The notes under the pieces are model-generated. The model ran no database searches. It saw only the letters and a program-made list of their open reading frames with translations, and was not told where the DNA came from. From Pestalotiopsis fici W106-1 (lineage: Eukaryota; Ascomycota; Sordariomycetes; Amphisphaeriales; Sporocadaceae): a stretch of 64,000 bases of DNA. The stretch lies in NCBI RefSeq assembly GCF_000516985.1, contig NW_006917097.1, forward strand, positions 1,178,001 through 1,242,000, in the 5' to 3' direction. Positions 1 to 64,000 of the stretch are shown here, one piece after another; position 1 is the first letter of the stretch, and each line of letters opens with the position of its first letter. The position numbers and the translations under genes are program-made.

Positions 1-453
1 CTTTTCTTCGGGGGAGGACTGGGCGAGCCGATCGCGTAGACATCCCCAGTAGCCAATCTTTTCGGTAAATCCCTCCATCCCATCGAGACCATTGACACCA
101 TTCTTGAGCTCTGCAGTGACTGCATTTTGCGTTCTGCCCACATCAACGGTCAAAATCTCGCGCCATATCCCGGCGTCTTCTGGTAGTGACGCCCAAAACT
201 GTTTGACGGGATCGCTGGCCCACCACGCGGCGTAGGTTTCGGGCCGCCAGTAGGACAGCCAGATGCGGGTACCGAAATCCTTGTTCTTGGTCGGGTAGAC
301 GATGCGATCGAGGTGAGCCTTGCCATCGATGAGCTCATCGAACCGTTTGATTAGGTCCAGTTGGCTCGAGGTGGGTTCATTGCCTGGGTACTGGACACCA
401 AAGATTCCATAGACGAATTTAGCGCCCGGCTTGTGACTAGCACGATAGAACAT
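1..453 (-). CDS. Aldoxime-dehydratase-like haem protein, partial (3' end off window)
   Basis: Reading leftwards from an ATG at 453, the frame stays open to the window edge (151 codons). It contains YGIFGVQYPG near the N-terminus and GYWGCLRDRL near the left edge, close to the Tyr-Trp-Gly-x-x-Arg-Asp-Arg signature I associate with phenylacetaldoxime dehydratases (haem-containing dehydratase family), which convert aldoximes to nitriles in the cytosol. The family is about 350 residues long, so roughly half is missing to the left. The family usually has a longer stretch before the GVQ motif; an upstream exon is possible, but 454-1129 is AT-rich and gives no clear candidate. An in-frame TGA lies shortly upstream of 453. 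Family assignment rests on recalled motifs, so it is moderate. Confidence 0.6.
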   Translation of the reverse strand, partial: MFYRASHKPGAKFVYGIFGVQYPGNEPTSSQLDLIKRFDELIDGKAHLDRIVYPTKNKDFGTRIWLSYWRPETYAAWWASDPVKQFWASLPEDAGIWREILTVDVGRTQNAVTAELKNGVNGLDGMEGFTEKIGYWGCLRDRLAQSSPEEK

Positions 454-1129
454 TATATAAGAGGGACTGTCCTGTCCGTTATTTCAATGGATTTCTTGAA
501 CAATTTATATCTTGGGATCATTCAAAGTGCAAGTGTCTTTTTCTCAAGTCATTCCGCCGTACTTGATGATTTGTACTTCTTTATATGCCACTCTACACCC
601 CTCAAATCAAGGCTTATCAAACAGACCAATCAACATTCAACCATTTTAGGTTTTCTCAGCTTACAATAATCATCCCCGTACCCCAGATTCAATGATAACG
701 CTATTCTGTTCTGATTCAAAAGTCTGTGAGCCAACAATGATCCGCAACTCCCGAGTACGAGTGATGCGCGTGACCGTCGCTGATAAGATGCGGAATAAAG
801 ATGCTTCTCAACAAGTGCCGACGACTTGAGTAAATATTACCAGTTTTGGACATGTCACGATGCTGGTTGCATTCGGATTGACATACTGATATCAAATCCG
901 ATTCCGATTCCGTCTAAAAATCTCAAATCAGGAAAGATGAAGATGCGTGAGCCATAGACCCCCACAGTCGCGGGATGACAATATCCTATCATGATCGAGA
1001 TAAGAGAACGCCGCTTACCAACTTGAACTGACAAAGATCTGAAGCTACATCATAAAATGAATGGATATGGATCATACAAGTGTTTCGCCGCCAACATGGT
1101 ATAAGGTGATAGGTTCGGCTGATAATCGA
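454..1129. other. Intergenic, AT-rich, no gene seen
   Basis: This holds the promoter side of the aldoxime-dehydratase-like gene and the 3' side of the HAD gene. TATA-like stretches occur on the minus strand just upstream of the ATG at 453. The open frame at 361-669 on the plus strand is low-complexity antisense and is not credible as a gene. Confidence 0.5.
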
Positions 1130-1852
1130 CTACTCATGGGCCAGCTCGCTCTCTAGAGCAGCTGCCATTTGTCCCAAGGTATCAAACTTCCAGTCATATA
1201 CTGACTGATCTCTGTTGCCCATGATTGCTCCCGGCCGGGTGATCCAGCATGATTTCAAACCCTTTGCCTTGGCGGGATGGTGATCGTGAAATTGGCTTTG
1301 GGCAGTCTGCAAAATCTGATGCTTTGAGACGCCGAGCTTTTCTTGCACCTCCTTGATCATGTAGTCAAAGTTGCGCAAATCAGGCTTGTAACTGCCAATA
1401 TCCTGCGCCGTGAGCACAAGATCAAACTTGACGCCTTCCAGCGGCCCACTATTGGTTCCAGCAAACGACTCGCGGTCGACATTGGAGATGATCACCAGCT
1501 TGTAGTGCGTCCCCAGCTTCTTGAGTGCCTCAACCGTGTCGGGAAAGGCGGGCCAGCTCCCCACGGAGGCGCCAAACGCCTGGCTCTGCTCGGCTGGCGG
1601 CGCCGACAGCCCCAGCTTTTCGGCAATCTGAGGATGAATGGCTGCGAGCAGCTCGTGGTACTTGAGGTCGGGAGTAGCAGCCTGCTGTGTACGCTCGCAC
1701 TCGTGCATCACGTGCAACAGCTTCTCCTTGCTAAAGCTGGCATTGTTGGCCTGGAGCAGTGGTTGGAGATTATTGACGATCCCCGCTTCCCAGTCAATGA
1801 GGGTACCATAGACATCAAATGAGAGGACTTTGAAGTCGGAGAGTTTTGCCAT
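1130..1852 (-). CDS. Haloacid dehalogenase type II, HAD superfamily hydrolase
   Basis: A single-exon gene of 240 residues, the usual length for fungal type II 2-haloacid dehalogenase-like proteins. HAD motif I is LSFDVYGTLID, with nucleophilic Asp at about residue 13. Motif II is VIISNVD (about residue 125) and motif III is the Lys in SYKPDLRNF (about residue 160). The family hydrolyses C-halogen or phosphoester bonds through an aspartyl enzyme intermediate; most fungal members have no tested substrate, so the exact reaction is not claimed. No signal peptide is visible, so it is probably cytosolic. The start ATG is followed by a short hydrophilic lead directly into motif I. It is transcribed divergently from the TatD gene across about 308 bp. 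Confidence 0.9.
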   Translation of the reverse strand: MAKLSDFKVLSFDVYGTLIDWEAGIVNNLQPLLQANNASFSKEKLLHVMHECERTQQAATPDLKYHELLAAIHPQIAEKLGLSAPPAEQSQAFGASVGSWPAFPDTVEALKKLGTHYKLVIISNVDRESFAGTNSGPLEGVKFDLVLTAQDIGSYKPDLRNFDYMIKEVQEKLGVSKHQILQTAQSQFHDHHPAKAKGLKSCWITRPGAIMGNRDQSVYDWKFDTLGQMAAALESELAHE

Positions 1853-2160
1853 TTTTGATCCTGTTTGAGAGAATCAAATGGGGAATTGCAACAAATGTCG
1901 AGTTGTTTGCCTTTTTTCCTCGTCTTACTGCACGCCCTTCATGTCAAGGCATCCCGGCGATCATCTCGCGGCGGGGGTCTCCGAAGCACAATCCCGGTAC
2001 CGGATCTCTGCCGGATCCACTCGGTCCTCTCCCGAAATTGACACCGCGCCCTGCAAGACACTCTTGATTCGACCAAGTTTGTGGAATAGAACTTGACAAA
2101 TTACACTGTTTGACACGTGCACAAACATTATACAGTCATTCTCCAAGTCAGGAGCACATA
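1853..2160. promoter_or_regulatory. Shared divergent promoter of HAD and TatD genes
   Basis: A 308-bp region separates the two divergent start codons. A palindromic CACGTG (2114-2119) lies about 40 bp before the TatD start and is a plausible bHLH or bZIP site. No other element is evident. Confidence 0.4.
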
Positions 2161-3189
2161 ATGGATCTTACTGGACTGCCCCAGGCGGCACCCTCAAGGC
2201 CCGAGAACAAGTTGCGTTATGCAGATGTTGGTATTGTCCTACAAGGCGATCAGTGAAGCACATTTCATTAATTGGGATAACAGGTAGCCGTCACACCAAC
2301 AGCGAAAGAGTTTGCGGGCATCTATCGAGGAAAACAATACCATGAACCAGACTTTACCAACACGCTGGACCGGGCATGGGATGCGGGAGTAGAAAAGGTC
2401 ATGCTCACTGGAATGTCGGTGACCGACGTCTCGTCCAACCTGGCAATCGCCAAGTCGCGACCTCCAAACTCTTGCTTTGTCACCATGGGGGTGCATCCCT
2501 ATAATGCCGGCGAACCTGGTCCCGCGGGATCAGAGTACTATGACAAACTGGGGCAAGCCATCAGGGACGCCCTAGCGGAGCCAGTGCCTCTGATCAAGGC
2601 ATACGGAGAATTGGGTCTGGATTATGACCGTCTCGTTCATGCAGACAAGGAGACACAGATTGCCACGTTCAAGGCGCAACTGGACATGGTTATCAAGGAG
2701 AAATGGGATCTGCCTCTGTTCCTCCACTGCCGCGCTGCATTTGACGACTTTGTGGACATCATCAGCCCTTACCTGGAAAAACTACCACGGCGCGGGCTGG
2801 TACACAGCTTTGTCGGCACGCGCGCTCAAATGGAGAAACTTGTTGACCTGGGATTCGACGTGAGCGTGAATGGGTTCAGCTTTCAGGACCGAGAGAGCTT
2901 GGACATGGTGGCGGCGATTCCACTGGAGAAGCTGCAGATTGAAACCGACGCCCCGTGGGGTGAGATCAAGGCCACGTCCGACATTGCAAAGCGGTACTTG
3001 GTGAATGCGGCTCCTGCACCGCTGAGCAAAAAGAAGGATAAATGGGATCCCAAGTACATGGTCAAGGAGCGCAACGAGAGTAATTCCATGGAAAAGGTTG
3101 CCTTGATTGTGGCAGGGCTCAAGGGGATTAGTGTAGAGCAAGTCGCAAATACAGCATGGCAGAATAGTGTCGACATGTTTAATTTGTAG
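2161..3189 (+). CDS. TatD-family metal-dependent DNase, TATDN1-like
   Basis: Two exons are inferred (2161-2230, 2288-3189), giving 323 residues. The 57-nt intron starts GTATTG and ends GGTAG; splicing joins YADVAVTPTAKEF to the remainder, matching the KEF-GIYRGKQYH start of eukaryotic TatD proteins. Metal-site landmarks in order are YGELGLDYDR (Glu), LFLHCRAAFDDF (His), GLVHSFVGT (His) and LQIETDAPWGEIK (Asp). As in TATDN1 and its yeast relative, the bacterial N-terminal HxH motif is not present. The family are TIM-barrel 3'-5' exonucleases or endonucleases linked to DNA repair and apoptotic DNA fragmentation. An acceptor 4 nt earlier with a different donor would change one or two residues only. 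Confidence 0.9.
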
Positions 3190-4935
3190 CGGTATATTCA
3201 CAGATAAACATAAAGTCACACACTTTTTCAACCAACTAGTGGATCAAGACAAATTTCAAATATTCATTCTAATCTCTAAACTATATACAGTGCTTTGGGA
3301 TTCCAAACCCGAAATGTTCCACAAACACTTGCTTGCGTCAATAAGAAACATGAAATCAAATGCAAATCTTTTCAAAGGAGTACCACGGAAACAAGGATGG
3401 GTCTTACAACCCAGGCATTCTAATATGTATGGCTGCAAGATGCGATTTGGCGGGGGCAGCCCAGACGTGGTATATGTAATGTATTGTTAGAACCAGTAAT
3501 CACACACGACCATACGCACTAGAACACACAGCATCCCGTCCGCTCTGCCCTACTTAAGCTGGTGAGGGGGGGTGGAGGGGGCGTTTGATTCGACTTACCC
3601 ACGATCGCTGCGATCGTGGCTCCTTTGAAGTTCTGCCTCCTTGGAGTGCTGTAGAACAGATAGAGCGTGCAATTTGTCAGTTGAGATGTGCCTCAATGTA
3701 ATCAGCGGCTATTCAAGCACATTGATAGGCTTGACGCAGTATCATAGCACGGTCGTGCCGTAAGGAATCTTAGCTCCATCCCACTACATGCACACTGACG
3801 CCCGACAACTAGAGTAGGGCAATTAATCCAAGAGAAGAGGGGTTTCCAGCGTATTAATGTACAATCACGATTCTATATAGGTGAAAGATAGTACCACCGC
3901 CCCTCCCATCCTCAAGAATTCGTCCCTCTAAGTGCTGATTATTAGATTCTGAGTTTAGATTACTCTAGAGAGCGAGCCGACCCGCGATCCATCGGCTAGA
4001 AAAAACTCCCCTCGATTGGGTTGCATGCCGGGCGGGGGTGTTGGCAGGTATGTGAGGGGAAATCAAAAGGGCATGTGGTGGGGTTTCCTGCAAAAAGAAG
4101 AAAAAGAAAAAGATGAACATAGGCATCCTTTCCCGGGCTTCATGCTGGAAAGAAGACCTCTCAGGTGAACGATCAAATGACCAAAGATTTAATCACAACA
4201 CCTTGGACCAAATGCAAAACATCCAATATTTCACTTGATTGGTCGGCAGTGATCATAAGTTGGTGCGCCCCATTCCTCCGAGTAAGGCCTGGTGTGCATC
4301 GCTAACCGGCTTGAACCCTTGTCAGGGCCGAAAGGACCTGTTGTATTGGTGCTTACTTATTTGAGGTGTTCAACGAACTCACTGCAGGCCATCTTCGTGA
4401 CCTGAGACTGGACAATAAAGGTCCTGATTACTATAACATGACGTTGGCGCGAAACGATGCTGGCATTGAGGTTAAGTGAGGATGGGGAAGAGGGAAACGG
4501 GCGGTAGATGGGCATTAAAGAACCACTCTGCAGTCTGCACGATGAGCCTTTGAAATACCGCACAACAAGAACCCCGACCGAAAGCGGGAAAGTATCGGCT
4601 GTTCGCATCTGAATTTGCCGCCTCAGCTTTCGTATCTGTTCATGCAGCCGCTGCTGCCAAAAGTCGAGTGTGACAACGATTGGGTGTCATTATGGCCCAG
4701 TGTAAGGCTTGACTTGACTGCCTGCCTACCTACCTACTTGAACACCCATATCGTCAGTAAAGGGGCAATCATTTCAATGCACACATCTTCACCATCATCG
4801 CACGTGCTTGATTTTCAAATTCAAATTGATTTGAAAGAACCGCTCTCACTTGCGTGTACAGACGAATACCGACTACTTCACGCTCAAAAACCTGAGCCGT
4901 TACACATCGTTCGACAACTAATCTGTCTGATCACA
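3190..4935. other. Long intergenic region with one perfect hairpin
   Basis: About 1.7 kb without a supportable gene. A perfect 9-bp inverted repeat with a 3-nt loop lies at 3599-3619. Purine- and pyrimidine-rich tracts occur near 4095-4110. The in-frame extension of the NLR reading frame back to 4615 is treated as leader sequence. Confidence 0.5.
3599..3619. repeat. Perfect inverted repeat (9-bp stem, 3-nt loop)
   Basis: CCACGATCG, loop CTG, then CGATCGTGG. It lies about 410 bp after the TatD stop codon, too far for an obvious 3'-end signal of that gene, and not near another start codon. Its function is unknown. Confidence 0.6.
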
Positions 4936-7900
4936 ATGATGTACACTGGCCTGTTGCTTCTCCTGGCTGGTGCAGCTGCAATTATTGTTTTTGGGCTCTA
5001 TAGAGCTATGCCCATTATCTTGGCGGCAACAACGACAACCGCGACACGTCAAACGGAAGCGATCGAACAACAGCGTGACTTCAAGATCCACCACCTCAAC
5101 AAATGTGTTGCGAACCCGTCAGGGACAGATACAGGCATTGATATTATCGCCATCCATGGGCTAGACACAACTTCAAAAGAGACGTGGACATGGAAAGATC
5201 CTCGTGATCTTGAGAATAGAGAGATGTGGGTCAACTGGCTGGCCGATGAACACATGCTTCCTGCAGAGGTTCCCGGCACCCGCATCTTCGCATGCGACTG
5301 GCCAGCAAAACTCTTCGAAGCAAAAGACTCGGTCCCATTCAAGATCGAAGAGCTTGCTGCATCCCTTCGCCAATGTATTCTTGAATTGAATCCAAGAGGG
5401 GACCGGCAGATTCTCTTCATCGCCTCATGTCTTGGAGGGGTTATTTTGATGCAGGCTCTTGCCGAGGCCAAAGACCAATATGCGACTATTCGAGAAGCCA
5501 CTCGTGGGATTATTTTTCTCGCAACGCCATTCCGTGGCACTTCGTTTCAAGACGTAGCCTTGTGGGCGCAGCCGGGTTTACAAGCCTGGGCATCAATTCG
5601 CGATCAGCAGCTGACTGAGCTTCTTGAATGGGTAAAGTCATCGGAATTTGGTCTTGTATATCTCGTAGGCGAGTTTACCCGAATATGCGTCAATCCAAAC
5701 AACGAAGGACTTAAAGTGATTACTTTCTATGAGAAACGACATTCACGCCTCTTTGCGAAAGTTCCCTTCTCTTCATGGCTGCTGCCATCGGGAAAGAAAG
5801 TGGTGAGATATGAGCAAGTTATAGATACCAACCATCCACTCTACTAATCTCTCTTTGGCAGCTCGTTGATATGGATTCTGCGACGCTAGATTGTGTTCCA
5901 GACCGAATCGCACTCGACCGACCCCATGTCATGATGAACAAGTTTCGTGGACCAAAAGACACCGACCCGCACTATGGGACAGTTGTGAGAAATATACAGG
6001 ACCTTCTTGCCAAGATTCAGACTGGAACAACTCTCGAGCAGGCAGACAATTGGATACGCAAAGAGCACTATACTCCAGAGAAACTCAACATTATGCGGCT
6101 TTCGGGAGACCTTTTGGACAAAGGCCAATCCTACATCAATCTCGTAATTGTGGAGCAGATCGACTTGAGCACGTCTGCCCAAAACCGTTCGAAAGAGGAA
6201 AACTCGGCGCCGCGCTCCTCTCCCTTCTCGCTTCTTGCGCGACAGAAAGTCGAGCTGCCAGAAGAGAATGCCCAGCTTCGTTTGGCAGACATTTTTAACC
6301 AGCGCAAAAGATCCGATGGCACTGAAATCTTACCTCGAAAAATCTTGATACGTGGACGCGCCGGCGTTGGCAAGACCACTTTATGCAAGAAGCTGGTCCA
6401 TGATTTCATGGAAAACAAGATGTGGAATAGTTTGTTCGATCGTGTGCTCTGGATTCCTCTACGAAATCTGAAGCAACAAGCAAGCCCTGGATACGACCTC
6501 ACGACCCTCCTACGTCATGAATTCTTCCGATTTTCGGAAGAGGATAGCAAACGTTTTGCTAAAGAATTATGTACAGCACTTGTACGCGAACGGACCCTTT
6601 TCGTCCTTGACGGTTGGGATGAAGTGGCTGAGCAAGGCAAGGGTGACGATATATTTAGCGAGCTCCTCAGCCAGTCTAACATCATCGTCACATCACGACC
6701 ATCTGCGACTCTTCCGCACGGCATCAATATCGACCTTGAGCTAGAGACTATCGGCTTCAGCCCAGCACAAGTAGACGAGTATATTGATAAAGTTCATGGG
6801 AAGAAAGTGGATGAGATCAAGGCGTTCCTCCGGACCCATGAGCTGGTTCAGAGTCTTGTTCGCATACCAATACAGCTAGATGCTTTCTGCTACTGCTGGG
6901 ACGACATTGGGAGCGAGTGTAATCAGAAGCCTAATACGATGACGTCGCTCTACCAGGCCATCAATTCGAGTCTCTGGAAGAAGGATATCATACGACTCGA
7001 GAAGATGTTTCGGGGGAAATACATCACAGAAAAGTTATTGAGTGATAATTTCCAGACGTTCATAGAACTTCATGTCAAGGACGAGCTGCGTTTCCTCGAG
7101 CACCTTGCCTTCTCTGGACTAGTTGCGGGTAAAGTGGAGTTCGGGTTTGGAGACTGGCAAAACGCCCGTCGTCACTCTGAGCTCCAGTTTGCGCCAAACG
7201 ACAGCTTGCCGCGCCTCTCGTTCATACGAACTTCAAACCAATCAGCCAAGACCGAACATCAGTCGTATCACTTCATACATTTGACATTCCAAGAGTACTT
7301 TGCGGCACGATTCTTCGTTCGGCATTGGGAAAGGAAAGAGGACCGTGAGATGAAGTACACAGTGTTTGGCCAAAAGAGCGTCGAGACGATCTCGCCGGTT
7401 GGTTTCCTCCGACAGCACAAATATGCTACAGGATATGACATTATGTGGCGCTTTGTTGCTGGCCTTCTGGACGAACAAGACCGAAGTTTCGAACTACTCA
7501 GTGAGATTGAACGGGAATCATCCGATCTTCTTGGACCCTCTCATCAGCGATTGATTATGCACTGCTTGAGCGAAGTAGCGCTTACAGGCTCCCAGCCGCA
7601 TCGAAACGATTTCGAGCAGAGACTTTCAGATTGGCTTCTGTTTGAATACAGTTTAACGAAACGCGCAGGTCTCGCTCGTGAAAACGAGTTTCCCGACAAT
7701 TCTCTTCAGATTGCATTCCAACAAGGGAGCATCGAAGTCAAATCCGCAATCCTAAAATCCATTGAACGACGAACTTGGTCCAACGAGATTTCAGATACGA
7801 TAGGCTGCTTCATCGGGCAAAATGATGATAAACTACGTCACGAAACCATAAAGGCCATGCAATACCAATCTGCATTATCCATGAAGACTGTTGATGTTCT

Positions 7901-9744
7901 TGTTGGACTGCTTAAGGACACCGATCATGACACCAGCCAGATACTTCGCGTATTATTGAATCAGTCAAATTTGTCGGATGCGCATAGCGAACTTCTGGCT
8001 CAGGAAGTATACGGGCATTTGGACTCTTGGAGCGAGGCAACATGTGATTTTTTTAGCAATATCTTTCATAAGTCACCAGGGTGTGCGTCATTTGCAAAGG
8101 CTTTTGTTCGGTGTCTTAACAGCACTACCCCCCAGAAGAGTACTGGCGGGTATAGAGCAATTGCTGGACTGCGGAATTTGCCTGAAGCTGTCATCGAGTT
8201 CATTGGTGAGCAGCTTAAAGATTCAGAAGCTGATGTGTATGTGGCGGCGCTAGAAGCTTTACAGCATAGGTCAGCACTGCCTCGANNNNNNNNNNNNNNN
8301 NNNNNNNNNNNNNNNNNNNNNNNNNNNNNNNNNNNNNNNNNNNNNNNNNNNNNNNNNNNNNNNNNNNNNNNNNNNNNNNNNNNNNGTGCGTAGTTCGGCA
8401 TTAAAAGCTCTACAGCGTCAGCGAGCACTGCCTCAAGCCATGGACGCTAGCATTAAGAAGCTTAAAGACCCAGAATATATTGTGCGTGGTGAGGCGCTCA
8501 GAGTTCTGAAAAAGGAAAATCAGTCAGCACTGCCTCAAGCAACCGTTGAGGTAATTGTTGAATGCATGAATGATGATGTATGGTATGTGCGAGAGACTGC
8601 GCTCGACGTGCTAGCGGATCAATCAGTATTGTCGAAAGCAATCGTTGATGCAATCGCCAAGAAGCTTGCCGACAAAAACGCTTATGTACGGAGGGCTGCT
8701 GTGCGTGCTTTGGGGGCCCAGTCACCATTACCTAAATCAATCCACCAGACTATCTCTGGACTACGCACAGATGAAGATAACAATGTGCGACGGGCGGTCC
8801 AAGACGTTCTGAAGCAGCCAGTGTTGCCTCGGGTCCTCATTGATGCTATCATCCAACGGATGGAGGATACAGCAGAAAGTAGCCATCGTGCTATTGAAAG
8901 TATTTTAGAAGACCAAACAAATCTACCTAAAATGGCCTTCGACATAATCACTCAACGGATACGAGTCGCAGGTACAGAAATTCGCCAAGCTACTATCAAA
9001 GCTCTCTTAAGTCAGCCAGTGTTACCTAAGGCCGTCATCAAAGATATGAACGAACAGCTCAACGGCACAGATCCCGATATACGAAAAACCATATTGAAGG
9101 CCTTGATGCCGCGGTCAAAATTGCCTGAAGAAACTGTGGTGGCTACTACGGAGCAGCTTGAAGATCCAGAATTTGCTATACGAGAGGCCGCGTTGCGAGC
9201 CTTAAGACATCAGCCAGTATTACCTTACCCAACCGTGGTGGCTATTACGGAGCAGCTTGAAGATCCAGAACTTGCTATATGGGAGGCCGCGCTACAAGCC
9301 CTAGAAAATCAGCCAGCATTACCTCACCCAACCATAGAGGCTATCATTAAGAGGGGTGGGGCCGCCGGAGATTACACTCAATGGGAGATTCGTAGAATAC
9401 TAGAGCGGCAACCACTTTTTTTTGAAGTGGCTACAAATATGTTTGCCACGCGTGTTGGTGCCGACGAGGGTACAAGACAACATCTTGAGTCTACCACGCA
9501 TTCATTCGATCAAATCCTAAGATTTCTTTGCAAAATTCTTCTTGAGCAAAGTTTTGAAGAGTCGCTAAGCTATTATACTCACAAAGATATCGTTTGGGTC
9601 GACAACGGAAGCGGTCAGCTGAAGTTTGACTTCAGCCATAATCCCAATATGGTTCACCAGATACGAAGTGCTATAATAGCTTCTCGGCCTGAAGGATATC
9701 CGTCGCATGATCCTGTTTGGAAGAAATCCCACGTGGTCGAATGA
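4936..9744 (+). CDS. NLR-like protein: membrane anchor, alpha/beta hydrolase, NACHT, HEAT repeats (interrupted by assembly gap)
   Basis: Exons 4936-5802 and 5862-9744; the 59-nt intron (GTGAGA...CTAAT...GGCAG) joins SGKK to VLVDMDSATLD, a linker typical of fungal hydrolase-NACHT proteins. About 1,549 residues are visible. In order: a transmembrane segment (about 2-24); an alpha/beta hydrolase (about 65-280) with oxyanion motif AIHGLD and elbow IASCLGG, where Cys165 stands in for the usual Ser; NACHT with Walker A GRAGVGKTT (about 454), Walker B FVLDGWDE (about 539), sensor VTSRP and a later LTFQEYFAARFF; then HEAT-like 33-residue units. Such STAND proteins act in heterokaryon incompatibility or innate recognition, with nucleotide-driven oligomerisation triggering the N-terminal effector. 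I chose the start at 4936 (tandem ATG) because the anchor begins there; the frame is open to 4615. The gap at 8286-8385 lies in the repeats and the frames on its two sides do not match across exactly 100 nt. Confidence 0.88.
8286..8385. other. Assembly gap (100 N) inside the HEAT-repeat array
   Basis: Exactly 100 N, the conventional placeholder for a gap of unknown size. Repeat units flank it on both sides (codons around ALEALQHRSALPR before, ALKALQRQRALPQ after). The reading frame does not carry through 100 nt, so the true gap length differs. Collapsed near-identical repeats are the likely cause. Confidence 0.95.
9121..9318 (+). repeat. Two near-identical adjacent 99-nt HEAT units
   Basis: Units 9121-9219 and 9220-9318 both encode 33 residues beginning Leu-Pro and share AITEQLEDPE-type sequence, with a 25-nt perfectly identical core. 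They are the least diverged pair in the array and indicate recent duplication or gene conversion. Confidence 0.85.
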
Positions 9745-10098
9745 TCAATGGTAGCGACAAGACCAGCAGCGCGCAAACCTCATCCATGCGACAGACGACA
9801 AAAAGTCGCCGACTATGGAGATTCGTCTAGCCAATGCTGACCCTACGCCATCCTAGGATTTGACTGGTCAGAAACCGCCATCATAGCTCATTAGACATCG
9901 ACTCGGAATCCTAAGTTGTTGATCCGAGTGCAATGCCATGATTAGCGCTTCGAAAAGCGGTATATCTCCGTCCCTTCCCATCTTGAACGCAGCAGAGTGG
10001 AGGTCTCACACGGTTGCCGACATTCGCAGACAAGAGGCTGTTGTACATTCAAAACCTAGCACGACGCTACCGCGCAAAGTCAACGTTGCGTGCAGGCA

Positions 10099-11545
10099 AC
10101 CTGGTGGCAGCTTGATCACATCGTTGGTCGTGACCAGAAAGGATCCCCTGTCGAGCTTGTCGTGAAGCTGGATGAAAATATCATTTTGAGCGCATTCCTT
10201 AGCATATTCGTATGGAATTGAGCACTAGCGGTTGCATTTAGCAAGAGAAGGCTTGCCAGAATCACAGCTTCCAGAGACATTAGAAGTAGACATGTTGCCC
10301 CGTATGAATAAGCAGGACTTGCAATTCATATACGCACTGCTTGGTTTGCTTGTTCAAGTAACACAGTGCTTCGTCGATGATATCTGAGCTAGCGTCATTA
10401 ACCCCGAAAAATTTGGGGCAGTCCCTTTCTACCCATAATGCAGCAAGCTCTACAACGGACAAGAACGGTGAGATGAGTACTTGAATGACCTGAGAAGTGA
10501 TTCATTTGTCTTGTTGGATGTCTGTTCTGGGGCCTTTTCAGATGACGCTTCTGGAAAATCCATTTCAAGTGCCAAATTTGATGAGTTTCTGAATTGGCAT
10601 TCAAACAACAGCCACTGCGACAGCTGCCCTTCCAAGCCTTTCCGGAGTTGAGTGAACATCGCAGGCTCGGTTTTCGATGATACCTCATTCAGAACAACGC
10701 GTGGTGAGCCGTTGATGGACCCAAAAGATCGCGGGGCTGCTCCTCCATGATTTTATTGATGCAGAAAATTTGAGAAACATTGACAGCATTCAACCGGCCG
10801 GCGATAAATCGCCAGAGTATGTCGAAAAGGCGCGTCGTATTTACGGTCTCGAAGGAAGGCAGTCAGCTCTAGTTCCTTGGGGCCTCGGCTGTTGAATGTA
10901 AGAGATTGGAGCGTCTGCGATTTCTCCCATTGTTGAACAAAACAACGTGCTGCAAATGTGCCAATAATTGGTAACGTTTGAAGCAGGAATTACGACTTGT
11001 TCTGGGGGGAAGCGTTGCGGCGCATGCCTGGCGGTGACGACCTCTTGAGCGCCTGCGTGAAGAGTTTGATCACCACTGAAATGGAAGAGCAAGCACTATG
11101 GAGCACTACAGATTGATATGTAGCATGGCGTGTTAAAAAGCACAAGCGGCATCTCTGAGGATCAAGCACGTTGTCATGACTTACCCGACCTACTTGGGCA
11201 AGGATGAACGAGACCAAGACTTCGTGCGCTATACTTCCTACATAGTTGGCTGGGTCCAAAGGCTATGGCCCGATGACATCGAGTTTCACACGGCGATGGA
11301 GGGCATGGCTCTTGCGCTCTACATCTGCGAACCGTTCCATGACGGTCTTGCCGCGTGCGATTGGCAAGAGCCGTGGCAAGGACTAGCTGAGGTTTGCGAA
11401 GGCGGTTATGTGAATCTACTAGTAGTCGTCATGAGAGGCAGCACCTTGAATCTCCAGCTTTGAAGCTGGGGGTTCGACTTAAGGATAAGGACACGATGAT
11501 TGATTGCCAGTCCAATTTTGATCCGGAGTGGCACTTGGGTAAGTC
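10099..11545 (+). pseudogene. Decayed protein-coding gene, family not recognised
   Basis: Protein-like fragments follow one another on the plus strand in changing frames. 10099-10218 reads QLDHIVGRDQKGSPVELVV. 10229-10653 is one frame with stops at 10385 (TGA), 10436 (TAA), 10469 (TGA) and 10651 (TGA); it includes NKQDLQFIYALLGLLVQ and SDSFVLLDVCSGAFSDD. 10728-10892 reads IAGLLLHDFIDAENLRNID, 10982-11116 reads FWGEALRRMPGGDDLLSACV, 11176-11450 reads DFVRYTSYIVGWVQRLWPDD, and a shifted frame then gives LKDKDTMIDCQSNFDPEWHL. A normal gene would need far too many odd introns, so I read it as a gene inactivated by several stops and frameshifts. I do not recognise the family. The opposite-strand frames here are not convincing. 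Confidence 0.5.
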
Positions 11546-12173
11546 ACGAAAAGCATGTGCTGTGTTGAGCTATGAGACTTGAGACGCAAAGATTTCAACC
11601 AATTATTTGCTGGCAGTGGTTTTATTCGTGGTCTGAAAAATGGAAAGACTCCCCATGTGCTTGATATGAAAATGCACCATTGACATTATGCGGGGATGAC
11701 CCTAGGATACAGAGCGTTTCAGTGACTAGCTACAGCCCAGCTGAGAGTGACAGTGTTTTTCAGTATATCGATCTTTGTGCAGCTGAGAGCAACTGCCAAT
11801 TGTGACTGGGCTGTCACCTGGGAGAAGAAATGATCCAAAGTCCCATCCTAGACCGCGAGCGCGATGTTTGACTATTGATCCAATGCCTTTTGCCCTCCAT
11901 GTGTATAAGTGCATAGCGGAATTCAGCGCCATCACGTTTGATTGTCAGCTGTGTTAGGAAGCCAAGTTGAGGCTGGGCCGGATCAGTACTCAGGTCGGTG
12001 ACGACTGGGGAAAACCCGGTGTTTTATGTTTTTGCATTTTCCATCTACTCATCTTTTTGCCCCAGGGTTATTCGTTACCTTGGATGGTAACGAGAAGAGG
12101 TTGATACCGACATTCCATTTTGAACGTTGGTGTCGTGTGTTGTGGGGCTTCTGACAATTGCCTATCTAGGGAA
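11546..12173. other. Intergenic, no gene seen
   Basis: It holds the tail of the decayed gene region and the 3' flank of the AA13 gene. No supportable coding or RNA feature was seen. Confidence 0.4.
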
Positions 12174-13373
12174 CTACTGCCAAGTGTCATCGACCGGGAC
12201 TGCAGCAGCACACGATGCATCGACAGTGTACTGGCGGTTCGGGTCGCTCTCCCAAGAAACGTTGCCAGATGCGTCGACCTGGATGTACTTGTACTCGAAA
12301 GAAGTACCGGCGGCAATGGGGACAGTGACGGACCAGGACGAGCCAGACGAGGTCAGGGCGACGGCGGCCGAAGTGTCCCAGCTGCCCAGTTCCGCGATAG
12401 ATCCGGCCACCTTGACGGTGATGCCCGAGTCGACAGTTACGGCTTCATTGAAGACGACTGCGCACCCTTCAGACGTGGGAGCGGGAGCCGTAGAGGTGGT
12501 GGCAGTCGCGGTCGCGGTAGCAGTGGCAGTGGCAGTAGTCGAGGGCTGGGGATCTGGGTCGCTGCCTCCAGTACCGCCAGTAATGGCAATGTCAGCGCAG
12601 CCAAGGTAGATTTGGCCAGTCTGGAAGCTGTTCCACTTCCATGAGAGCAGGGTGTGATCAGAGGTAAAGTCATCCGGGAGCTTGATCTTCTTGGTGACGG
12701 TATAGCCGCCGGCCGTAACGGTGCTGCAAGAGTTGAGAGCTGCGGCGTCGACACCAATGCAACCACCGTTTCCAAACTGGTCGCATGTGAACCAGGTGTT
12801 GTCCCAGCAGGCTTCTCCCTCTGCGCAGTCGGCACTGTAGTCGCAAGTCTGTCCGTCGACATCGGTACAGGCCAAGACGCCAGACTCGAAGCAGTCCTCT
12901 GCAGCCTGCTTGTCGTCGTCGGTTGGCGTGTAGCTCGGGTCCAGGAACTTGTCAACAATGTCCTGGTCCTGGCAGAGGCGGTAGGTAAACATGCCACCGT
13001 GGTCGCCATTGGCATCAATACACCAGACGACCTCTACAGTGTCACCTGCGGCATAAGTCTCGACGACCTCGCTGCCCCAGTTGGCTCCTGGAGGGTTGTA
13101 GTCGACACTGACTCGGGCATTGTAACCGCACACACCACTTCTGCTGACTGGTGCCGAGTTGAGGTCGGGCCATGATGCAACAGGCTCGAGGATTGTACAT
13201 TCGGGGCAAGTATCAACACCAGCCTTGGGCTAGATTAGTAAACTTTCAACAATCAGCATGTAATCACTCACTTCATAGTTTAAGCGAACTCGACTTGGGG
13301 GCTCCCACAGGTAGCCATGGCCATTGACCAGAGTCACGAAAGTGAGTGTAGCAAGTGTCTTGACAGCAGCCAT
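12174..13373 (-). CDS. Starch-active lytic polysaccharide monooxygenase, AA13 with CBM20
   Basis: Exons 13272-13373 and 12174-13229 on the minus strand give 385 residues. The 42-nt intron (GTGAGT...TTTACTAATCTAG) is short but restores [16 protein letters not shown] signal peptide (about 1-18) is cut before [10 protein letters not shown], giving the N-terminal His of the copper histidine brace; the second His is likely in [23 protein letters not shown] and [15 protein letters not shown] are AA13 signatures. A Thr/Ala linker (about residues 258-280) leads to a C-terminal CBM20 with LGSWDT and [13 protein letters not shown], including the starch-binding Trp residues. The protein is secreted and oxidatively cleaves alpha-1,4-glucan in retrograded starch, aiding amylases. 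An in-frame ATG further upstream (13463) would remove the signal peptide start, so 13373 is preferred. Confidence 0.93.
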
Positions 13374-14452
13374 GGTGTTTTGGTAGGAATGGTGACCTGG
13401 TGAGTTCTGATCACGACTGATGCTGATGGAGAAAAGGTCAGATAAATATAGCCTTTCACGCAAAGATGCCTCCGAGGTCTTGTAGTCGAGCTCCTGAGGT
13501 TGTCACGAATGATAAATGTCGATCATTTCCTCACTGACGATTTGGGCAGCGCTCCTCGGCCATATTATGGTCGGTTCCCAGCACAGATTGCCCGACATGG
13601 CGCCGCTGGGTAACCATGGAGAGACCACGAGGACGTCTTGAATATATTGAGGCATTGAACTGTCCCTGGCTAGAGCCAAACCCGAACCCATGAATACCAA
13701 AACAGGAGATACTTAGTCAGACGGAATCTCGATAGGCGACCGACTGGGCCAAGGGGAAGCCGGCGCTTCATCGGCACATCGCCCCCCATCCAGCCCGTGA
13801 CCCCGGACTCTGGTTCCGGAATAGGAAAGCTCTTTGAGATTTCCCCAAGCTCGGGTTTGTGGGGAAAGCTGGAGGCCGCACTCTGCTTGCCGGGACTTGC
13901 CCCAGATTTAGCCCAGATTCGGAGCGCGGCCGCCAATGCGTGAAAAGTGTCTTTGTCAGGCAGGTGAGGTGAGCATGTCGGAGTTGTCGGCGGACTTTTG
14001 CCAATGCCAACATATGCTCAAACACTTGGGCTACTGTATTTCTGGACAGAAATTCCATGTGTTTGCATCTGATGCAGCTGGTTTATCATTGACCATGAAC
14101 TGATAAGGCACTATATTGGGACATGAACCACGTGCCAAGTATTATTCAAAAGGTATCTATCCATTTCATCATGTCAACCACGTATGATTCCGTACCAGAC
14201 GCAAGCATACGCGCTTACACCTGTACATACTAAAATGCGCTTCTCTCCCATGACCATGCGATACTGTCCAAGAAGGACTATGCGAGTTGTCTAAACGCCA
14301 GTGTAACCCCCACATTCAGTGTAACGCACAATGCGCAACCCATTCATTGCTTCTATTAGGATGCGTCGTGTCTAGTTTCTCTCCTGGACAACGTCATCTG
14401 GTAACATTCCTATTCCCGAGTCGAACCGTGTATGCGTGGGGCTCTTTAATCC
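13374..14452. other. Upstream region of the AA13 gene
   Basis: About 1.1 kb without a credible gene. Two short matches to the carbon-catabolite repressor consensus SYGGRG occur (13859-13864 GTGGGG, 13900-13905 CCCCAG on the plus strand). They are compatible with glucose repression of the amylolytic gene, but such hexamers are common by chance. Confidence 0.4.
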
Positions 14453-15753
14453 TCAGAATTGGTTCTCTTTGATTCTATCGTGCTTGGACTGGTCGAATTT
14501 CCAAAACACGCGATAGTCGTGGCACGGCTCATTCTTTCCTCTAAGGGCAAGCTTTTCGACGGATGCGTCGTCGGCGATGGGCGTAAAGTATCTCTGCTGC
14601 CAGGACCGCCCTTCTCGTGCCTCTTCTTTCCGCAGAGCCCGTTGCGCGTTTTCAATCTTGCCCTTTTCGTGGCCAATGGCGAATATGTCGCTGTTGTGAA
14701 TGGCATCAATGACATGCTGCCAGGCTCGGCCCGTCTCCAAGGGGTGTTGCTGCTCAACTGGAGCAACCTGCAGAGATGTCCTCTTCAACGAGCCAAGATC
14801 GACAGTCTCAATGACCTTGCCCTTGGAGTTGGCAATGGTATAGGTCCCATCCCAGCTGCCAGCGGCAGTGTAGAGTGGAGACTTTTCGGCGCCATCGCGG
14901 AACAGCGTCGCCTTGAACGAGTGGCTCGCTCCTCGGAGCCAACCCTTGGAGCAGTATTCAATCTTGGTAGTGTAACCTGACGAGCTGTGGATGTAGGAAG
15001 TGCCGCCCAACTCTGGTGCAATCTGGAAGGTCATGATGCCTTCTACGTGTACCTTGGGCATGGTAAAGACGTGGTCTTCGTTGTATCTGTCTATTCTAAA
15101 GGTGCCGAAGCCTTTTCGCTCTATGTTGATGGTGTGAGAAAAGTACGATCTTGGACCAATGTGTCCTTCAACCTGTGCTCGTGTCAGCAAAGACAAGGTC
15201 ATGGTCATGGTCATCTCGCTCGATACGTACCGACACCCCATGTTCCTCATTCCATATCCGATAGGCCGTCTGGGGAGGATGATGCGATACTTGTTCGGAG
15301 ATCAACTCGGTCGTACCAGAATCATCAACCCATCTGCCAAGGAAGATCTCTCCCAGAAAGGGGTTCAGAGGCTTGAGCTTTTTGCGTGTGCCGTCTTCAT
15401 TACGGGTGGCCATTTGTCGCCTTAGACCACTCAAGAACCATTGCATGACAAGCAGCGCCCTCTTTTCGGCATTCTGTTCCTGGGCGGGAGCCACTAATAG
15501 GGCCGGATGGTCATTGAAGTATTGACTAAATTGGCAAATGCTGTCTGGGGACAATAGAAATGGTGGTGCCGATAGAGAAGCGAGATCGCCCTTGAATGTG
15601 GCAACAGACTGCGCGATATCGTGTAAGCCTTTTGATTATTCGTGGAAAAGTGACTCATTGTACCTTCATGAATTGAAACCATCCTGATTTGTGTTGTTGG
15701 TCGGTCCTTTGCTTGACATCGTCGCATGCCACGGGGGTTGGTGGTAAAGACAT
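14453..15753 (-). CDS. Short oxysterol-binding protein (Osh4/Kes1-like ORP)
   Basis: Three exons on the minus strand (15664-15753, 15231-15608, 14453-15172; introns of 55 and 58 nt, both phase 0) give 395 residues, the size of lipid-binding-domain-only ORPs. The family fingerprint EQVSHHPPQTAYRI lies at about residue 130, preceded by LNPFLGEIF. Downstream are KGWLRGASHSFKATLF and a conserved C-terminal half. No PH domain, ankyrin repeats or FFAT motif is seen. Such proteins exchange sterol and PI4P between ER and Golgi or plasma membrane. The start MSLPPTPVACDD is followed by the typical SGWFQFMKSVATFKGDLASL lead of Kes1 relatives, supporting the first exon. Confidence 0.93.
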
Positions 15754-16875
15754 TGCTGCCGGTATCAAGTATAGATAACAACCCTCACTCACTGTTCCGC
15801 AAGTACCCTTATTCTAGTTGCTGCCGGGAATGAATAGAATTATTACCTGCTTGGACTACTAATTAAAGTCCAAGTCACTCAGTTGAAATCTAGACAGAGT
15901 AAACAGAAACAAGAAGGAAACGCATGGGACATTTTGAAATGAAAAGAAGACGGCACAAATATGGCAAGGCAAGGTACCTGTCGCTCCCGTAATCCGACGC
16001 AAGTCAAGCTTCAGCCATGATGCGACGAACAACTCACGGGCGTGTGGTTGGCTGGGCCCGCTGATAGTACCGGGGGGCTCAGCGGTAGATCAGACGCCGC
16101 TCGTCTGCTAGAGATGAGCTTATCGTGCAATGGGTCCCATCATCCGCGACTAATAAAAGCACATGGAGTATGCAGAAGCAAGCTTGCATGTCTGCTAGCC
16201 TCAAGTCTCATACAGGGCTTGCATCATATTTCTACAAATGGCATGTGAGACCTGGGGGATCTCGTAAGGGGTCCCAACGACTCCTGGTGTTTCAACTTTT
16301 AGGGAACCCTTGGCGGGGCGCTTCGGTCGCAAAACCACGTGCGTTCATGGTTGATGCGAAAAGACATGAGGATGATAAAACTCTACAACCACCGACTAAA
16401 CTTGCAATGTCATTTTCTCGTTTCTTTTTCATTTCTTCATTTGCGTCAATGAGCGATACTTTTGCAGTAGAGGATAATGGGTATCATACATTGTGATAAT
16501 CTCTGCTCGACATCACGGGGACAGTGGCCAAGCTGTACTGCTTTTCGGAATGCTGGTTTCCGTGCTTAGCGGCCGGCACTGCCACTAACACGACCTGATT
16601 ATTAGCGGCCTATTCCGTGCCCAAGCCAGCGCACCTCGACTTTTAACCCAAAATAGACAATGAGATTGTCGCCAACTTTTATTGATTTATCTACAGAGGG
16701 AATAATTCTTCAAATGCGCAGTGATTGAGCAACCGTGGACATTGTTTACGTTTTTTTCATTTTCACTTCTATTGCAAATTTACCGAGTACCGATCAAGTC
16801 CAATAATCCACCGTGTCTCGGCATACCTCATCGTGACCACGACTCGTACCTTGGACCTTGGTCTTCCACCCCCAA
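15754..16875. other. Intergenic, no gene seen
   Basis: About 1.1 kb upstream of the ORP gene and downstream of the coiled-coil gene. Open frames here are short and low quality. Confidence 0.45.
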
Positions 16876-18763
16876 TCATGCTTTCGCCATAGCGTAGAGC
16901 TCATCAAGGAATGACGATGCTCGACGCGTACCTACAGTGCCCCAGGACACTTCCACTCGCTCCTTGACCAGCGTAACTGCAGTGCTGGGCGCAGACGCAC
17001 CCTTATAACCCTGCGGAGTCCAGATGGTCAGACCCGGTGCAAGGACGCAATGCTTGACCAGTTTTGTCTTGATGGTTTCCACCATTGCCTTGCTTATGTC
17101 TACAGGCTTGTTATCCACGTTGCGCAGTTGCAGACCCGCCGCGTGGTCAAAGAAGCTGGGGGCGGTGGTATCCCATTGACGGACATAGCCTGGCTTGCCC
17201 TCATTCTCCTCCCCGTCAATGAACTCCGTGTAATCTGTGTTCATGCCCGTAGGTGCTGTACAGGATATGCGTCCCTGCAAGTCCAGAGCCGGCGCAATGA
17301 CGGTTTGTTGGAGACTTCGGCTCGCATCATCCAAGCGTGTAGGATCAATAAAGACTGTTAGAGGCAGCAGTACCTCTTTCGCAACTGCGGCAACTCTGTC
17401 CTCGGCCGCTTTCACATACTTGGGATGCATTTTCATACCGTGTAGTGCGTTGGCGTACCACATCCTGCATTCATATTCGGTCATTTTTGGCTTGGAGTTC
17501 TCCTCGAGGGACGTCAAGACTGCCTTGATCTTATCTTCGGTCACGGTATTGACGCCTCCCAGGGCAGAGTCAAAGATCCTGGAATGAACCATTCGGATGA
17601 GGAGACCCTGGAGGGCAGTCTCTTCCTTTTCGTGGAATCTCGAGTGAATGCGATACTCGGGATACTGGTCGCACAGCTCTTTGAAGGCGCGCACGCTGGC
17701 CTCGTAGGCGGGATCACGGGCTCGGTCGGAAATCGGAGTTGCGTCATCAGCAATATCATCGGTCCAGACAAAATCAAACACCCACGCCATGGCGTCTTCA
17801 ATCACTTCGGTAAAGCCCTTGCCTGCTTCTCCTGACAGACACTCGTTTCTCTCATCTGGCACGACGGTTGTCCCATGGGCAATGAGTGCAGTTTGCGCCT
17901 CTTCGAGTCGCTTCTGAAGTTGCTCAATGTCTTTGCGCATTTTTCTATTCTCCTTTGTCGCGTCGCCCGAGGTTCCCGTTTTGGATGACGAGGATGAAGT
18001 AGGGTCTTGAAGTTCTGAAAGTGTATGAATCTCGTCCATTCTCTGACGCAAATCTCCATTCTCCTTTGCGGCGGCATCCCGCTCAAGTTGCATCTTGGAA
18101 ACGGACGACATGTTTGCTAAAGGTGTTGTGGTGGTAGATGATGTTTTTGCTGGTTTAGTATCTTTGTGATTTTGTAACTCAACTTGTAGGTCTTGTTTTT
18201 GCTTGAGAAGATCTAATATTTGCGTCTTGAGGAATTCGATCTTCTTATATTCCTCGCTGGCCAAATGCACCGTTAAGCTAACATTCACATCTTCTTTGAG
18301 CCCTTCGCTTGGCGACTCTTGCTCAGCAGGTGTCTGTTGTTCTTGTTCACGACTTTGAATAGATTCCGACGCTTGACTTTGTTGCCTCTTCCTAGTACGA
18401 TGGCCATTTTTGCTAAGCTGTTGTTAGTTCATAAAAGCATTGTTATCAATTCATTACCAACCTTTGTGATCGGTTCTGAAGGAGTTTGGCGCTTTGTTTT
18501 TCGGAATCCATTGTATGGTTTGTTTTTATACTTCCTGAACATGGAGACGCTTTGTCATGAATACCGTCACAATCATGGCAGAATATTGCAAACGTTGGAC
18601 TGTGAAAAATGAAAGGGTATGCAAGTATAGGCTTTAGAGATGACGAACCCGTTTTACTGGATATACTTCCAGTTCTCTGTGAAGAAACATCGTTGATGCT
18701 CGATCCACCATTTGATGATTTTCTTCCAGAATGAATCCTTTGTAGGACATGACGAAACTGCAT
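16876..18763 (-). CDS. Coiled-coil protein of unknown function
   Basis: Two exons are inferred (18462-18763 and 16876-18412; 49-nt intron starting GTTGGT, with ACTAAC and an acceptor TTAG), giving 612 residues. The N-terminal part is Ser- and basic-rich. The stretch EEYKKIEFLKTQILDLLKQK and a later KMRKDIEQLQKRLEEAQTAL predict coiled coils, separated by a Ser/Thr-rich linker. The C-terminal 330 residues look globular (AMAWVFDFVWTDDI, ECRMWYANALHGMKMHPKY), and I do not recognise them as a named family. The first exon could contain further introns, since a retained open frame alone cannot exclude them. The coding status of 16876-18412 is firm; the N-terminus is tentative. Confidence 0.75.
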
Positions 18764-19613
18764 GATGATAGTATCGTATGTTGAAATTTTTCGAAAGCAG
18801 CTCGAGTATAATGATTTACCGAATACTATACTGGCGGGAATTCTGTGTAATTATAAATTCTCCACGGTCAACATACCGACTGCCATTAACGATGGATAGA
18901 TTAGCGTTCAAGCTTTGCAACTTCCAGCTTGTTCTCCATATCGGCGTTCCCGAGTTTGGATTCATGTGGCTTCAGCAGTGTCAACCATGTTAGCGCGGCC
19001 ATCTACCCGGGGGTTCACATAATCACAACTTCTCACTATCCATCCCCAACTAGAATAAAGAGCTAGCAATGCCCAAGCTTCAACTATAGGCACGTGTTTC
19101 AAAACCACCAGAAAAGAAACATTGTGTAAAAGTTTGGAATCCCTGTGGGAACATTCATTGAGCCAGCGTGGCACCTAGTCTCATATAAAACACAAACACT
19201 CCCTGCCGAAATTCATGGTCTTTGTCAACATGTACATGGTCTCAAACCAATCGCTTCATAATGTGTGAATCTTTGTTCTCGTGTTTCGAGTCAACCAGCT
19301 GCAAAGCGGCAGTTTGATCCAACGCAAAGTAGGAAATTACAGATTGCCTGTAGATTCCAGTGTCAACCAACCTTGGTCATACTAAACACATGATCATCAT
19401 GGGCTATACACCTCTAACACTGGTGTCTTGACTCTTTGACCCTTGTAGATTATGACGGAGCAGACTGACAGGACAGAGGCTGTAACCAAAAATGAAATGT
19501 ACAAATAGATGATAGGCGCATCTCTATTGACTTTACCCAAATATATCCACAAGCACAACATCAACGATAGCGATAACTTGACAGTTCTCACTTCGGATCC
19601 TAAAATCAGCAAA
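18764..19613. other. Divergent intergenic region
   Basis: About 850 bp lie between the start codons of the coiled-coil gene (minus) and the Hsp70-like gene (plus). No gene seen. Confidence 0.45.
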
Positions 19614-21633
19614 ATGTTCAATACAATTTCAAAAGTGACTGCTGCAAGAAAGGCAGCTGCGGCAAACGCGATGGCCACAAATGCAACTCCAGAGCCAACA
19701 CTGGTCATTGCGATTGACTTTGGTATGTCCAAATAAGGAATAAAGTTTTATAGATAAGGATCCATTCTATAAACTCACTGTCACTGATACCCGTTCTCAG
19801 GTACTACTTCCACTGGAGTTGCGTGGGCAGATACTTCGCGACATGATCGCAGGTTTACCATTACCGAGTGGCCAAGCCTCGGCGATAAAATCTTTACTTA
19901 CCACAAGGTGCCAACCAAGGTCCGCCTACTACCCGACGGCTCGCATCAATGGGGACTTTTGATTACAAATGATGCTCACCCCGACGAAGTGCTCGAGTGG
20001 TTCAAGCTCGGATTGGACCCTGACCATATTCCCGGCGACAACCAGAGTCTCAAGGCCAAGCTGCAGAGCTTCAACATTGACGACTTGGCTACACGCTACT
20101 TGGACAGCCTTGGAGAGACGATTTTGCCAATGATTGAGGAGAGACTTGGGCGTGCTGTATTTGCGGCGTTGCCTGTTCATTTCGTGCTCACGGTCCCCGC
20201 CATCTGGACGGACCGAGCCAAGCAGAGGACCCTCCAGATCTTTGAGGCCACAAAGAGCTTTGGCGATGACGAAGCTCAGCGCAGCTTGGAAGGCCGGAGC
20301 AAGCGCACTGTGACGCTTTTATCAGAGCCTGAAGCCGCTGCCATGTTTGCCTTGGATGATTTGGTTCAAAGCGGCCTCAAAGTCGGTCAGACCATTGTCG
20401 TCGTGGACGCTGGAGGTGGTACGGTTGACCTGGTCAGCTACAGAGTCAACGCCTTGACGCCGCACTTTGAAGTCAGCGAGGCAGCTGCGGGCTCTGGTGG
20501 CATGTGCGGATCCGCCTATCTTGATCAGCGGTTTGGTCAGCTTTTGCGAAAACGGGTTGGCGGACTAGACGAGTTCAACGAAGAAATCTTTGACAAGGCC
20601 ATGGATATATTCTCGCAGAGAATAAAGCGACAGTTCACAATGGCCTCTCTGCCAAATGGAAATTTTAGCGTTCCAGTGGAAGGCCTCCCGGATAACCGAG
20701 ACGCCGGTATCAGGCGTGGGCGTATGACTATCAGGGCCACAGACATGCACGTTATTTTTGAAGAGGTAGTCTTGAAGGTGATCCAATTGATCAATGAACA
20801 GATTGCCGCAACTGGAGGCACGGTCGACAAGATTCTGCTCGTCGGAGGATTTGGAACCTCTGTATATCTCCGAGAGAGAATCCAACAGGCCATGGATACA
20901 AGGGTCGGCAGCAAGGTGGACATTGTTTCGCCCAACTCTGCTCAGCTGGCTGTTGTCAATGGTGCTCTGTTGAAGGGTATGGAACTTACTGACCCAGTCC
21001 AGCTAACCAGAGTCAAGGTCAAGGATCGCGTCGCCCGTAAACATTACGGCATGGAGACGTCTGTGCGCTTTAATCCAGTGGCTCATCACTCGATTGCAGA
21101 GCACAAGTACTATGATGGCATGGATGGTCATGATAGTGTCGCTGTCATGGACTGGTTCATCAGAAAGGTAGTTACATGGTAAGACGCCTGGTGTTGGAGT
21201 TTTCACTAACAAAGCATGTCGCAGGGTGAGCGCATCACGGAGGCTGTTCCTTGGCGGAAAAACTTTCTCCAAGTCTCAAGAGTTTCCGGGGGTCGTCCTG
21301 AATCAATCAAACTCGAAGTGTATTCAGACGAGACCTCTCAAATAGCACCGCTGAGGAAAAATGGCAGTGTAAAATCACTCTGCCTTGTAGAGGCGAACTT
21401 GAGTGCTATTCCGGATGCCGATCTGCCTATTCGCCGAGGTATTGATGGTCATGATTATTATGACATTGATTGCGATATTGAGGCAGCATGTTAGTTCCCA
21501 GTTCCATTGACCGCGAGAAACAAGATTCTAGTGGCATACTGACCTTACCACAGATGGATCTGCCATGACGAGCTACACTCTGATCTATAGAGGTGTACGT
21601 TACAAGACCGTGACCGCAGAATATGTAGGATAG
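19614..21633 (+). CDS. Divergent Hsp70-family ATPase
   Basis: Four exons (19614-19722, 19801-21167, 21225-21489, 21554-21633) give 606 residues. The first intron splits the phosphate-1 loop, restoring VIAIDFGTTSTGVAWA. Phosphate 2 is VVVDAGGGTVDLVSY (about residue 200) and the adenosine motif is ILLVGGFGTSVYLRERI. The last intron was placed because it replaces a premature TAG with SYTLIYRGVRYKTVTAEYVG, the normal end of this fungal group. The nucleotide-binding fold is complete, but the C-terminal region is short and lacks the canonical substrate-binding domain and EEVD tail. These are the fungal and HSPA12-like divergent Hsp70 proteins whose clients are mostly unknown. Expected cytosolic. 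Confidence 0.9.
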
Positions 21634-22086
21634 GTGGCTCACTCTGTCCAGATGATTGATGGGTGAAAGTGGGTTAGGTTGTAATTATGCATGGAAATTC
21701 ATAATTAGATTGATATTTCATCTCCATCTCAAAGTATTCCACTGGAATCTTTGTCCTTCTGACTCGTGACATTGAGGCAGCAACAACACTGAGCATTACC
21801 AGGGCATTCATACACGCTGAACAATGGATTCTTTATTACCTCAAACACCACGATGGAATCAACAAGAACTTGAACGGCCAAGATTGATTGATGGTGGCTT
21901 GGGTCTTGACAATTAAACACCGACGAAGAGAGTACATAAACATCTGTCAACACATATTTATTTGATTTCGTCCCAAGATGTACACTCAACAGCTTGATTG
22001 CAAACACTGAAACATTAAAAGGTCATCATTTACTTCGTCCGACGATCGCGCAACTACAGATATCGCAGCACCCGATTCATAGCACA
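21634..22086. other. Intergenic, no gene seen
   Basis: About 450 bp, AT-rich, between the Hsp70-like stop and the RBR start. No structure identified. Confidence 0.45.
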
Positions 22087-23189
22087 ATGCAAGGACAAAC
22101 AGGGTACGAGATCTCGCTTCATCAACAGCCGTGGTTGCAAAGGAATTAATCCGCAGACAGATCTCACAGCCAATATCAGGCAGGCGTCCGGACTCATTCT
22201 CACTTTCTTGATTGGCTTGAATCTGGCGAGCCGCTGACTACACCTCCTAGGGAGTGCAATTCTTGCCTCGAGGATAAACCTCTGACTGACTTTCCCATTC
22301 GTGGCGTCACGTCAAATTGCAAGCATGCGCTCACTACCTGCATCGAGTGTATTAGGACGTCGATCCAAACGCAATTGGGATCCAAGCAATGGCAGGACGT
22401 TTCATGCCCCGAGTGCCCTAAACGAGTGGGCATTGACGACATAGCACTGTACACGGACGCAGACACGACCGCTCGGTAGGCCAATCATTCATGAATCATG
22501 TGCCAGCCAAGACTAACAGGTCACGTAGGTACGCAGAGTACTTTCTCAATAGGACTCTGGGTGAGTCCAAGCAATTCGTATGGTGTCCCTTGCCAGGTTG
22601 CTCCTCTGGGCAAACGCATCACGCAGGAGCCAAGCAACCCATCGTCTTATGTGAATCATGCCAGCGCCAGTGGTGTTTCAACCATCAAGATGCGTGGCAT
22701 GTCGACTATTCCTGCGAGGACTATGATACTTTTCTAGCCGACCGGACCTTTCAGACTCGTGCGCAGCAACAAATACAGCTCGAAGATGCCGAAGATGAGG
22801 CGGCACGCCAGCTCCAGAGGGCCATTGAGGACGCTGGTCAATTATTCAATCAGGTTCTTCTCAATGAGGAGGAAGCCGCTCAAGAACGGGCCAGACTTGA
22901 GCAGGCTAGGCGAGAACAGGAGCTGCGTGAAGCCCAAGAACGTGCGAGGCGCGAGGAGGAACGAAGGAGGGTCGAGGAGGCCGAGCGGGAGAGAGCGCGT
23001 AATCGCCAGGCCGAGTCTACAGCGAGTGAGAGGTTTGCTAACAAGACAACGAAGCCATGTCCAAGCTGTGGCGTCAGAATATTCAAGGATGGCGGTTGTG
23101 ATCATATGCATTGCTCTCGCTGTGACACGGACTACTTTTGGGAAAGTGGTATCATATGGGAGGATGAGGATGAGGATGAGCATTGGTAG
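22087..23189 (+). CDS. RBR (RING-IBR-Rcat) E3 ubiquitin ligase
   Basis: Three exons (22087-22103, 22161-22475, 22529-23189; introns of 57 and 53 nt, the second with CTAAC) give 330 residues. RING1 is ECNSCLEDKPLTDF through DVSCPECPKRVG. The IBR has WCPLPGCSSG, VLCESCQRQWCFNHQDAWH and SCEDY. A charged helical linker of about 100 residues rich in Glu and Arg follows. The Rcat domain is KPCPSCGVRIFKDGGCDHMHCSRC, in which the Cys of GGC corresponds to the catalytic Cys that accepts ubiquitin from E2. The end is unusual: the family's FCWxC is YFWESG here, so two late zinc ligands are missing, followed by an acidic tail. The first exon is only 17 nt and is supported by frame and splice signals alone. 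Confidence 0.85.
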
Positions 23190-24940
23190 AATAGCTATAT
23201 GAGGCGATTGTCCGTCATGGTGAAAAATTGCAAGCTGCGGTAGTCTGAGCGGATGCGAGTGATTCGCTTGCCAAGAGAAGTGAGTCGTTGTTCAACATAA
23301 ATTGGCTCGCTTCCTTGGTATTTAGTATATTCCTATCAACAAGAAAGAATTCGTCAAAGCGGGCATATACAGACCTTTACTCGGTTATAGTATAGCTGGT
23401 ATTCAAGCAAAGCACGAATAAAATGTTGATGGAAATCATGAAATATTGCAACACATTCTCACAAGTACCAAAGCTGGTCCCTCCTTGTGATCGCCATCCC
23501 CTCGAGTCGAGACCAGACCTCGGCCGCGGTGCAAGAAGAAATTGATCGTCGATCGATTGAGATCTCTCTCTTTCACGGACTTTTTCCACGGGATTTCTGC
23601 TAGTCGGACAGTCGGGGCGCCGCACGAACAAATATTGGCCCCGTCGCCCCTTATTTGAAGTAAAGTTTTAGTGGAGATCGGACGGGTCTTTCGGCGACGG
23701 CGTTCTTAGCTGCGAGTTTTCTTCACTGTCTTGTCTCGAACAAGGCAAGCTCCAACGTCTGGCGCGGCTTTATCATCGTGGGATTCCCTGACAGAGCCGC
23801 ATCCGCCCGGAATTTCCGAACACTTGAATTTGTGCTAAAGCGAGGGAGGCTGCAGTTCAAAGTCGGAATAAATCACGCTTGATAAAGGCGGACAGATTCT
23901 ACAGATTGATTGACCAGCGCCGAGAAGATGGCGTCATTTCCAAGCACGTCAAAGAAAAGAAACCTCGGTCGTATGAAGAGATGAGAGAAACGAGCCAAAA
24001 GTCAGCACTTGAATCGCCCCAAGGCCAGGTCGATAGCGTAAGAGTCCTGCTCAATTGAACGGTAAAGTTGACTGGAAACTGGCTGCCTTTGAGGAGCTCT
24101 GCAATACACACTCACCGTTCATGAATCATGAATGACGAATCTGTCATTTCAAATGATTACCCATCTTCCGAAAGCCGATTAGTTCTCGAGCTGAAACGGG
24201 TCAAACTTTTACATGAGATGGTGTAATATTGTTCTGGAAATCCCGTATCCAAGGACTTGGGCGTCGGAACCCTCCGCTGTCGGCTGGGCTTTAAACTTTG
24301 ATTTTACCCACTTCAACCATCAGCAGCTTTCCGTATTCATCCTAGCCAGGCACACAGAGCCCTCTTCCTTGGCATATTGAAAGCTGAGGTCTGGATTAGC
24401 ATCCGACGATCCCAGAATGCGATATAAACAGCGGATTCCCGTTTTGATCCAGTTTTCCTGACTGAGAGCCCACTCGAAATCAACCGAGTATGATTCCAAT
24501 GTTCCGTTGAGTAGGATGATATAATTGTGTGCTGCTTGTTTCAAAATAATTGAGCGCCTAGGATTCAATCTCGTCTTGCCATGATGGGAGACTGCAAACC
24601 AAGCAAAACCGTTGCTGATCCGCAATCGCCGAATTCAAAATGCCATGATTCAGGCCATTGTTAGTAGTCTCCGGCACTATCGAAGAGCTAGTTGACGGAT
24701 CTACTAACATTCAGCGCCCAATCCAGCCAGCTTACATTGAGATCCGGTGGCTTGGTTTGTTGATCATGCACCATTCTTGTCGATGGAACATCTTATATAG
24801 CATTCGCCTCCCGCCGTGTTTCCCGATGGCCTGTTCCGTACAGTTCAGCTCAGTCTTTGTTGCCTGACCGTCGTTACGTTTTATACCAATTCGTGGTAGT
24901 TACACTCGCTCTCCCTCGGGAACCATACAATCCTTTCAAC
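23190..24940. other. Long intergenic region upstream of the GH5 gene
   Basis: About 1.75 kb with no credible gene. A TATA-like TATATAG sits about 145 bp before the GH5 start codon. The GH5 reading frame is open upstream of its ATG, but without a better ATG. Confidence 0.45.
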
Positions 24941-26281
24941 ATGCATTTGTCAACCATTTGCAGTGCACTCTTTATTGGTGCAGCTGCTGCTGTGCCATCT
25001 TCGTCGCTCAAGCTCCCAGTCCGCCCCCTGAGACTCAGAGATGACAACCGGACCGAGAATGCCGGCCCTACCCTCGACTACCAGGACATGAACCCCTTCA
25101 ACGTCACCTCTGGAGTTGTCAACAATGGAACCAAGCTTTCTCACAAGATCTGCTGGTCTCAGGGTGTCCTGACTGATGACATGTTTGTCAACTGGACTCA
25201 CTTCAAGGCCAACGGTGCCAACTTGGGAGGCTGGCTCGAAAAGGAAAAGACTCACGATCCCATCTGGTGGGCATCTTTCGGTGGTGCCGCCTCCGAGGCG
25301 TCGGATGAGTGGACTCTGTGCGGTGAACTCGGCGATGAGTGTGGTCCGGCCCTCGAGGCACGATATGCCGACTTCCTCAACACCTCGACCATTGATCAGC
25401 TTGCCAGTGTCGGTGTCAACACCCTGCGTATCCCTACTACCTACCAGGCCTGGGTCAACGTCCCTGGATCTCAGCTCTACCACGGCAACCAGATCTCCTA
25501 CCTCCGCGAGATTACCCAGTACGCCATTGAGACGTACAGCATGCACATCATCATCGGTCTTCACTCCCTGCCCGGTGGTGTCAACAACCTGGACATTGGC
25601 GAGGGTCTGATGCGTGACGGCTGGTTCTACAACGAGACCAACCTGGACTACAGCCTGCAGGCGATTGACAAGATTCTCGAGTTTGCCCAACAGAGCGGCG
25701 CCCTCAACGCCTTTACCATTGCCCCCATCAACGAGGCCAGCGACGACCTCTCATCCTTTGGTACCGCTGCCGGTCTCTCGGACAATGCCACCAGCTGGAT
25801 CCTCAAGTACATGGATGGTGTCTTTGAGCGTGTCGAGGCCGTCGACAAGCGCATTCCCGTCATGCTTCAGGACTGCTTCAAGGGTGCCTCCTTCTGGGCC
25901 CCGCTCTTCGATACCTCCAAGAACCTCGTCTTTGACTCTCACGTCTACTACTTTGCCGCTGCTGGAACTTATTCCGCATGGGTCAACCCCGCAGTGTGCG
26001 GACAGGCCGAGTACATTGCCGAGGAGACAACCTTCCCCGTCTTCATTGGCGAGTGGGCGCTGCAGGTCATGTACAACAACACCCTCGATGGCCGCAAGTC
26101 CATCTTTGATACCCAGCGCTACGCCTGGCAAAAGTATGTCTCTGGAGGTTCTTTCTGGACCGCCGTCTCGTACGCAACCACAGAGGTCGACGGTGAGGGC
26201 ACTCAGAGGGATTACTGGAGCTACATTGATCTCATCAACGCCGGTGTGATTACCAGTGCTACCAACAGCAGCTACTGCTAA
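24941..26281 (+). CDS. Secreted exo-beta-1,3-glucanase, GH5 (subfamily 9-like)
   Basis: An intronless gene of 446 residues. A signal peptide (about 1-20, MHLSTICSALFIGAAAAVPS) is followed by a GH5 TIM barrel. Landmarks in order: NLGGWLEKEK (about residue 97), NTLRIPTTYQAW, IIIGLHSLPGG, the acid/base Glu in APINEAS (about residue 267) and the nucleophile Glu in VFIGEWALQ (about residue 367). Several N-glycosylation sequons (NVT, NGT, NTS, NAT) fit a secreted protein. The family removes glucose from beta-1,3-glucan and functions in cell-wall remodelling, reserve use or degradation of other fungi. Strong third-position G/C bias produces long false frames on both strands here. The start is the ATG at 24941 because the upstream open frame has no ATG. 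Confidence 0.95.
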   Translation: MHLSTICSALFIGAAAAVPSSSLKLPVRPLRLRDDNRTENAGPTLDYQDMNPFNVTSGVVNNGTKLSHKICWSQGVLTDDMFVNWTHFKANGANLGGWLEKEKTHDPIWWASFGGAASEASDEWTLCGELGDECGPALEARYADFLNTSTIDQLASVGVNTLRIPTTYQAWVNVPGSQLYHGNQISYLREITQYAIETYSMHIIIGLHSLPGGVNNLDIGEGLMRDGWFYNETNLDYSLQAIDKILEFAQQSGALNAFTIAPINEASDDLSSFGTAAGLSDNATSWILKYMDGVFERVEAVDKRIPVMLQDCFKGASFWAPLFDTSKNLVFDSHVYYFAAAGTYSAWVNPAVCGQAEYIAEETTFPVFIGEWALQVMYNNTLDGRKSIFDTQRYAWQKYVSGGSFWTAVSYATTEVDGEGTQRDYWSYIDLINAGVITSATNSSYC

Positions 26282-27080
26282 GGAATTACTGGAGCGTAGT
26301 CTTCGAGTTGTTCCTAGAATAGATCAGTGGGAATTGGGAATCAATGACAGCCTTTGGCCACACACTAGCTCTCACAGCAAACAAGCCTCTAAACGATTTA
26401 CGAATATCTATATTTAATCAATAATATATAAACTCCACCCATTATCCGGTGTTTCACTTCAAGTTATTCCCATTCACTGATGCTGCAGTCAAATCTTTGC
26501 ACTGATTAATCCAACATGATTTGTTGCATTTGGCTTACCGTCATGGTAGACACATGACCATGGTTCTGACTAGTCAGCCACCAACCTGACCATCCGCAAT
26601 GACAGGTGAATATCACCAGAACTTTCCAACGCACTGCATCTTATAGGAGCCCTCCTGCCTTTTTATCGGCATACTTGATACTTACGTGATCAATTTACAA
26701 GGGTTTGCCGTATATGGTCCTACTTTCTTTCTTTTCCTTTTCTTCTTCTTTTTTTTTCTGAAAAAAAAAAAAGCAGAAATCTTTGAATAAAAGGGAGGAA
26801 GCAGAGACGGAAATTGTAAAGAAGTAGGGTTATATATGGGTACTTTTACTGGTCCAATCTACAAAGGTAGAGTCTGTCAGCAGGGAAAATGTTGATTATT
26901 TGATCTCACCCGAGCCACAGTGAAGAAGATGTGCTCGAAGAAGCGTCTGAGAGATGTCCGAGTCTGTCCCGAAGTATGAAAGAAAGGTGCTTCGCTGCTA
27001 TCTAATATACCTGAGCAGGTCATCTGCGATGAATACTGACCCCGCTGGTGCAAGAACTGGGTGCATGGTAGTTTGTATTC
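26282..27080. other. Intergenic between convergent genes, with a homopyrimidine/poly-A tract
   Basis: About 800 bp between two 3' ends. A pyrimidine run followed by an A-run lies at about 26727-26772. No gene seen. Confidence 0.5.
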
Positions 27081-29288
27081 TCATTCAATCCTCATTACCT
27101 CTGAACCCTTGCACGCCGACTCCATGAAGAGATCATAATCATGAACACGAACTCGGATTAACCCTGTCCTCACCCAATTATTAGTAGAGTCATTCTTCCT
27201 AAGAATCAACAAATGGAGTCCCTCGTATCCAAATGCCAACATGGCACAACGCCACTGGTCAATCCTTGCGGCCTTCATGTTTTCCGAGAAAGAAATGTCT
27301 GAGATGGCGCCTTCCGAAAGATTCGGTATGGCTTCATTGCCGCCCAGTCTCCAAACTTTCATATTCAACCTGCCCTTCGGGTTGTAGGTCAACGAGGATA
27401 GTGGAACAACCAGAGTTGTCAACTTCAAAATCCTATATGGGCTGTGCTCATGGTGTATATCTTCACCGAAGGACGACAAAGATCTGATCTCTCCTGTAGA
27501 AGGGTTCTCCAGTTCAAGGCGGCAGGTCCTGCTTTCGAGCTCAAATTTATGTGTAGCATCGTATGATCTGAACCTTACTTCACCACACCAGCCAGCCCAA
27601 CTCCACGAGGGAAAACCAGGCCGCCGTCGAGTAGCATTCCCTGGTTCCCAGCAGTCGGCCGCATGGGCCCAAATCAATGAGCGGGCAAAATACGAAAACT
27701 TTTCATTATCCGTCCCGCCAGTTGGGTAGGGTAGACCCCAAATAGCCGAAATCGCCTGCTGCTTTCTCTTGGCAAAGCGGCGCACGACTCCAGAAAAGGC
27801 CGTGTACGAGTCGGAATCATATCGCAGTTTTCGCGCAGTGTACTGCTCTATCAAGCTGATATACCACCTGTAGAGTTTGGGAAGGTGCATGGAGTCGACG
27901 CCGAAGAAACCATATACATCGGCGTGTTTTCTGTCAAATACGCCCCCACGATAGCAGTTATCCATGTGCACCTTGCTAACGGCGTGTAGGCGATCAAGGG
28001 GATTGGAGGTGCTCTCGTAGCAGCTCATGGCGTTGCACTCAAAGTAGACCTGATCTTCGAGGAATACTAGTCGTCGTCGACTCAGTACTGCTTCTTGAAA
28101 GGTCCATCCCCGGGTTGACCACACGGATTGCCGAATCGCATGGTGCGGGTCTGTGGCTGTCCATACTATACTGAGATCATTGCCGATTGAAACCTTCTCT
28201 GGCCAGGGCGCATGCTCGCTTGTCACACGCGGAAGGCCGTGAGTTTCATCCTCACCGGCAGCGGCAATGATGGTCAATTGTGCATGCTCATAGATGACGT
28301 CCATTTGTTGTATTTGTTGATGTTTTTCAATTGCATTTTCTTGGTCAATGCACAATTTGTCAATCCACAGATAGCCATATCCAAGAGATTTTGTGGCGCT
28401 GATTGCATCAGAAATAACTTTTGGAGACTTTGGCAGCAGTACCCGTATACCATTGTCATCGCGCACGACATAATCCCCGACAGGGTTGGATTGACCCCAG
28501 ACGTAGCTGAGCGCAACGTAGCGGCTCTCAACCGTGGCTTCTTCCATGGTCAGGGTATCACAGTTGAGCAGCTTGATCTTGCAAGCCTCGGATTTGGGAG
28601 CCAGGCAGAGTGTTGTGTGGTTGCAATCACAGTATTCCATCCATGACAAAACTGCACCGGGATCGAATTTCGTTGCGGGTTGACAAGCCAAGAAGAGACT
28701 CCCTGGCACATCCTGCTGAAGTATGGGGCATTCTTGAGTGCTAATATGTCGTTTAAAATCTCCTAATCCTCCAGCACAAGCCGTCGGGACGATTAGTGGA
28801 ACCAAAGATTGGATTCCTTGCCGTTCTAAGCCGTGGTTGACCAAGTCTATCGTTTCCACAAGTATGTATGCTCGTAACTCGTCACCTCTGTCGATATGAG
28901 AGCATGATGTGTACTGGCAACGCTCATATGTGAGACGAGATCGATATAGCATGGCGCACAGCAAGCAATCGGCGTCTTGTGGAGGGGCCCGAAAACGTTG
29001 TCCAACATTAGCAATTGGAATGCCACCAGTGGCGATGGAAATGCTACTAATGGCGATGGAAACGCCTCTATCCTCAAGGAATTTGGGATCCCTTGCAAAA
29101 GCAGCTTGAAAGTCAAACTGGGAGCAGTCATGACATAGGCGGTGATTTGCATTTGCTGGCTTTGCGGCAGAGTGCTGGGGCGGGCTGTTCTTGGTCTCCA
29201 ATATTTTCGGAACCTGGCGGAGCTGCAAATCATCTTCAAAAGGCGCTAGACGAAAGTCGCCGCTGCGCTTTTCAGGCATCGTGTGCAT
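27081..29288 (-). CDS. HET-domain protein (heterokaryon incompatibility)
   Basis: An intronless gene of 735 residues. A Cys-rich N-terminal region (NHRLCHDCSQFDF, DCLLCAMLY) is followed by a complete HET domain at about 257-410: RYVALSYVWG, then LGYGYLWIDKLCIDQ and STRGWTFQEAVLSRRRLVF. The C-terminal part has RRPGFPSWSWAGWCG, typical of the large HET-6/TOL-like proteins. HET domains trigger cell death when incompatible fungi fuse, though most members have no known partner. A short near-perfect 21-nt tandem duplication (29020-29060) encodes repeated Ile/Ser/Ala segments near residues 77-95. Codon 4 (position 29279) is an alternative Met. Confidence 0.93.
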   Translation of the reverse strand: MHTMPEKRSGDFRLAPFEDDLQLRQVPKILETKNSPPQHSAAKPANANHRLCHDCSQFDFQAAFARDPKFLEDRGVSIAISSISIATGGIPIANVGQRFRAPPQDADCLLCAMLYRSRLTYERCQYTSCSHIDRGDELRAYILVETIDLVNHGLERQGIQSLVPLIVPTACAGGLGDFKRHISTQECPILQQDVPGSLFLACQPATKFDPGAVLSWMEYCDCNHTTLCLAPKSEACKIKLLNCDTLTMEEATVESRYVALSYVWGQSNPVGDYVVRDDNGIRVLLPKSPKVISDAISATKSLGYGYLWIDKLCIDQENAIEKHQQIQQMDVIYEHAQLTIIAAAGEDETHGLPRVTSEHAPWPEKVSIGNDLSIVWTATDPHHAIRQSVWSTRGWTFQEAVLSRRRLVFLEDQVYFECNAMSCYESTSNPLDRLHAVSKVHMDNCYRGGVFDRKHADVYGFFGVDSMHLPKLYRWYISLIEQYTARKLRYDSDSYTAFSGVVRRFAKRKQQAISAIWGLPYPTGGTDNEKFSYFARSLIWAHAADCWEPGNATRRRPGFPSWSWAGWCGEVRFRSYDATHKFELESRTCRLELENPSTGEIRSLSSFGEDIHHEHSPYRILKLTTLVVPLSSLTYNPKGRLNMKVWRLGGNEAIPNLSEGAISDISFSENMKAARIDQWRCAMLAFGYEGLHLLILRKNDSTNNWVRTGLIRVRVHDYDLFMESACKGSEVMRIE

Positions 29289-29856
29289 TTTTGTCGGTTC
29301 AATGAAGATGGAGTGGTATGTTGAAAGGGTGATACCATCATTCTGAGAATCGGAAAGACAATTTTATTTTGCACTGGATGATAAGGGCTGACGAGTGGCT
29401 GTGCATGTGTTGTCATGACATCTCCGCAATACTTGTCTGTATGAATTGGCGGCCGTCAGTCTCCGCACCGTCGCCCGGTGATTGGTGATGGAAGGCGTAT
29501 GTTTATGATACTGCACGGCTAAAGCTAGGCACATTTTCAAAACTTGTTGATTGTTAGTATGTAAGCAATAAAGCAGCTGCGATAAGTTCGATTTCAATGG
29601 TGCAAATTAAGCCGACCGTGTAAATGTTTTTTACATTTAGCATGTTGGAAATCTAAAGTGATGTTGCATGGCCGTTTGCCGCCCACTGAGCTAATATGGG
29701 TCAGTGCCAGCTGGGCCTGACATATGGTGAGGCGCCTACTACTAACTTTACTGTCTTGGACGCAACCCAGCCTCTGCACCAAATCACCTTGAAGTAAGAG
29801 AGCCGATTCCAAAAGGCATCCAGAGTGTTCGAGCTAAAATGATTATAGGATTCTTA
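29289..29856. other. Intergenic, no gene seen
   Basis: About 570 bp upstream of the HET gene and downstream of the lyase gene. Only short frames. Confidence 0.45.
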
Positions 29857-31662
29857 TTATACGTAGCGGATATCTGGTCGTGGAGGCGGGTCCATTCCGT
29901 AGCCTAGAAAGTAATCAACATGATGAGACTGCGGATAACCTTTGACAGTCATGTCATTACGATAGGCAGGATTGTGTGCCAAGGTATATAGACGAATGTC
30001 GCTTGGAATATCCGTGGTAAAAATGATCAGCTCGTCGTAATCTTCATTCGTCACGATGACCTCCTCCCGCCAGTCGCCAAGGATATCGCCAATGAATCCA
30101 GGATTGGCACCATTCGTGTTGATGGCCCCATAGGCCCATATACGCTCCAATCGTGGTAGGCTTGTAGATGGGCCTGGATTCTCCCAATCCCACTTTTCAA
30201 TGGCTCCCGTGTTGTAAAGTTCCATGAGTTCGTCGCCATCCCACCAAAGTCCAAGATGCGGCCAAGGGCTATAGTCGGTGTTGGATTCAGTGAGCTGATT
30301 TGATTTGGCATTGTAAACGCCGGAGAAGGACCAGACCTCCATACCGCGATAGTTGGGATCAATGTCGCCGGCCATGCCACGACCAACGTCAGAGATCTCG
30401 GTGCCAAAGTGCTGCCACAGCATTCGTCCTTGCCGGGCATCGTAGTAATACTCTTGGAGGAATGATGGATTGTCCTGTTGGACACCGTAGCCTTGCAACC
30501 CCTTTCGATCGGGATCCATTTTCGCAACATGCCAGCGGTCACCATGGACGATGCCACTCGGGCCTAGGGCATACCGCAGGCTTCCGTTTCCCTCGAGACA
30601 AAACCCAAGCTCCAGCACCTCGTCCACACCGTCTCCATCCACATCTATGATTCTGGTATTGTGCCCATCAGGTGTGTCTGCCTCACTGTCACGAAGCCAC
30701 TTCCAAACCAGTTTGACCGAGCTTCCATCAAATGTCCAAGCAGTCTCCATGAGATTGAAAGTCTTGTCTTCTTGTCGGTTCTTCATGTAAGAAACCAGGT
30801 GTGGCGTTTCGCCGTCCAGGTACCCAACCCCAAACCGCGCCCCCATAGGACCGTCGTCAATAAAGTCCGTGGGGATTTGAGCACTTGCGCGTAACGCTCC
30901 AGTCATGCCGTCGAGGATGGCTATGAATTGAAAATCGTCGTTGGAATTCTCAAAGGTTGTGCCATCGCCAAATACAACGCCATTTGAAATTCGTACTGCT
31001 ACTTCGGCCTTTCCGTCGCTGTCAAAGTCATAGACAGTAACGCCATCCCAATGGCCCACGTCGATTGCCGAGGAGCCAGGTGAAATATTATCCTGATTCT
31101 CGCTGTTAGGGCCCATGTTGACAACCCAAAGCCGTCTGCCACTACTGCTGTATCCTTCAAGTGTCTGCGGAGAGGTCTGACGGTCCACCACGAAATCATA
31201 CTCTCCGTCGCCATTCAAATCTCCAACCCAGACGAATTTTATCGGACCACCGGAGTGAATGGGGATTCGCACAACAGGTTCTTCAGCGTGGTCTGCCGTC
31301 AAAGTGAAGGAACCACTAGCTGCATGCTCCGTACCATCAAAGACGGGTCGTACAAAATATCGATTGGCCTTGGCGAGATCGGCAGAAGAATCAACGTAAT
31401 TAGTACCGGCAGCGAGAACTTCAGTGTTCAGCTTGGTAGCAGCGGTGCCGTCTGTAGAGCGATAGATGTTAAAGGCAATATCGTCAGGATCAAGGCCCAG
31501 CAAGCGCCAGGATACCAAGACTTCAGTATTACTCGATCGGACTGCCACTACTCCTCTACCCAAACTTTCCATTGGTCGTGTGCTACTCGTCAAGAGTGGA
31601 AACAGGAAGACGACTACCGCCATGATGGCGGTTGTCCCAAGGAAATGCGTGAACAACTTCAT
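29857..31662 (-). CDS. Rhamnogalacturonan lyase, polysaccharide lyase family 11
   Basis: An intronless gene of 601 residues. A signal peptide or signal anchor (about 1-26, hydrophobic, ending near LLTSSTRP) precedes RPMESLGRGVVAVRSS and EVLVSWRLLGLDPDDIAFNIYR, the PL11 start with its fibronectin-like first domain. An eight-bladed propeller with Ca-binding acidic loops follows (GDLNGDGEYDFVVDR, YDFDSDGKAEVAVR, DVDGDGVDEVLELG). The C-terminus FTTDIPSDIRLYTLAHNPAYRNDM and YFLGYGMDPP matches the family. The enzyme cleaves the rhamnose-galacturonate backbone of pectin rhamnogalacturonan I by beta-elimination. PL11 is mostly bacterial and less common in fungi than PL4, so a transferred origin is possible. 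Confidence 0.92.
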   Translation of the reverse strand: MKLFTHFLGTTAIMAVVVFLFPLLTSSTRPMESLGRGVVAVRSSNTEVLVSWRLLGLDPDDIAFNIYRSTDGTAATKLNTEVLAAGTNYVDSSADLAKANRYFVRPVFDGTEHAASGSFTLTADHAEEPVVRIPIHSGGPIKFVWVGDLNGDGEYDFVVDRQTSPQTLEGYSSSGRRLWVVNMGPNSENQDNISPGSSAIDVGHWDGVTVYDFDSDGKAEVAVRISNGVVFGDGTTFENSNDDFQFIAILDGMTGALRASAQIPTDFIDDGPMGARFGVGYLDGETPHLVSYMKNRQEDKTFNLMETAWTFDGSSVKLVWKWLRDSEADTPDGHNTRIIDVDGDGVDEVLELGFCLEGNGSLRYALGPSGIVHGDRWHVAKMDPDRKGLQGYGVQQDNPSFLQEYYYDARQGRMLWQHFGTEISDVGRGMAGDIDPNYRGMEVWSFSGVYNAKSNQLTESNTDYSPWPHLGLWWDGDELMELYNTGAIEKWDWENPGPSTSLPRLERIWAYGAINTNGANPGFIGDILGDWREEVIVTNEDYDELIIFTTDIPSDIRLYTLAHNPAYRNDMTVKGYPQSHHVDYFLGYGMDPPPRPDIRYV

Positions 31663-32333
31663 GTTGAATTTTGTTGAACATTCAGATATGAGGCAAGTCT
31701 GTTTGGCTCTGACAGATACCTAGCTTAGTATGAAATGGAACAGACTTTAGTATTTCAATTTCCCTTTCTACCAGGCAGCCTGCTTCACAGGTACACTGCT
31801 CTGTCGCAACCATGTGGCCGGTCCTCGGTCCAAGTCAATGCGGCAATGTGTTGCAGCCACCCTCCATTCCCTCTCCTTCCAGCCCGGAGCGCCATAGAAT
31901 AGTCCTTGTCTACAAATTTCCCCAAATTGACCGATACCATTACTCCGAGTTCTTGGAATTTATCCAGATTCTCGCACCATATTGCGTGAAAGCGAATATC
32001 TGGCGCAGAGAGGCGTACCAATCTCGCTGACTAGACATTGATGAAATGGTATGGCGAAGCGATGTGGTCCGTAGTATACAAATGTACCTAGGTAGCATCT
32101 TATCCCCACCAATCAACAATTGGTGTTGTTGGCCCTTTGATAGGCTGGAGCAACATTTCCTTGCGATAACTTGTGCAGTAATTCGCGACAATCAGTATAA
32201 GTTCAAACTCACATGTGTCTTTTTCAAGACGAGAACCATGGCCTATGACGACATGATTTATATGGGAAAGTGATGCATTGCCTGCAATGCTCGTTGTGTA
32301 GAGACTTGGAAAATAATGATATTAGGCCACTAC
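31663..32333. other. Intergenic, no gene seen
   Basis: About 670 bp upstream of the lyase and downstream of the first AtuA gene. No credible coding feature. Confidence 0.45.
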
Positions 32334-34580
32334 CTAGATTCTACCTCTCTGTAGGAACTTGTCTGGTATGTCGACATGTTTGCAGCGTATGTACTCGCAC
32401 AAATTCTTGCCCAGACTGTCAAAGCTACTCGTCGAGTTGAAGCCCCGGTCCAGGTGATCCTTTAACAAAAAGTGTACTGCGCGAATGTTGGGAAACTCGC
32501 ATCGGTCAATCTGCTTACCAACGTCATCCTTGCCCAGCAGCTCCCGGAGTTTCGAGGCACTCAGCATTGTCCGGAACCAGTCCCACTCATCGTCGTGGCG
32601 GACAAATAGGCCGAGGTTGCAGTTGGAGCTCTTGTCACCAGACCGACCGAGAACGACGTGGCCAAGCGGTGCACGGGTGGTGGGACCAAAGCAGCCGAGA
32701 TCAGCTGGGTTCGCCGTGTCGTAGCTTGGCTGCTCTCGCTCATACGTCTTGACGTTTGTCGGAGCAGGTATATCAATCACTGTTCCGTTAGGTAGATGGG
32801 CCGTCTCGTGAACAAATGTCTGTGGCATCAGGGTGACCCAGTACTCAAAGAAAGGACGGCCGATTGCCGTGCGCATGTCCACTGCCATGGTGCCACCTGG
32901 GTAGCTCTGAAGCAGGTTCTCAATGCAGTACCGAGCAAAGGAGCCACGATCGGAGTCAACAAAACTTGAGCCAGAGAGAATATCGGGATCTGCTGTCTGA
33001 GCAAAGATGCGACAGTCCACGGTCGCTTCCTCTTGGCTGCTCGGATCTTGTGGGACAGCTCCAGCAAGCATGAACTTGAGGCATGAGAACTTGTTCACTT
33101 CGTCGCCCATTCGAGCTTTGGTTTGCCGTTCTATCATGGCAAGCTTTTCGTCAATATCAAGCCCCGTCAAGTAGACTATTAGAGAAGAGTTAGTACTGCG
33201 TGCAAGATATTCCCATGTCATACGCCAACAAGGCCATTGTTGAATACGTATAGGATGTAGGGTTCGGCCACTTGCAATGAAATTCTGCCTGCCAGCCACC
33301 TTTCGCAGTGAATCCAACTAAAGTTACAGATTAGCCTTCTATGCTTGAAAGATGTCAAATCAGGTGATCACTTACCCTTTGTTGTTGCCGGTGGTGGAAG
33401 CCCCTTGACTCCAGACACGTGGACTTGGTTCTTTGCAACTTGCTTCAATACTATGTCCTCGATTGAAGCCGTCACGTCCGAGTTGTAATAGAGCGGACCT
33501 TGGATCTCATACAATAGCTGACTCGCAATTGTCGCAATCGTCACCAATCCATCTTTGCCTTTCTCCATTGAAATGACTGCTTCGCCTTTTTCGTCAATCG
33601 CAGCGATGGGATCTGTTGCTATGTGAGCACAAATTTTCAAAATAATGCACCAACACCAAGAGGCTACTCACAGCCCATGTCAGTATCATTGACTCCCAAG
33701 TCCTTGAAACCCGAGTAGTAGCCGCCAGTGGCATACGTGCTGCACTCGATTATGTGGCCAATCATCAAGGCCCCGGCGAGTTCCTTGAGGTTATCTCTGG
33801 TCCAGCCGTGCCACCACATCGCTGCTCCTACAGTCACAGAGGCATCCGCGACGCGACCGCATAGCACAATATCCGCACCACCTTCAAAGCATGCTGCGAT
33901 GCCGGTGCCTCCCAGGTAGCATTGAGCGCAAATGGGTTCAAATCCCCAGTCTTTGATGGGCTTATTTGCAGGAAGATTCAAAAAGGGCTCTCCTGCAAAG
34001 GTTGCATAAATTAGTCTATAGGTCTGTGACATTGCAATTTGGACATACTTGCCTTGACGGTAAAGCTCCAACGCCGCATCTGTTACATCATCACCATCAA
34101 CCACACCAATCTTGAGATCAACACCGTGCTTTTGGATCAGCTCCTTGACGGCTTCGGCCAAACCGTGAACGTCGCTGGCACCGGCATTCACGGCAACCTT
34201 GACACCTTTTTTGGCCAGCCAGGGAATCGCAGGGTCGATTTCTTCGAGAAAGTATGGTTCGTAGCCCTTGGCGACCATGGTCGACCCCGAGCTCATCTTT
34301 TGCTTGGCTAGACGGTCGCGCTTGTCGGAGCCTCGCAGCGTCATGTTGCATTCGGACATCCAGTCGCCGGTAATAACGTCAATGTCTTCATTCTTGGCCA
34401 TGTCATGCATTGCTCGTTTGCGGTCATAGACGCCTGCACACTGTTAATGGTGTTTTCAAAGGCCGAGATGAATGACATACCTCCGGAACATCCAGCAATC
34501 CGAACAGGCCGTTTCGGCTGCGTGCCATTGCCATTCCCCGCATTCACCCCATTTGGGGGGTCTTGACTGATTGGTGCCAT
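32334..34580 (-). CDS. AtuA-like protein A (acyclic terpene utilisation family)
   Basis: Six exons on the minus strand are inferred (34481-34580, 34053-34433, 33672-33992, 33376-33618, 33276-33317, 32334-33175), giving 642 residues. The N-terminal AtuA domain shows RIAGCSGG, VVDGDDVTDAALELY, GGADIVLCGRVADASVTVG and MWWHGW. The C-terminal AtuA-associated domain has LGHVVLGRSGDKSSNCNLG and CEFPNIRAVHFLLKDHLDRG. In Pseudomonas, AtuA belongs to the geraniol and citronellol degradation operon, but its reaction is unknown. The second intron is of GC-AG type (CAAG, then GCAAGT; 60 nt): removing it restores YRQGEPFLNLP, whereas the overlapping GTATGT donor causes a stop. The fifth intron (33176-33275) also needs a GC donor to give AEFHFYLTGLD and is less certain. 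No PTS1; it ends RGRI. Confidence 0.88.
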
Positions 34581-35178
34581 AATGTCAGATTTACTGATTT
34601 CCAGGTCAGTGAAACTAGAATGATTGAGAATAGCACAATTTGCATCGTAACATCTGGGCATACAATACCTTTGGGGGCTTATAATGGACTCACATGGTTA
34701 CACATGGACGATCCATCCATTGCGGAGTTTGATTTCCTGTCATCCAATATCTGGCCACCCCAATTATCCATTGCACTGGAGGACGCTTTTTTGGTGTTTA
34801 CCATATACCGGCGCTAATGATTCAGTATTGCCACTGCTACGAGAGCTGCATTTACGGCAGTCTATAGCCCCGCACCTGCGACTGCCAGGCTACTGGTCAG
34901 CACTTGCTATAGGTGTAGACCCGCTGTATCACCATGCCTCTTGGAGGAGCTGATTCATCATTATTGGGTTACCGGAATTGGCAGGAAATCTCATGCAATA
35001 ACTTGTGTTCACGACTCGCGATCGATAACGTAACAATAAATTGACAAGATTTGGTATTGGTCATGCTCGGGTCTGAATACTACTAGGTACCTATCTAAGG
35101 GCTGTATACCCCGATGTAAGCTGGTTGGGGATCATAGAGTGTACCAAAATAATGCAGTGACAGCCTATCATCTCAACT
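34581..35178. other. AtuA-A promoter region and ligase 3' flank
   Basis: About 600 bp. It holds one copy of the cluster motif TGAATCATTAG (34813-34823, minus orientation). No gene seen. Confidence 0.6.
34813..34823 (-). promoter_or_regulatory. Cluster motif TGAATCATTAG, copy 1
   Basis: An exact 11-mer on the minus strand (CTAATGATTCA as written), 233 bp upstream of the AtuA-A start codon. Its core TGA-A-TCA has the two half-sites of an AP-1-type bZIP element. One of four identical copies, all in intergenic promoter regions of this cluster. Confidence 0.7.
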
Positions 35179-36855
35179 CTAGAGCTTAGACCTAATGGGT
35201 TTGTCCAACGAACACAACCCGCTCCTCATTTGCACCATCTCCTTTCGCAAGATCTTGCCTGTCGGATTCTTCGGCAGTGCCTTGATCTGCCACACGCCGC
35301 CTCTCAATTTCTTGTAGCCACTGACTTGACCATCAACTGCTGTCTGAACCTCGCGAAGCGCTTGCAGTACCTTGACATCTCCATTGAAGCCTTCCTTGAG
35401 AATGACCCATGCCGTAGGCAACTCGGTCAGCTGGCTTTCATCCCAGATTGCGCCGACGCCACCCTCCACCACATTTGGATGCGAGTTCAAGTAGCTTTCC
35501 AGCTCTGCTGGGGAGACTTGGAAGCCTTTGTACTTGATCAACTCCTTGGTTCGACCCACCACGCTGATTCTGCCGGCGGCGTCAATCGTGCAGACATCAC
35601 CAGTATTGTACCAGCCCGGCATTGGAAACCCCTTTTCTGTAGCTTCGTCATTGAACGCATACCCTCTCGCGATATTCGGACCACGTAGCCATAGCTCGCC
35701 GGGTCCCCCCTCGTGAGTGTCCTCAAAACTGCCTTCCTTCTTGAGACACGCCTCGATATTGGGCAGAAGCCTTCCCACAGCGCCTTCGGGGACATCCTCT
35801 CCGAGCTTCTGATAGGCAACGTAGCCGGCAGCCTCTGTCATTCCGTAGACTTGAATGAGACGCCACGGCGCGCGCTGATAGAGCCGCTCCAACAATTCCT
35901 TTTTCAGCGGCGCGCCTCCGACATTGATGATCTTTGCGTGGGAAAAGTCGTATCGGGACGTCACGTCCGAATTGGCCAATATGAGGACCACACTGGGGAC
36001 CCCTTGGAAACTGGTCGCCTGGTTCGATCCTACCAAGGCGGCAAACTGCTCGAGATTGTACGACGGCATGGCGTGATGCAGCATACCGGTCCAGGGACCA
36101 AGGAACAGCGGCATGGTGGTCATGGCAATATGGGCCCAGGGCGTAAACGCGACCGTCTTTGCGCCCGGGTGAAATTGCTTGGGATCATGATGGTACAGTT
36201 GGTAACAATTGGAAACAAAATTGTAGTGTGTTAGCTCGACTCCCTTGGGCTTGCCGGTCGTACCGGAGCTGAGGTGAATGGAGGCTAGACGCTTAGATGT
36301 GTCATTCCAGTGAGGAATTGGAAGAGGCTTGTCCGTCCAAAAGTCATCCGGGACATGTCTCAGTCCGGGTGATTTTTGGACTATCGTCAACAAGTTTGGC
36401 TTTGACCAATCGATGCCGGAACCGATGAGTTCTTCCCGACCCACTTCTATCGCCCCTCTGACCACCGACGCGATTTCGCCATAGGCAACGACAAATTCTG
36501 GTCGAGAAACGGCCAAGGCATGACCTATTTCTGCAGCTTTGAGTGCATGGTTGACTGGACAGACGACGCCCCCGGTCCATAGAATGGAATGAAATATCTC
36601 TAGAAAGTCGACACTATTCGGAAGGATAATGGCCCATCTGGCCTGGTCTGGGGGCTTGAACGCAGCATAAAGGCCACTTGCAATTCTTCCAGCACGAAAC
36701 CGGAGCTGGCCAATCGTAATGCTTCGGTTGGTGAGATTGTCTTTTGCAATGAGATGAGACTCTGGTAAGCTTTCTGCGTACGCAGAGCTGTGCAGCAGTT
36801 CTGTGAGATTCTGATCAAGAGGAATAGAGATTGAGTCAGAGCGATAGATCTTCAT
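35179..36855 (-). CDS. Peroxisomal AMP-forming acyl-CoA ligase (4-coumarate-CoA-ligase-like)
   Basis: An intronless gene of 558 residues from the Met at 36855; the frame is open to an ATG at 36894 (571 residues), and I prefer MKIYRSDSISIP because relatives begin this way. ANL-superfamily motifs are complete: A3 SSGTTGKPKGVELTH, A5 YGMTEAAGY, A7 YNTGDVCTID, A8 GRISVVGRTKELIKYKGFQVSP and A10 PKNPTGKILRKEM with catalytic Lys. The enzyme activates a carboxylic acid to the acyl-AMP and then the CoA thioester. The C-terminus is SKL, a canonical PTS1. It shares a 600-bp divergent promoter with AtuA-B. The acid cannot be read from sequence; aromatic or branched acyl substrates are typical of this group. 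Confidence 0.93.
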   Translation of the reverse strand: MKIYRSDSISIPLDQNLTELLHSSAYAESLPESHLIAKDNLTNRSITIGQLRFRAGRIASGLYAAFKPPDQARWAIILPNSVDFLEIFHSILWTGGVVCPVNHALKAAEIGHALAVSRPEFVVAYGEIASVVRGAIEVGREELIGSGIDWSKPNLLTIVQKSPGLRHVPDDFWTDKPLPIPHWNDTSKRLASIHLSSGTTGKPKGVELTHYNFVSNCYQLYHHDPKQFHPGAKTVAFTPWAHIAMTTMPLFLGPWTGMLHHAMPSYNLEQFAALVGSNQATSFQGVPSVVLILANSDVTSRYDFSHAKIINVGGAPLKKELLERLYQRAPWRLIQVYGMTEAAGYVAYQKLGEDVPEGAVGRLLPNIEACLKKEGSFEDTHEGGPGELWLRGPNIARGYAFNDEATEKGFPMPGWYNTGDVCTIDAAGRISVVGRTKELIKYKGFQVSPAELESYLNSHPNVVEGGVGAIWDESQLTELPTAWVILKEGFNGDVKVLQALREVQTAVDGQVSGYKKLRGGVWQIKALPKNPTGKILRKEMVQMRSGLCSLDKPIRSKL

Positions 36856-37207
36856 TGTTCGTGATGCATTTGCGACTGAGCCAGCTTCTGTCACGATTCT
36901 GCACGTTTTGGGAGAGTTGCCCCTAAAGCCTCACTCGGCGAAAACATTGTACCTTGATTGGGCTCTCATTCGACTTTCTCATATTGGATATTATCTTCCT
37001 GCTTATCAGTCTGTGAACCCCAATGATAGCCACCCCGTCGCACGCGGCCAGAGATATCCTCATGCTTGGACGCTTGCTGATCGACAGCAATCAGGTGATA
37101 TAGTACTATTTTCTTGGACGGTCTCTGCATAATCCATGATCCAATGAAAGTGTGTCAGTATCGCTCCAATATCGATCCGGGGTCCCCGCATGTGAATGCG
37201 TATTCGC

Positions 37208-37222
37208 CTATATGCCGCAGTG
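37208..37222 (+). repeat. CTATAYGCCGCAGTG element, copy 1
   Basis: CTATATGCCGCAGTG, differing from the second copy 159 bp away by a single C/T. It abuts the cluster motif at 37221. A candidate second regulator site in the ligase/AtuA-B promoter. Confidence 0.55.
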
Positions 37223-37231
37223 AATCATTAG
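37221..37231 (+). promoter_or_regulatory. Cluster motif TGAATCATTAG, copy 2
   Basis: An exact 11-mer, 225 bp upstream of AtuA-B and 366 bp upstream of the divergent ligase, so it could serve both. Confidence 0.7.
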
Positions 37232-37366
37232 TACATTGATCCATGCCAGTGCATCAGTCGCTCAGGAAGCCGGAACCATTTTCCGAGAATACCATGTCGC
37301 GGCAGTCGGAAGTACCATTTGGGCACAATAGAGAATCATTCGATACAATTGGTCAGTAACATTGCT

Positions 37367-37381
37367 CTATACGCCGCAGTG
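37367..37381 (+). repeat. CTATAYGCCGCAGTG element, copy 2
   Basis: CTATACGCCGCAGTG, 75 bp upstream of the AtuA-B start codon and matching copy 1 at 14 of 15 positions. Confidence 0.55.
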
Positions 37382-37455
37382 TCAACACCATTCTAAATGA
37401 GAAGCCAACACGAATTGAGGTCTATGAACAGGTTCATACTGACCGTGACGACAAG

Positions 37456-39342
37456 ATGAATCCATCTCACCCAACAAAAGAAAAGCAACACTGCCCGATT
37501 AGAATTGGCAATGCATCCGGAGCCATTGGCGATGGCATCGATCAAGTATACAAGCTGGCAAAGTCTGGCAAAGTCGATGCAATTACAGCCGACTACCTGG
37601 CCGAGTTCAACATTGCATGGAAAGCAATCGAGCTTTCTCAGTATCCTGACCTAGGCTACGAGTCCAACTTCCTCGAGCAGCTGGCATGGGAGAATGGTGA
37701 TGCTGCTCGCATTGTAGCCGAAAAGCGGATCAAGATTGTCCATGATGGCGGGGCTCTCAATCCAAAGGGCTTGGCCATCAAGGTCGACGAATATTTCAAG
37801 AATCTGGGGATACTGGACGTCAAGGTCGCTGCTGTCACTGGTGATGACGTGACAGAGAGGCTTCGAGACAATCAGCTTGGCACTATCAAGCATCTTGATA
37901 AAGCTGGAACGCTTCTTGATGCAAGGAAAGAGGACATACTTGCAGCAAATGCATACACTGGTCACTCTGGCATAGTTCGTGCCCTAGAAGAGGGCGCCGA
38001 TATTGTCATTTGTGGGCGATGCTGCGATGCAAGCCCTGTGACGGGCCTTGCGTCTTGGTGGCATGGCTGGGGCCACACCGAGTACGACAAGCTTGCCAGT
38101 AGTCTCATGGCTGGGCACCTCATTGAATGTGGTGCATACGTGACGGGCGGAAATTTCTGCGGTGCTCAGGAAATTGAACAGCTTCATCATGTTGGATACC
38201 CAATTGCGGAAATCTCAGAAGACGGAGCTGTCATCATCACCAAACCGCCGAATACGAACGGAGCGGTCACCGTCGACACGTGCAAGGCACAACTACTTTA
38301 CGAGATACAAGGCCCAATTTATCTAAATCCCGATGTGGTGGCCGACATTGAACAAGCGCACCTTGAACAAGTTGGCAAGGACCGCGTAAGACTGTCTGGC
38401 ATCAAAGGCTCCGCACCGCCGCCTACGACAAAGCTTGCAGTGTGTCTGTTGGGTGGCTGGCAAGCAGAGATATCAGGCTATTGTGCTGGCCTCGACACAG
38501 ACTTCAAGTTCAAACTCATAAAAGACCAAGTCCAACGCCAGATCGATCCTGATGATTTTACGACGTTTAGCATAGAAAAGTACGGCGCACCTAGCTCGAA
38601 TCCATTGTCTCAAGCAGAATCGACAATCCAGATTCGCTTGTTTGCTCAGTCGCCCAAGAAGGAGGCCATGATGCAATTCCGACGAGCCATCTTTTACAAT
38701 GGCATGCAAGGATACTGCGGACTTCATCTGTCCATGGACTGGCGCACAATGGAGCCCAAGCCATACGTCAAGTATTTTCCTGCCTTGATTCCACAATCAG
38801 AGATTCCGCTACAAGTGGAGATGATGGGAACAGAGAAAAGGGCTATTGATGTAGAGGCTCGACAGCGCTTTGACTGTGCCCCTACAGCTCCGACTCAAAG
38901 GAATTACGAGGTCAAAAGTCCAATCGATATAAATGCCAGCTGGCCTCAAGCTACACTAAGGCCTCTGGGCGATCTCGTGTTTGCCAGAAGCGGTGATAAG
39001 GGAGGAAACGCCAATGTAGGGTTTTGGGTGAGGGATGAGAGGGCCTGGCCCTGGTTGCAATCTTTTCTCAGCAGTGACAGATTGATTGACCTGCTGGGAG
39101 ACGATTGGAACAACAAATATGACATTGAGCGCTGCGAGTTTCCATTCTTACAAGCCGTTCACTTTGTAGTCAAGGACATATTGCAGGACGGCGTTAGCAG
39201 CTCATCGATACTGGACGGCTTTGGCAAGAGTTTCGGGGAATTCCTCAGGGCTCGACACGTTGCTCTCCCAAATGAACTTGTTGAAATGGAGGATGATCTG
39301 AGGATACAATCTCGAAAGCACCATTTTGAACCTAGACTATGA
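37456..39342 (+). CDS. AtuA-like protein B (acyclic terpene utilisation family)
   Basis: An intronless gene of 628 residues with the same two-domain layout as AtuA-A. The AtuA domain is at about 15-370 (IRIGNASGAIGDG, AAVTGDDVTERL, GADIVICGRCCDASPVTGLA, WWHGWGHTEYDKL, GHLIECGAYVTGG, KAQLLYEIQGPIY). The C-terminal domain is at about 500-610 (LGDLVFARSGDKGGNANVG, CEFPFLQAVHFVVKD). The biochemical role of the family is unknown; the constant Asp/Gly-rich motifs suggest ligand or nucleotide binding, which is inference. The C-terminus PRL is only a weak PTS1 variant. It is divergent from the ligase. The absence of introns, against five in AtuA-A, argues that the two copies are not a recent tandem duplication. 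Confidence 0.93.
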   Translation: MNPSHPTKEKQHCPIRIGNASGAIGDGIDQVYKLAKSGKVDAITADYLAEFNIAWKAIELSQYPDLGYESNFLEQLAWENGDAARIVAEKRIKIVHDGGALNPKGLAIKVDEYFKNLGILDVKVAAVTGDDVTERLRDNQLGTIKHLDKAGTLLDARKEDILAANAYTGHSGIVRALEEGADIVICGRCCDASPVTGLASWWHGWGHTEYDKLASSLMAGHLIECGAYVTGGNFCGAQEIEQLHHVGYPIAEISEDGAVIITKPPNTNGAVTVDTCKAQLLYEIQGPIYLNPDVVADIEQAHLEQVGKDRVRLSGIKGSAPPPTTKLAVCLLGGWQAEISGYCAGLDTDFKFKLIKDQVQRQIDPDDFTTFSIEKYGAPSSNPLSQAESTIQIRLFAQSPKKEAMMQFRRAIFYNGMQGYCGLHLSMDWRTMEPKPYVKYFPALIPQSEIPLQVEMMGTEKRAIDVEARQRFDCAPTAPTQRNYEVKSPIDINASWPQATLRPLGDLVFARSGDKGGNANVGFWVRDERAWPWLQSFLSSDRLIDLLGDDWNNKYDIERCEFPFLQAVHFVVKDILQDGVSSSSILDGFGKSFGEFLRARHVALPNELVEMEDDLRIQSRKHHFEPRL

Positions 39343-39824
39343 TGGAAACAAGCAAAATTTTCTTGATATGATTACCAATTCCTGTGCTTGCTGCCTGTCA
39401 AAGAAACTATTGCAGTGGCTGAATTGTACAAGTATCCCAGCTTGTATGGTGACTTACGATGAATCGCAATTTAGATAATTAAATCGACTGAGAAAAAAAC
39501 ATGAAATGTTATTTTCTTTACGTCTAGAATGTCTTGTTTGGTCCCAAGGATTCCATCAGTGAGTACTCCTATCGTACGGGGATATTGGGCCGAGGTAGTG
39601 CCTGTAGGTGTGGGAAGGTTAGTGGTTCAACCACTAAGACCTCGCCCCAGTCCTTCCTTGCGACACTGTCCACCGACGTATACCACGCTATAAAGTCTCC
39701 AGGGACATCATTATAGCACATCTTGTCCTGCTGCCCTCATCAGTGCACACTACAACACGACTTGTTCTGCATTACCAGCTTTCAACATTGCCGCGAAAAA
39801 GTCAACTAAAGTCAAGACTCGAGA
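39343..39824. other. Hydratase promoter region
   Basis: About 480 bp. A 19-bp palindrome is at 39619-39637. No exact cluster motif was found; the closest is a half-match TGAATC at 39460-39465. Confidence 0.55.
39619..39637. promoter_or_regulatory. Perfect 19-bp palindrome upstream of the hotdog hydratase
   Basis: TTAGTGGTTCAACCACTAA: two perfect 9-bp arms around a central C, 188 bp before the hydratase start. Symmetric sites of this size suit a dimeric regulator; as RNA it would have a loop too small for a stable hairpin. Confidence 0.5.
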
Positions 39825-40898
39825 ATGGCTCAAGATCGTCCAGTCAAGAATGCTTCTGGTCGCTACGATAATGTCGACTTTAGCAAAGCCGCCGGTTTCA
39901 GATACCCTCCCATCAAATGCAGCTACAACCGCCGCGATGTTTTGTTATTTGTGAGCCAGACCAAAACGCCTGTCATATGGACACCATCTAAACTCTCCAC
40001 AGGCCAATGCGATTGGAGCGCAAAAAGACGAATTGCATTTTCTCTACGAACTGCATCCCAAGTTTGCTGCATTTCCAACCTTTCCAATCAATCTTGCATT
40101 CAAACAGACGGACCAGGATGTATTTGACTTTATTGCTCGGACTGTGAGCGCTGATGTCCCCGGGGTACCACCATTCGATGCGCAGAGGTCCGTCGATGGC
40201 GAACGGGGGATCAAGATCTTGCGACCATTACCGGTCAGCTCAGAGGGGCTCGACTTGGAAATTCGTAACCAAGTCGTTGGAGCCTATGACAAAGGTTGGA
40301 CCTGACACTCATTCTGTTCAGAGCGCATCACTGACATTCAGTACCGACAGGCGGGGCCATGATTTTGGAGACTGAAGGAGAATTAGTTGACGTCAAGACG
40401 GGACTCGTCTATGTGAAACTCACATCTACCGCTTTCGGCATTGGCCAAGGAGGATACGGAGGGCCGAGAGGACCGTCAAAGCCAAATGCACAGATCCCGA
40501 ACCGCTCACCAGACACCATCCACAACTTCAAGACTACACCCGAGACGGCTCTGCTGTACCGATTGTGCGGCGACTATAACCCCATGCATGCAGATGATGA
40601 GTTTGGGCAGCGTGCTGGATTCAAGGGCTCGATCTTGCAAGGCTTGGGCACCTGGAATATTGCAGCACATGGTCTCTTGAAGGAGCTGGGTAGCTCGGAT
40701 CCGACCAGGCTCATGGCATACAGCGCTCGGTTCAAAAGTGTTGTGTATCCTGGTGATGAGTTGGAAACACGAATGTGGGTTGTTGGAACAGACAATGGCT
40801 GTGATGATATTCTGTTTGAGACAATCGTCAAAGGCGACGGTAGAGTGGCACTCTCCAACGGACAGGCCAAGCTAAAGCAGAGCGGCAGCAAACTGTAG
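39825..40898 (+). CDS. Peroxisomal double-hotdog enoyl-CoA hydratase 2 (MaoC-like)
   Basis: Three exons (39825-39950, 40003-40294, 40351-40898; introns of 52 and 56 nt) give 321 residues. The N-terminal hotdog has YNRRDVLLFANAIGAQKDEL and FAAFPTFPINLAF. The C-terminal MaoC half has the hydratase-2 signature YRLCGDYNPMHADDEFGQRAGFKGSILQGLG with the catalytic Asp and His. This fold hydrates trans-2-enoyl-CoA to the (R)-3-hydroxyacyl-CoA, as in the hydratase part of peroxisomal multifunctional enzyme 2. The protein ends SKL (PTS1). Lying downstream of AtuA-B on the same strand, it would supply a hydration step of opposite stereochemistry to the crotonase-type neighbours, or act on a different intermediate. 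Confidence 0.92.
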
Positions 40899-40971
40899 TG
40901 AGATATACTTGGAGAGGAACATTGCAAATAAGTTCATGCTTCTATATCCAGAATACAGATCTATGGGTTGA

Positions 40972-41871
40972 CTATAAATGAGAAGGTCTCCAGACTGGAT
41001 CCCTCTTTTCGCGATACGCCGCCAGGCCTTCAGTAGCATTGGGACTTTTTAGCATTGCCTCGGCGTATATCTCCTGGCCTCGCATAGTCGCTCGACTGAT
41101 GCCCGTTTCCCAAGCCTCTCTAGCACCGAGGCGAGATATGATGACACTATCAGGACACAACGCCGCAATCTCGGATGCATAGTCGAGTGTCCGCTCAAGC
41201 AGTTTTTCCTGCGGCACAATCTCCTTGACCAGGCCCCATTCCACTGCTTCCTTGACAGTGAGAACCCGCCCAGTAAGACACAAGTCCATGGTTCTGTGGT
41301 TTCCGAATAAAACCATGCAGCGAGGTAGTGCTCCTGCAAGTGCCACGACACCACGAAGGACTTCGGGGAGGCGGAATGTCGCATTTGGCGAGGCAAATAT
41401 GACATCCGAGTTCAACACAATTTCAAAGCCTCCGCCTGTCCAAAGTCAGCCGGTGCACTCGCAAGATTCAAGAGGACTACTACCATGCGCGTGGCCATTG
41501 CACGCGATAATGATGGGTTTTTTCCCAGTCCGATTCGCCATTCCGCCAAACCCACCCTGTGGATATTCATGCGCGACAGAGTTGGTGTTTTTGATGTCCA
41601 ACCGCTGCTTCAGATCCATGCCGGCGCAAAAGGCCTTGTCCCCTGCGCCGGTGAAGACGGCACACCGCAGCTCGGGTTCCGAGTCATACCACCTCCATAG
41701 GAAGCTAAGTTCAATAGTCGCCTCTACTGGCAAACAATTTCTAAATTCCGGGCGGTTGATGGTGACGAGAAGGACATGTTTTCGTGGAAACGATACTAGA
41801 CTGTGTTGCAAGGCAGGATATGGGCTCTGAATCCATTCGGGCACCGGATTCGTTGTTACAGGGCTTGCCAT
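40972..41871 (-). CDS. Peroxisomal enoyl-CoA hydratase/isomerase (crotonase) 1
   Basis: Two exons on the minus strand (41484-41871, 41436-41483 spliced out as intron, 40972-41435) give 283 residues. Crotonase motifs: HVLLVTINRPEFRNCL, AFCAGMDLKQR (first oxyanion-hole region) and ACNGHAHGGGFEIVLNSD (second), then LPEVLRGVVALAGALPR with the hydratase-type Glu. It ends SHL, an accepted PTS1 variant. An ATG at 41904 is in frame but lengthens an unconserved lead. The gene converges with the hydratase (74 bp apart) and diverges from crotonase 2. Hydratase, isomerase and lyase reactions are all possible in this superfamily; AtuE of the terpene pathway is one relative. Confidence 0.92.
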
Positions 41872-42525
41872 GGTGGAACGGTTGTGGTAAACGACTCCTC
41901 GCACTATGATTGATAGATTCTTGGGTATGCAACCATGTCCAACCAGTGGACAAAAGTCTAATAGTTCATACTCGGTCTTGCCTGCTGCTATGCATGGCTG
42001 TTTCCCGGCTCCGACGTTCGGTCAACGTTTGCCGTCTTGCAGGTTCGCACATGTAGGACGACGACTGCCTTCACCTCCATGGATAGAGATTGGCTAGATC
42101 CTTAGTGTTGCGACCCTGATAGCGCTGAATCATTAGACTGGCCCATGTCTTACTCTAGGTTTGCGGGGTATACATCAATAGACGAGGATTCTGCATAATG
42201 GTAAATGATTGCCGAAATTATGGAGCTAGAACTGTACCAGGGGTATGATGAGGGTTGCATATGCGGGCTGAAAATACAATACGCTGCTGCAGGGATGAAT
42301 CAAGCGACAAAGACTAGATGGTATGTATTGTCGAATGGATGGCAACTGGCAAAGGCTTTAGGTTTTCAGATAGGGCTCTGGTTGGTCACTGTTGTTCACG
42401 TAGATATTGTCAAGCTTTGATGACTGTTGCTAGACTCTGCTGAACCAAAGACTGGTGACAATAAAGTGAATACCCAAGAATCGTGCCATCCACAGTATCT
42501 AACAGTCTTTGCCGCAATTTTCAGA
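41872..42525. other. Divergent promoter of the two crotonase genes
   Basis: About 650 bp with one cluster motif copy (42126-42136). No gene seen; the frame at 42205-42420 is not convincing. Confidence 0.6.
42126..42136 (+). promoter_or_regulatory. Cluster motif TGAATCATTAG, copy 3
   Basis: An exact 11-mer, 255 bp upstream of crotonase 1 and 390 bp upstream of crotonase 2, in their shared promoter. Extended match CTGAATCATTAG with copies 1 and 4. Confidence 0.7.
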
Positions 42526-43408
42526 ATGCATCCTACAGAAACACAACCGCCTCCGACACCGACATTCCTCAAGCTTTCATATCCAGCGCCACGAGTCCTT
42601 CTGATCCGCATGGATCGCCCTAAGGATCTCAATGCCATGTCAACTACGGCGCAATGGGAAATGGACTCGGTATGGAAATGGCTGGACCTAGAGCCCAAGT
42701 TGAGTGTCGCAGTCATTACGGGCACAGGTCGAGCCTTTTCCGCGGGGGCTGATCTCAAGGAGTGGAATAATTCCATGTCAGACGATGCAAATCCCAAGAA
42801 TCGAATGGGCAATGCGCCCGCATTCAAACCATTGTCACGGCGGTTAGGAAAAAAGCCCGTCATTGCCGCCGTCAATGGGCTGGCTATGGGAGGTGGCTGC
42901 GAGTTTATTGTCAACTGTGGTAGGTTTGCTCTCAGCGCAGTCGAATGGGATTAGTTCTAATCGCATGTCAGATCTGGTCGTGGCCGCCGAGGATGCTTAT
43001 TTTGGGCTTCCCGAAGTGAAACGAGGACTCGCTCCGATAGGCGGTGCTCTGCCGCGTCTGATAAGAACCATTGGCCTGCAGCGGGCGTCGGAGTTCGCGC
43101 TGACGGGAAGAAAAGCAAGTGCGCAAGAGTTGTTTGCGTGGGGCTTGGTGAACAAGGTGGTTCCCAAGGAGCAAGTCGTGGATGAGGCCGTCAGGTACGC
43201 AAAAGACATTGCCGCAAATAGCCCAGATGCTATCATATGTACGAGAGCTGGGTTGAGGCAGGGCTGGGAGACGGCTTCGGTTGAGAGAGCAGTGGAGATT
43301 ACACTAGAAAGAGAGTTTGCCGAGCTTCAGAGGGGAGAAAACATCCTCGAAGGATTAAAGGCATTCTCAGAGAAGCGAGAGCCGGCGTGGAAAGGAAGTC
43401 GCCTCTAA
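42526..43408 (+). CDS. Peroxisomal enoyl-CoA hydratase/isomerase (crotonase) 2
   Basis: Two exons (42526-42919, 42972-43408; 52-nt intron starting GTAGGT) give 276 residues. Motifs: RVLLIRMDRPKDLNAMS, AFSAGADLKEW (first oxyanion region) and AVNGLAMGGGCEFIVNCD (second), then FGLPEVKRGLAPIGGALPR. The PEVxRG...GALPR block is shared with crotonase 1, so the two are related paralogues rather than distant superfamily members. It ends SRL, a PTS1 variant. The start is the ATG at 42526; the frame is open upstream to 42427, but that lead looks like 5' untranslated sequence. Confidence 0.92.
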
Positions 43409-44009
43409 AATTCTCTATTCGCCTGTATCATCTCGCGAGTTGGCTCGAGCGGATTACGAGTTGTAGAAAGATAAGCATAGGTTTAGACGTGTTCACATAG
43501 TATAAAATGTCTAGCGACGCTGTCTTTGAATGTAAAGCATGTTTAGCCTATGGCTTTACGTGTATCATACATGATGCCACAGTCGATAGTATGCAATCAA
43601 AAAGGTCTGATAAGAGTAGGGCTATTCAGTGCCTCTAAGAAGCCTTGGTCACACACCAAGCCTCCCCATGCGTATTCGCTTCTTGTTGCCAGCCGGGTCA
43701 ATTACTAATGATTCAGCATCACCCTTGCACCAGTCCAGAAAGACCTCCCCCTTGACTATTAGATGGGTAGGAATCTTGTTCCGTGTGGCTCAACTTCCCC
43801 GCCAGATCTAGTAGATCAGTCAAGTGGGGGTAGCATGCCTGTTTCATTCGTATAGTACGGTCCTCTTCCTGCATCTTGGAAGCTTACGTACATGGTACCC
43901 GACAATAAGACGGCAGTTATCCTATGCAAGTTCTCTCCAGAGTCTGAAGATTCGTCTCTCGATCCCAAAAGCACCATATTTTATCCCCAAAACTACCATT
44001 ATCTTTGAA
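43409..44009. other. Promoter region of the cluster MFS gene
   Basis: About 600 bp with one cluster motif copy (43705-43715). No gene seen. Confidence 0.6.
43705..43715 (-). promoter_or_regulatory. Cluster motif TGAATCATTAG, copy 4
   Basis: An exact 11-mer on the minus strand, 295 bp upstream of the MFS start codon. Flanking bases also match copies 1 and 3 (CTGAATCATTAG). Confidence 0.7.
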
Positions 44010-46001
44010 ATGGAATCTAGAAAGGAAGAAGCCAGAGCTGCGCAGACGGAAGAAATCGAAAAGATACAAGAAGGGCACAACAATGAAGACGATGCTTCTT
44101 CCATCAGTCCGGAAGCCCTGGGAAATGACTTGCCGAAAGGCTACTTTTACTCGCTACAATTTCTCGGTGCCATGACTGTAAGTGGCGTGAGTGCACATAC
44201 CGATGGCCATGTCTAAATCTAATTAGGGCTTCTGTCTGTCTGCAATCTCAGCCTACATATTCCTCCTCTTTCCGACAAACATTCTCACGTACATTAATGC
44301 AGACATTGGTCCAAGCCCGTACATCTCCTGGGTCAACATTGCAAGAACCCTAGCACTGTCTTTTACTTATACCATTCTTGGACGACTATCAGACTTGTTT
44401 GGGCGACGGTGGTTCTTTATTGGCGGCAACATTGTCGCTCTACTCGGCATCATCATCTGCGCTGTAGCCCGGAATGTTAACACGCTGATAATCGGCAGCG
44501 CCGTGTATGGTCTGGGTGAGACTGTTCAACTCAGCTTCAATGTTGCGGTTGGCGAGTTGGTCCCAAACAAGTACCGGCCAATGGTTCTGTCATTCATCTT
44601 TCTTACCAATGCACCGTTTGCGAGTTTTGGTCCAATCATGGGTAAGAAAAAGCAGCTCTTTCTAATCGATCCGAGCCCAGCAGAGTGCTGATCTGAATAC
44701 AGCACGAAAGTTTGTCGAGATTCCGTCCCTTGGCTGGCGATGGTGTTACTACATCAACATTATTGCCGTTGGCCTCGCAATCGTGCTTTTATACTTGTTT
44801 TATAATCCGCCCACGTTTGAATTATTGCACGAACGCAAGGGTAAGCGGGAGATTCTAAAAAGGCTTGACTGTAAGTGAGGACAGAGTGTCATCAAAGTGA
44901 TTCGGGATTCTGATGGCGCTTAGACCTTGGAATCTTTTTGTGGACTGCCGGTCTCACCTTGTTCCTAATGGGAGTCTCTCTCGGCGGGAATATCTACCCC
45001 TGGGCATCAGCACCCGTCATTTCCACCATCGTTATCGGTATCGTGTTGCTGATTATATTGTTCATCTGGGAGACCGTTGCCAATCTGGAATATCCTGCAA
45101 TTCCAGTCAAGTTCTTTCGCAATCGTGGCTTCATGAGTTTGGTCTGCTGTGCTACAGTTGGAAGTGTGAGTGTACACCACGATATACTAGAAAGTCTACT
45201 AAGACACACCAGATGACCTACTACTCGGCTGTACTGCTATGGCCCCAACAAGTACAGGCCCTCTTTACCAAGGACATAATCGAAGCTGGGTGGCTTTCGG
45301 TAGGTATGGCTTGTCTCCTTCTGTCGACATGAGACTGACAGAGGCGACAGTGTACAGTCGGAAGTGCAACCGCCCTGGGTCAGATATGCGCCGGTGCCAT
45401 TGTCAAATGGGGAGGCAACGTTCGATACTGGATCATATTTTCCACATTTGCCATGGTTGGGTTCGTGGCGGCTCTGGCAGCCGTTACTCCAGACACTAGG
45501 AATATGGCCGTCGCTCTAGTCATTCTGGGTCCATTCTTTGTTGGATTCATCGAACTCGCATCTCTGGCTCTCGCTCCTCTCTTCTGCAAGCCTGCAGATA
45601 TCGGTTTGGCCTCGGGGCTGCTTGCTTCCATCAGGTCTGCCGGGGGCTCGATTGCGGTGGCAGTGTACAGTACGATACTGTCGAATCGTATCAAATCGAC
45701 CATACCCGAGATTGTAGGCCCAGCTGCAGTGGCAGCAGGTCTTTCAGAAAGTGAGGTAGGCGCACTGGCAACAGCCATCGTTGGCGGTAAGCTGTCGTCA
45801 TTTTCTGGATTGACATCGTCTGTTAGCGCTGCTGTCAGTGCAACGCTTCCCACGGCATACGCACAGGCATTCAAGACAGTATATTTGGCAAGTTTGGGAT
45901 TTGGTGGGATTGCAATTGTCGGGTGCCTATTTTCCAAAGACGCACAGAAGCATTTGACGGACAGGGTCGACCGAAGGATGCAGAACGGCGAGGTTGATTA
46001 G
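44010..46001 (+). CDS. MFS transporter 1 (14-helix DHA/TRI12-type)
   Basis: Six exons (44010-44177, 44227-44641, 44703-44870, 44924-45165, 45213-45299, 45351-46001; introns of 47-61 nt, total phase consistent) give 576 residues. An acidic cytosolic N-terminus is followed by many hydrophobic helices. MFS motif A is GRLSDLFGRRW (about residue 105); VGELVPNKYRP and TVGSATALGQ resemble the fungal TRI12/siderophore-type drug:H+ antiporters. Expected in the plasma membrane. Its promoter carries the cluster motif, so uptake of the pathway substrate or export of an intermediate is inferred. Confidence 0.9.
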
Positions 46002-47508
46002 ACTAGGTGCACTCTACCATGTGCTAGACTCCATGACTCTTGGGTTTTTCCGGCATACCGACCTCCATAACAGCAATACCATGCCTCATACAAACACCCC
46101 AAGATAGAGACCATGCTAGAATCCGAACCAAAGCCCGTATCTGTGGCCCCATTCGCTATGCGCTGGACGTTTGGCTTAAGTGCTGTACTGCTGGCCGTCT
46201 CTCGTTCTGGTACGAGGCAAGGGCGCTGCGATGCTTGGCAAGGACCAAACACGGCAGACTCGGTTGTGGATTCTTCCAGAACTAGAGACTTTGTTAGCAA
46301 CAGGTTGAGATGGATGCAAAATAAAGAGAAAGAGGAAGATAAGAACGAGAAAGCAAAAACTTCATACCTCATGTCAATGACCCTTGGCTATGACTGGAAA
46401 TGACGGCCTGACTCTAAGCTGGGGAATACGTCGAGTCTTGTAAACAAGTATGCTCATTGCGAGAATCAAGAGGAGGACAATGACGACATCCATGTCAATG
46501 GTAATCAGTGTGTAGGCGCAAGCATCGCGGTTGATCACCTTCCATGCACCTTTGCTTGCCACGTTATTGATGGTGACGATGGAGTAGTGGTCAGCGTCGC
46601 ACTTGAACATTTTGCCTGTATTTCGCTTAAAGTGTTTTGCTTGTATGTCTTGTCTCTTTCGCTTTGTGATTCCCGTAGTGTTTTGTGGTGGCAGCGGTTT
46701 GTTTGCTGAGGCTCTTGCTTGTGGTGTTGTTTGCTGAAATATTTGGGACTTGGAGTTATCCATCAATTGAATAGGTCTTCGTTCCTTCTCCCACTCGTTT
46801 CAAACGTGGATTGTTTGTGGAAAGTGCGTCTCGGCCATTTTCAGTCTCAGGTTTTGGTGTCTTCCATAATTAATTTTTGAACGCTCTACAACTCCTCGCA
46901 AACCGGAATTGAGTGGCAGGAAGGCCGATTGAAATCCACCTTGATGTATCCCGAGGTCGTGTCATCGTTGAGCTCAATTTCATAATGGCTTCAGTGCTTG
47001 TGTTCTTTGATTGACAAGTACTGCCAACTAGAAATCGTACCATGGGCGCTCAAGATACCTCACAGTTTTCCCAAGTACCTCATTTTTAAGAAGGCGTCGT
47101 CAATAGGATCGATCTGGATTGTATCCATCGGTAATTTGGTGAATTTCCTGCCCAGATGTATTGTGCAAGTCCTTGAGCAAGTATCGATGACAGGTACATG
47201 GGTACTGTCCACTTGGGGAGTGTGCCTCTGCCCCCCCAGCACTATTTGGTTCTAGCTCAGCACCCCGCGGCGCCAAACACTTCAATTTGTAGCGGTCATC
47301 CCTCGCAAACTCGAGCAGTGCACCTGCTCTTGGACACTACGAGTGTGATGGAACCTGGCTCAATCAATAATTCATCCTCTTGTTGTTGGTTGGGAAGAAT
47401 ACATTGAAGAGTATCAAGCGCGCTCGCTCGATCTCGACATGCCTCGTGTGCGCCATCAATGCTCAGACATTGGTACTTGAATGGTTATAAGCTTGATACT
47501 GTTGCGAA
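46002..47508. other. Intergenic upstream of the bZIP gene
   Basis: About 1.5 kb. The only candidate is the 130-codon minus-strand frame at 46374-46766. No exact cluster motif was seen. Confidence 0.45.
46374..46766 (-). CDS. Possible small single-span membrane protein
   Basis: A 130-codon open frame with a Gln/Asn-rich N-terminus, a basic stretch (KRKRQDIQAKHFKR) and one clear hydrophobic helix (DMDVVIVLLLILAMSILVY) followed by positive charges. I recognise no family, and no splice signals or promoter strengthen it. It may be a chance frame. Confidence 0.25.
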   Translation of the reverse strand: MMDNSKSQIFQQTTPQARASANKPLPPQNTTGITKRKRQDIQAKHFKRNTGKMFKCDADHYSIVTINNVASKGAWKVINRDACAYTLITIDMDVVIVLLLILAMSILVYKTRRIPQLRVRPSFPVIAKGH

Positions 47509-48638
47509 ATGTCACAGCCAACAGCCGACCAAGGTGTGCACTTTTCGCTCAGCACAGGCAGGGACCAAGATGTCTCGCAAGCCAATGTTGAATTGCATAG
47601 AAAGCGGGCTCGCGACCGAAAGTCGCAGCAGGCGATGCGAGACCGGCAGAGGGGTCTGATCCAGAGCTTGACTGAACGAGTCGACTTCCTCACCCGCACA
47701 CTAGATGGCACTCTGAAAGATGTCGGCCTGCTCGAGTCAAAAGTCATCACGCTCGAGGCCGAGAATGCGCAGCTTCGTGCTCAGAACGCCGCCTGGCAGC
47801 TGGGTCTACTTGGTCGTGCTGAGCCTACAGAAACAGTAGCGCTCAAGTCCCTAGAGCCTTGGACCATACCTCCTCGAAATTCACCGCCGTGTTGTATCGC
47901 CGATAACATTGTTCAGAATTTCATTCTATCCAAGCGTGCCGAAATGGCGTCAGTACGACCCAACGAGATACACGGCAGCACAAGACTAAAACCAAACCCC
48001 GCTTCTCTCCTCTCCAAGCAGCATGGGACGGTGGATGAAGTGAGCAACGTGGTTGCTGATCTTGTGCGGTCATATCCAGAAATCGAGTCCCTTCCAAAAC
48101 AAGTTGCTGTATTTTACATCATGGGGCTACTGTCCAAGGTCAGTGCACGCAAATCTGCATCAAGTTCATCTTGCGACTCTAGGTTGACCTATAACAAGTG
48201 GCTCATTTATCTCGACAAGGAAAGTTGGGATCTCATGCCCGAGTGGCTACGGCCGACCGAGTGTCAGCTTTCGACGGTTCATGCCGCGTGGGTTGACCGA
48301 ATTCCATGGTAAGAACAAATCAGTAAAGAAATCTGGCGTGGTGATGAGCTAAGTTGAACAGGCCCAAGGCAAGGAATTATCTAGTACAGCACTCTGACAT
48401 AACGTTGGATGATTTTGCATCTACATACAGCTCTAGCTTTCAGATCAAGTGGGATTTCGATCCTAGCCATGTGCTCATTACGATCGACTCGAACAAGGAT
48501 GAGCCAAAGCAAGTGCTTTTCAATCCCGTGTTTGAAAGTGAGATACGCCAACTCAAGAATTGGACCGTCGAGGAGACATTCCGACAGCGTTTTCCCGAAA
48601 TTGCAACGCTTATTGACAAGGATACAATCTTGGTCTAG
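47509..48638 (+). CDS. bZIP transcription factor with DUF3425 domain
   Basis: Two exons (47509-48308, 48362-48638; 53-nt intron) give 358 residues. The basic region RKRARDRKSQQAMRDRQRG runs into a leucine-zipper-like helix (LIQSLTERVDFLTRTL to LESKVITLEAENAQL). The region from about residue 120 to the end is the fungal DUF3425 domain (IESLPKQVAVFYIMG, PEWLRPTECQLSTVHAAWVDRIPWPKAR split here by the intron). Such proteins are nuclear, dimeric DNA binders, often pathway-specific. It is the only regulator in the 32-50 kb region, and the motif repeated in the cluster promoters has a TGA-N-TCA core. I therefore infer, but cannot show, that it controls the cluster. Confidence 0.9.
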
Positions 48639-48763
48639 ACAAATCGTGTAGTTGAACCAAATATGCATTTGTAATCTGTGCCTGGAAAGAAATCAAGTGA
48701 ATTGACATGAGGAAACCAGGCTATCGTGAGTTGACCCAGTCCATAACTTCACAATTGCTCCTG

Positions 48764-50312
48764 TCAAGCAGACTTGAAAAGCTTGAAGCCACCAGGAACT
48801 CGAGATTGGAAAACACCCTGGGGATCGTACTTCGTCGCAACATTTCGCATGAGCTCAATGTTCTCTGGGCCATATGTAGACAGTGGATCTTGACTGCCGT
48901 CTGCGTATGCAAGATATTGCCACTCTATATCGACGCCAATATCGATGCTGTACTGCTTCAGTGCGTCGCGCATCGGAATCAACCTCTTGCGCGCCGCGGC
49001 CTCTTGCTCAGCATTCCGAACCATGTGTTGCATTTGGTACAGAATCGCGTCGCCTGCTTCGCGCTCCATGCCAGTGACGTTTCCACCCCTGTTGACAGAG
49101 CTCTCAAACAACACTTTGGGCATTGATTGGATGACCACAAAGTTGACAAAGTCTGGGTCCTGGTCCGCCTTCCAACTAGCAATAAAATCGCGTTGCGCTT
49201 CTAATGCTTTTTGTAGGAAACGCCCATCATTCTTTACATTCATTGTGAGCCATAACTGTCTGTACTCGGTTGGCTCATCCAGCTCAAACGTCATGTTCAA
49301 ATGACTGTCAACACGAAGCGTGTTACTGAGCTGGGGAGTGATGGAAAGGAAGCGGTCAAACGCAGGCGCATTGACTTTTCCAGTGGTATCATGGATTGCC
49401 ATGGAAACGACAATATCTGCACGGGCAGGGTCGTAGAGCCAAAAGGTTATGGCCGAGCCCTAGGGATAGCTGCGTATATTGTCCACCCAGTCAACGTACG
49501 CCGCAATATGCTGCTCGGTCGTGGTGAGAGGATAGACCACCTGACCACCCCAGAGATCTCCAATGGGAAACGCTTGAACGTCGAACCGGGTCACGACGCC
49601 AAAGTTGCCAGAGCCTCCCTTGAGCGCCTTGTGCAGGTCCGCATTGACCTCCCTGTTGGCGTTGACCACCTGTCCGCTCGCGAGCACGACCTCGAAATTG
49701 ATGACACTGTCGCAGCCAAGACCAACCATGCTGCTAAAGAAACTGTTGCCACCGCCCAAGAGGAATCCGGCAACGCCAACTTGAGATGCTCGGCCACCTG
49801 GAACCGTAACTCCGAATGGCTCCAGAGCTGTATAAACCTCATGCCATCTGCCTCCTGCGCCTATTTTAGCGATTTGACCATCGGCGTCATACTCGGTCTG
49901 GTTCATCAGGCCCAGATCAAGTGTCACGCCATCGCTGACTAGGAAAACCAAGTCAGCTCTCGTCTTTGAGGGCCATGGTTTGACTTACTGTTGGATGCCC
50001 CAGGGTATGATGCATGACCGCCGCCACGGACTGCCCATTTACATGTTGTCTGTGTCTTCAGGATGGTAATTGCCTGCGCAACCTGCTCAGTGGACCTAGG
50101 CTGAACTATGCAAGTTGGATTGATTCGCGCCGAGACTGACCAGTACGACTGGTTTCGAGCCGTATAGGCCGCGGTATTTGGTCGAAGCACTGTCAAACCA
50201 GCGGCCTCGAGAATGTCGCACTAACAATATCTGTCAGCGCATCGGACAACGGTATTCACCACAGGTACACACGATCAATCGAAAGGATCATTCCTACAAC
50301 AGTAGTCGCCAT
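48764..50312 (-). pseudogene. Berberine-bridge-type FAD-linked oxidase with an in-frame stop
   Basis: Exons 50271-50312, 49989-50220 and 48764-49938 give 482 codons with one TAG at 49460-49462. The FAD-binding part has AVRGGGHASYPGASN, with the His that usually carries covalent flavin, then GAGGRWHEVYTAL and GVAGFLLGGGNSFFSS. The C-terminal substrate domain ends KYDPQGVFQSRVPGGFKLF. The frame continues unchanged across the stop (DNIRSYP, stop, GSAITFWLYDPARADIVVS). Relatives have a normal residue here, and no splice pair removes the stop without breaking the frame. CAG to TAG, a C-to-T change in CpA context, would explain it; an assembly error is possible. The first exon is tentative. The family oxidises alcohols, sugars or alkaloid-like substrates with O2. 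Confidence 0.8.
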
Positions 50313-52185
50313 GACGCAACAATGCTTGCAAGATTCAGGTTGGAATGTGATTGAATGAAGAAACGCGAGCAGGAGTCCTAAACACTCTATATAATCGCGG
50401 TAAGTTCTTTCAGTACTCGCCGCAAGGTCACCACAGGGACAAGTCGATGGAGTGTCATTGTTGAAAATATTAGCAGAAACGCATCAGCGAGCACAATTGT
50501 TATCAAGCTCTTCAATTGTAGCACAGTCCCTCGGTTCGCAAACACTTTCCTCTTCGTTCTGTTTCACTGATGGATTGGGCTCTTTCTAGTCAACCAATCA
50601 TTCAATTGATACTTTCAAGTGGTGTAGTAGCATGCATCAGGATAGGGGATGCTTCAATACGCGGGGTCGGCTTACTGAGCAAGTATATCGAGGCTGCCGG
50701 AATGTGCAATCAACTATCTTTGGGATATCCTTTGGGATATCGTATGGGCAGATCACGGCAGATCACGGACCGGAGATACTTGATCAGGCGAACCACATTC
50801 TTTGATGGCCGGGTATCTGCACAGTGCTGAATAATGGGCTTAATCGCTCGTGATATGCGTTACCAGTTTAATTTTTCAACTCCCACCAGAGACGTTGGGC
50901 CAACTCCAGTGGTGGTAGGTATATGTAGGCCGCTCTACGCCATGCAGCATGTCGTAAAGTGGCCCGATACATGACTTGATCCTTGGCGTGATCGCCTGTC
51001 AGTATAATGGCAAATGGAACCATTTCTACTTGCTGTTCAATGTATGTTTGCTTGCCAAAAAGTCCACTCAGTCTCAGTTTGACAGCATGGGGCGCAGCGA
51101 GCCATCAAGGCGACCGTACGACTTGATATCAATGAGGCCCAACCCGATCCCTTTCAAGCATTTTCGTCATGGACAGCACGGCAGCCTGCATGCACTACTT
51201 TTTAACATCTGAGGAGTAGAATCTTGGTCCAAACATGGTCATCCGAGCAGGCAATAGAACACAGGTCGTCTGCCCTGGATAACAAAGTCTGCCATTGCCC
51301 GAGTTTCAAGAACTTCTGTTGGTGTGGCTGAATTGCACAAACAGCCTTCTCCCAATGATATTGAAAAACTGCATTGTAATGCCAAGAATATCCATGATGC
51401 TGTATATTTGCTGCCTGTAATCAAACTGTCAAGGGAAGTGATAATAAGCAAGCAGAATAATCTCTCATTCGTACAATTGTTACCCGTCAACAGTCATGGG
51501 TGAGACCAAAAAGCTGATGAATCAAGTCTAAAGAGGGGTACGCCCTGTAGGGACGCCTGGTGGGGTAGCTGCTTGCCCACCGCAGATTAGTGTCTTTCAG
51601 GGCCTGTGAGGCTGCGCTAACAAGTGTACTTTAGTGAATCAGGTACCTAATATTATTGTAAATGGCTGGTTTATGGCACATGTCGCTCTGAGCACACCTC
51701 AACTCTGCCAAAGAGATTAAATACAAGTGTTTATCATATTAATATGATTCAAGAGACCAAGAATACTACTTTTCAATATCACATTACCAGAAATCTGCTC
51801 ACACCATGCTCGAGCTACATACCAGGCAGTAACATAAATGACGTTCTGATTACGTGGGGCAACATCCCAGCCCCCAAGTTCGCATTTGCGGGATGCACAA
51901 AGCTGCAAGCATCCCGATCTACGCGCCATCAACGCCATCAATCGCAAGCAAGACAGGGCCAGGCAGATCTCGGTGAAAAGCAAAGAGCCGTCTTGTGAAA
52001 TTTCCTCTCCTCGAAACCGAGCTGAAGTCTTGCAGCGAATAGAGGTTTTTCCGAGGGCTCCTGATTGATTGCAAAGGTTCCGAGGCAGTGTTTCGTTGAG
52101 TCATCCGTGTCTACCGAAAAGCCAATCCATATCCGCCGCACACAGAGTTTGGGCTCGCATATTGTTTGCGCCCAACTAATCAGTC
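50313..52185. other. Long intergenic region, no gene seen
   Basis: About 1.9 kb with only short AT-rich frames on both strands. Short direct repeats occur near 50720-50770 (TTTGGGATATC twice, CAGATCACGG twice). Confidence 0.45.
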
Positions 52186-52998
52186 ATGGACACTCAACGC
52201 GATGCCATGGTGACTCGCGGCCTCACCCAGCTGCATACTGTGAGTCCAGTCAATTGCGCCTGGATTGACTGCATCTGTATCTCTCCACGTCACTGACCAT
52301 TGCCTCAACACCAGGGTCTCGGCATTCTCCTCGGAGCTGGTCGGATATCAACCGCCACCCATGAGCAAATACTTGCCCTCATCAATAACAATGACGACAA
52401 TCCCAATGCTTCTAACGCTGGTAAAGAGACGCCAATCTCTCTTGTCTCGAATGGCCTGGACAATAGTTTCGAGTATGAGCCGGCATCAACATTCACATTC
52501 CATTCAGTTGCTGATTGATTGTCCAGTAACTTGAAGATTACCAATAAGCCTCCCAGAGGACCTAGTGCATCCATCTCGTCGGCTTCACCTCTGTTTCCAA
52601 GAGAGAATGCCTGGAGAACCCAACCAAGCCTTACCCCAGCTCCCAAAGAAGTACACCCCGAACCACGACGCTCCAATGTCGTCTGCCCTTGGTTTTGGAC
52701 GCCTGGCTATACTTGCCGCGAAAAGGAAAAGGGCATGTGTGCTTGGCTACATGAAGACTGTTCCGATGGCGTCAAGGATCCTCTCATCTGTGCCTTTTGG
52801 GCTGACGGCGAGCGCTGCACCAAGAGTGCAGAGGATTGTCGCTTTGCCCACTACTGGGCCGCCCATCGAGAAATTGCCCCTCAGCCAGGACCCAAGTACA
52901 ACCCGAAGTACAAAAAGTCCAAGAAATTTTCGACCTCATCTAACAACGATGCTTTTTCCAAGTACTCGGAAGCTGGTGCCGGAACACTCCTTGACTAA
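52186..52998 (+). CDS. Small protein with two CCCH zinc fingers
   Basis: Three exons (52186-52239, 52315-52472, 52527-52998) give 227 residues. The C-terminal half has CPWFWTPGYTC...MCAWLH (C-x9-C-x6-C-x3-H) and CAFWADGERC...CRFAH (C-x8-C-x6-C-x3-H), which are CCCH fingers usually binding RNA. The second intron (GTATGA to TCCAG, 54 nt) is a multiple of three and contains an in-frame TGA; splicing gives NSFDNLKITNKPPRG. The N-terminal half is polar with a short Asn/Asp run. Likely nuclear or cytoplasmic RNA binder; no specific orthologue recognised. Confidence 0.8.
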
Positions 52999-53780
52999 TG
53001 GAACGATATAACCCCAGGCTTGCGACCGAGTCTCCTAATATTTCTATCAAACTATGGCACGGGCGTTTGACATAATCTATCCCCGTATTATCAAAGTGGA
53101 GGGAACCGAGTAAAATGGACGTTATCATTCAAAAGGGCTACCATCTTTGCTCACGTACGGATTTCTACACGGAACGAAAACCACCAAGATCCGTCTTATT
53201 AGAGTGCGCAATGGTCAGGGAACCCACTAAATCTATAGCTGCGATTCTGGTACAAGGAATCAATTGCTCTCTGAGCAAAGCCTTAATGGTTTGATTATCA
53301 AGCAACGGCACTCAAAGAGTTTAGTAGAAAGAATTTTGGTCCGAATGCTCTCGTGCGAAATGCTTAGGCAATCGCCACACATGCGTCCCATGTAAATTTG
53401 ATGATTTTATGCCGTACAGGGTAAACAATTGACTTTACTCTTCTATCAATGGCGGATGAATTATTGTCGTAATGAATTATTTGGTTAATTAGGAGTCAGT
53501 GCATCGGTCAGGTGTGTACTGAAAGTCGGAGGCAGCGTCGAGATGGAATCAGAATGACTTGGTTGGGTAAGTGCACTTCATATGACAGTGTCCTGAATAG
53601 CGAAGCAAAGCATTGGATGCTTGCGCAAACCCGTATCGACAGAGTCATACTGAATGTGCATACTCACAATGACTCTTGACGTATCAATTATTGCATGCAT
53701 GTGGGCATAATTATAAGAGGTATGAACTCAATCTGGGACTACGGAACACCACCACGACCATATGATGATTTGATTCAAGA
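52999..53780. other. Intergenic, no gene seen
   Basis: About 780 bp, AT-rich. No feature supported. Confidence 0.45.
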
Positions 53781-54212
53781 ATGGCAGAGCCAAGTTCAAC
53801 TAACAACAAGTCATCAAAGAAGCGATTGGCGTCAGGTAGTGCCGCCAAGTCTGCGCCCACGGATGACGACTGGATTATGATCGTTCAAGATGAGATCCTT
53901 CATGACGAACCCGAAAATGCCCCCGCCTATGAGGTGTTGCTCGACACTCTTGTCGACAATGGTTACATTTTGATGGACGAGTATAAGACGGTGAATACTG
54001 CAAAGGCCTCCGGAGACGACCTGAGGGAGCAGCCAGTCGTGAATTATATCATGGGCACGATCCAGATTGGGCTTCGGCCCAATGATGCAAAGCAGATTGT
54101 CATGGAATCACACTCCCTTATTCTACAGGTATTGGCTGAGAGGTCGGCGAAAGAAAGAGGAAAGAGGTGCGACGGCAAGCTGAAGGAAAGCGACGCATCA
54201 TCGGTAGATTGA
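53781..54212 (+). CDS. Hypothetical 143-residue protein
   Basis: A single open frame with a Ser/Lys-rich start (KSSKKRLASGSAAKSAPTDDDW), an acidic helix-rich middle (APAYEVLLDTLVDNGYILMDEYK) and a Lys/Glu-rich tail. No signal peptide, membrane segment or known motif. The predicted amphipathic helices and tidy ATG/stop make it plausible, but I do not recognise a family. Confidence 0.5.
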   Translation: MAEPSSTNNKSSKKRLASGSAAKSAPTDDDWIMIVQDEILHDEPENAPAYEVLLDTLVDNGYILMDEYKTVNTAKASGDDLREQPVVNYIMGTIQIGLRPNDAKQIVMESHSLILQVLAERSAKERGKRCDGKLKESDASSVD

Positions 54213-54410
54213 ACTCTTCCGTTCATTGCCAAGCAAGACTGTTGTTTGTACATCTCACAGGCGAGGGTGTGATTAGACCATGTTCGAGCTAGAAGATCAA
54301 GCTGGTAAAGAGCCTCTGCAAAGACTTGACAAACGTTCGCATGCCGTACTAGATGGTTTCACGTTATTGAATTGCACTTTTAGAGGTCTAATTACCACTT
54401 GACTCATGGT

Positions 54411-55377
54411 CTACTGCCCAAGGATCTTTCCCAGCTCCTCACCACGGCTAGTCGCGGCCTTGACAGCCTTGTCAACAATTTCCTTGAATCCCGAAGCCTC
54501 AAAGCTCTCCAGCGCAGCTTGTGTGGTTCCGTTGGGGCTGGTGACGTTCTTGCGCAGCTGGGCCGGGCTGTCTGACGACTCAACCAGCATCTTGCCGGCA
54601 CCGAAGCAGGTCTGAATGGCCAACCGTGTTGCTTGCTCCTCCGATAGACCCAGGCTCGTGGCGCTGGCAATCAAGTGCTCAACCATGGCAAAGAAGTAGG
54701 CGGGTCCAGAGCCTGACAGACAAAATTAGAAAGGCATTCATGATCGAATTGAAATTACATTTACTTACCCGACAGCCCCGTGACAACATCAATGAGCTCC
54801 TCCTTGTCGACCCACTCGGTCGCCTTGCTGAAGCTGCTCAAGAGACCAGTGACGAGCGTCTTTTCGTCCTCGGTGACATCGGAGCTGGCAAAGAGGCCCG
54901 AGGCTCCCTCACCGTACAGGGCCGGGGTGTTGGGCATGACGCGGACGGCGTGCGGGGTGCGGCCGTCGGCGCCCTTGAACCAGTCGACGAGGCTGACGAG
55001 GGTGATGCCGGCGGCAATGGAGACGACGACGGGCAGCGAGCTGCGGCTTGCCCACGAGCCGCCGAGCTCCTGGCACACGCCCTTGGCCACCTGCGGCTTG
55101 ACGGCCAGAATGACCACGTCGGCGTCCTGGGCCGCCTCGACATTGGATGTCGTGGTGCGCACGCCCAGCGCGGCCATCTTGTCACGGTTCACCTCCCACG
55201 GCTCCGACACGCAAATGTTGTCCTTTTTGGTGCCCTTGGCGAGCAGGCCGCCGATAATGGCTGCGGCCATGTTGCCTCCGCCTGCGCGACCGATGGGGTC
55301 AGTTGAGATGCTTCATGCACGGGTTCGAGCTTGGACTCACCAATGAAGCTAATCTTGCTTTCTTCCAACTTGACCAT
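54411..55377 (-). CDS. Pyrroline-5-carboxylate reductase
   Basis: Three exons on the minus strand (55341-55377, 54769-55281, 54411-54712; introns of 59 and 56 nt) give 283 residues, the normal P5CR length. The Rossmann start KISFIGGGNMAAAIIGGLL is restored by the first splice. Later are VILAVKPQV, VRVMPNTPALYGEGASG and the C-terminal helical signature VTGLSGSGPAYFFAMVEHL plus TSPNGTTQAALESFE. The enzyme reduces pyrroline-5-carboxylate to proline with NAD(P)H, the last step of proline synthesis; the active form is an oligomer. No targeting signal is visible. Codon use is strongly G/C-rich, as for a well-expressed housekeeping gene. Confidence 0.95.
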
Positions 55378-55942
55378 TTTGAATGAAGCCTGTGTAATTT
55401 TTTGGTTTGCTAGAAAAGGAAACAACGGCAATCTTGTAGATGTTGGCAATTTCTAGTTCACACGAGTCACCTTTTACAAAGCCGCTACGTTATCTGTAGC
55501 TGCGATCTCGGGAGCGGTACGTCTTCTCCACACCCCCCTGCCGCTGATATCCGCCCACTAAAAATCAAAAAGTCGGGGCTCCGTTTGTCCCACTTTTTAG
55601 TGGCCGTGGTCGAATACTGCCCAAGCCACCATTCAGAATCGTGAGGATAAATGAGTGAGCACGACACGACTCTATTACCGAGATGGCCAGCCCGTCTGAT
55701 AGGCAATTTACGCTTGGGATGTCGGCCAGTGCACAATTCGGGTTCGTGTCGTAGAACTTTCTATTACACTCCTTCCTGAGCACTTGGTTGGGGAAGTACT
55801 TAAGCAATGTTAAAGAAGGTACCTACATACAACATCCATTAACATGGTTTCTTGGCATGATCATGAAAGAGGTCGCCAACGAATATCATGTTTTAGTCTA
55901 TCGTGAATGAATAATGGTCGGTCACTGCCTCGCTGACAGTGT
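55378..55942. other. Intergenic, no gene seen
   Basis: About 560 bp; upstream of the P5CR gene and downstream of the HET pseudogene. No supported feature. Confidence 0.45.
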
Positions 55943-57598
55943 TCAGGGGGAAGAGCTGCCATGGCAATTCGTACGAACATGCAGGGGCTGAAAATCGTCG
56001 TCCAACCTCACGATGCGTCCCTGCTCCGTAGTTCCAAGATTGACATCCTCGCCAACATCCGCGAATATCTTCAATCCGTCTCTCAGCAGTACATTTTCTA
56101 CATTCGAGTCTTCAATGCGTTCAATGACACTATTTATTTTATCCAACTTGTGCTGTGCTGATCCACGGGAGAGGGATTCGCTCCATGATGTCAAATACCA
56201 GACGTATTGAGCTGTGCCCCTCACCTTTAGGGGGGCGTTCGGCCGCACTCCAACGTATATGCATTGCCCACTGGTCGTGTATATCAATATTGACATCAAG
56301 AATGATGCTTGGCTGCGATTCGAGTTTCCGAATCTGAATATTCCCGAATGATCCATAGCATCCTCGGGCATTGTAGACACGATGATACCATGTTTGTGCT
56401 TCTCTTCGAGAAAACACAACAAGCCGAATTTAAATGAGGAGTGCAACCTCGGGGTGTTTGATAAGACAGCACCAGTATAGGTCATAAACCGACTGGGACG
56501 AGACTCGAGGTAAAGGTCCCCTTCCTGTTTGAAATATCTGTCTGGTAACAACATTGGTCTCTAAGGCACATCGCACCGGCAATAGAGTCCTGAGAAATTC
56601 TTATGTCTTCTTCTGACAGGTAGGCAAAGTGACTCGAATACGCCAGCACCGTTCCAGATATTTAGCAAAATCCAACTGTTCCCAAATGAATGTGCCAGAG
56701 GTAATTCAATGGACAGCCCGACATTTGTAATGGAATAGGAGGTCGAATTCCTTTTCGAGTATGCAAAAATGTTGGCCGCCTGGCTGAAAGTGCTAGGTGA
56801 TGGCGCAAGAATACTGGTCCAGTCGGACGGCACGTCGTCGTTCCAGGTCCAGGCGAATATCGACTGGTCACTTGACGTCTTGATGATTTCTTCCTGAAGT
56901 CTAGTGAACGCTTTGCGCCCTTCTCCGTATAACAGCGGCATGTTCAAATCGAAAATCCCAAGCATGCAGTAAGCCATATCCTCTTCTCTTGTAGTTCGGC
57001 GCCTGGACAGCCATGACATTTTTGCCGCGACACTCGAATCCGACATTTCTTTAATGGAAGAGAGTGCTTCGCGTTTAATACCAGTGACCTCGCTTATGGC
57101 TTGAAGAAGCAAATCACCATCACGACTGCCGAGCTTGACCCAATCGCGAGAGTAGAAGATGACCTCTCTTGGAGCCAGAAGTTCTTGCAACGTCCAACCA
57201 CGGGTAAACCATTTGCTCTCTCTGAAGGCAGGCTGTTTTCCCACATCGCTGTTTTGTTGGAGGGATACATCTGCCATGTGAACATAACATTCAACAGCAG
57301 CATGGTACCAGGTGAACATTGAATTGATGGCCTCGCTCAATTCCGCCGAGCTAGTCTTGTCGATGCAGTTGGTGTCTACCCACATCCAGTCAATCTCGTG
57401 ACTGCGTGCAATCCGGCAGGCGCCTATTATCTTTTGGTATCCTGACTTCTTTATAAGTGCATCTGTGTGTGGTGCAATCCACTGCTGGTACGTGACCTCG
57501 CTATTCCTTTCCCAGGTATGCGAGAAGATGGCGTATTGCGGTATATCAGAGCCGAAGAACTCGCTTAAGATGAGCGTGGACGTGTTGATCAAACGCAT
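55943..57598 (-). pseudogene. HET-domain protein 2 with an in-frame stop
   Basis: A single frame from ATG 57598 to 55943 (551 codons with one internal TAG at 56561-56563). The HET domain starts at residue 1 in the typical HET-E/NWD style: MRLINTSTLILSEFFG, YAIFSHTWE, DWMWVDTNCIDKTSSAELSEAI, SKWFTRGWTLQELLAPREV and AYCMLGIFDLNMPLLYGEG. After the stop, the same frame continues RPMLLPDRYFKQEGDLYLESR for 200 codons without disruption. A CAG to TAG change in CpA context would explain it. A truncated 345-residue protein would still contain the whole HET domain, so function may persist. Assembly error is an alternative. Confidence 0.75.
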
Positions 57599-60028
57599 GT
57601 CGATGGACCGGATATGATAAAACTCTTGTGTTTAGTTTTGGAACTCGCGTGGCACAATTCAATTTACCTAAACTAGGTAGACCAACGAAAGAAACAAAAA
57701 AGGAGCAGAACATGAAGTTCAGTAACCGCTTTGGGGCTGTAGAATGCGGGGTTCAACAGGTCATTACGTCTTTATCTACCAAATGAGACGTAGCCTTGCA
57801 TAATCATTATATGACGATCGGCAAATATCTGGTCCTCACGGTCCACCCTCCTGTCTTATGGGTAACATGCGTATCATGTGAAACAGTTCTTTGTTCAGGT
57901 CTTCAAGGCCGATTTGAGACAAAAGTTGCCAAGTATGATCTGATTGAATGAATATTATGGTTTGTGTTTACATCAATCGTAGACGTCTTTGCAAGAGTTC
58001 TGAATCCCCATATTTCAATCCAATTAACTGTTGGTATCGTTGCGAATGCTCCGAGACTTTCTGTCCTATTATAAGAGAAAGAGTTATTGATACAAAATTG
58101 ACGATGAAGGTTAAGTTTCTTGAATTTGAAATTCACAGCCTGTCTTGTTGTTGATTATTCATGGCCTTGCTAAAAGTGAATTTTGGGTCCAATCACAAAA
58201 TCTGACGAGGTCATTACAAACCTTGTGAAGTAGAAAGATATCGTAACTCAACTAAAATGGATATCATGATCGGCTTTGGTAAAATTCTGGCATTTCTCTT
58301 TGGCCCCGTGGTTGAGATATGACCTTGCTTTCAAACTCACATATACGGTCCTGCCTCGACACTGAGCCTTCCGGAGCACCAAAAGAAAAAAAAAAAAAAA
58401 AAAAAGAAGGGAAATAAAAAGAATTAACAAAGGGCATGAAAAGAAGAAGAAGAAAACCCCTCCCATGTGAGAACTATTATAATTCGGTAAAAGTACATTT
58501 CGTCAGAACATGAACAAATGACCTGTCTTGATAGTGTTCTTGACTGTAAATGGTCACAGTATATGAAAAGTAACAAGATTCAGTTACGTCTAGTCTTCTC
58601 ACGGTACAGGGGACCAAAGGCTTGTCCTAGTCTCGACATGGGAAATATTAACCTCTGTACTGCTCAAGAAAGGAACATACTTGGGTTAAAAGTAATACAG
58701 TGTTCTGATCGGATCCGAAACCCGCTATATTGCAACGGGCTTCGGATGAGTGATTATACTTTCGGCCGAGAGGGAGAGAATCCTCCTCTGCCAAGTTGTG
58801 TTACTCGACAGACACATCTGATAGGTACTCAGCAGAGAGCTTCCATACGAGGAATCCCACACCATCAGGATCTACAAACGGGTACAACCATCTCGACGGA
58901 AACATGGAATACCCCACGTGCTGTCAATGCAAGCATTTGGAATCAAATTGATGCCAAGGATCCAATAGGACCATTATAAATATACCAGATCATCAATAAT
59001 GAGCTTTGATATACCACCAATAATGTTTCTGACAATGCAGGTCATTGACAGCACATGGCTTGATGCTAAGTTTGTCTCTAGCTTACCCCAGTTTCGGGCT
59101 GCCTCCTCTTCTCGAGCAAATGTACCAGGATATAGCAAGTTCCCCCTCACTTATCATATGGTGCTAGCTAGGAAATGACTACTATCGAGTCTAGTTTCAC
59201 TTACAGGTTTCCCTTTTCAAACACGGTGACGGATGTCAATATCCGCCTCTGCATACCTTGGCCGGAATCCGTCTCACCAATTACCTTGTCCAAAGCTTTG
59301 TCGTGGCGCCAATTGATGCCATACAATGGCCGCGATTCAGCATCCGTCACATACGCACATTCTGGCAAATATGATCGAGAACATGCTGGCGCGGAATAAC
59401 CATTTCAGCAGGTATGGAATCCTTTATACAAGCCTCGGCTGGGTCAACCACTCAGGACAAAACTTGGAGTGCAGGCCAGGTATCAAAAGACGAAACACTA
59501 GTGAGCAAAAGAGGGCAACGACTTCGCTTTCAGCCCATAGTTTGCCAGAGTATCGACAATGTGACGCACCCCAGATGTTGGGCCTCGGCCCCTGGCCCTA
59601 TACGACCATTTCATTGGTTCCCTATAAATTCCCCGGATTCTGGTCAGTGAGGAGCTCCACTGAACCGCTGTCCGGGGCACAACTTGGCTGCGGGGAAGCC
59701 CCTGGTCAATGGCGTCGTCTGTCGCCTCCCCACGAGATCCCATCGCACATACTCGCATGTAGAGAGTCGAGACCCGCGTCACAGCGCGATAAAGAAAGTC
59801 CACAGCCTATCGCTTCCACATATCAGCTACTCGAGGCGTACAATGATAGACCAGGGTGAGGAGTATGCAGACGTGCGGACTCGTGCGGGGTGTGGGATTG
59901 TATCACGGCCTATATCAGCTACGAACCTCCTGATTCAGCTTCAACATTCAAGTGTAGTAAAGAAAGCTGGCTTACATGGTCAGCTAAGGAGATATTGTTT
60001 TGAGAATCTGTAGCTACAAGTTTTCAAA
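57599..60028. other. Long intergenic region, no gene seen
   Basis: About 2.4 kb. It holds an A-run (58384-58406), an imperfect 12-bp inverted repeat (58713-58747) and several open frames of low quality, including one of 153 codons at 58518-58979 that I do not accept. Confidence 0.45.
58713..58747. repeat. Imperfect inverted repeat (12-bp arms, 11-nt loop)
   Basis: ATCCGAAACCCG and CGGGCTTCGGAT pair with one mismatch around an 11-nt spacer. The CCG/CGG ends could suit a zinc-cluster regulator, but no nearby start codon supports that. Confidence 0.5.
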
Positions 60029-62419
60029 ATGTCGTCCCAACCCGCAATCGATACCAAAGTCACCCCCCAGGTTACTCCGCCGAGTCCTGACCACGAAAAG
60101 GCCGAGGTCTCCCAACTCGAGCAGGTATCGACTCAAGAACACCCGCCTGGCAAAGGGCACTATGTTGAAGAAGATGGACTTCGTACAGAAGGCAAGTTCT
60201 GCTGGTCATGCAGTTGGTGTCAACTTTGGCATGCTAATAATTGGCGACTCCAGGGGATGGAGTGATCCATCAGGATACACAAGTAGGCAGCACGCATTCG
60301 ATATGGTCCTTTCGTGGGCAGAGCTGATCCAAGTGAATACAGATGACAACAAAGAGAAAGATGGCTCTCGTTGCCCAGGTTAGCGAACCAAGGAGCATAG
60401 CTGAGCGCAACGACTCTTGACTAACCTCTGCCAGGCATTCTTGTGGACCGGCTCTCAGATCCCAGTTTACCTATTCGGAGGCGTACGTATGTTCAAAAAT
60501 GTACGAGAAGAGTCGCCTAACATTGCTTAGATACCTCCATACATCTATGGAGACCTAGGCGGGACTGACAGATGGGTGTGGTTTGTTCTCGCCAATTTGC
60601 TTTCCTTGGCGGGAATTTGTCCATTCGTCGGATCAATGTCCGATCTGCTAGGGCGACGTTATGTTGCCCTCCTGGGTATGAGCTTCCGATTCTCATCATC
60701 ATATTGACAAGTCTTGATACTGATTGCGATCCAGGGGCCTCGTTGATCGTTGTTGGAATGATCATCTGCTCCACCGCACAAGACATTAACGCATTCATCG
60801 GTACGAACATCCAGCGGCTTCATAACAAGAAATGAAATGGTGACTGACAATGTGAAGCTGGCATGGTCTTTGCTGGTGTCGGGGCCGGTATCAATGAGCT
60901 CACAGCCCTGGCAGCCACGTCCGAGCTCGCGCCAACCTCAAAGAGAGGCATTTATGTCGGTGCACTCATCTTTACCATTGTTCCGTTCTGTCCATCAGTC
61001 CTATGGGGCCAACTGATTGCGTATTACTCGACTTGGAGATATGTCGGGCTGTTCTGTGCTTTGTGGGCTTTCATCGGTCTTGTTCTGACTGCAGTCTTTT
61101 ACTTTCCGCCGCCTCGTGTCAACTCTGATGGCCTAAGCCGGCGCGAGGTCTTGAAGCGTATCGACTATGTTGGTGGTTTCACTAGCATTTCTGGAATGAT
61201 CTTGTTCATGGCTGGGATGCAGTGGGGAGGATACCAGGTAAGCAAGCCATCTTTGACATTGCTGGCGCCCTCGTATCGCTAATCATGGCATGTCAAGTAT
61301 CCCTGGACCTCTGCTCATGCCCTCGTACCATTGTTCCTCGGAGCCGCACTGCTGGTGGCGTTTGGAGTGTGGGAGGCCAAGTTTGCACCGTATCCCATGT
61401 TCCCCCGCCGTCTCAATCAAGCCCCGTCGATTCTTATCTGGACTCTGGTCATTACCTTTATCTCGGGTGCCAACTTCTTTTCCATTCTCATGTTTTGGCC
61501 GGTGCAGGCATTCAACGTCTACGGCCACGATCCCGTCCAAGTGGGAATTCGCGGGCTTCCTGTCGCATTTGGCATCATGTTTGGTGCAGTCATAGTTCTC
61601 GTCCTACTCTCCGTCTTTCGTGGTCAGAACAAGACGCTCATGGTAGTATCATCGGTGCTTATGACGACAGGATGCGGCGCCATTGCCGTGGCCGACGTTG
61701 ATAACATGGCACAGCTGTGGGGTATTCTCGTATTGGCAGGACTAGGCATCGGCGGTATTGTGGTGCCGGCATCCATCATCACCACCATTATCTGTCCCGA
61801 CGACTTGATTGCAACCGTTGCGGCATTGACGCTAAGCATTAGAGTTATTGGTGGCAGCATTGGATATTGCGTGTACTTTGTGAGTCCAATCACGATTCCT
61901 GGCCCCTCACTTCCCATTTGTTGCTTATCGGGCCCGATGGATGGAGTGGTGTGGTTCGGTATGCGTGTTCCGCATTGGTGCGACCGATACGAGAAGACGA
62001 CACACGCGCGAACCACGCCATGGCAAGGGGTGGTCAGAACTTTACTTCCGAGCTGACCGGAGAGCTAACGGCAAATACTCAATCACCAGAACGTTTTCGT
62101 GAGCAAATTCCAGCCTGCCTCGATCAAGTACATTGGGGATGTTTTGCAACAAGCCAATATCACGTCGACGGAAACGTTGACCGAGGTCATTGGCCTGACC
62201 ACCGAAAGTCTGATTGACCGCATCGCCGACATACCCGGGATCGCCGGCAACCAGACGCTGTACGAGGCCGTGGTCAAGGCCGGACAGATTGCCTATGCGG
62301 AGTCATACAAGTATGTCTACTACAGCAGCATAGCCTTTGGTTTTGTGTCAATAGTCGCTGCACTATTCCTGGGGGATATTAGCAAGTTTATGGATGACCA
62401 CGTTGCAGTGGTTATGTAA
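60029..62419 (+). CDS. MFS transporter 2 (TRI12-like)
   Basis: Nine exons are inferred (60029-60191, 60254-60282, 60343-60378, 60435-60482, 60531-60675, 60735-60800, 60858-61237, 61298-61879, 62090-62419), giving 592 residues with consistent phase. The core is well supported: AFLWTGSQIPVYLFGG, GDLGGTDRWVWFVLANLL, motif A GSMSDLLGRRYVALLG, GVGAGINELTALAATSELAP, FVGGFTSISG-like helices and a C-terminal AYAESYKYVYYSSIAFG. Exon 2 (29 nt) and exon 3 (36 nt) are micro-exons. Intron 1 has a GC donor with consensus AG then GCAAGT. The last intron is 210 nt, long for this region. Plasma-membrane efflux or uptake is expected; the substrate is unknown. The N-terminal exons are the least certain. Confidence 0.85.
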
Positions 62420-63606
62420 ATCTGTTGGTCTGGTAAGCAAAGTTGGTCAATGTAGGACACAGCTTGTAGGTGCCTGCCTGCATGGCTACCACCGACCTGG
62501 ATCGGACGATGCAGGTACGGAAATAGGCAGTAGCACGAAAAGTGGAAGAGGGGTAAACTGGAGACTTGGGTAGGAGATTGATTGCGTGGGCAAAGAGATT
62601 GGATGATATGGGCGGAAATTTCAGAAAGAAAAAAAAAACATGTCAGAGCTGCGTGGGAGCTGAAAGAGAAAGACGCCGGTGCAAAAGTATATACACGCAC
62701 GGATACGAAGTCTGGTCTCGGTCTCGTTCTGGGTCTCGGTAGGACTTTGGCCTGTATCCACTCTTCTTCTATGCGAGAGTCTGGAGTGTGGGATGGGACT
62801 GACCGTTGGCCTGGGCTCGGTGGTGTAAAATGGTGACATTTTGATCGCCAAGTCTTGGCGTAAATAGCACACATCAAAGCACCATCCTGGTTGTCAGCTC
62901 GGATGATTTTTGGCGGCGCCGAAAGAAAAAGAACCTTTGCTGTGTGAAGCTGTGCAAAGAAGGGAAACGCGTATTGCTGCTAGGCAGTACCTAGTTCGAC
63001 TAGTAAGCGGCTGACGGTTGTGGAGGCGTCGGAGGCGGCCTAGGACATAAAAAATTCCATAGCGCAGACGGGCGCAGACGGGCGCAGACACGCGCGACCG
63101 ACCCACTGGTAGCGCTGCTGTTTCTAGCTGATTGTCCCACTAGTGGATTAGGGGTTTAGGGGAGGTTTGAGCGACACGTCCAAGGTACACGGGTATAGGG
63201 CTGATACAGAAGGACCCAGAGTTCTGGATGCAGCTGAAAAAAAAAAAAAATAACAGAGGTCCAGCCTCGAGGTGCAGATCCCTTAAAACTTTTGCCCTCC
63301 CCCAGTTTTTTATGCGATACCATATTCTGTTGCTGTTATTGTTCTTGTCAGCTGGGACTGACTTTCTAACTTTCATCACTTGCATACTGGCCCCTGAGAT
63401 CATAATCGCCACTGCTCTCTTCCCCGGCCGATCAGTGCAACCTGGTCTAAACTCTATACCCAGCGCCAGCCAATTGACGGCTGTTTCTCCGACCTGGAGT
63501 ATATTTGCCGTCGGCAGTGGGCACCCTCCCATTTACGTGGGCTCGACGAGTTGGCCTTGTTTGTTGATTTATTCTTTTTACCATTCTTACTGCCGTCTTG
63601 TACAAA
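62420..63606. other. Intergenic with short tandem repeats
   Basis: About 1.2 kb. It includes three copies of a GC-rich 10-mer (63062-63091), a GGTCTCG-type repeat (62712-62741) and A-runs (62629-62638, 63237-63250). No gene seen. Confidence 0.5.
63062..63091 (+). repeat. Three tandem copies of a 10-mer
   Basis: GCGCAGACGG twice, then GCGCAGACAC. A simple microsatellite-like repeat in an intergenic region. Confidence 0.7.
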
Positions 63607-64000
63607 ATGTCGGAACATTTTCGTTGCATCATTGTTGGTGGTGGGCCGATGGGTCTCATCACCGCCCATGCCTTGACGGCGGCGGGGATGGACTGGGTGT
63701 TGCTGGAAAGAGAAGACGACATTGTAGTACAAGACACTCCCTGTGTCGTCATGTATCCCGATACCCTCAGAGTCATGGATCAACTCGGACTTGTCGATCG
63801 GTTATTTCGAATCAAGACAACCGTTGACCGTACCCAAACACTAACGCACGACGGCGCCTCATACAATACCACATATCCTCATGACTGGAGCATGGAAAAG
63901 TACGATTTCGCTCAAAAACTTCACGTATCCTTGTCTCAATTCACATGCTGACTATAGAATCCAGTCATGGCAGAGGGAACTGGTATTTTCATCAACCACA
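63607..64000 (+). CDS. FAD-dependent monooxygenase, partial (5' end only)
   Basis: The ATG at 63607 opens into a Rossmann FAD-binding start: CIIVGGGPMGLITAHALTAAGMDWVLLERE, with the GxGxxG-type GGGPMG and the acidic residue at the end of strand 2. VVMYPDTLRVMDQLGLVDRL is typical of the PHBH/phenol-hydroxylase-like group (FAD-binding 3), which uses NAD(P)H and O2 to hydroxylate or epoxidise aromatic and polyketide or terpene substrates. The frame stops at 63949, but an intron clearly begins before this. A donor at 63887 (58-nt intron) or 63925 (33-nt intron), with the acceptor ending at 63957, would continue it. The rest lies beyond the window. It may belong with MFS transporter 2. Confidence 0.85.

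Follow-up and report, generated by a model that had tools for sequence, protein, structure and literature searches.

An Exact 11-bp Word Recurs in Four Promoters of an AtuA/CoA-Ligase/Crotonase Gene Cluster of Pestalotiopsis fici and Is a Putative Site of the Cluster bZIP Protein

The window (the whole 64-kb stretch of DNA analyzed here) carries a cluster of nine genes, as follows.

32334-34580, minus strand: AtuA-A gene (PF07287), several exons
35179-36855, minus strand: AMP-binding CoA ligase (PF00501, PF13193)
37456-39342, plus strand: AtuA-B (PF07287 and PF23544)
39825-40898, plus strand: MaoC-type hydratase, promoter without TGAATCATTAG
40972-41871, minus strand: crotonase 1 (ECH)
42526-43408, plus strand: crotonase 2 (ECH), two exons, read by eye
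44010-46001, plus strand: TRI12-like MFS transporter
47509-48638, plus strand: PFICI_10019, bZIP protein with DUF3425, the proposed regulator, promoter without TGAATCATTAG
48764-50220, minus strand: FAD-binding oxidase (PF01565), put together from open-frame pieces, start not fixed, promoter without exact TGAATCATTAG

The 11-mer TGAATCATTAG occurs in exactly four copies in the window, all in promoters of the AtuA/CoA-ligase/crotonase/MFS part of this cluster, where they lie upstream of six genes within 8.9 kb. The four sites, and two shorter cores in the same promoters, are listed below.

34814-34824, minus strand: site A, exact TGAATCATTAG, 233 bp upstream of AtuA-A
37221-37231, plus strand: site B, exact TGAATCATTAG in a divergent promoter, 224 bp from AtuA-B and 365 bp from the CoA ligase
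42126-42136, plus strand: site C, exact TGAATCATTAG in a divergent promoter, 254 bp from crotonase 1 and 389 bp from crotonase 2
43705-43715, minus strand: site D, exact TGAATCATTAG, 294 bp upstream of the MFS transporter ATG at 44010
34951-34957: second TGA-W-TCA core (TGATTCA) in the promoter of site A (AtuA-A), full word absent
42296-42302: second TGA-W-TCA core (TGAATCA) in the promoter of site C (crotonases), full word absent

The original prediction, made by eye, had named four exact copies and no further one in the window; both counts hold, and only the first site had been placed one base too low. Its distances to the nearest start codons (225 to 295 bp) agree with the 233, 224, 254, and 294 bp measured, and the longer word that it saw in three sites is present as CTGAATCATTAG, common to three of the four (seven copies genome-wide). 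The hydratase, bZIP, and oxidase promoters (taken as 39343-39824, 46750-47508, and 50221-50820) lack an exact copy, as had been predicted; the best match to TGAATCATTAG has at least three mismatches in the MaoC promoter and likewise in the bZIP promoter, and the oxidase promoter holds one match at two mismatches.

Every copy is intergenic, with one per promoter and a single shared copy in each divergent promoter. From AtuA-A to the MFS gene, the word occupies four of the five promoter-bearing gaps (31% of the DNA there; a sixth gap, 73 bp between two gene ends, was left out of the count) and lies upstream of six of the seven genes, or six of nine when the whole cluster is counted, with MaoC, bZIP, and oxidase as genes lacking the site. 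The flanks of the four sites are unrelated, similarity ends at 11 to 12 bp, and orientation is mixed, which fits a protein-binding DNA site. At AtuA-A and MFS, the two single-gene promoters, the word runs opposite to the sense strand. A local 15-bp direct repeat (37208-37222 and 37367-37381; 14 of 15 positions alike) has one copy whose end extends into site B, and site D is overlapped by TTACTAA, a Yap1-type word.

The predicted core TGA-A-TCA is indeed found, as TGAATCA, in all four sites, which thus contain the TGA-N-TCA core of the bZIP AP-1 site. The AP-1/Gcn4 site is TGA(C/G)TCA; TGAATCATTAG shares its two TGA half-sites and one central base, whereas the central base here is A or T (in all six TGANTCA cores of the cluster promoters) and four more bases are fixed on one side. 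The conserved word is asymmetric and longer than an AP-1 site. C or G precedes TGA in all four cluster sites versus 4 of the 18 other genome copies (P about 0.01, post hoc), and the site is perhaps 12 bp long, S-TGAATCATTAG, where S is C or G.

Shuffling of the window gave an expectation of 0.06 exact copies (standard deviation, 0.24), close to the earlier estimate of about 0.03 per 64 kb, and none of 100 shuffles reached four. No one-mismatch copies were found in the window beyond the four exact ones, and 20 more words lie two positions off. With up to one mismatch allowed, the window count of four was reached by 8 of 100 shuffles (mean, 1.62), so the signal lies in exact identity. The genome (51.7 Mb) was searched for exact and one-mismatch copies, and the word is not common genome-wide: 22 copies are exact, 18 of them outside the cluster, and 749 copies have up to one mismatch (727/33, or 22.0 per neighboring 11-mer). 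The word is therefore ordinary elsewhere in the genome; its excess is confined to 8.9 kb of the cluster, and the 11-mer could not by itself mark out a regulon. The cluster promoters are enriched, with 4 copies in 8.9 kb (0.003 predicted from the genome rate) versus 18 in the rest of the genome. The commonest complex 11-mer reached two copies (22 pieces) or three (3 pieces), never four, in 25 10-kb pieces used as controls, of which 20 were nonrandom (18 chosen for holding the word once and two adjoining one of these) and five were tiles of the window; in 100 dinucleotide shuffles, it reached two copies (95) or three (5), again never four. When 7- to 10-mers were counted in seven promoters, the 8-mers present in most of them were fragments of TGAATCATTAG; at one mismatch, unrelated 9-mers (e.g., AGATATTGG) occurred in all seven, against a biased background in which most pieces hold TGAATCATTAG.

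A regulon extending beyond the cluster was rejected because the 18 outside copies are at background, although single real targets may be among them. Seven of the 18 lie inside an open frame of at least 140 codons. Pfam assignments for ten open reading frames at nine of the 18 loci (two P450s, an MFS protein, a Zn-cluster factor, a zinc-binding dehydrogenase, a helicase, an abhydrolase, part of a DNA ligase, an Hce2-domain protein, and one without a family) revealed no evident pathway partner. Two candidate copies were set aside. The first lies about 75 bp before the start of an MFS gene, whose product shows barely any alignment to two exons of the cluster MFS; the second is separated from an AtuA paralogue, about 2.1 kb away, by another open reading frame. 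No exact copy was present at five paralogous AtuA loci (about 0.9 to 1.5 kb upstream of each), where a single one-mismatch copy was found, past the 3′ end of one of the genes; the word thus does not go with AtuA genes generally.

PFICI_10019, whose annotated model may still contain an intron, has a DUF3425 domain and a basic region plus zipper. Its first exon matched PF11905 above the cut-off (30.3 over 27.1), a family that many bZIP homologues among the matches listed also carry, and two bZIP models fell under their cut-offs; a PDB search returned no bZIP relative at E values up to 1. Conservation within the protein is highest in the basic region, which is nearly invariant. Among the best 120 of 160 homologues (4 of the 120 unreadable), Asp replaces the usual bZIP Asn in 116 of 116, as DxxSQxxMR in 110 and DxxAQxxMR in 6, so that all read D-x7-R in place of the canonical N-x7-R. 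This replacement, at Asp36 of PFICI_10019, makes a plain AP-1 prediction for the protein unsafe. The genome holds fifteen further DUF3425 matches.

Among the matches listed, 25 contigs carry homologues of both the bZIP and AtuA-B; 20 of these contigs come from named fungi, which represent four classes (looked up for four species). Close linkage is seen on 14 of the 25: locus tags are near consecutive in eight named species (for example, FZEAL_1610/1607/1604, E0L32_003417/003420/003422, and ACHAQA_006221/006218/006216), and six more contigs are 2.7 to 112 kb long. AtuA-B, crotonase 2, and bZIP homologues occur together on 14 contigs among the matches listed. The linkage is frequent, not universal: seven named species (Neonectria ditissima, N. 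magnoliae, Trichothecium roseum, and Xylariaceae FL1651, FL1272, FL1019, and FL0255) have the listed bZIP and AtuA-B on separate contigs. Linkage is missing in relatives from the subclass of the host order.

Known systems were compared through the accessible parts of the cited papers. The Api-box of the apicidin F cluster of Fusarium fujikuroi (TGACGTGA, 8 bp) is likewise one short, AP-1/CRE-like word in cluster promoters, single in divergent ones and absent from the promoter of the regulator, Apf2, which is encoded in the cluster and has a bZIP-type basic region (PMC4109984). In contrast, Apf2 is a bANK protein without a zipper and serves a secondary-metabolite cluster; only the regulator gene lacks the site there (three genes here), and the Api-box is backed by promoter mutation and by conservation in F. 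semitectum (PMC4109984). Saccharomyces cerevisiae Yap8 recognizes an unusually long 13-bp site, Y8RE (TGATTAATAATCA, with outer TGA/TCA), in a divergent promoter and has very few targets; its basic region, LxxSQxxFR, departs from NxxAQxxFR at Asn and Ala (PMC3865217, PMC7261193). Both positions are also changed in the cluster bZIP, the Ala (to Ser) in 110 of the 116 readable homologues (best 120 of 160), although Yap8 has Leu and Phe where the cluster protein has Asp and Met, and the available text does not mention DUF3425 for Yap8 (PMC3865217, PMC7261193). By eye, an outer TGA/TCA around a TTAATAA-type core is absent from TGAATCATTAG and its flanks. Curvularia lunata A7370, the one DUF3425 bZIP for which the literature searched gave a mapped site, activates a metabolic cluster and binds ACGGCTGAC, an asymmetric element containing CTGA, at the promoter of another regulator gene; unlike PFICI_10019, its gene lies outside its cluster, and it gave 5,305 ChIP peaks (PMC13113314). 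Aspergillus nidulans AN2115 is a DUF3425 gene inside a salicylate-induced catabolic cluster and up-regulated with it, for a different substrate with different enzymes, and the accessible part of that report describes no site (PMC7842363). Among the titles and abstracts listed by searches of the open-access literature, none dealt with TGAATCATTAG or the cluster bZIP. Control of the cluster as a unit is probably of the Api-box/Tox-box kind, a known kind with a new site.

There is good support for TGAATCATTAG as a cis-element shared within one cluster, and this part of the original prediction stands; its other part, that the local bZIP may bind the element, is plausible. We lean modestly toward reading the 11-mer as a putative protein-binding site of one six-gene regulon, most likely under the cluster DUF3425 bZIP. 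A double-stranded site of this sort would tie four promoters together, and with them two AtuA proteins, a CoA ligase, two crotonases, and an MFS transporter, whose function is probably to activate a carboxylic acid and break it down. The bZIP would most likely bind as a dimer spanning TGA-A-TCA and make additional contacts to the fixed TTAG at one side of this core; it may act as an activator rather than a repressor, turning the pathway on in response to its substrate or a CoA intermediate. Assignment to the bZIP is favored by the frequent linkage of its homologues to those of AtuA-B, by the TGA-A-TCA core and the two further TGA-W-TCA cores at sites A and C, by a conserved basic region, by a site layout matching that of the Api-box (PMC4109984), and by the precedent of Yap8, where an altered basic region goes with a long site and few targets (PMC7261193). 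It is disfavored by the three cluster promoters without a site, by an invariant asymmetric word unusual for a bZIP homodimer, by the unlinked bZIP and AtuA-B genes of seven named species, and by the different sequence, ACGGCTGAC, mapped for the DUF3425 bZIP A7370 (PMC13113314).

Several of these points would suit a real cis-element bound by another factor, a less probable though serious alternative: a general AP-1/Gcn4- or Yap1-type bZIP, a heterodimer of the local protein and a second bZIP, or a reader of another class recognizing the asymmetric CTAATGA half. The asymmetry, the Asp in the local protein, the fifteen further DUF3425 matches, the TTACTAA at site D, and the unlinked species are all compatible with it, and the two extra TGA-W-TCA cores without TTAG could be used by a plain AP-1-type factor. 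The DUF1446 (AtuA-type) gene AN10086 is also among those altered in A. nidulans conidia without NapA, the Yap1 orthologue (PMC5371717). A general reader would, however, be expected to raise the count elsewhere, which is at background, and the bZIP is the gene that is often linked. Chance recurrence of one among very many possible words is improbable. The word was chosen after the fact, its count outside the cluster is ordinary, shuffles can reach four at one mismatch, and the modeled frequency of 11-mers with four copies per 10 kb (about 1.2e-4), over some 5,170 genome pieces, yields about 0.6 such words somewhere; the intergenic position of all four copies adds a factor of about 0.009, bringing the genome-wide expectation below 0.01 under a model that leaves out real repeats and gene families, and the controls never reach four. 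Still less probable is a dispersed repeat, transposon footprint, or RNA-level element: the exact identity of four copies and the direct repeat ending in site B would be in keeping with a repeat, but similarity limited to 11 to 12 bp amid unrelated flanks argues against one, and an RNA element would hardly tolerate the antisense word at AtuA-A and MFS.

If the cluster bZIP is the binder, a narrower proposal, which we put forward tentatively and consider rather doubtful, is that it belongs to a Pezizomycotina class with DxxSQxxMR for the canonical NxxA(A/Q)xx(S/C/F)R, and that this class reads one long asymmetric word, S-TGAATCATTAG, and acts at one locus only, a second case of Yap8-like narrow specificity that would have evolved independently. 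Such a dedicated switch would keep a catabolic AtuA cluster under one control. The 1,972 homologues of the DUF3425 bZIP A7370 have been called functionally uncharacterized (PMC13113314), and the accessible text of the open-access literature searched states no function for the AtuA/DUF1446 family. The locus offers a cheap test case, with one word of 11 to 12 bp, one linked bZIP, and six target genes; binding, if true, would link an unusual Asp-type class of bZIP proteins to a site and open a way to the substrate of a widespread cluster.

The 11-mer TGAATCATTAG was found in exactly four exact copies in the 64-kb window (exact search, both strands), here called sites A to D along the cluster.

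Sites A to D, with distances to the start codons
Site A, 34814-34824, minus strand, 233 bp from AtuA-A
Site B, 37221-37231, plus strand, between the ligase (365 bp) and AtuA-B (224 bp)
Site C, 42126-42136, plus strand, between crotonase 1 (254 bp) and crotonase 2 (389 bp)
Site D, 43705-43715, minus strand, 294 bp from MFS

The original prediction had the number, the strands and three of the coordinates right and placed the first copy one base too low; its nearest-start distances of 225-295 bp agree closely with those measured, and the search bore out that the window holds no further exact copy. As also predicted, three copies extend to the longer word CTGAATCATTAG, site B being the exception with a G before TGA. 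A one-mismatch search of the window returned no copy beyond these four, an all-or-none pattern. C or G precedes TGA in 4/4 cluster sites versus 4/18 other genome copies (p ~0.01, chosen post hoc), a bias that hints at a true site of 12 bp.

Six genes lie downstream of the four sites. Pfam assigned the cluster two AtuA proteins, an AMP-binding ligase, a MaoC hydratase, two ECH proteins, a TRI12-type MFS, a DUF3425 protein (the bZIP, identical to PFICI_10019; bZIP models on its first exon scored just below their cut-offs) and an FAD-binding oxidase; judged from these families, the ligase would activate a carboxylic acid, which the hydratases would process. The hydratase, bZIP and oxidase promoters, said to lack an exact copy, do so: the first two hold no match closer than three mismatches and the oxidase promoter none closer than two, and none of the three contains a TGA-W-TCA core. 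Two more such cores occur at 34951 (site A promoter) and 42296 (site C promoter), and 6 of the window's 23 TGANTCA cores sit in the four site-bearing promoters, and each of these six has A or T as its central base. Separately, the 9-mer AGATATTGG is present within one mismatch in all seven cluster promoters (34581-50820; raw count), and a 15-bp direct repeat, CTATAyGCCGCAGTG (37208-37222 and 37367-37381), lies in the promoter shared by the ligase and AtuA-B, where its first copy overlaps at its end with the start of site B. The cluster is adjoined by a rhamnogalacturonan lyase family 11 gene (29857-31719); the window also carries a HET-domain gene (27084-29363) and a NACHT/NB-ARC gene (5814-8390) whose open frame enters a 100-N assembly gap (8286-8385), both kinds known from fungal incompatibility genes.

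Dinucleotide shuffles of the window gave a mean of 0.06 exact copies and never four (0/100); with up to one mismatch, four or more copies were reached in 8/100, so the signal is exact identity. The proposed genome-wide search (51,735,587 bases, 20 contigs) returned 22 exact copies, four of them in the cluster, and 749 with up to one mismatch, and the word is thus ordinary outside the cluster: one-mismatch neighbors average 22.0 copies each, and the 18 outside copies are simply background. One of these (C9:532740-532750) lies ~2.1 kb from an AtuA paralogue, with another open reading frame nearer, and CTGAATCATTAG occurs ~75 bp upstream of another MFS start (L030:5000), in front of a gene not closely related to the MFS gene of the cluster. 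Because the word had been picked by eye, a control scored each 10-kb piece by its most frequent 11-mer, whatever the sequence (simple words removed), giving 4 copies in the cluster piece, 2 in 22/25 and 3 in 3/25 other pieces (20 of them non-random, with 18 chosen for holding the word once and two adjoining one of those; the other five window tiles, one containing the bZIP and oxidase), and, among 100 shuffles, 2 copies in 95 and 3 in the other 5. A first-order model, which ignores real repeats and gene families, puts the occurrence of some 11-mer, whichever it be, four times in 10 kb at ~1.2e-4; the intergenic position of all four copies adds a factor of 0.009, and <0.01 such cases are expected over the genome. 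We regard a shared promoter element of the cluster as very probably real.

A longer dispersed repeat as the source of the sites was ruled out because their flanks are unrelated beyond 11-12 bp. An RNA element is opposed by the single-gene AtuA-A and MFS promoters, where the word is inverted relative to the sense strand. The kind that remains is a candidate protein-binding DNA site, which the cluster bZIP, the obvious candidate, would bind.

Linkage was approximated by homologues whose contigs have the same length, taken as one contig (AtuA-B, 120 matches; bZIP, 118/120; crotonase 2, 119/120). Among the matches listed, AtuA-B shares at least 25 contigs with the bZIP (20 from named fungi), at least 32 with crotonase 2 and at least 14 with both. 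Close linkage of bZIP and AtuA-B was found in 14 of those 25, comprising eight named species with locus tags 4-9 apart (e.g., FZEAL_1610/1604, NLU13_2513/2522 and LTR10_022300/022296) and six further contigs of 2.7-112 kb, counted as close. This set includes Sordariomycetes and one Dothideomycete; in the Eurotiomycete and the Leotiomycete the evidence extends only to bZIP and AtuA-B being on one contig (4.6 and 1.2 Mb, respectively). Taxonomy lookup placed Exophiala viscosa in Eurotiomycetes, Tricladium varicosporioides in Leotiomycetes, and Elasticomyces elasticus and Lophium mytilinum in Dothideomycetes; the other named fungi with both genes on one contig we take to be Sordariomycetes and Dothideomycetes. 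In three gene models AtuA is fused to MaoC or to an AMP ligase. Among the matches listed, bZIP and AtuA-B fall on different contigs in seven named species, including four Xylariaceae, a result that weakens the bZIP as reader and lowered our confidence in it slightly. A Yap1-type regulator might read the site instead, and an AtuA-type gene is reported among those changed in Aspergillus nidulans conidia without NapA (PMC5371717). The linked bZIP is still the most likely reader, at somewhat better than even; its binding, activation and inducer we infer.

We equate its basic-region residues with Gcn4 and Pap1 positions, in part from Yap8 literature. In 30 aligned sequences, including that of the window, KRARDR and later Q, A, M, R and R are invariant. 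Asp occupies the usual Asn position in 116/116 readable homologues (from the best 120 of 160), within DxxSQxxMR in 110 and DxxAQxxMR in 6. The nearest DUF3425 paralogue (contig C8, near 2472900) also has Asp (SSDREAQRAIR, read by eye), so the change extends beyond this cluster. The PFICI_10019 model carries ~20 residues (48139-48198) missing from the other 29 aligned homologues; this DNA starts with GT and may end with AG, and is therefore probably an in-frame intron retained in the model. All Fusarium fujikuroi bZIPs are reported as N-x7-R (PMC9223689), and oomycete classes with other residues at the Asn position are described (PMC4046829).

The nearest parallel is Yap8 of Saccharomyces cerevisiae, which likewise departs at the Asn and Ala of the basic region, with Leu and Ser in their place, a 13-bp element and few target genes (PMC3865217, PMC7261193). 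Among DUF3425 bZIPs, A7370 of Curvularia lunata has had its site mapped, and this is a different word, ACGGCTGAC (PMC13113314). One site common to all DUF3425 proteins, if it existed, would count against the cluster bZIP; the A7370 site weighs less because even the similar regulators ToxE and Apf2 differ in theirs (PMC4109984). The Api-box of F. fujikuroi is likewise a word in cluster promoters, missing from its regulator's own, in single copy per divergent promoter and close to AP-1/CRE in sequence (PMC4109984). The layout is that of a cluster-specific regulatory site, a kind already known, to which the unusual bZIP basic region adds interest.
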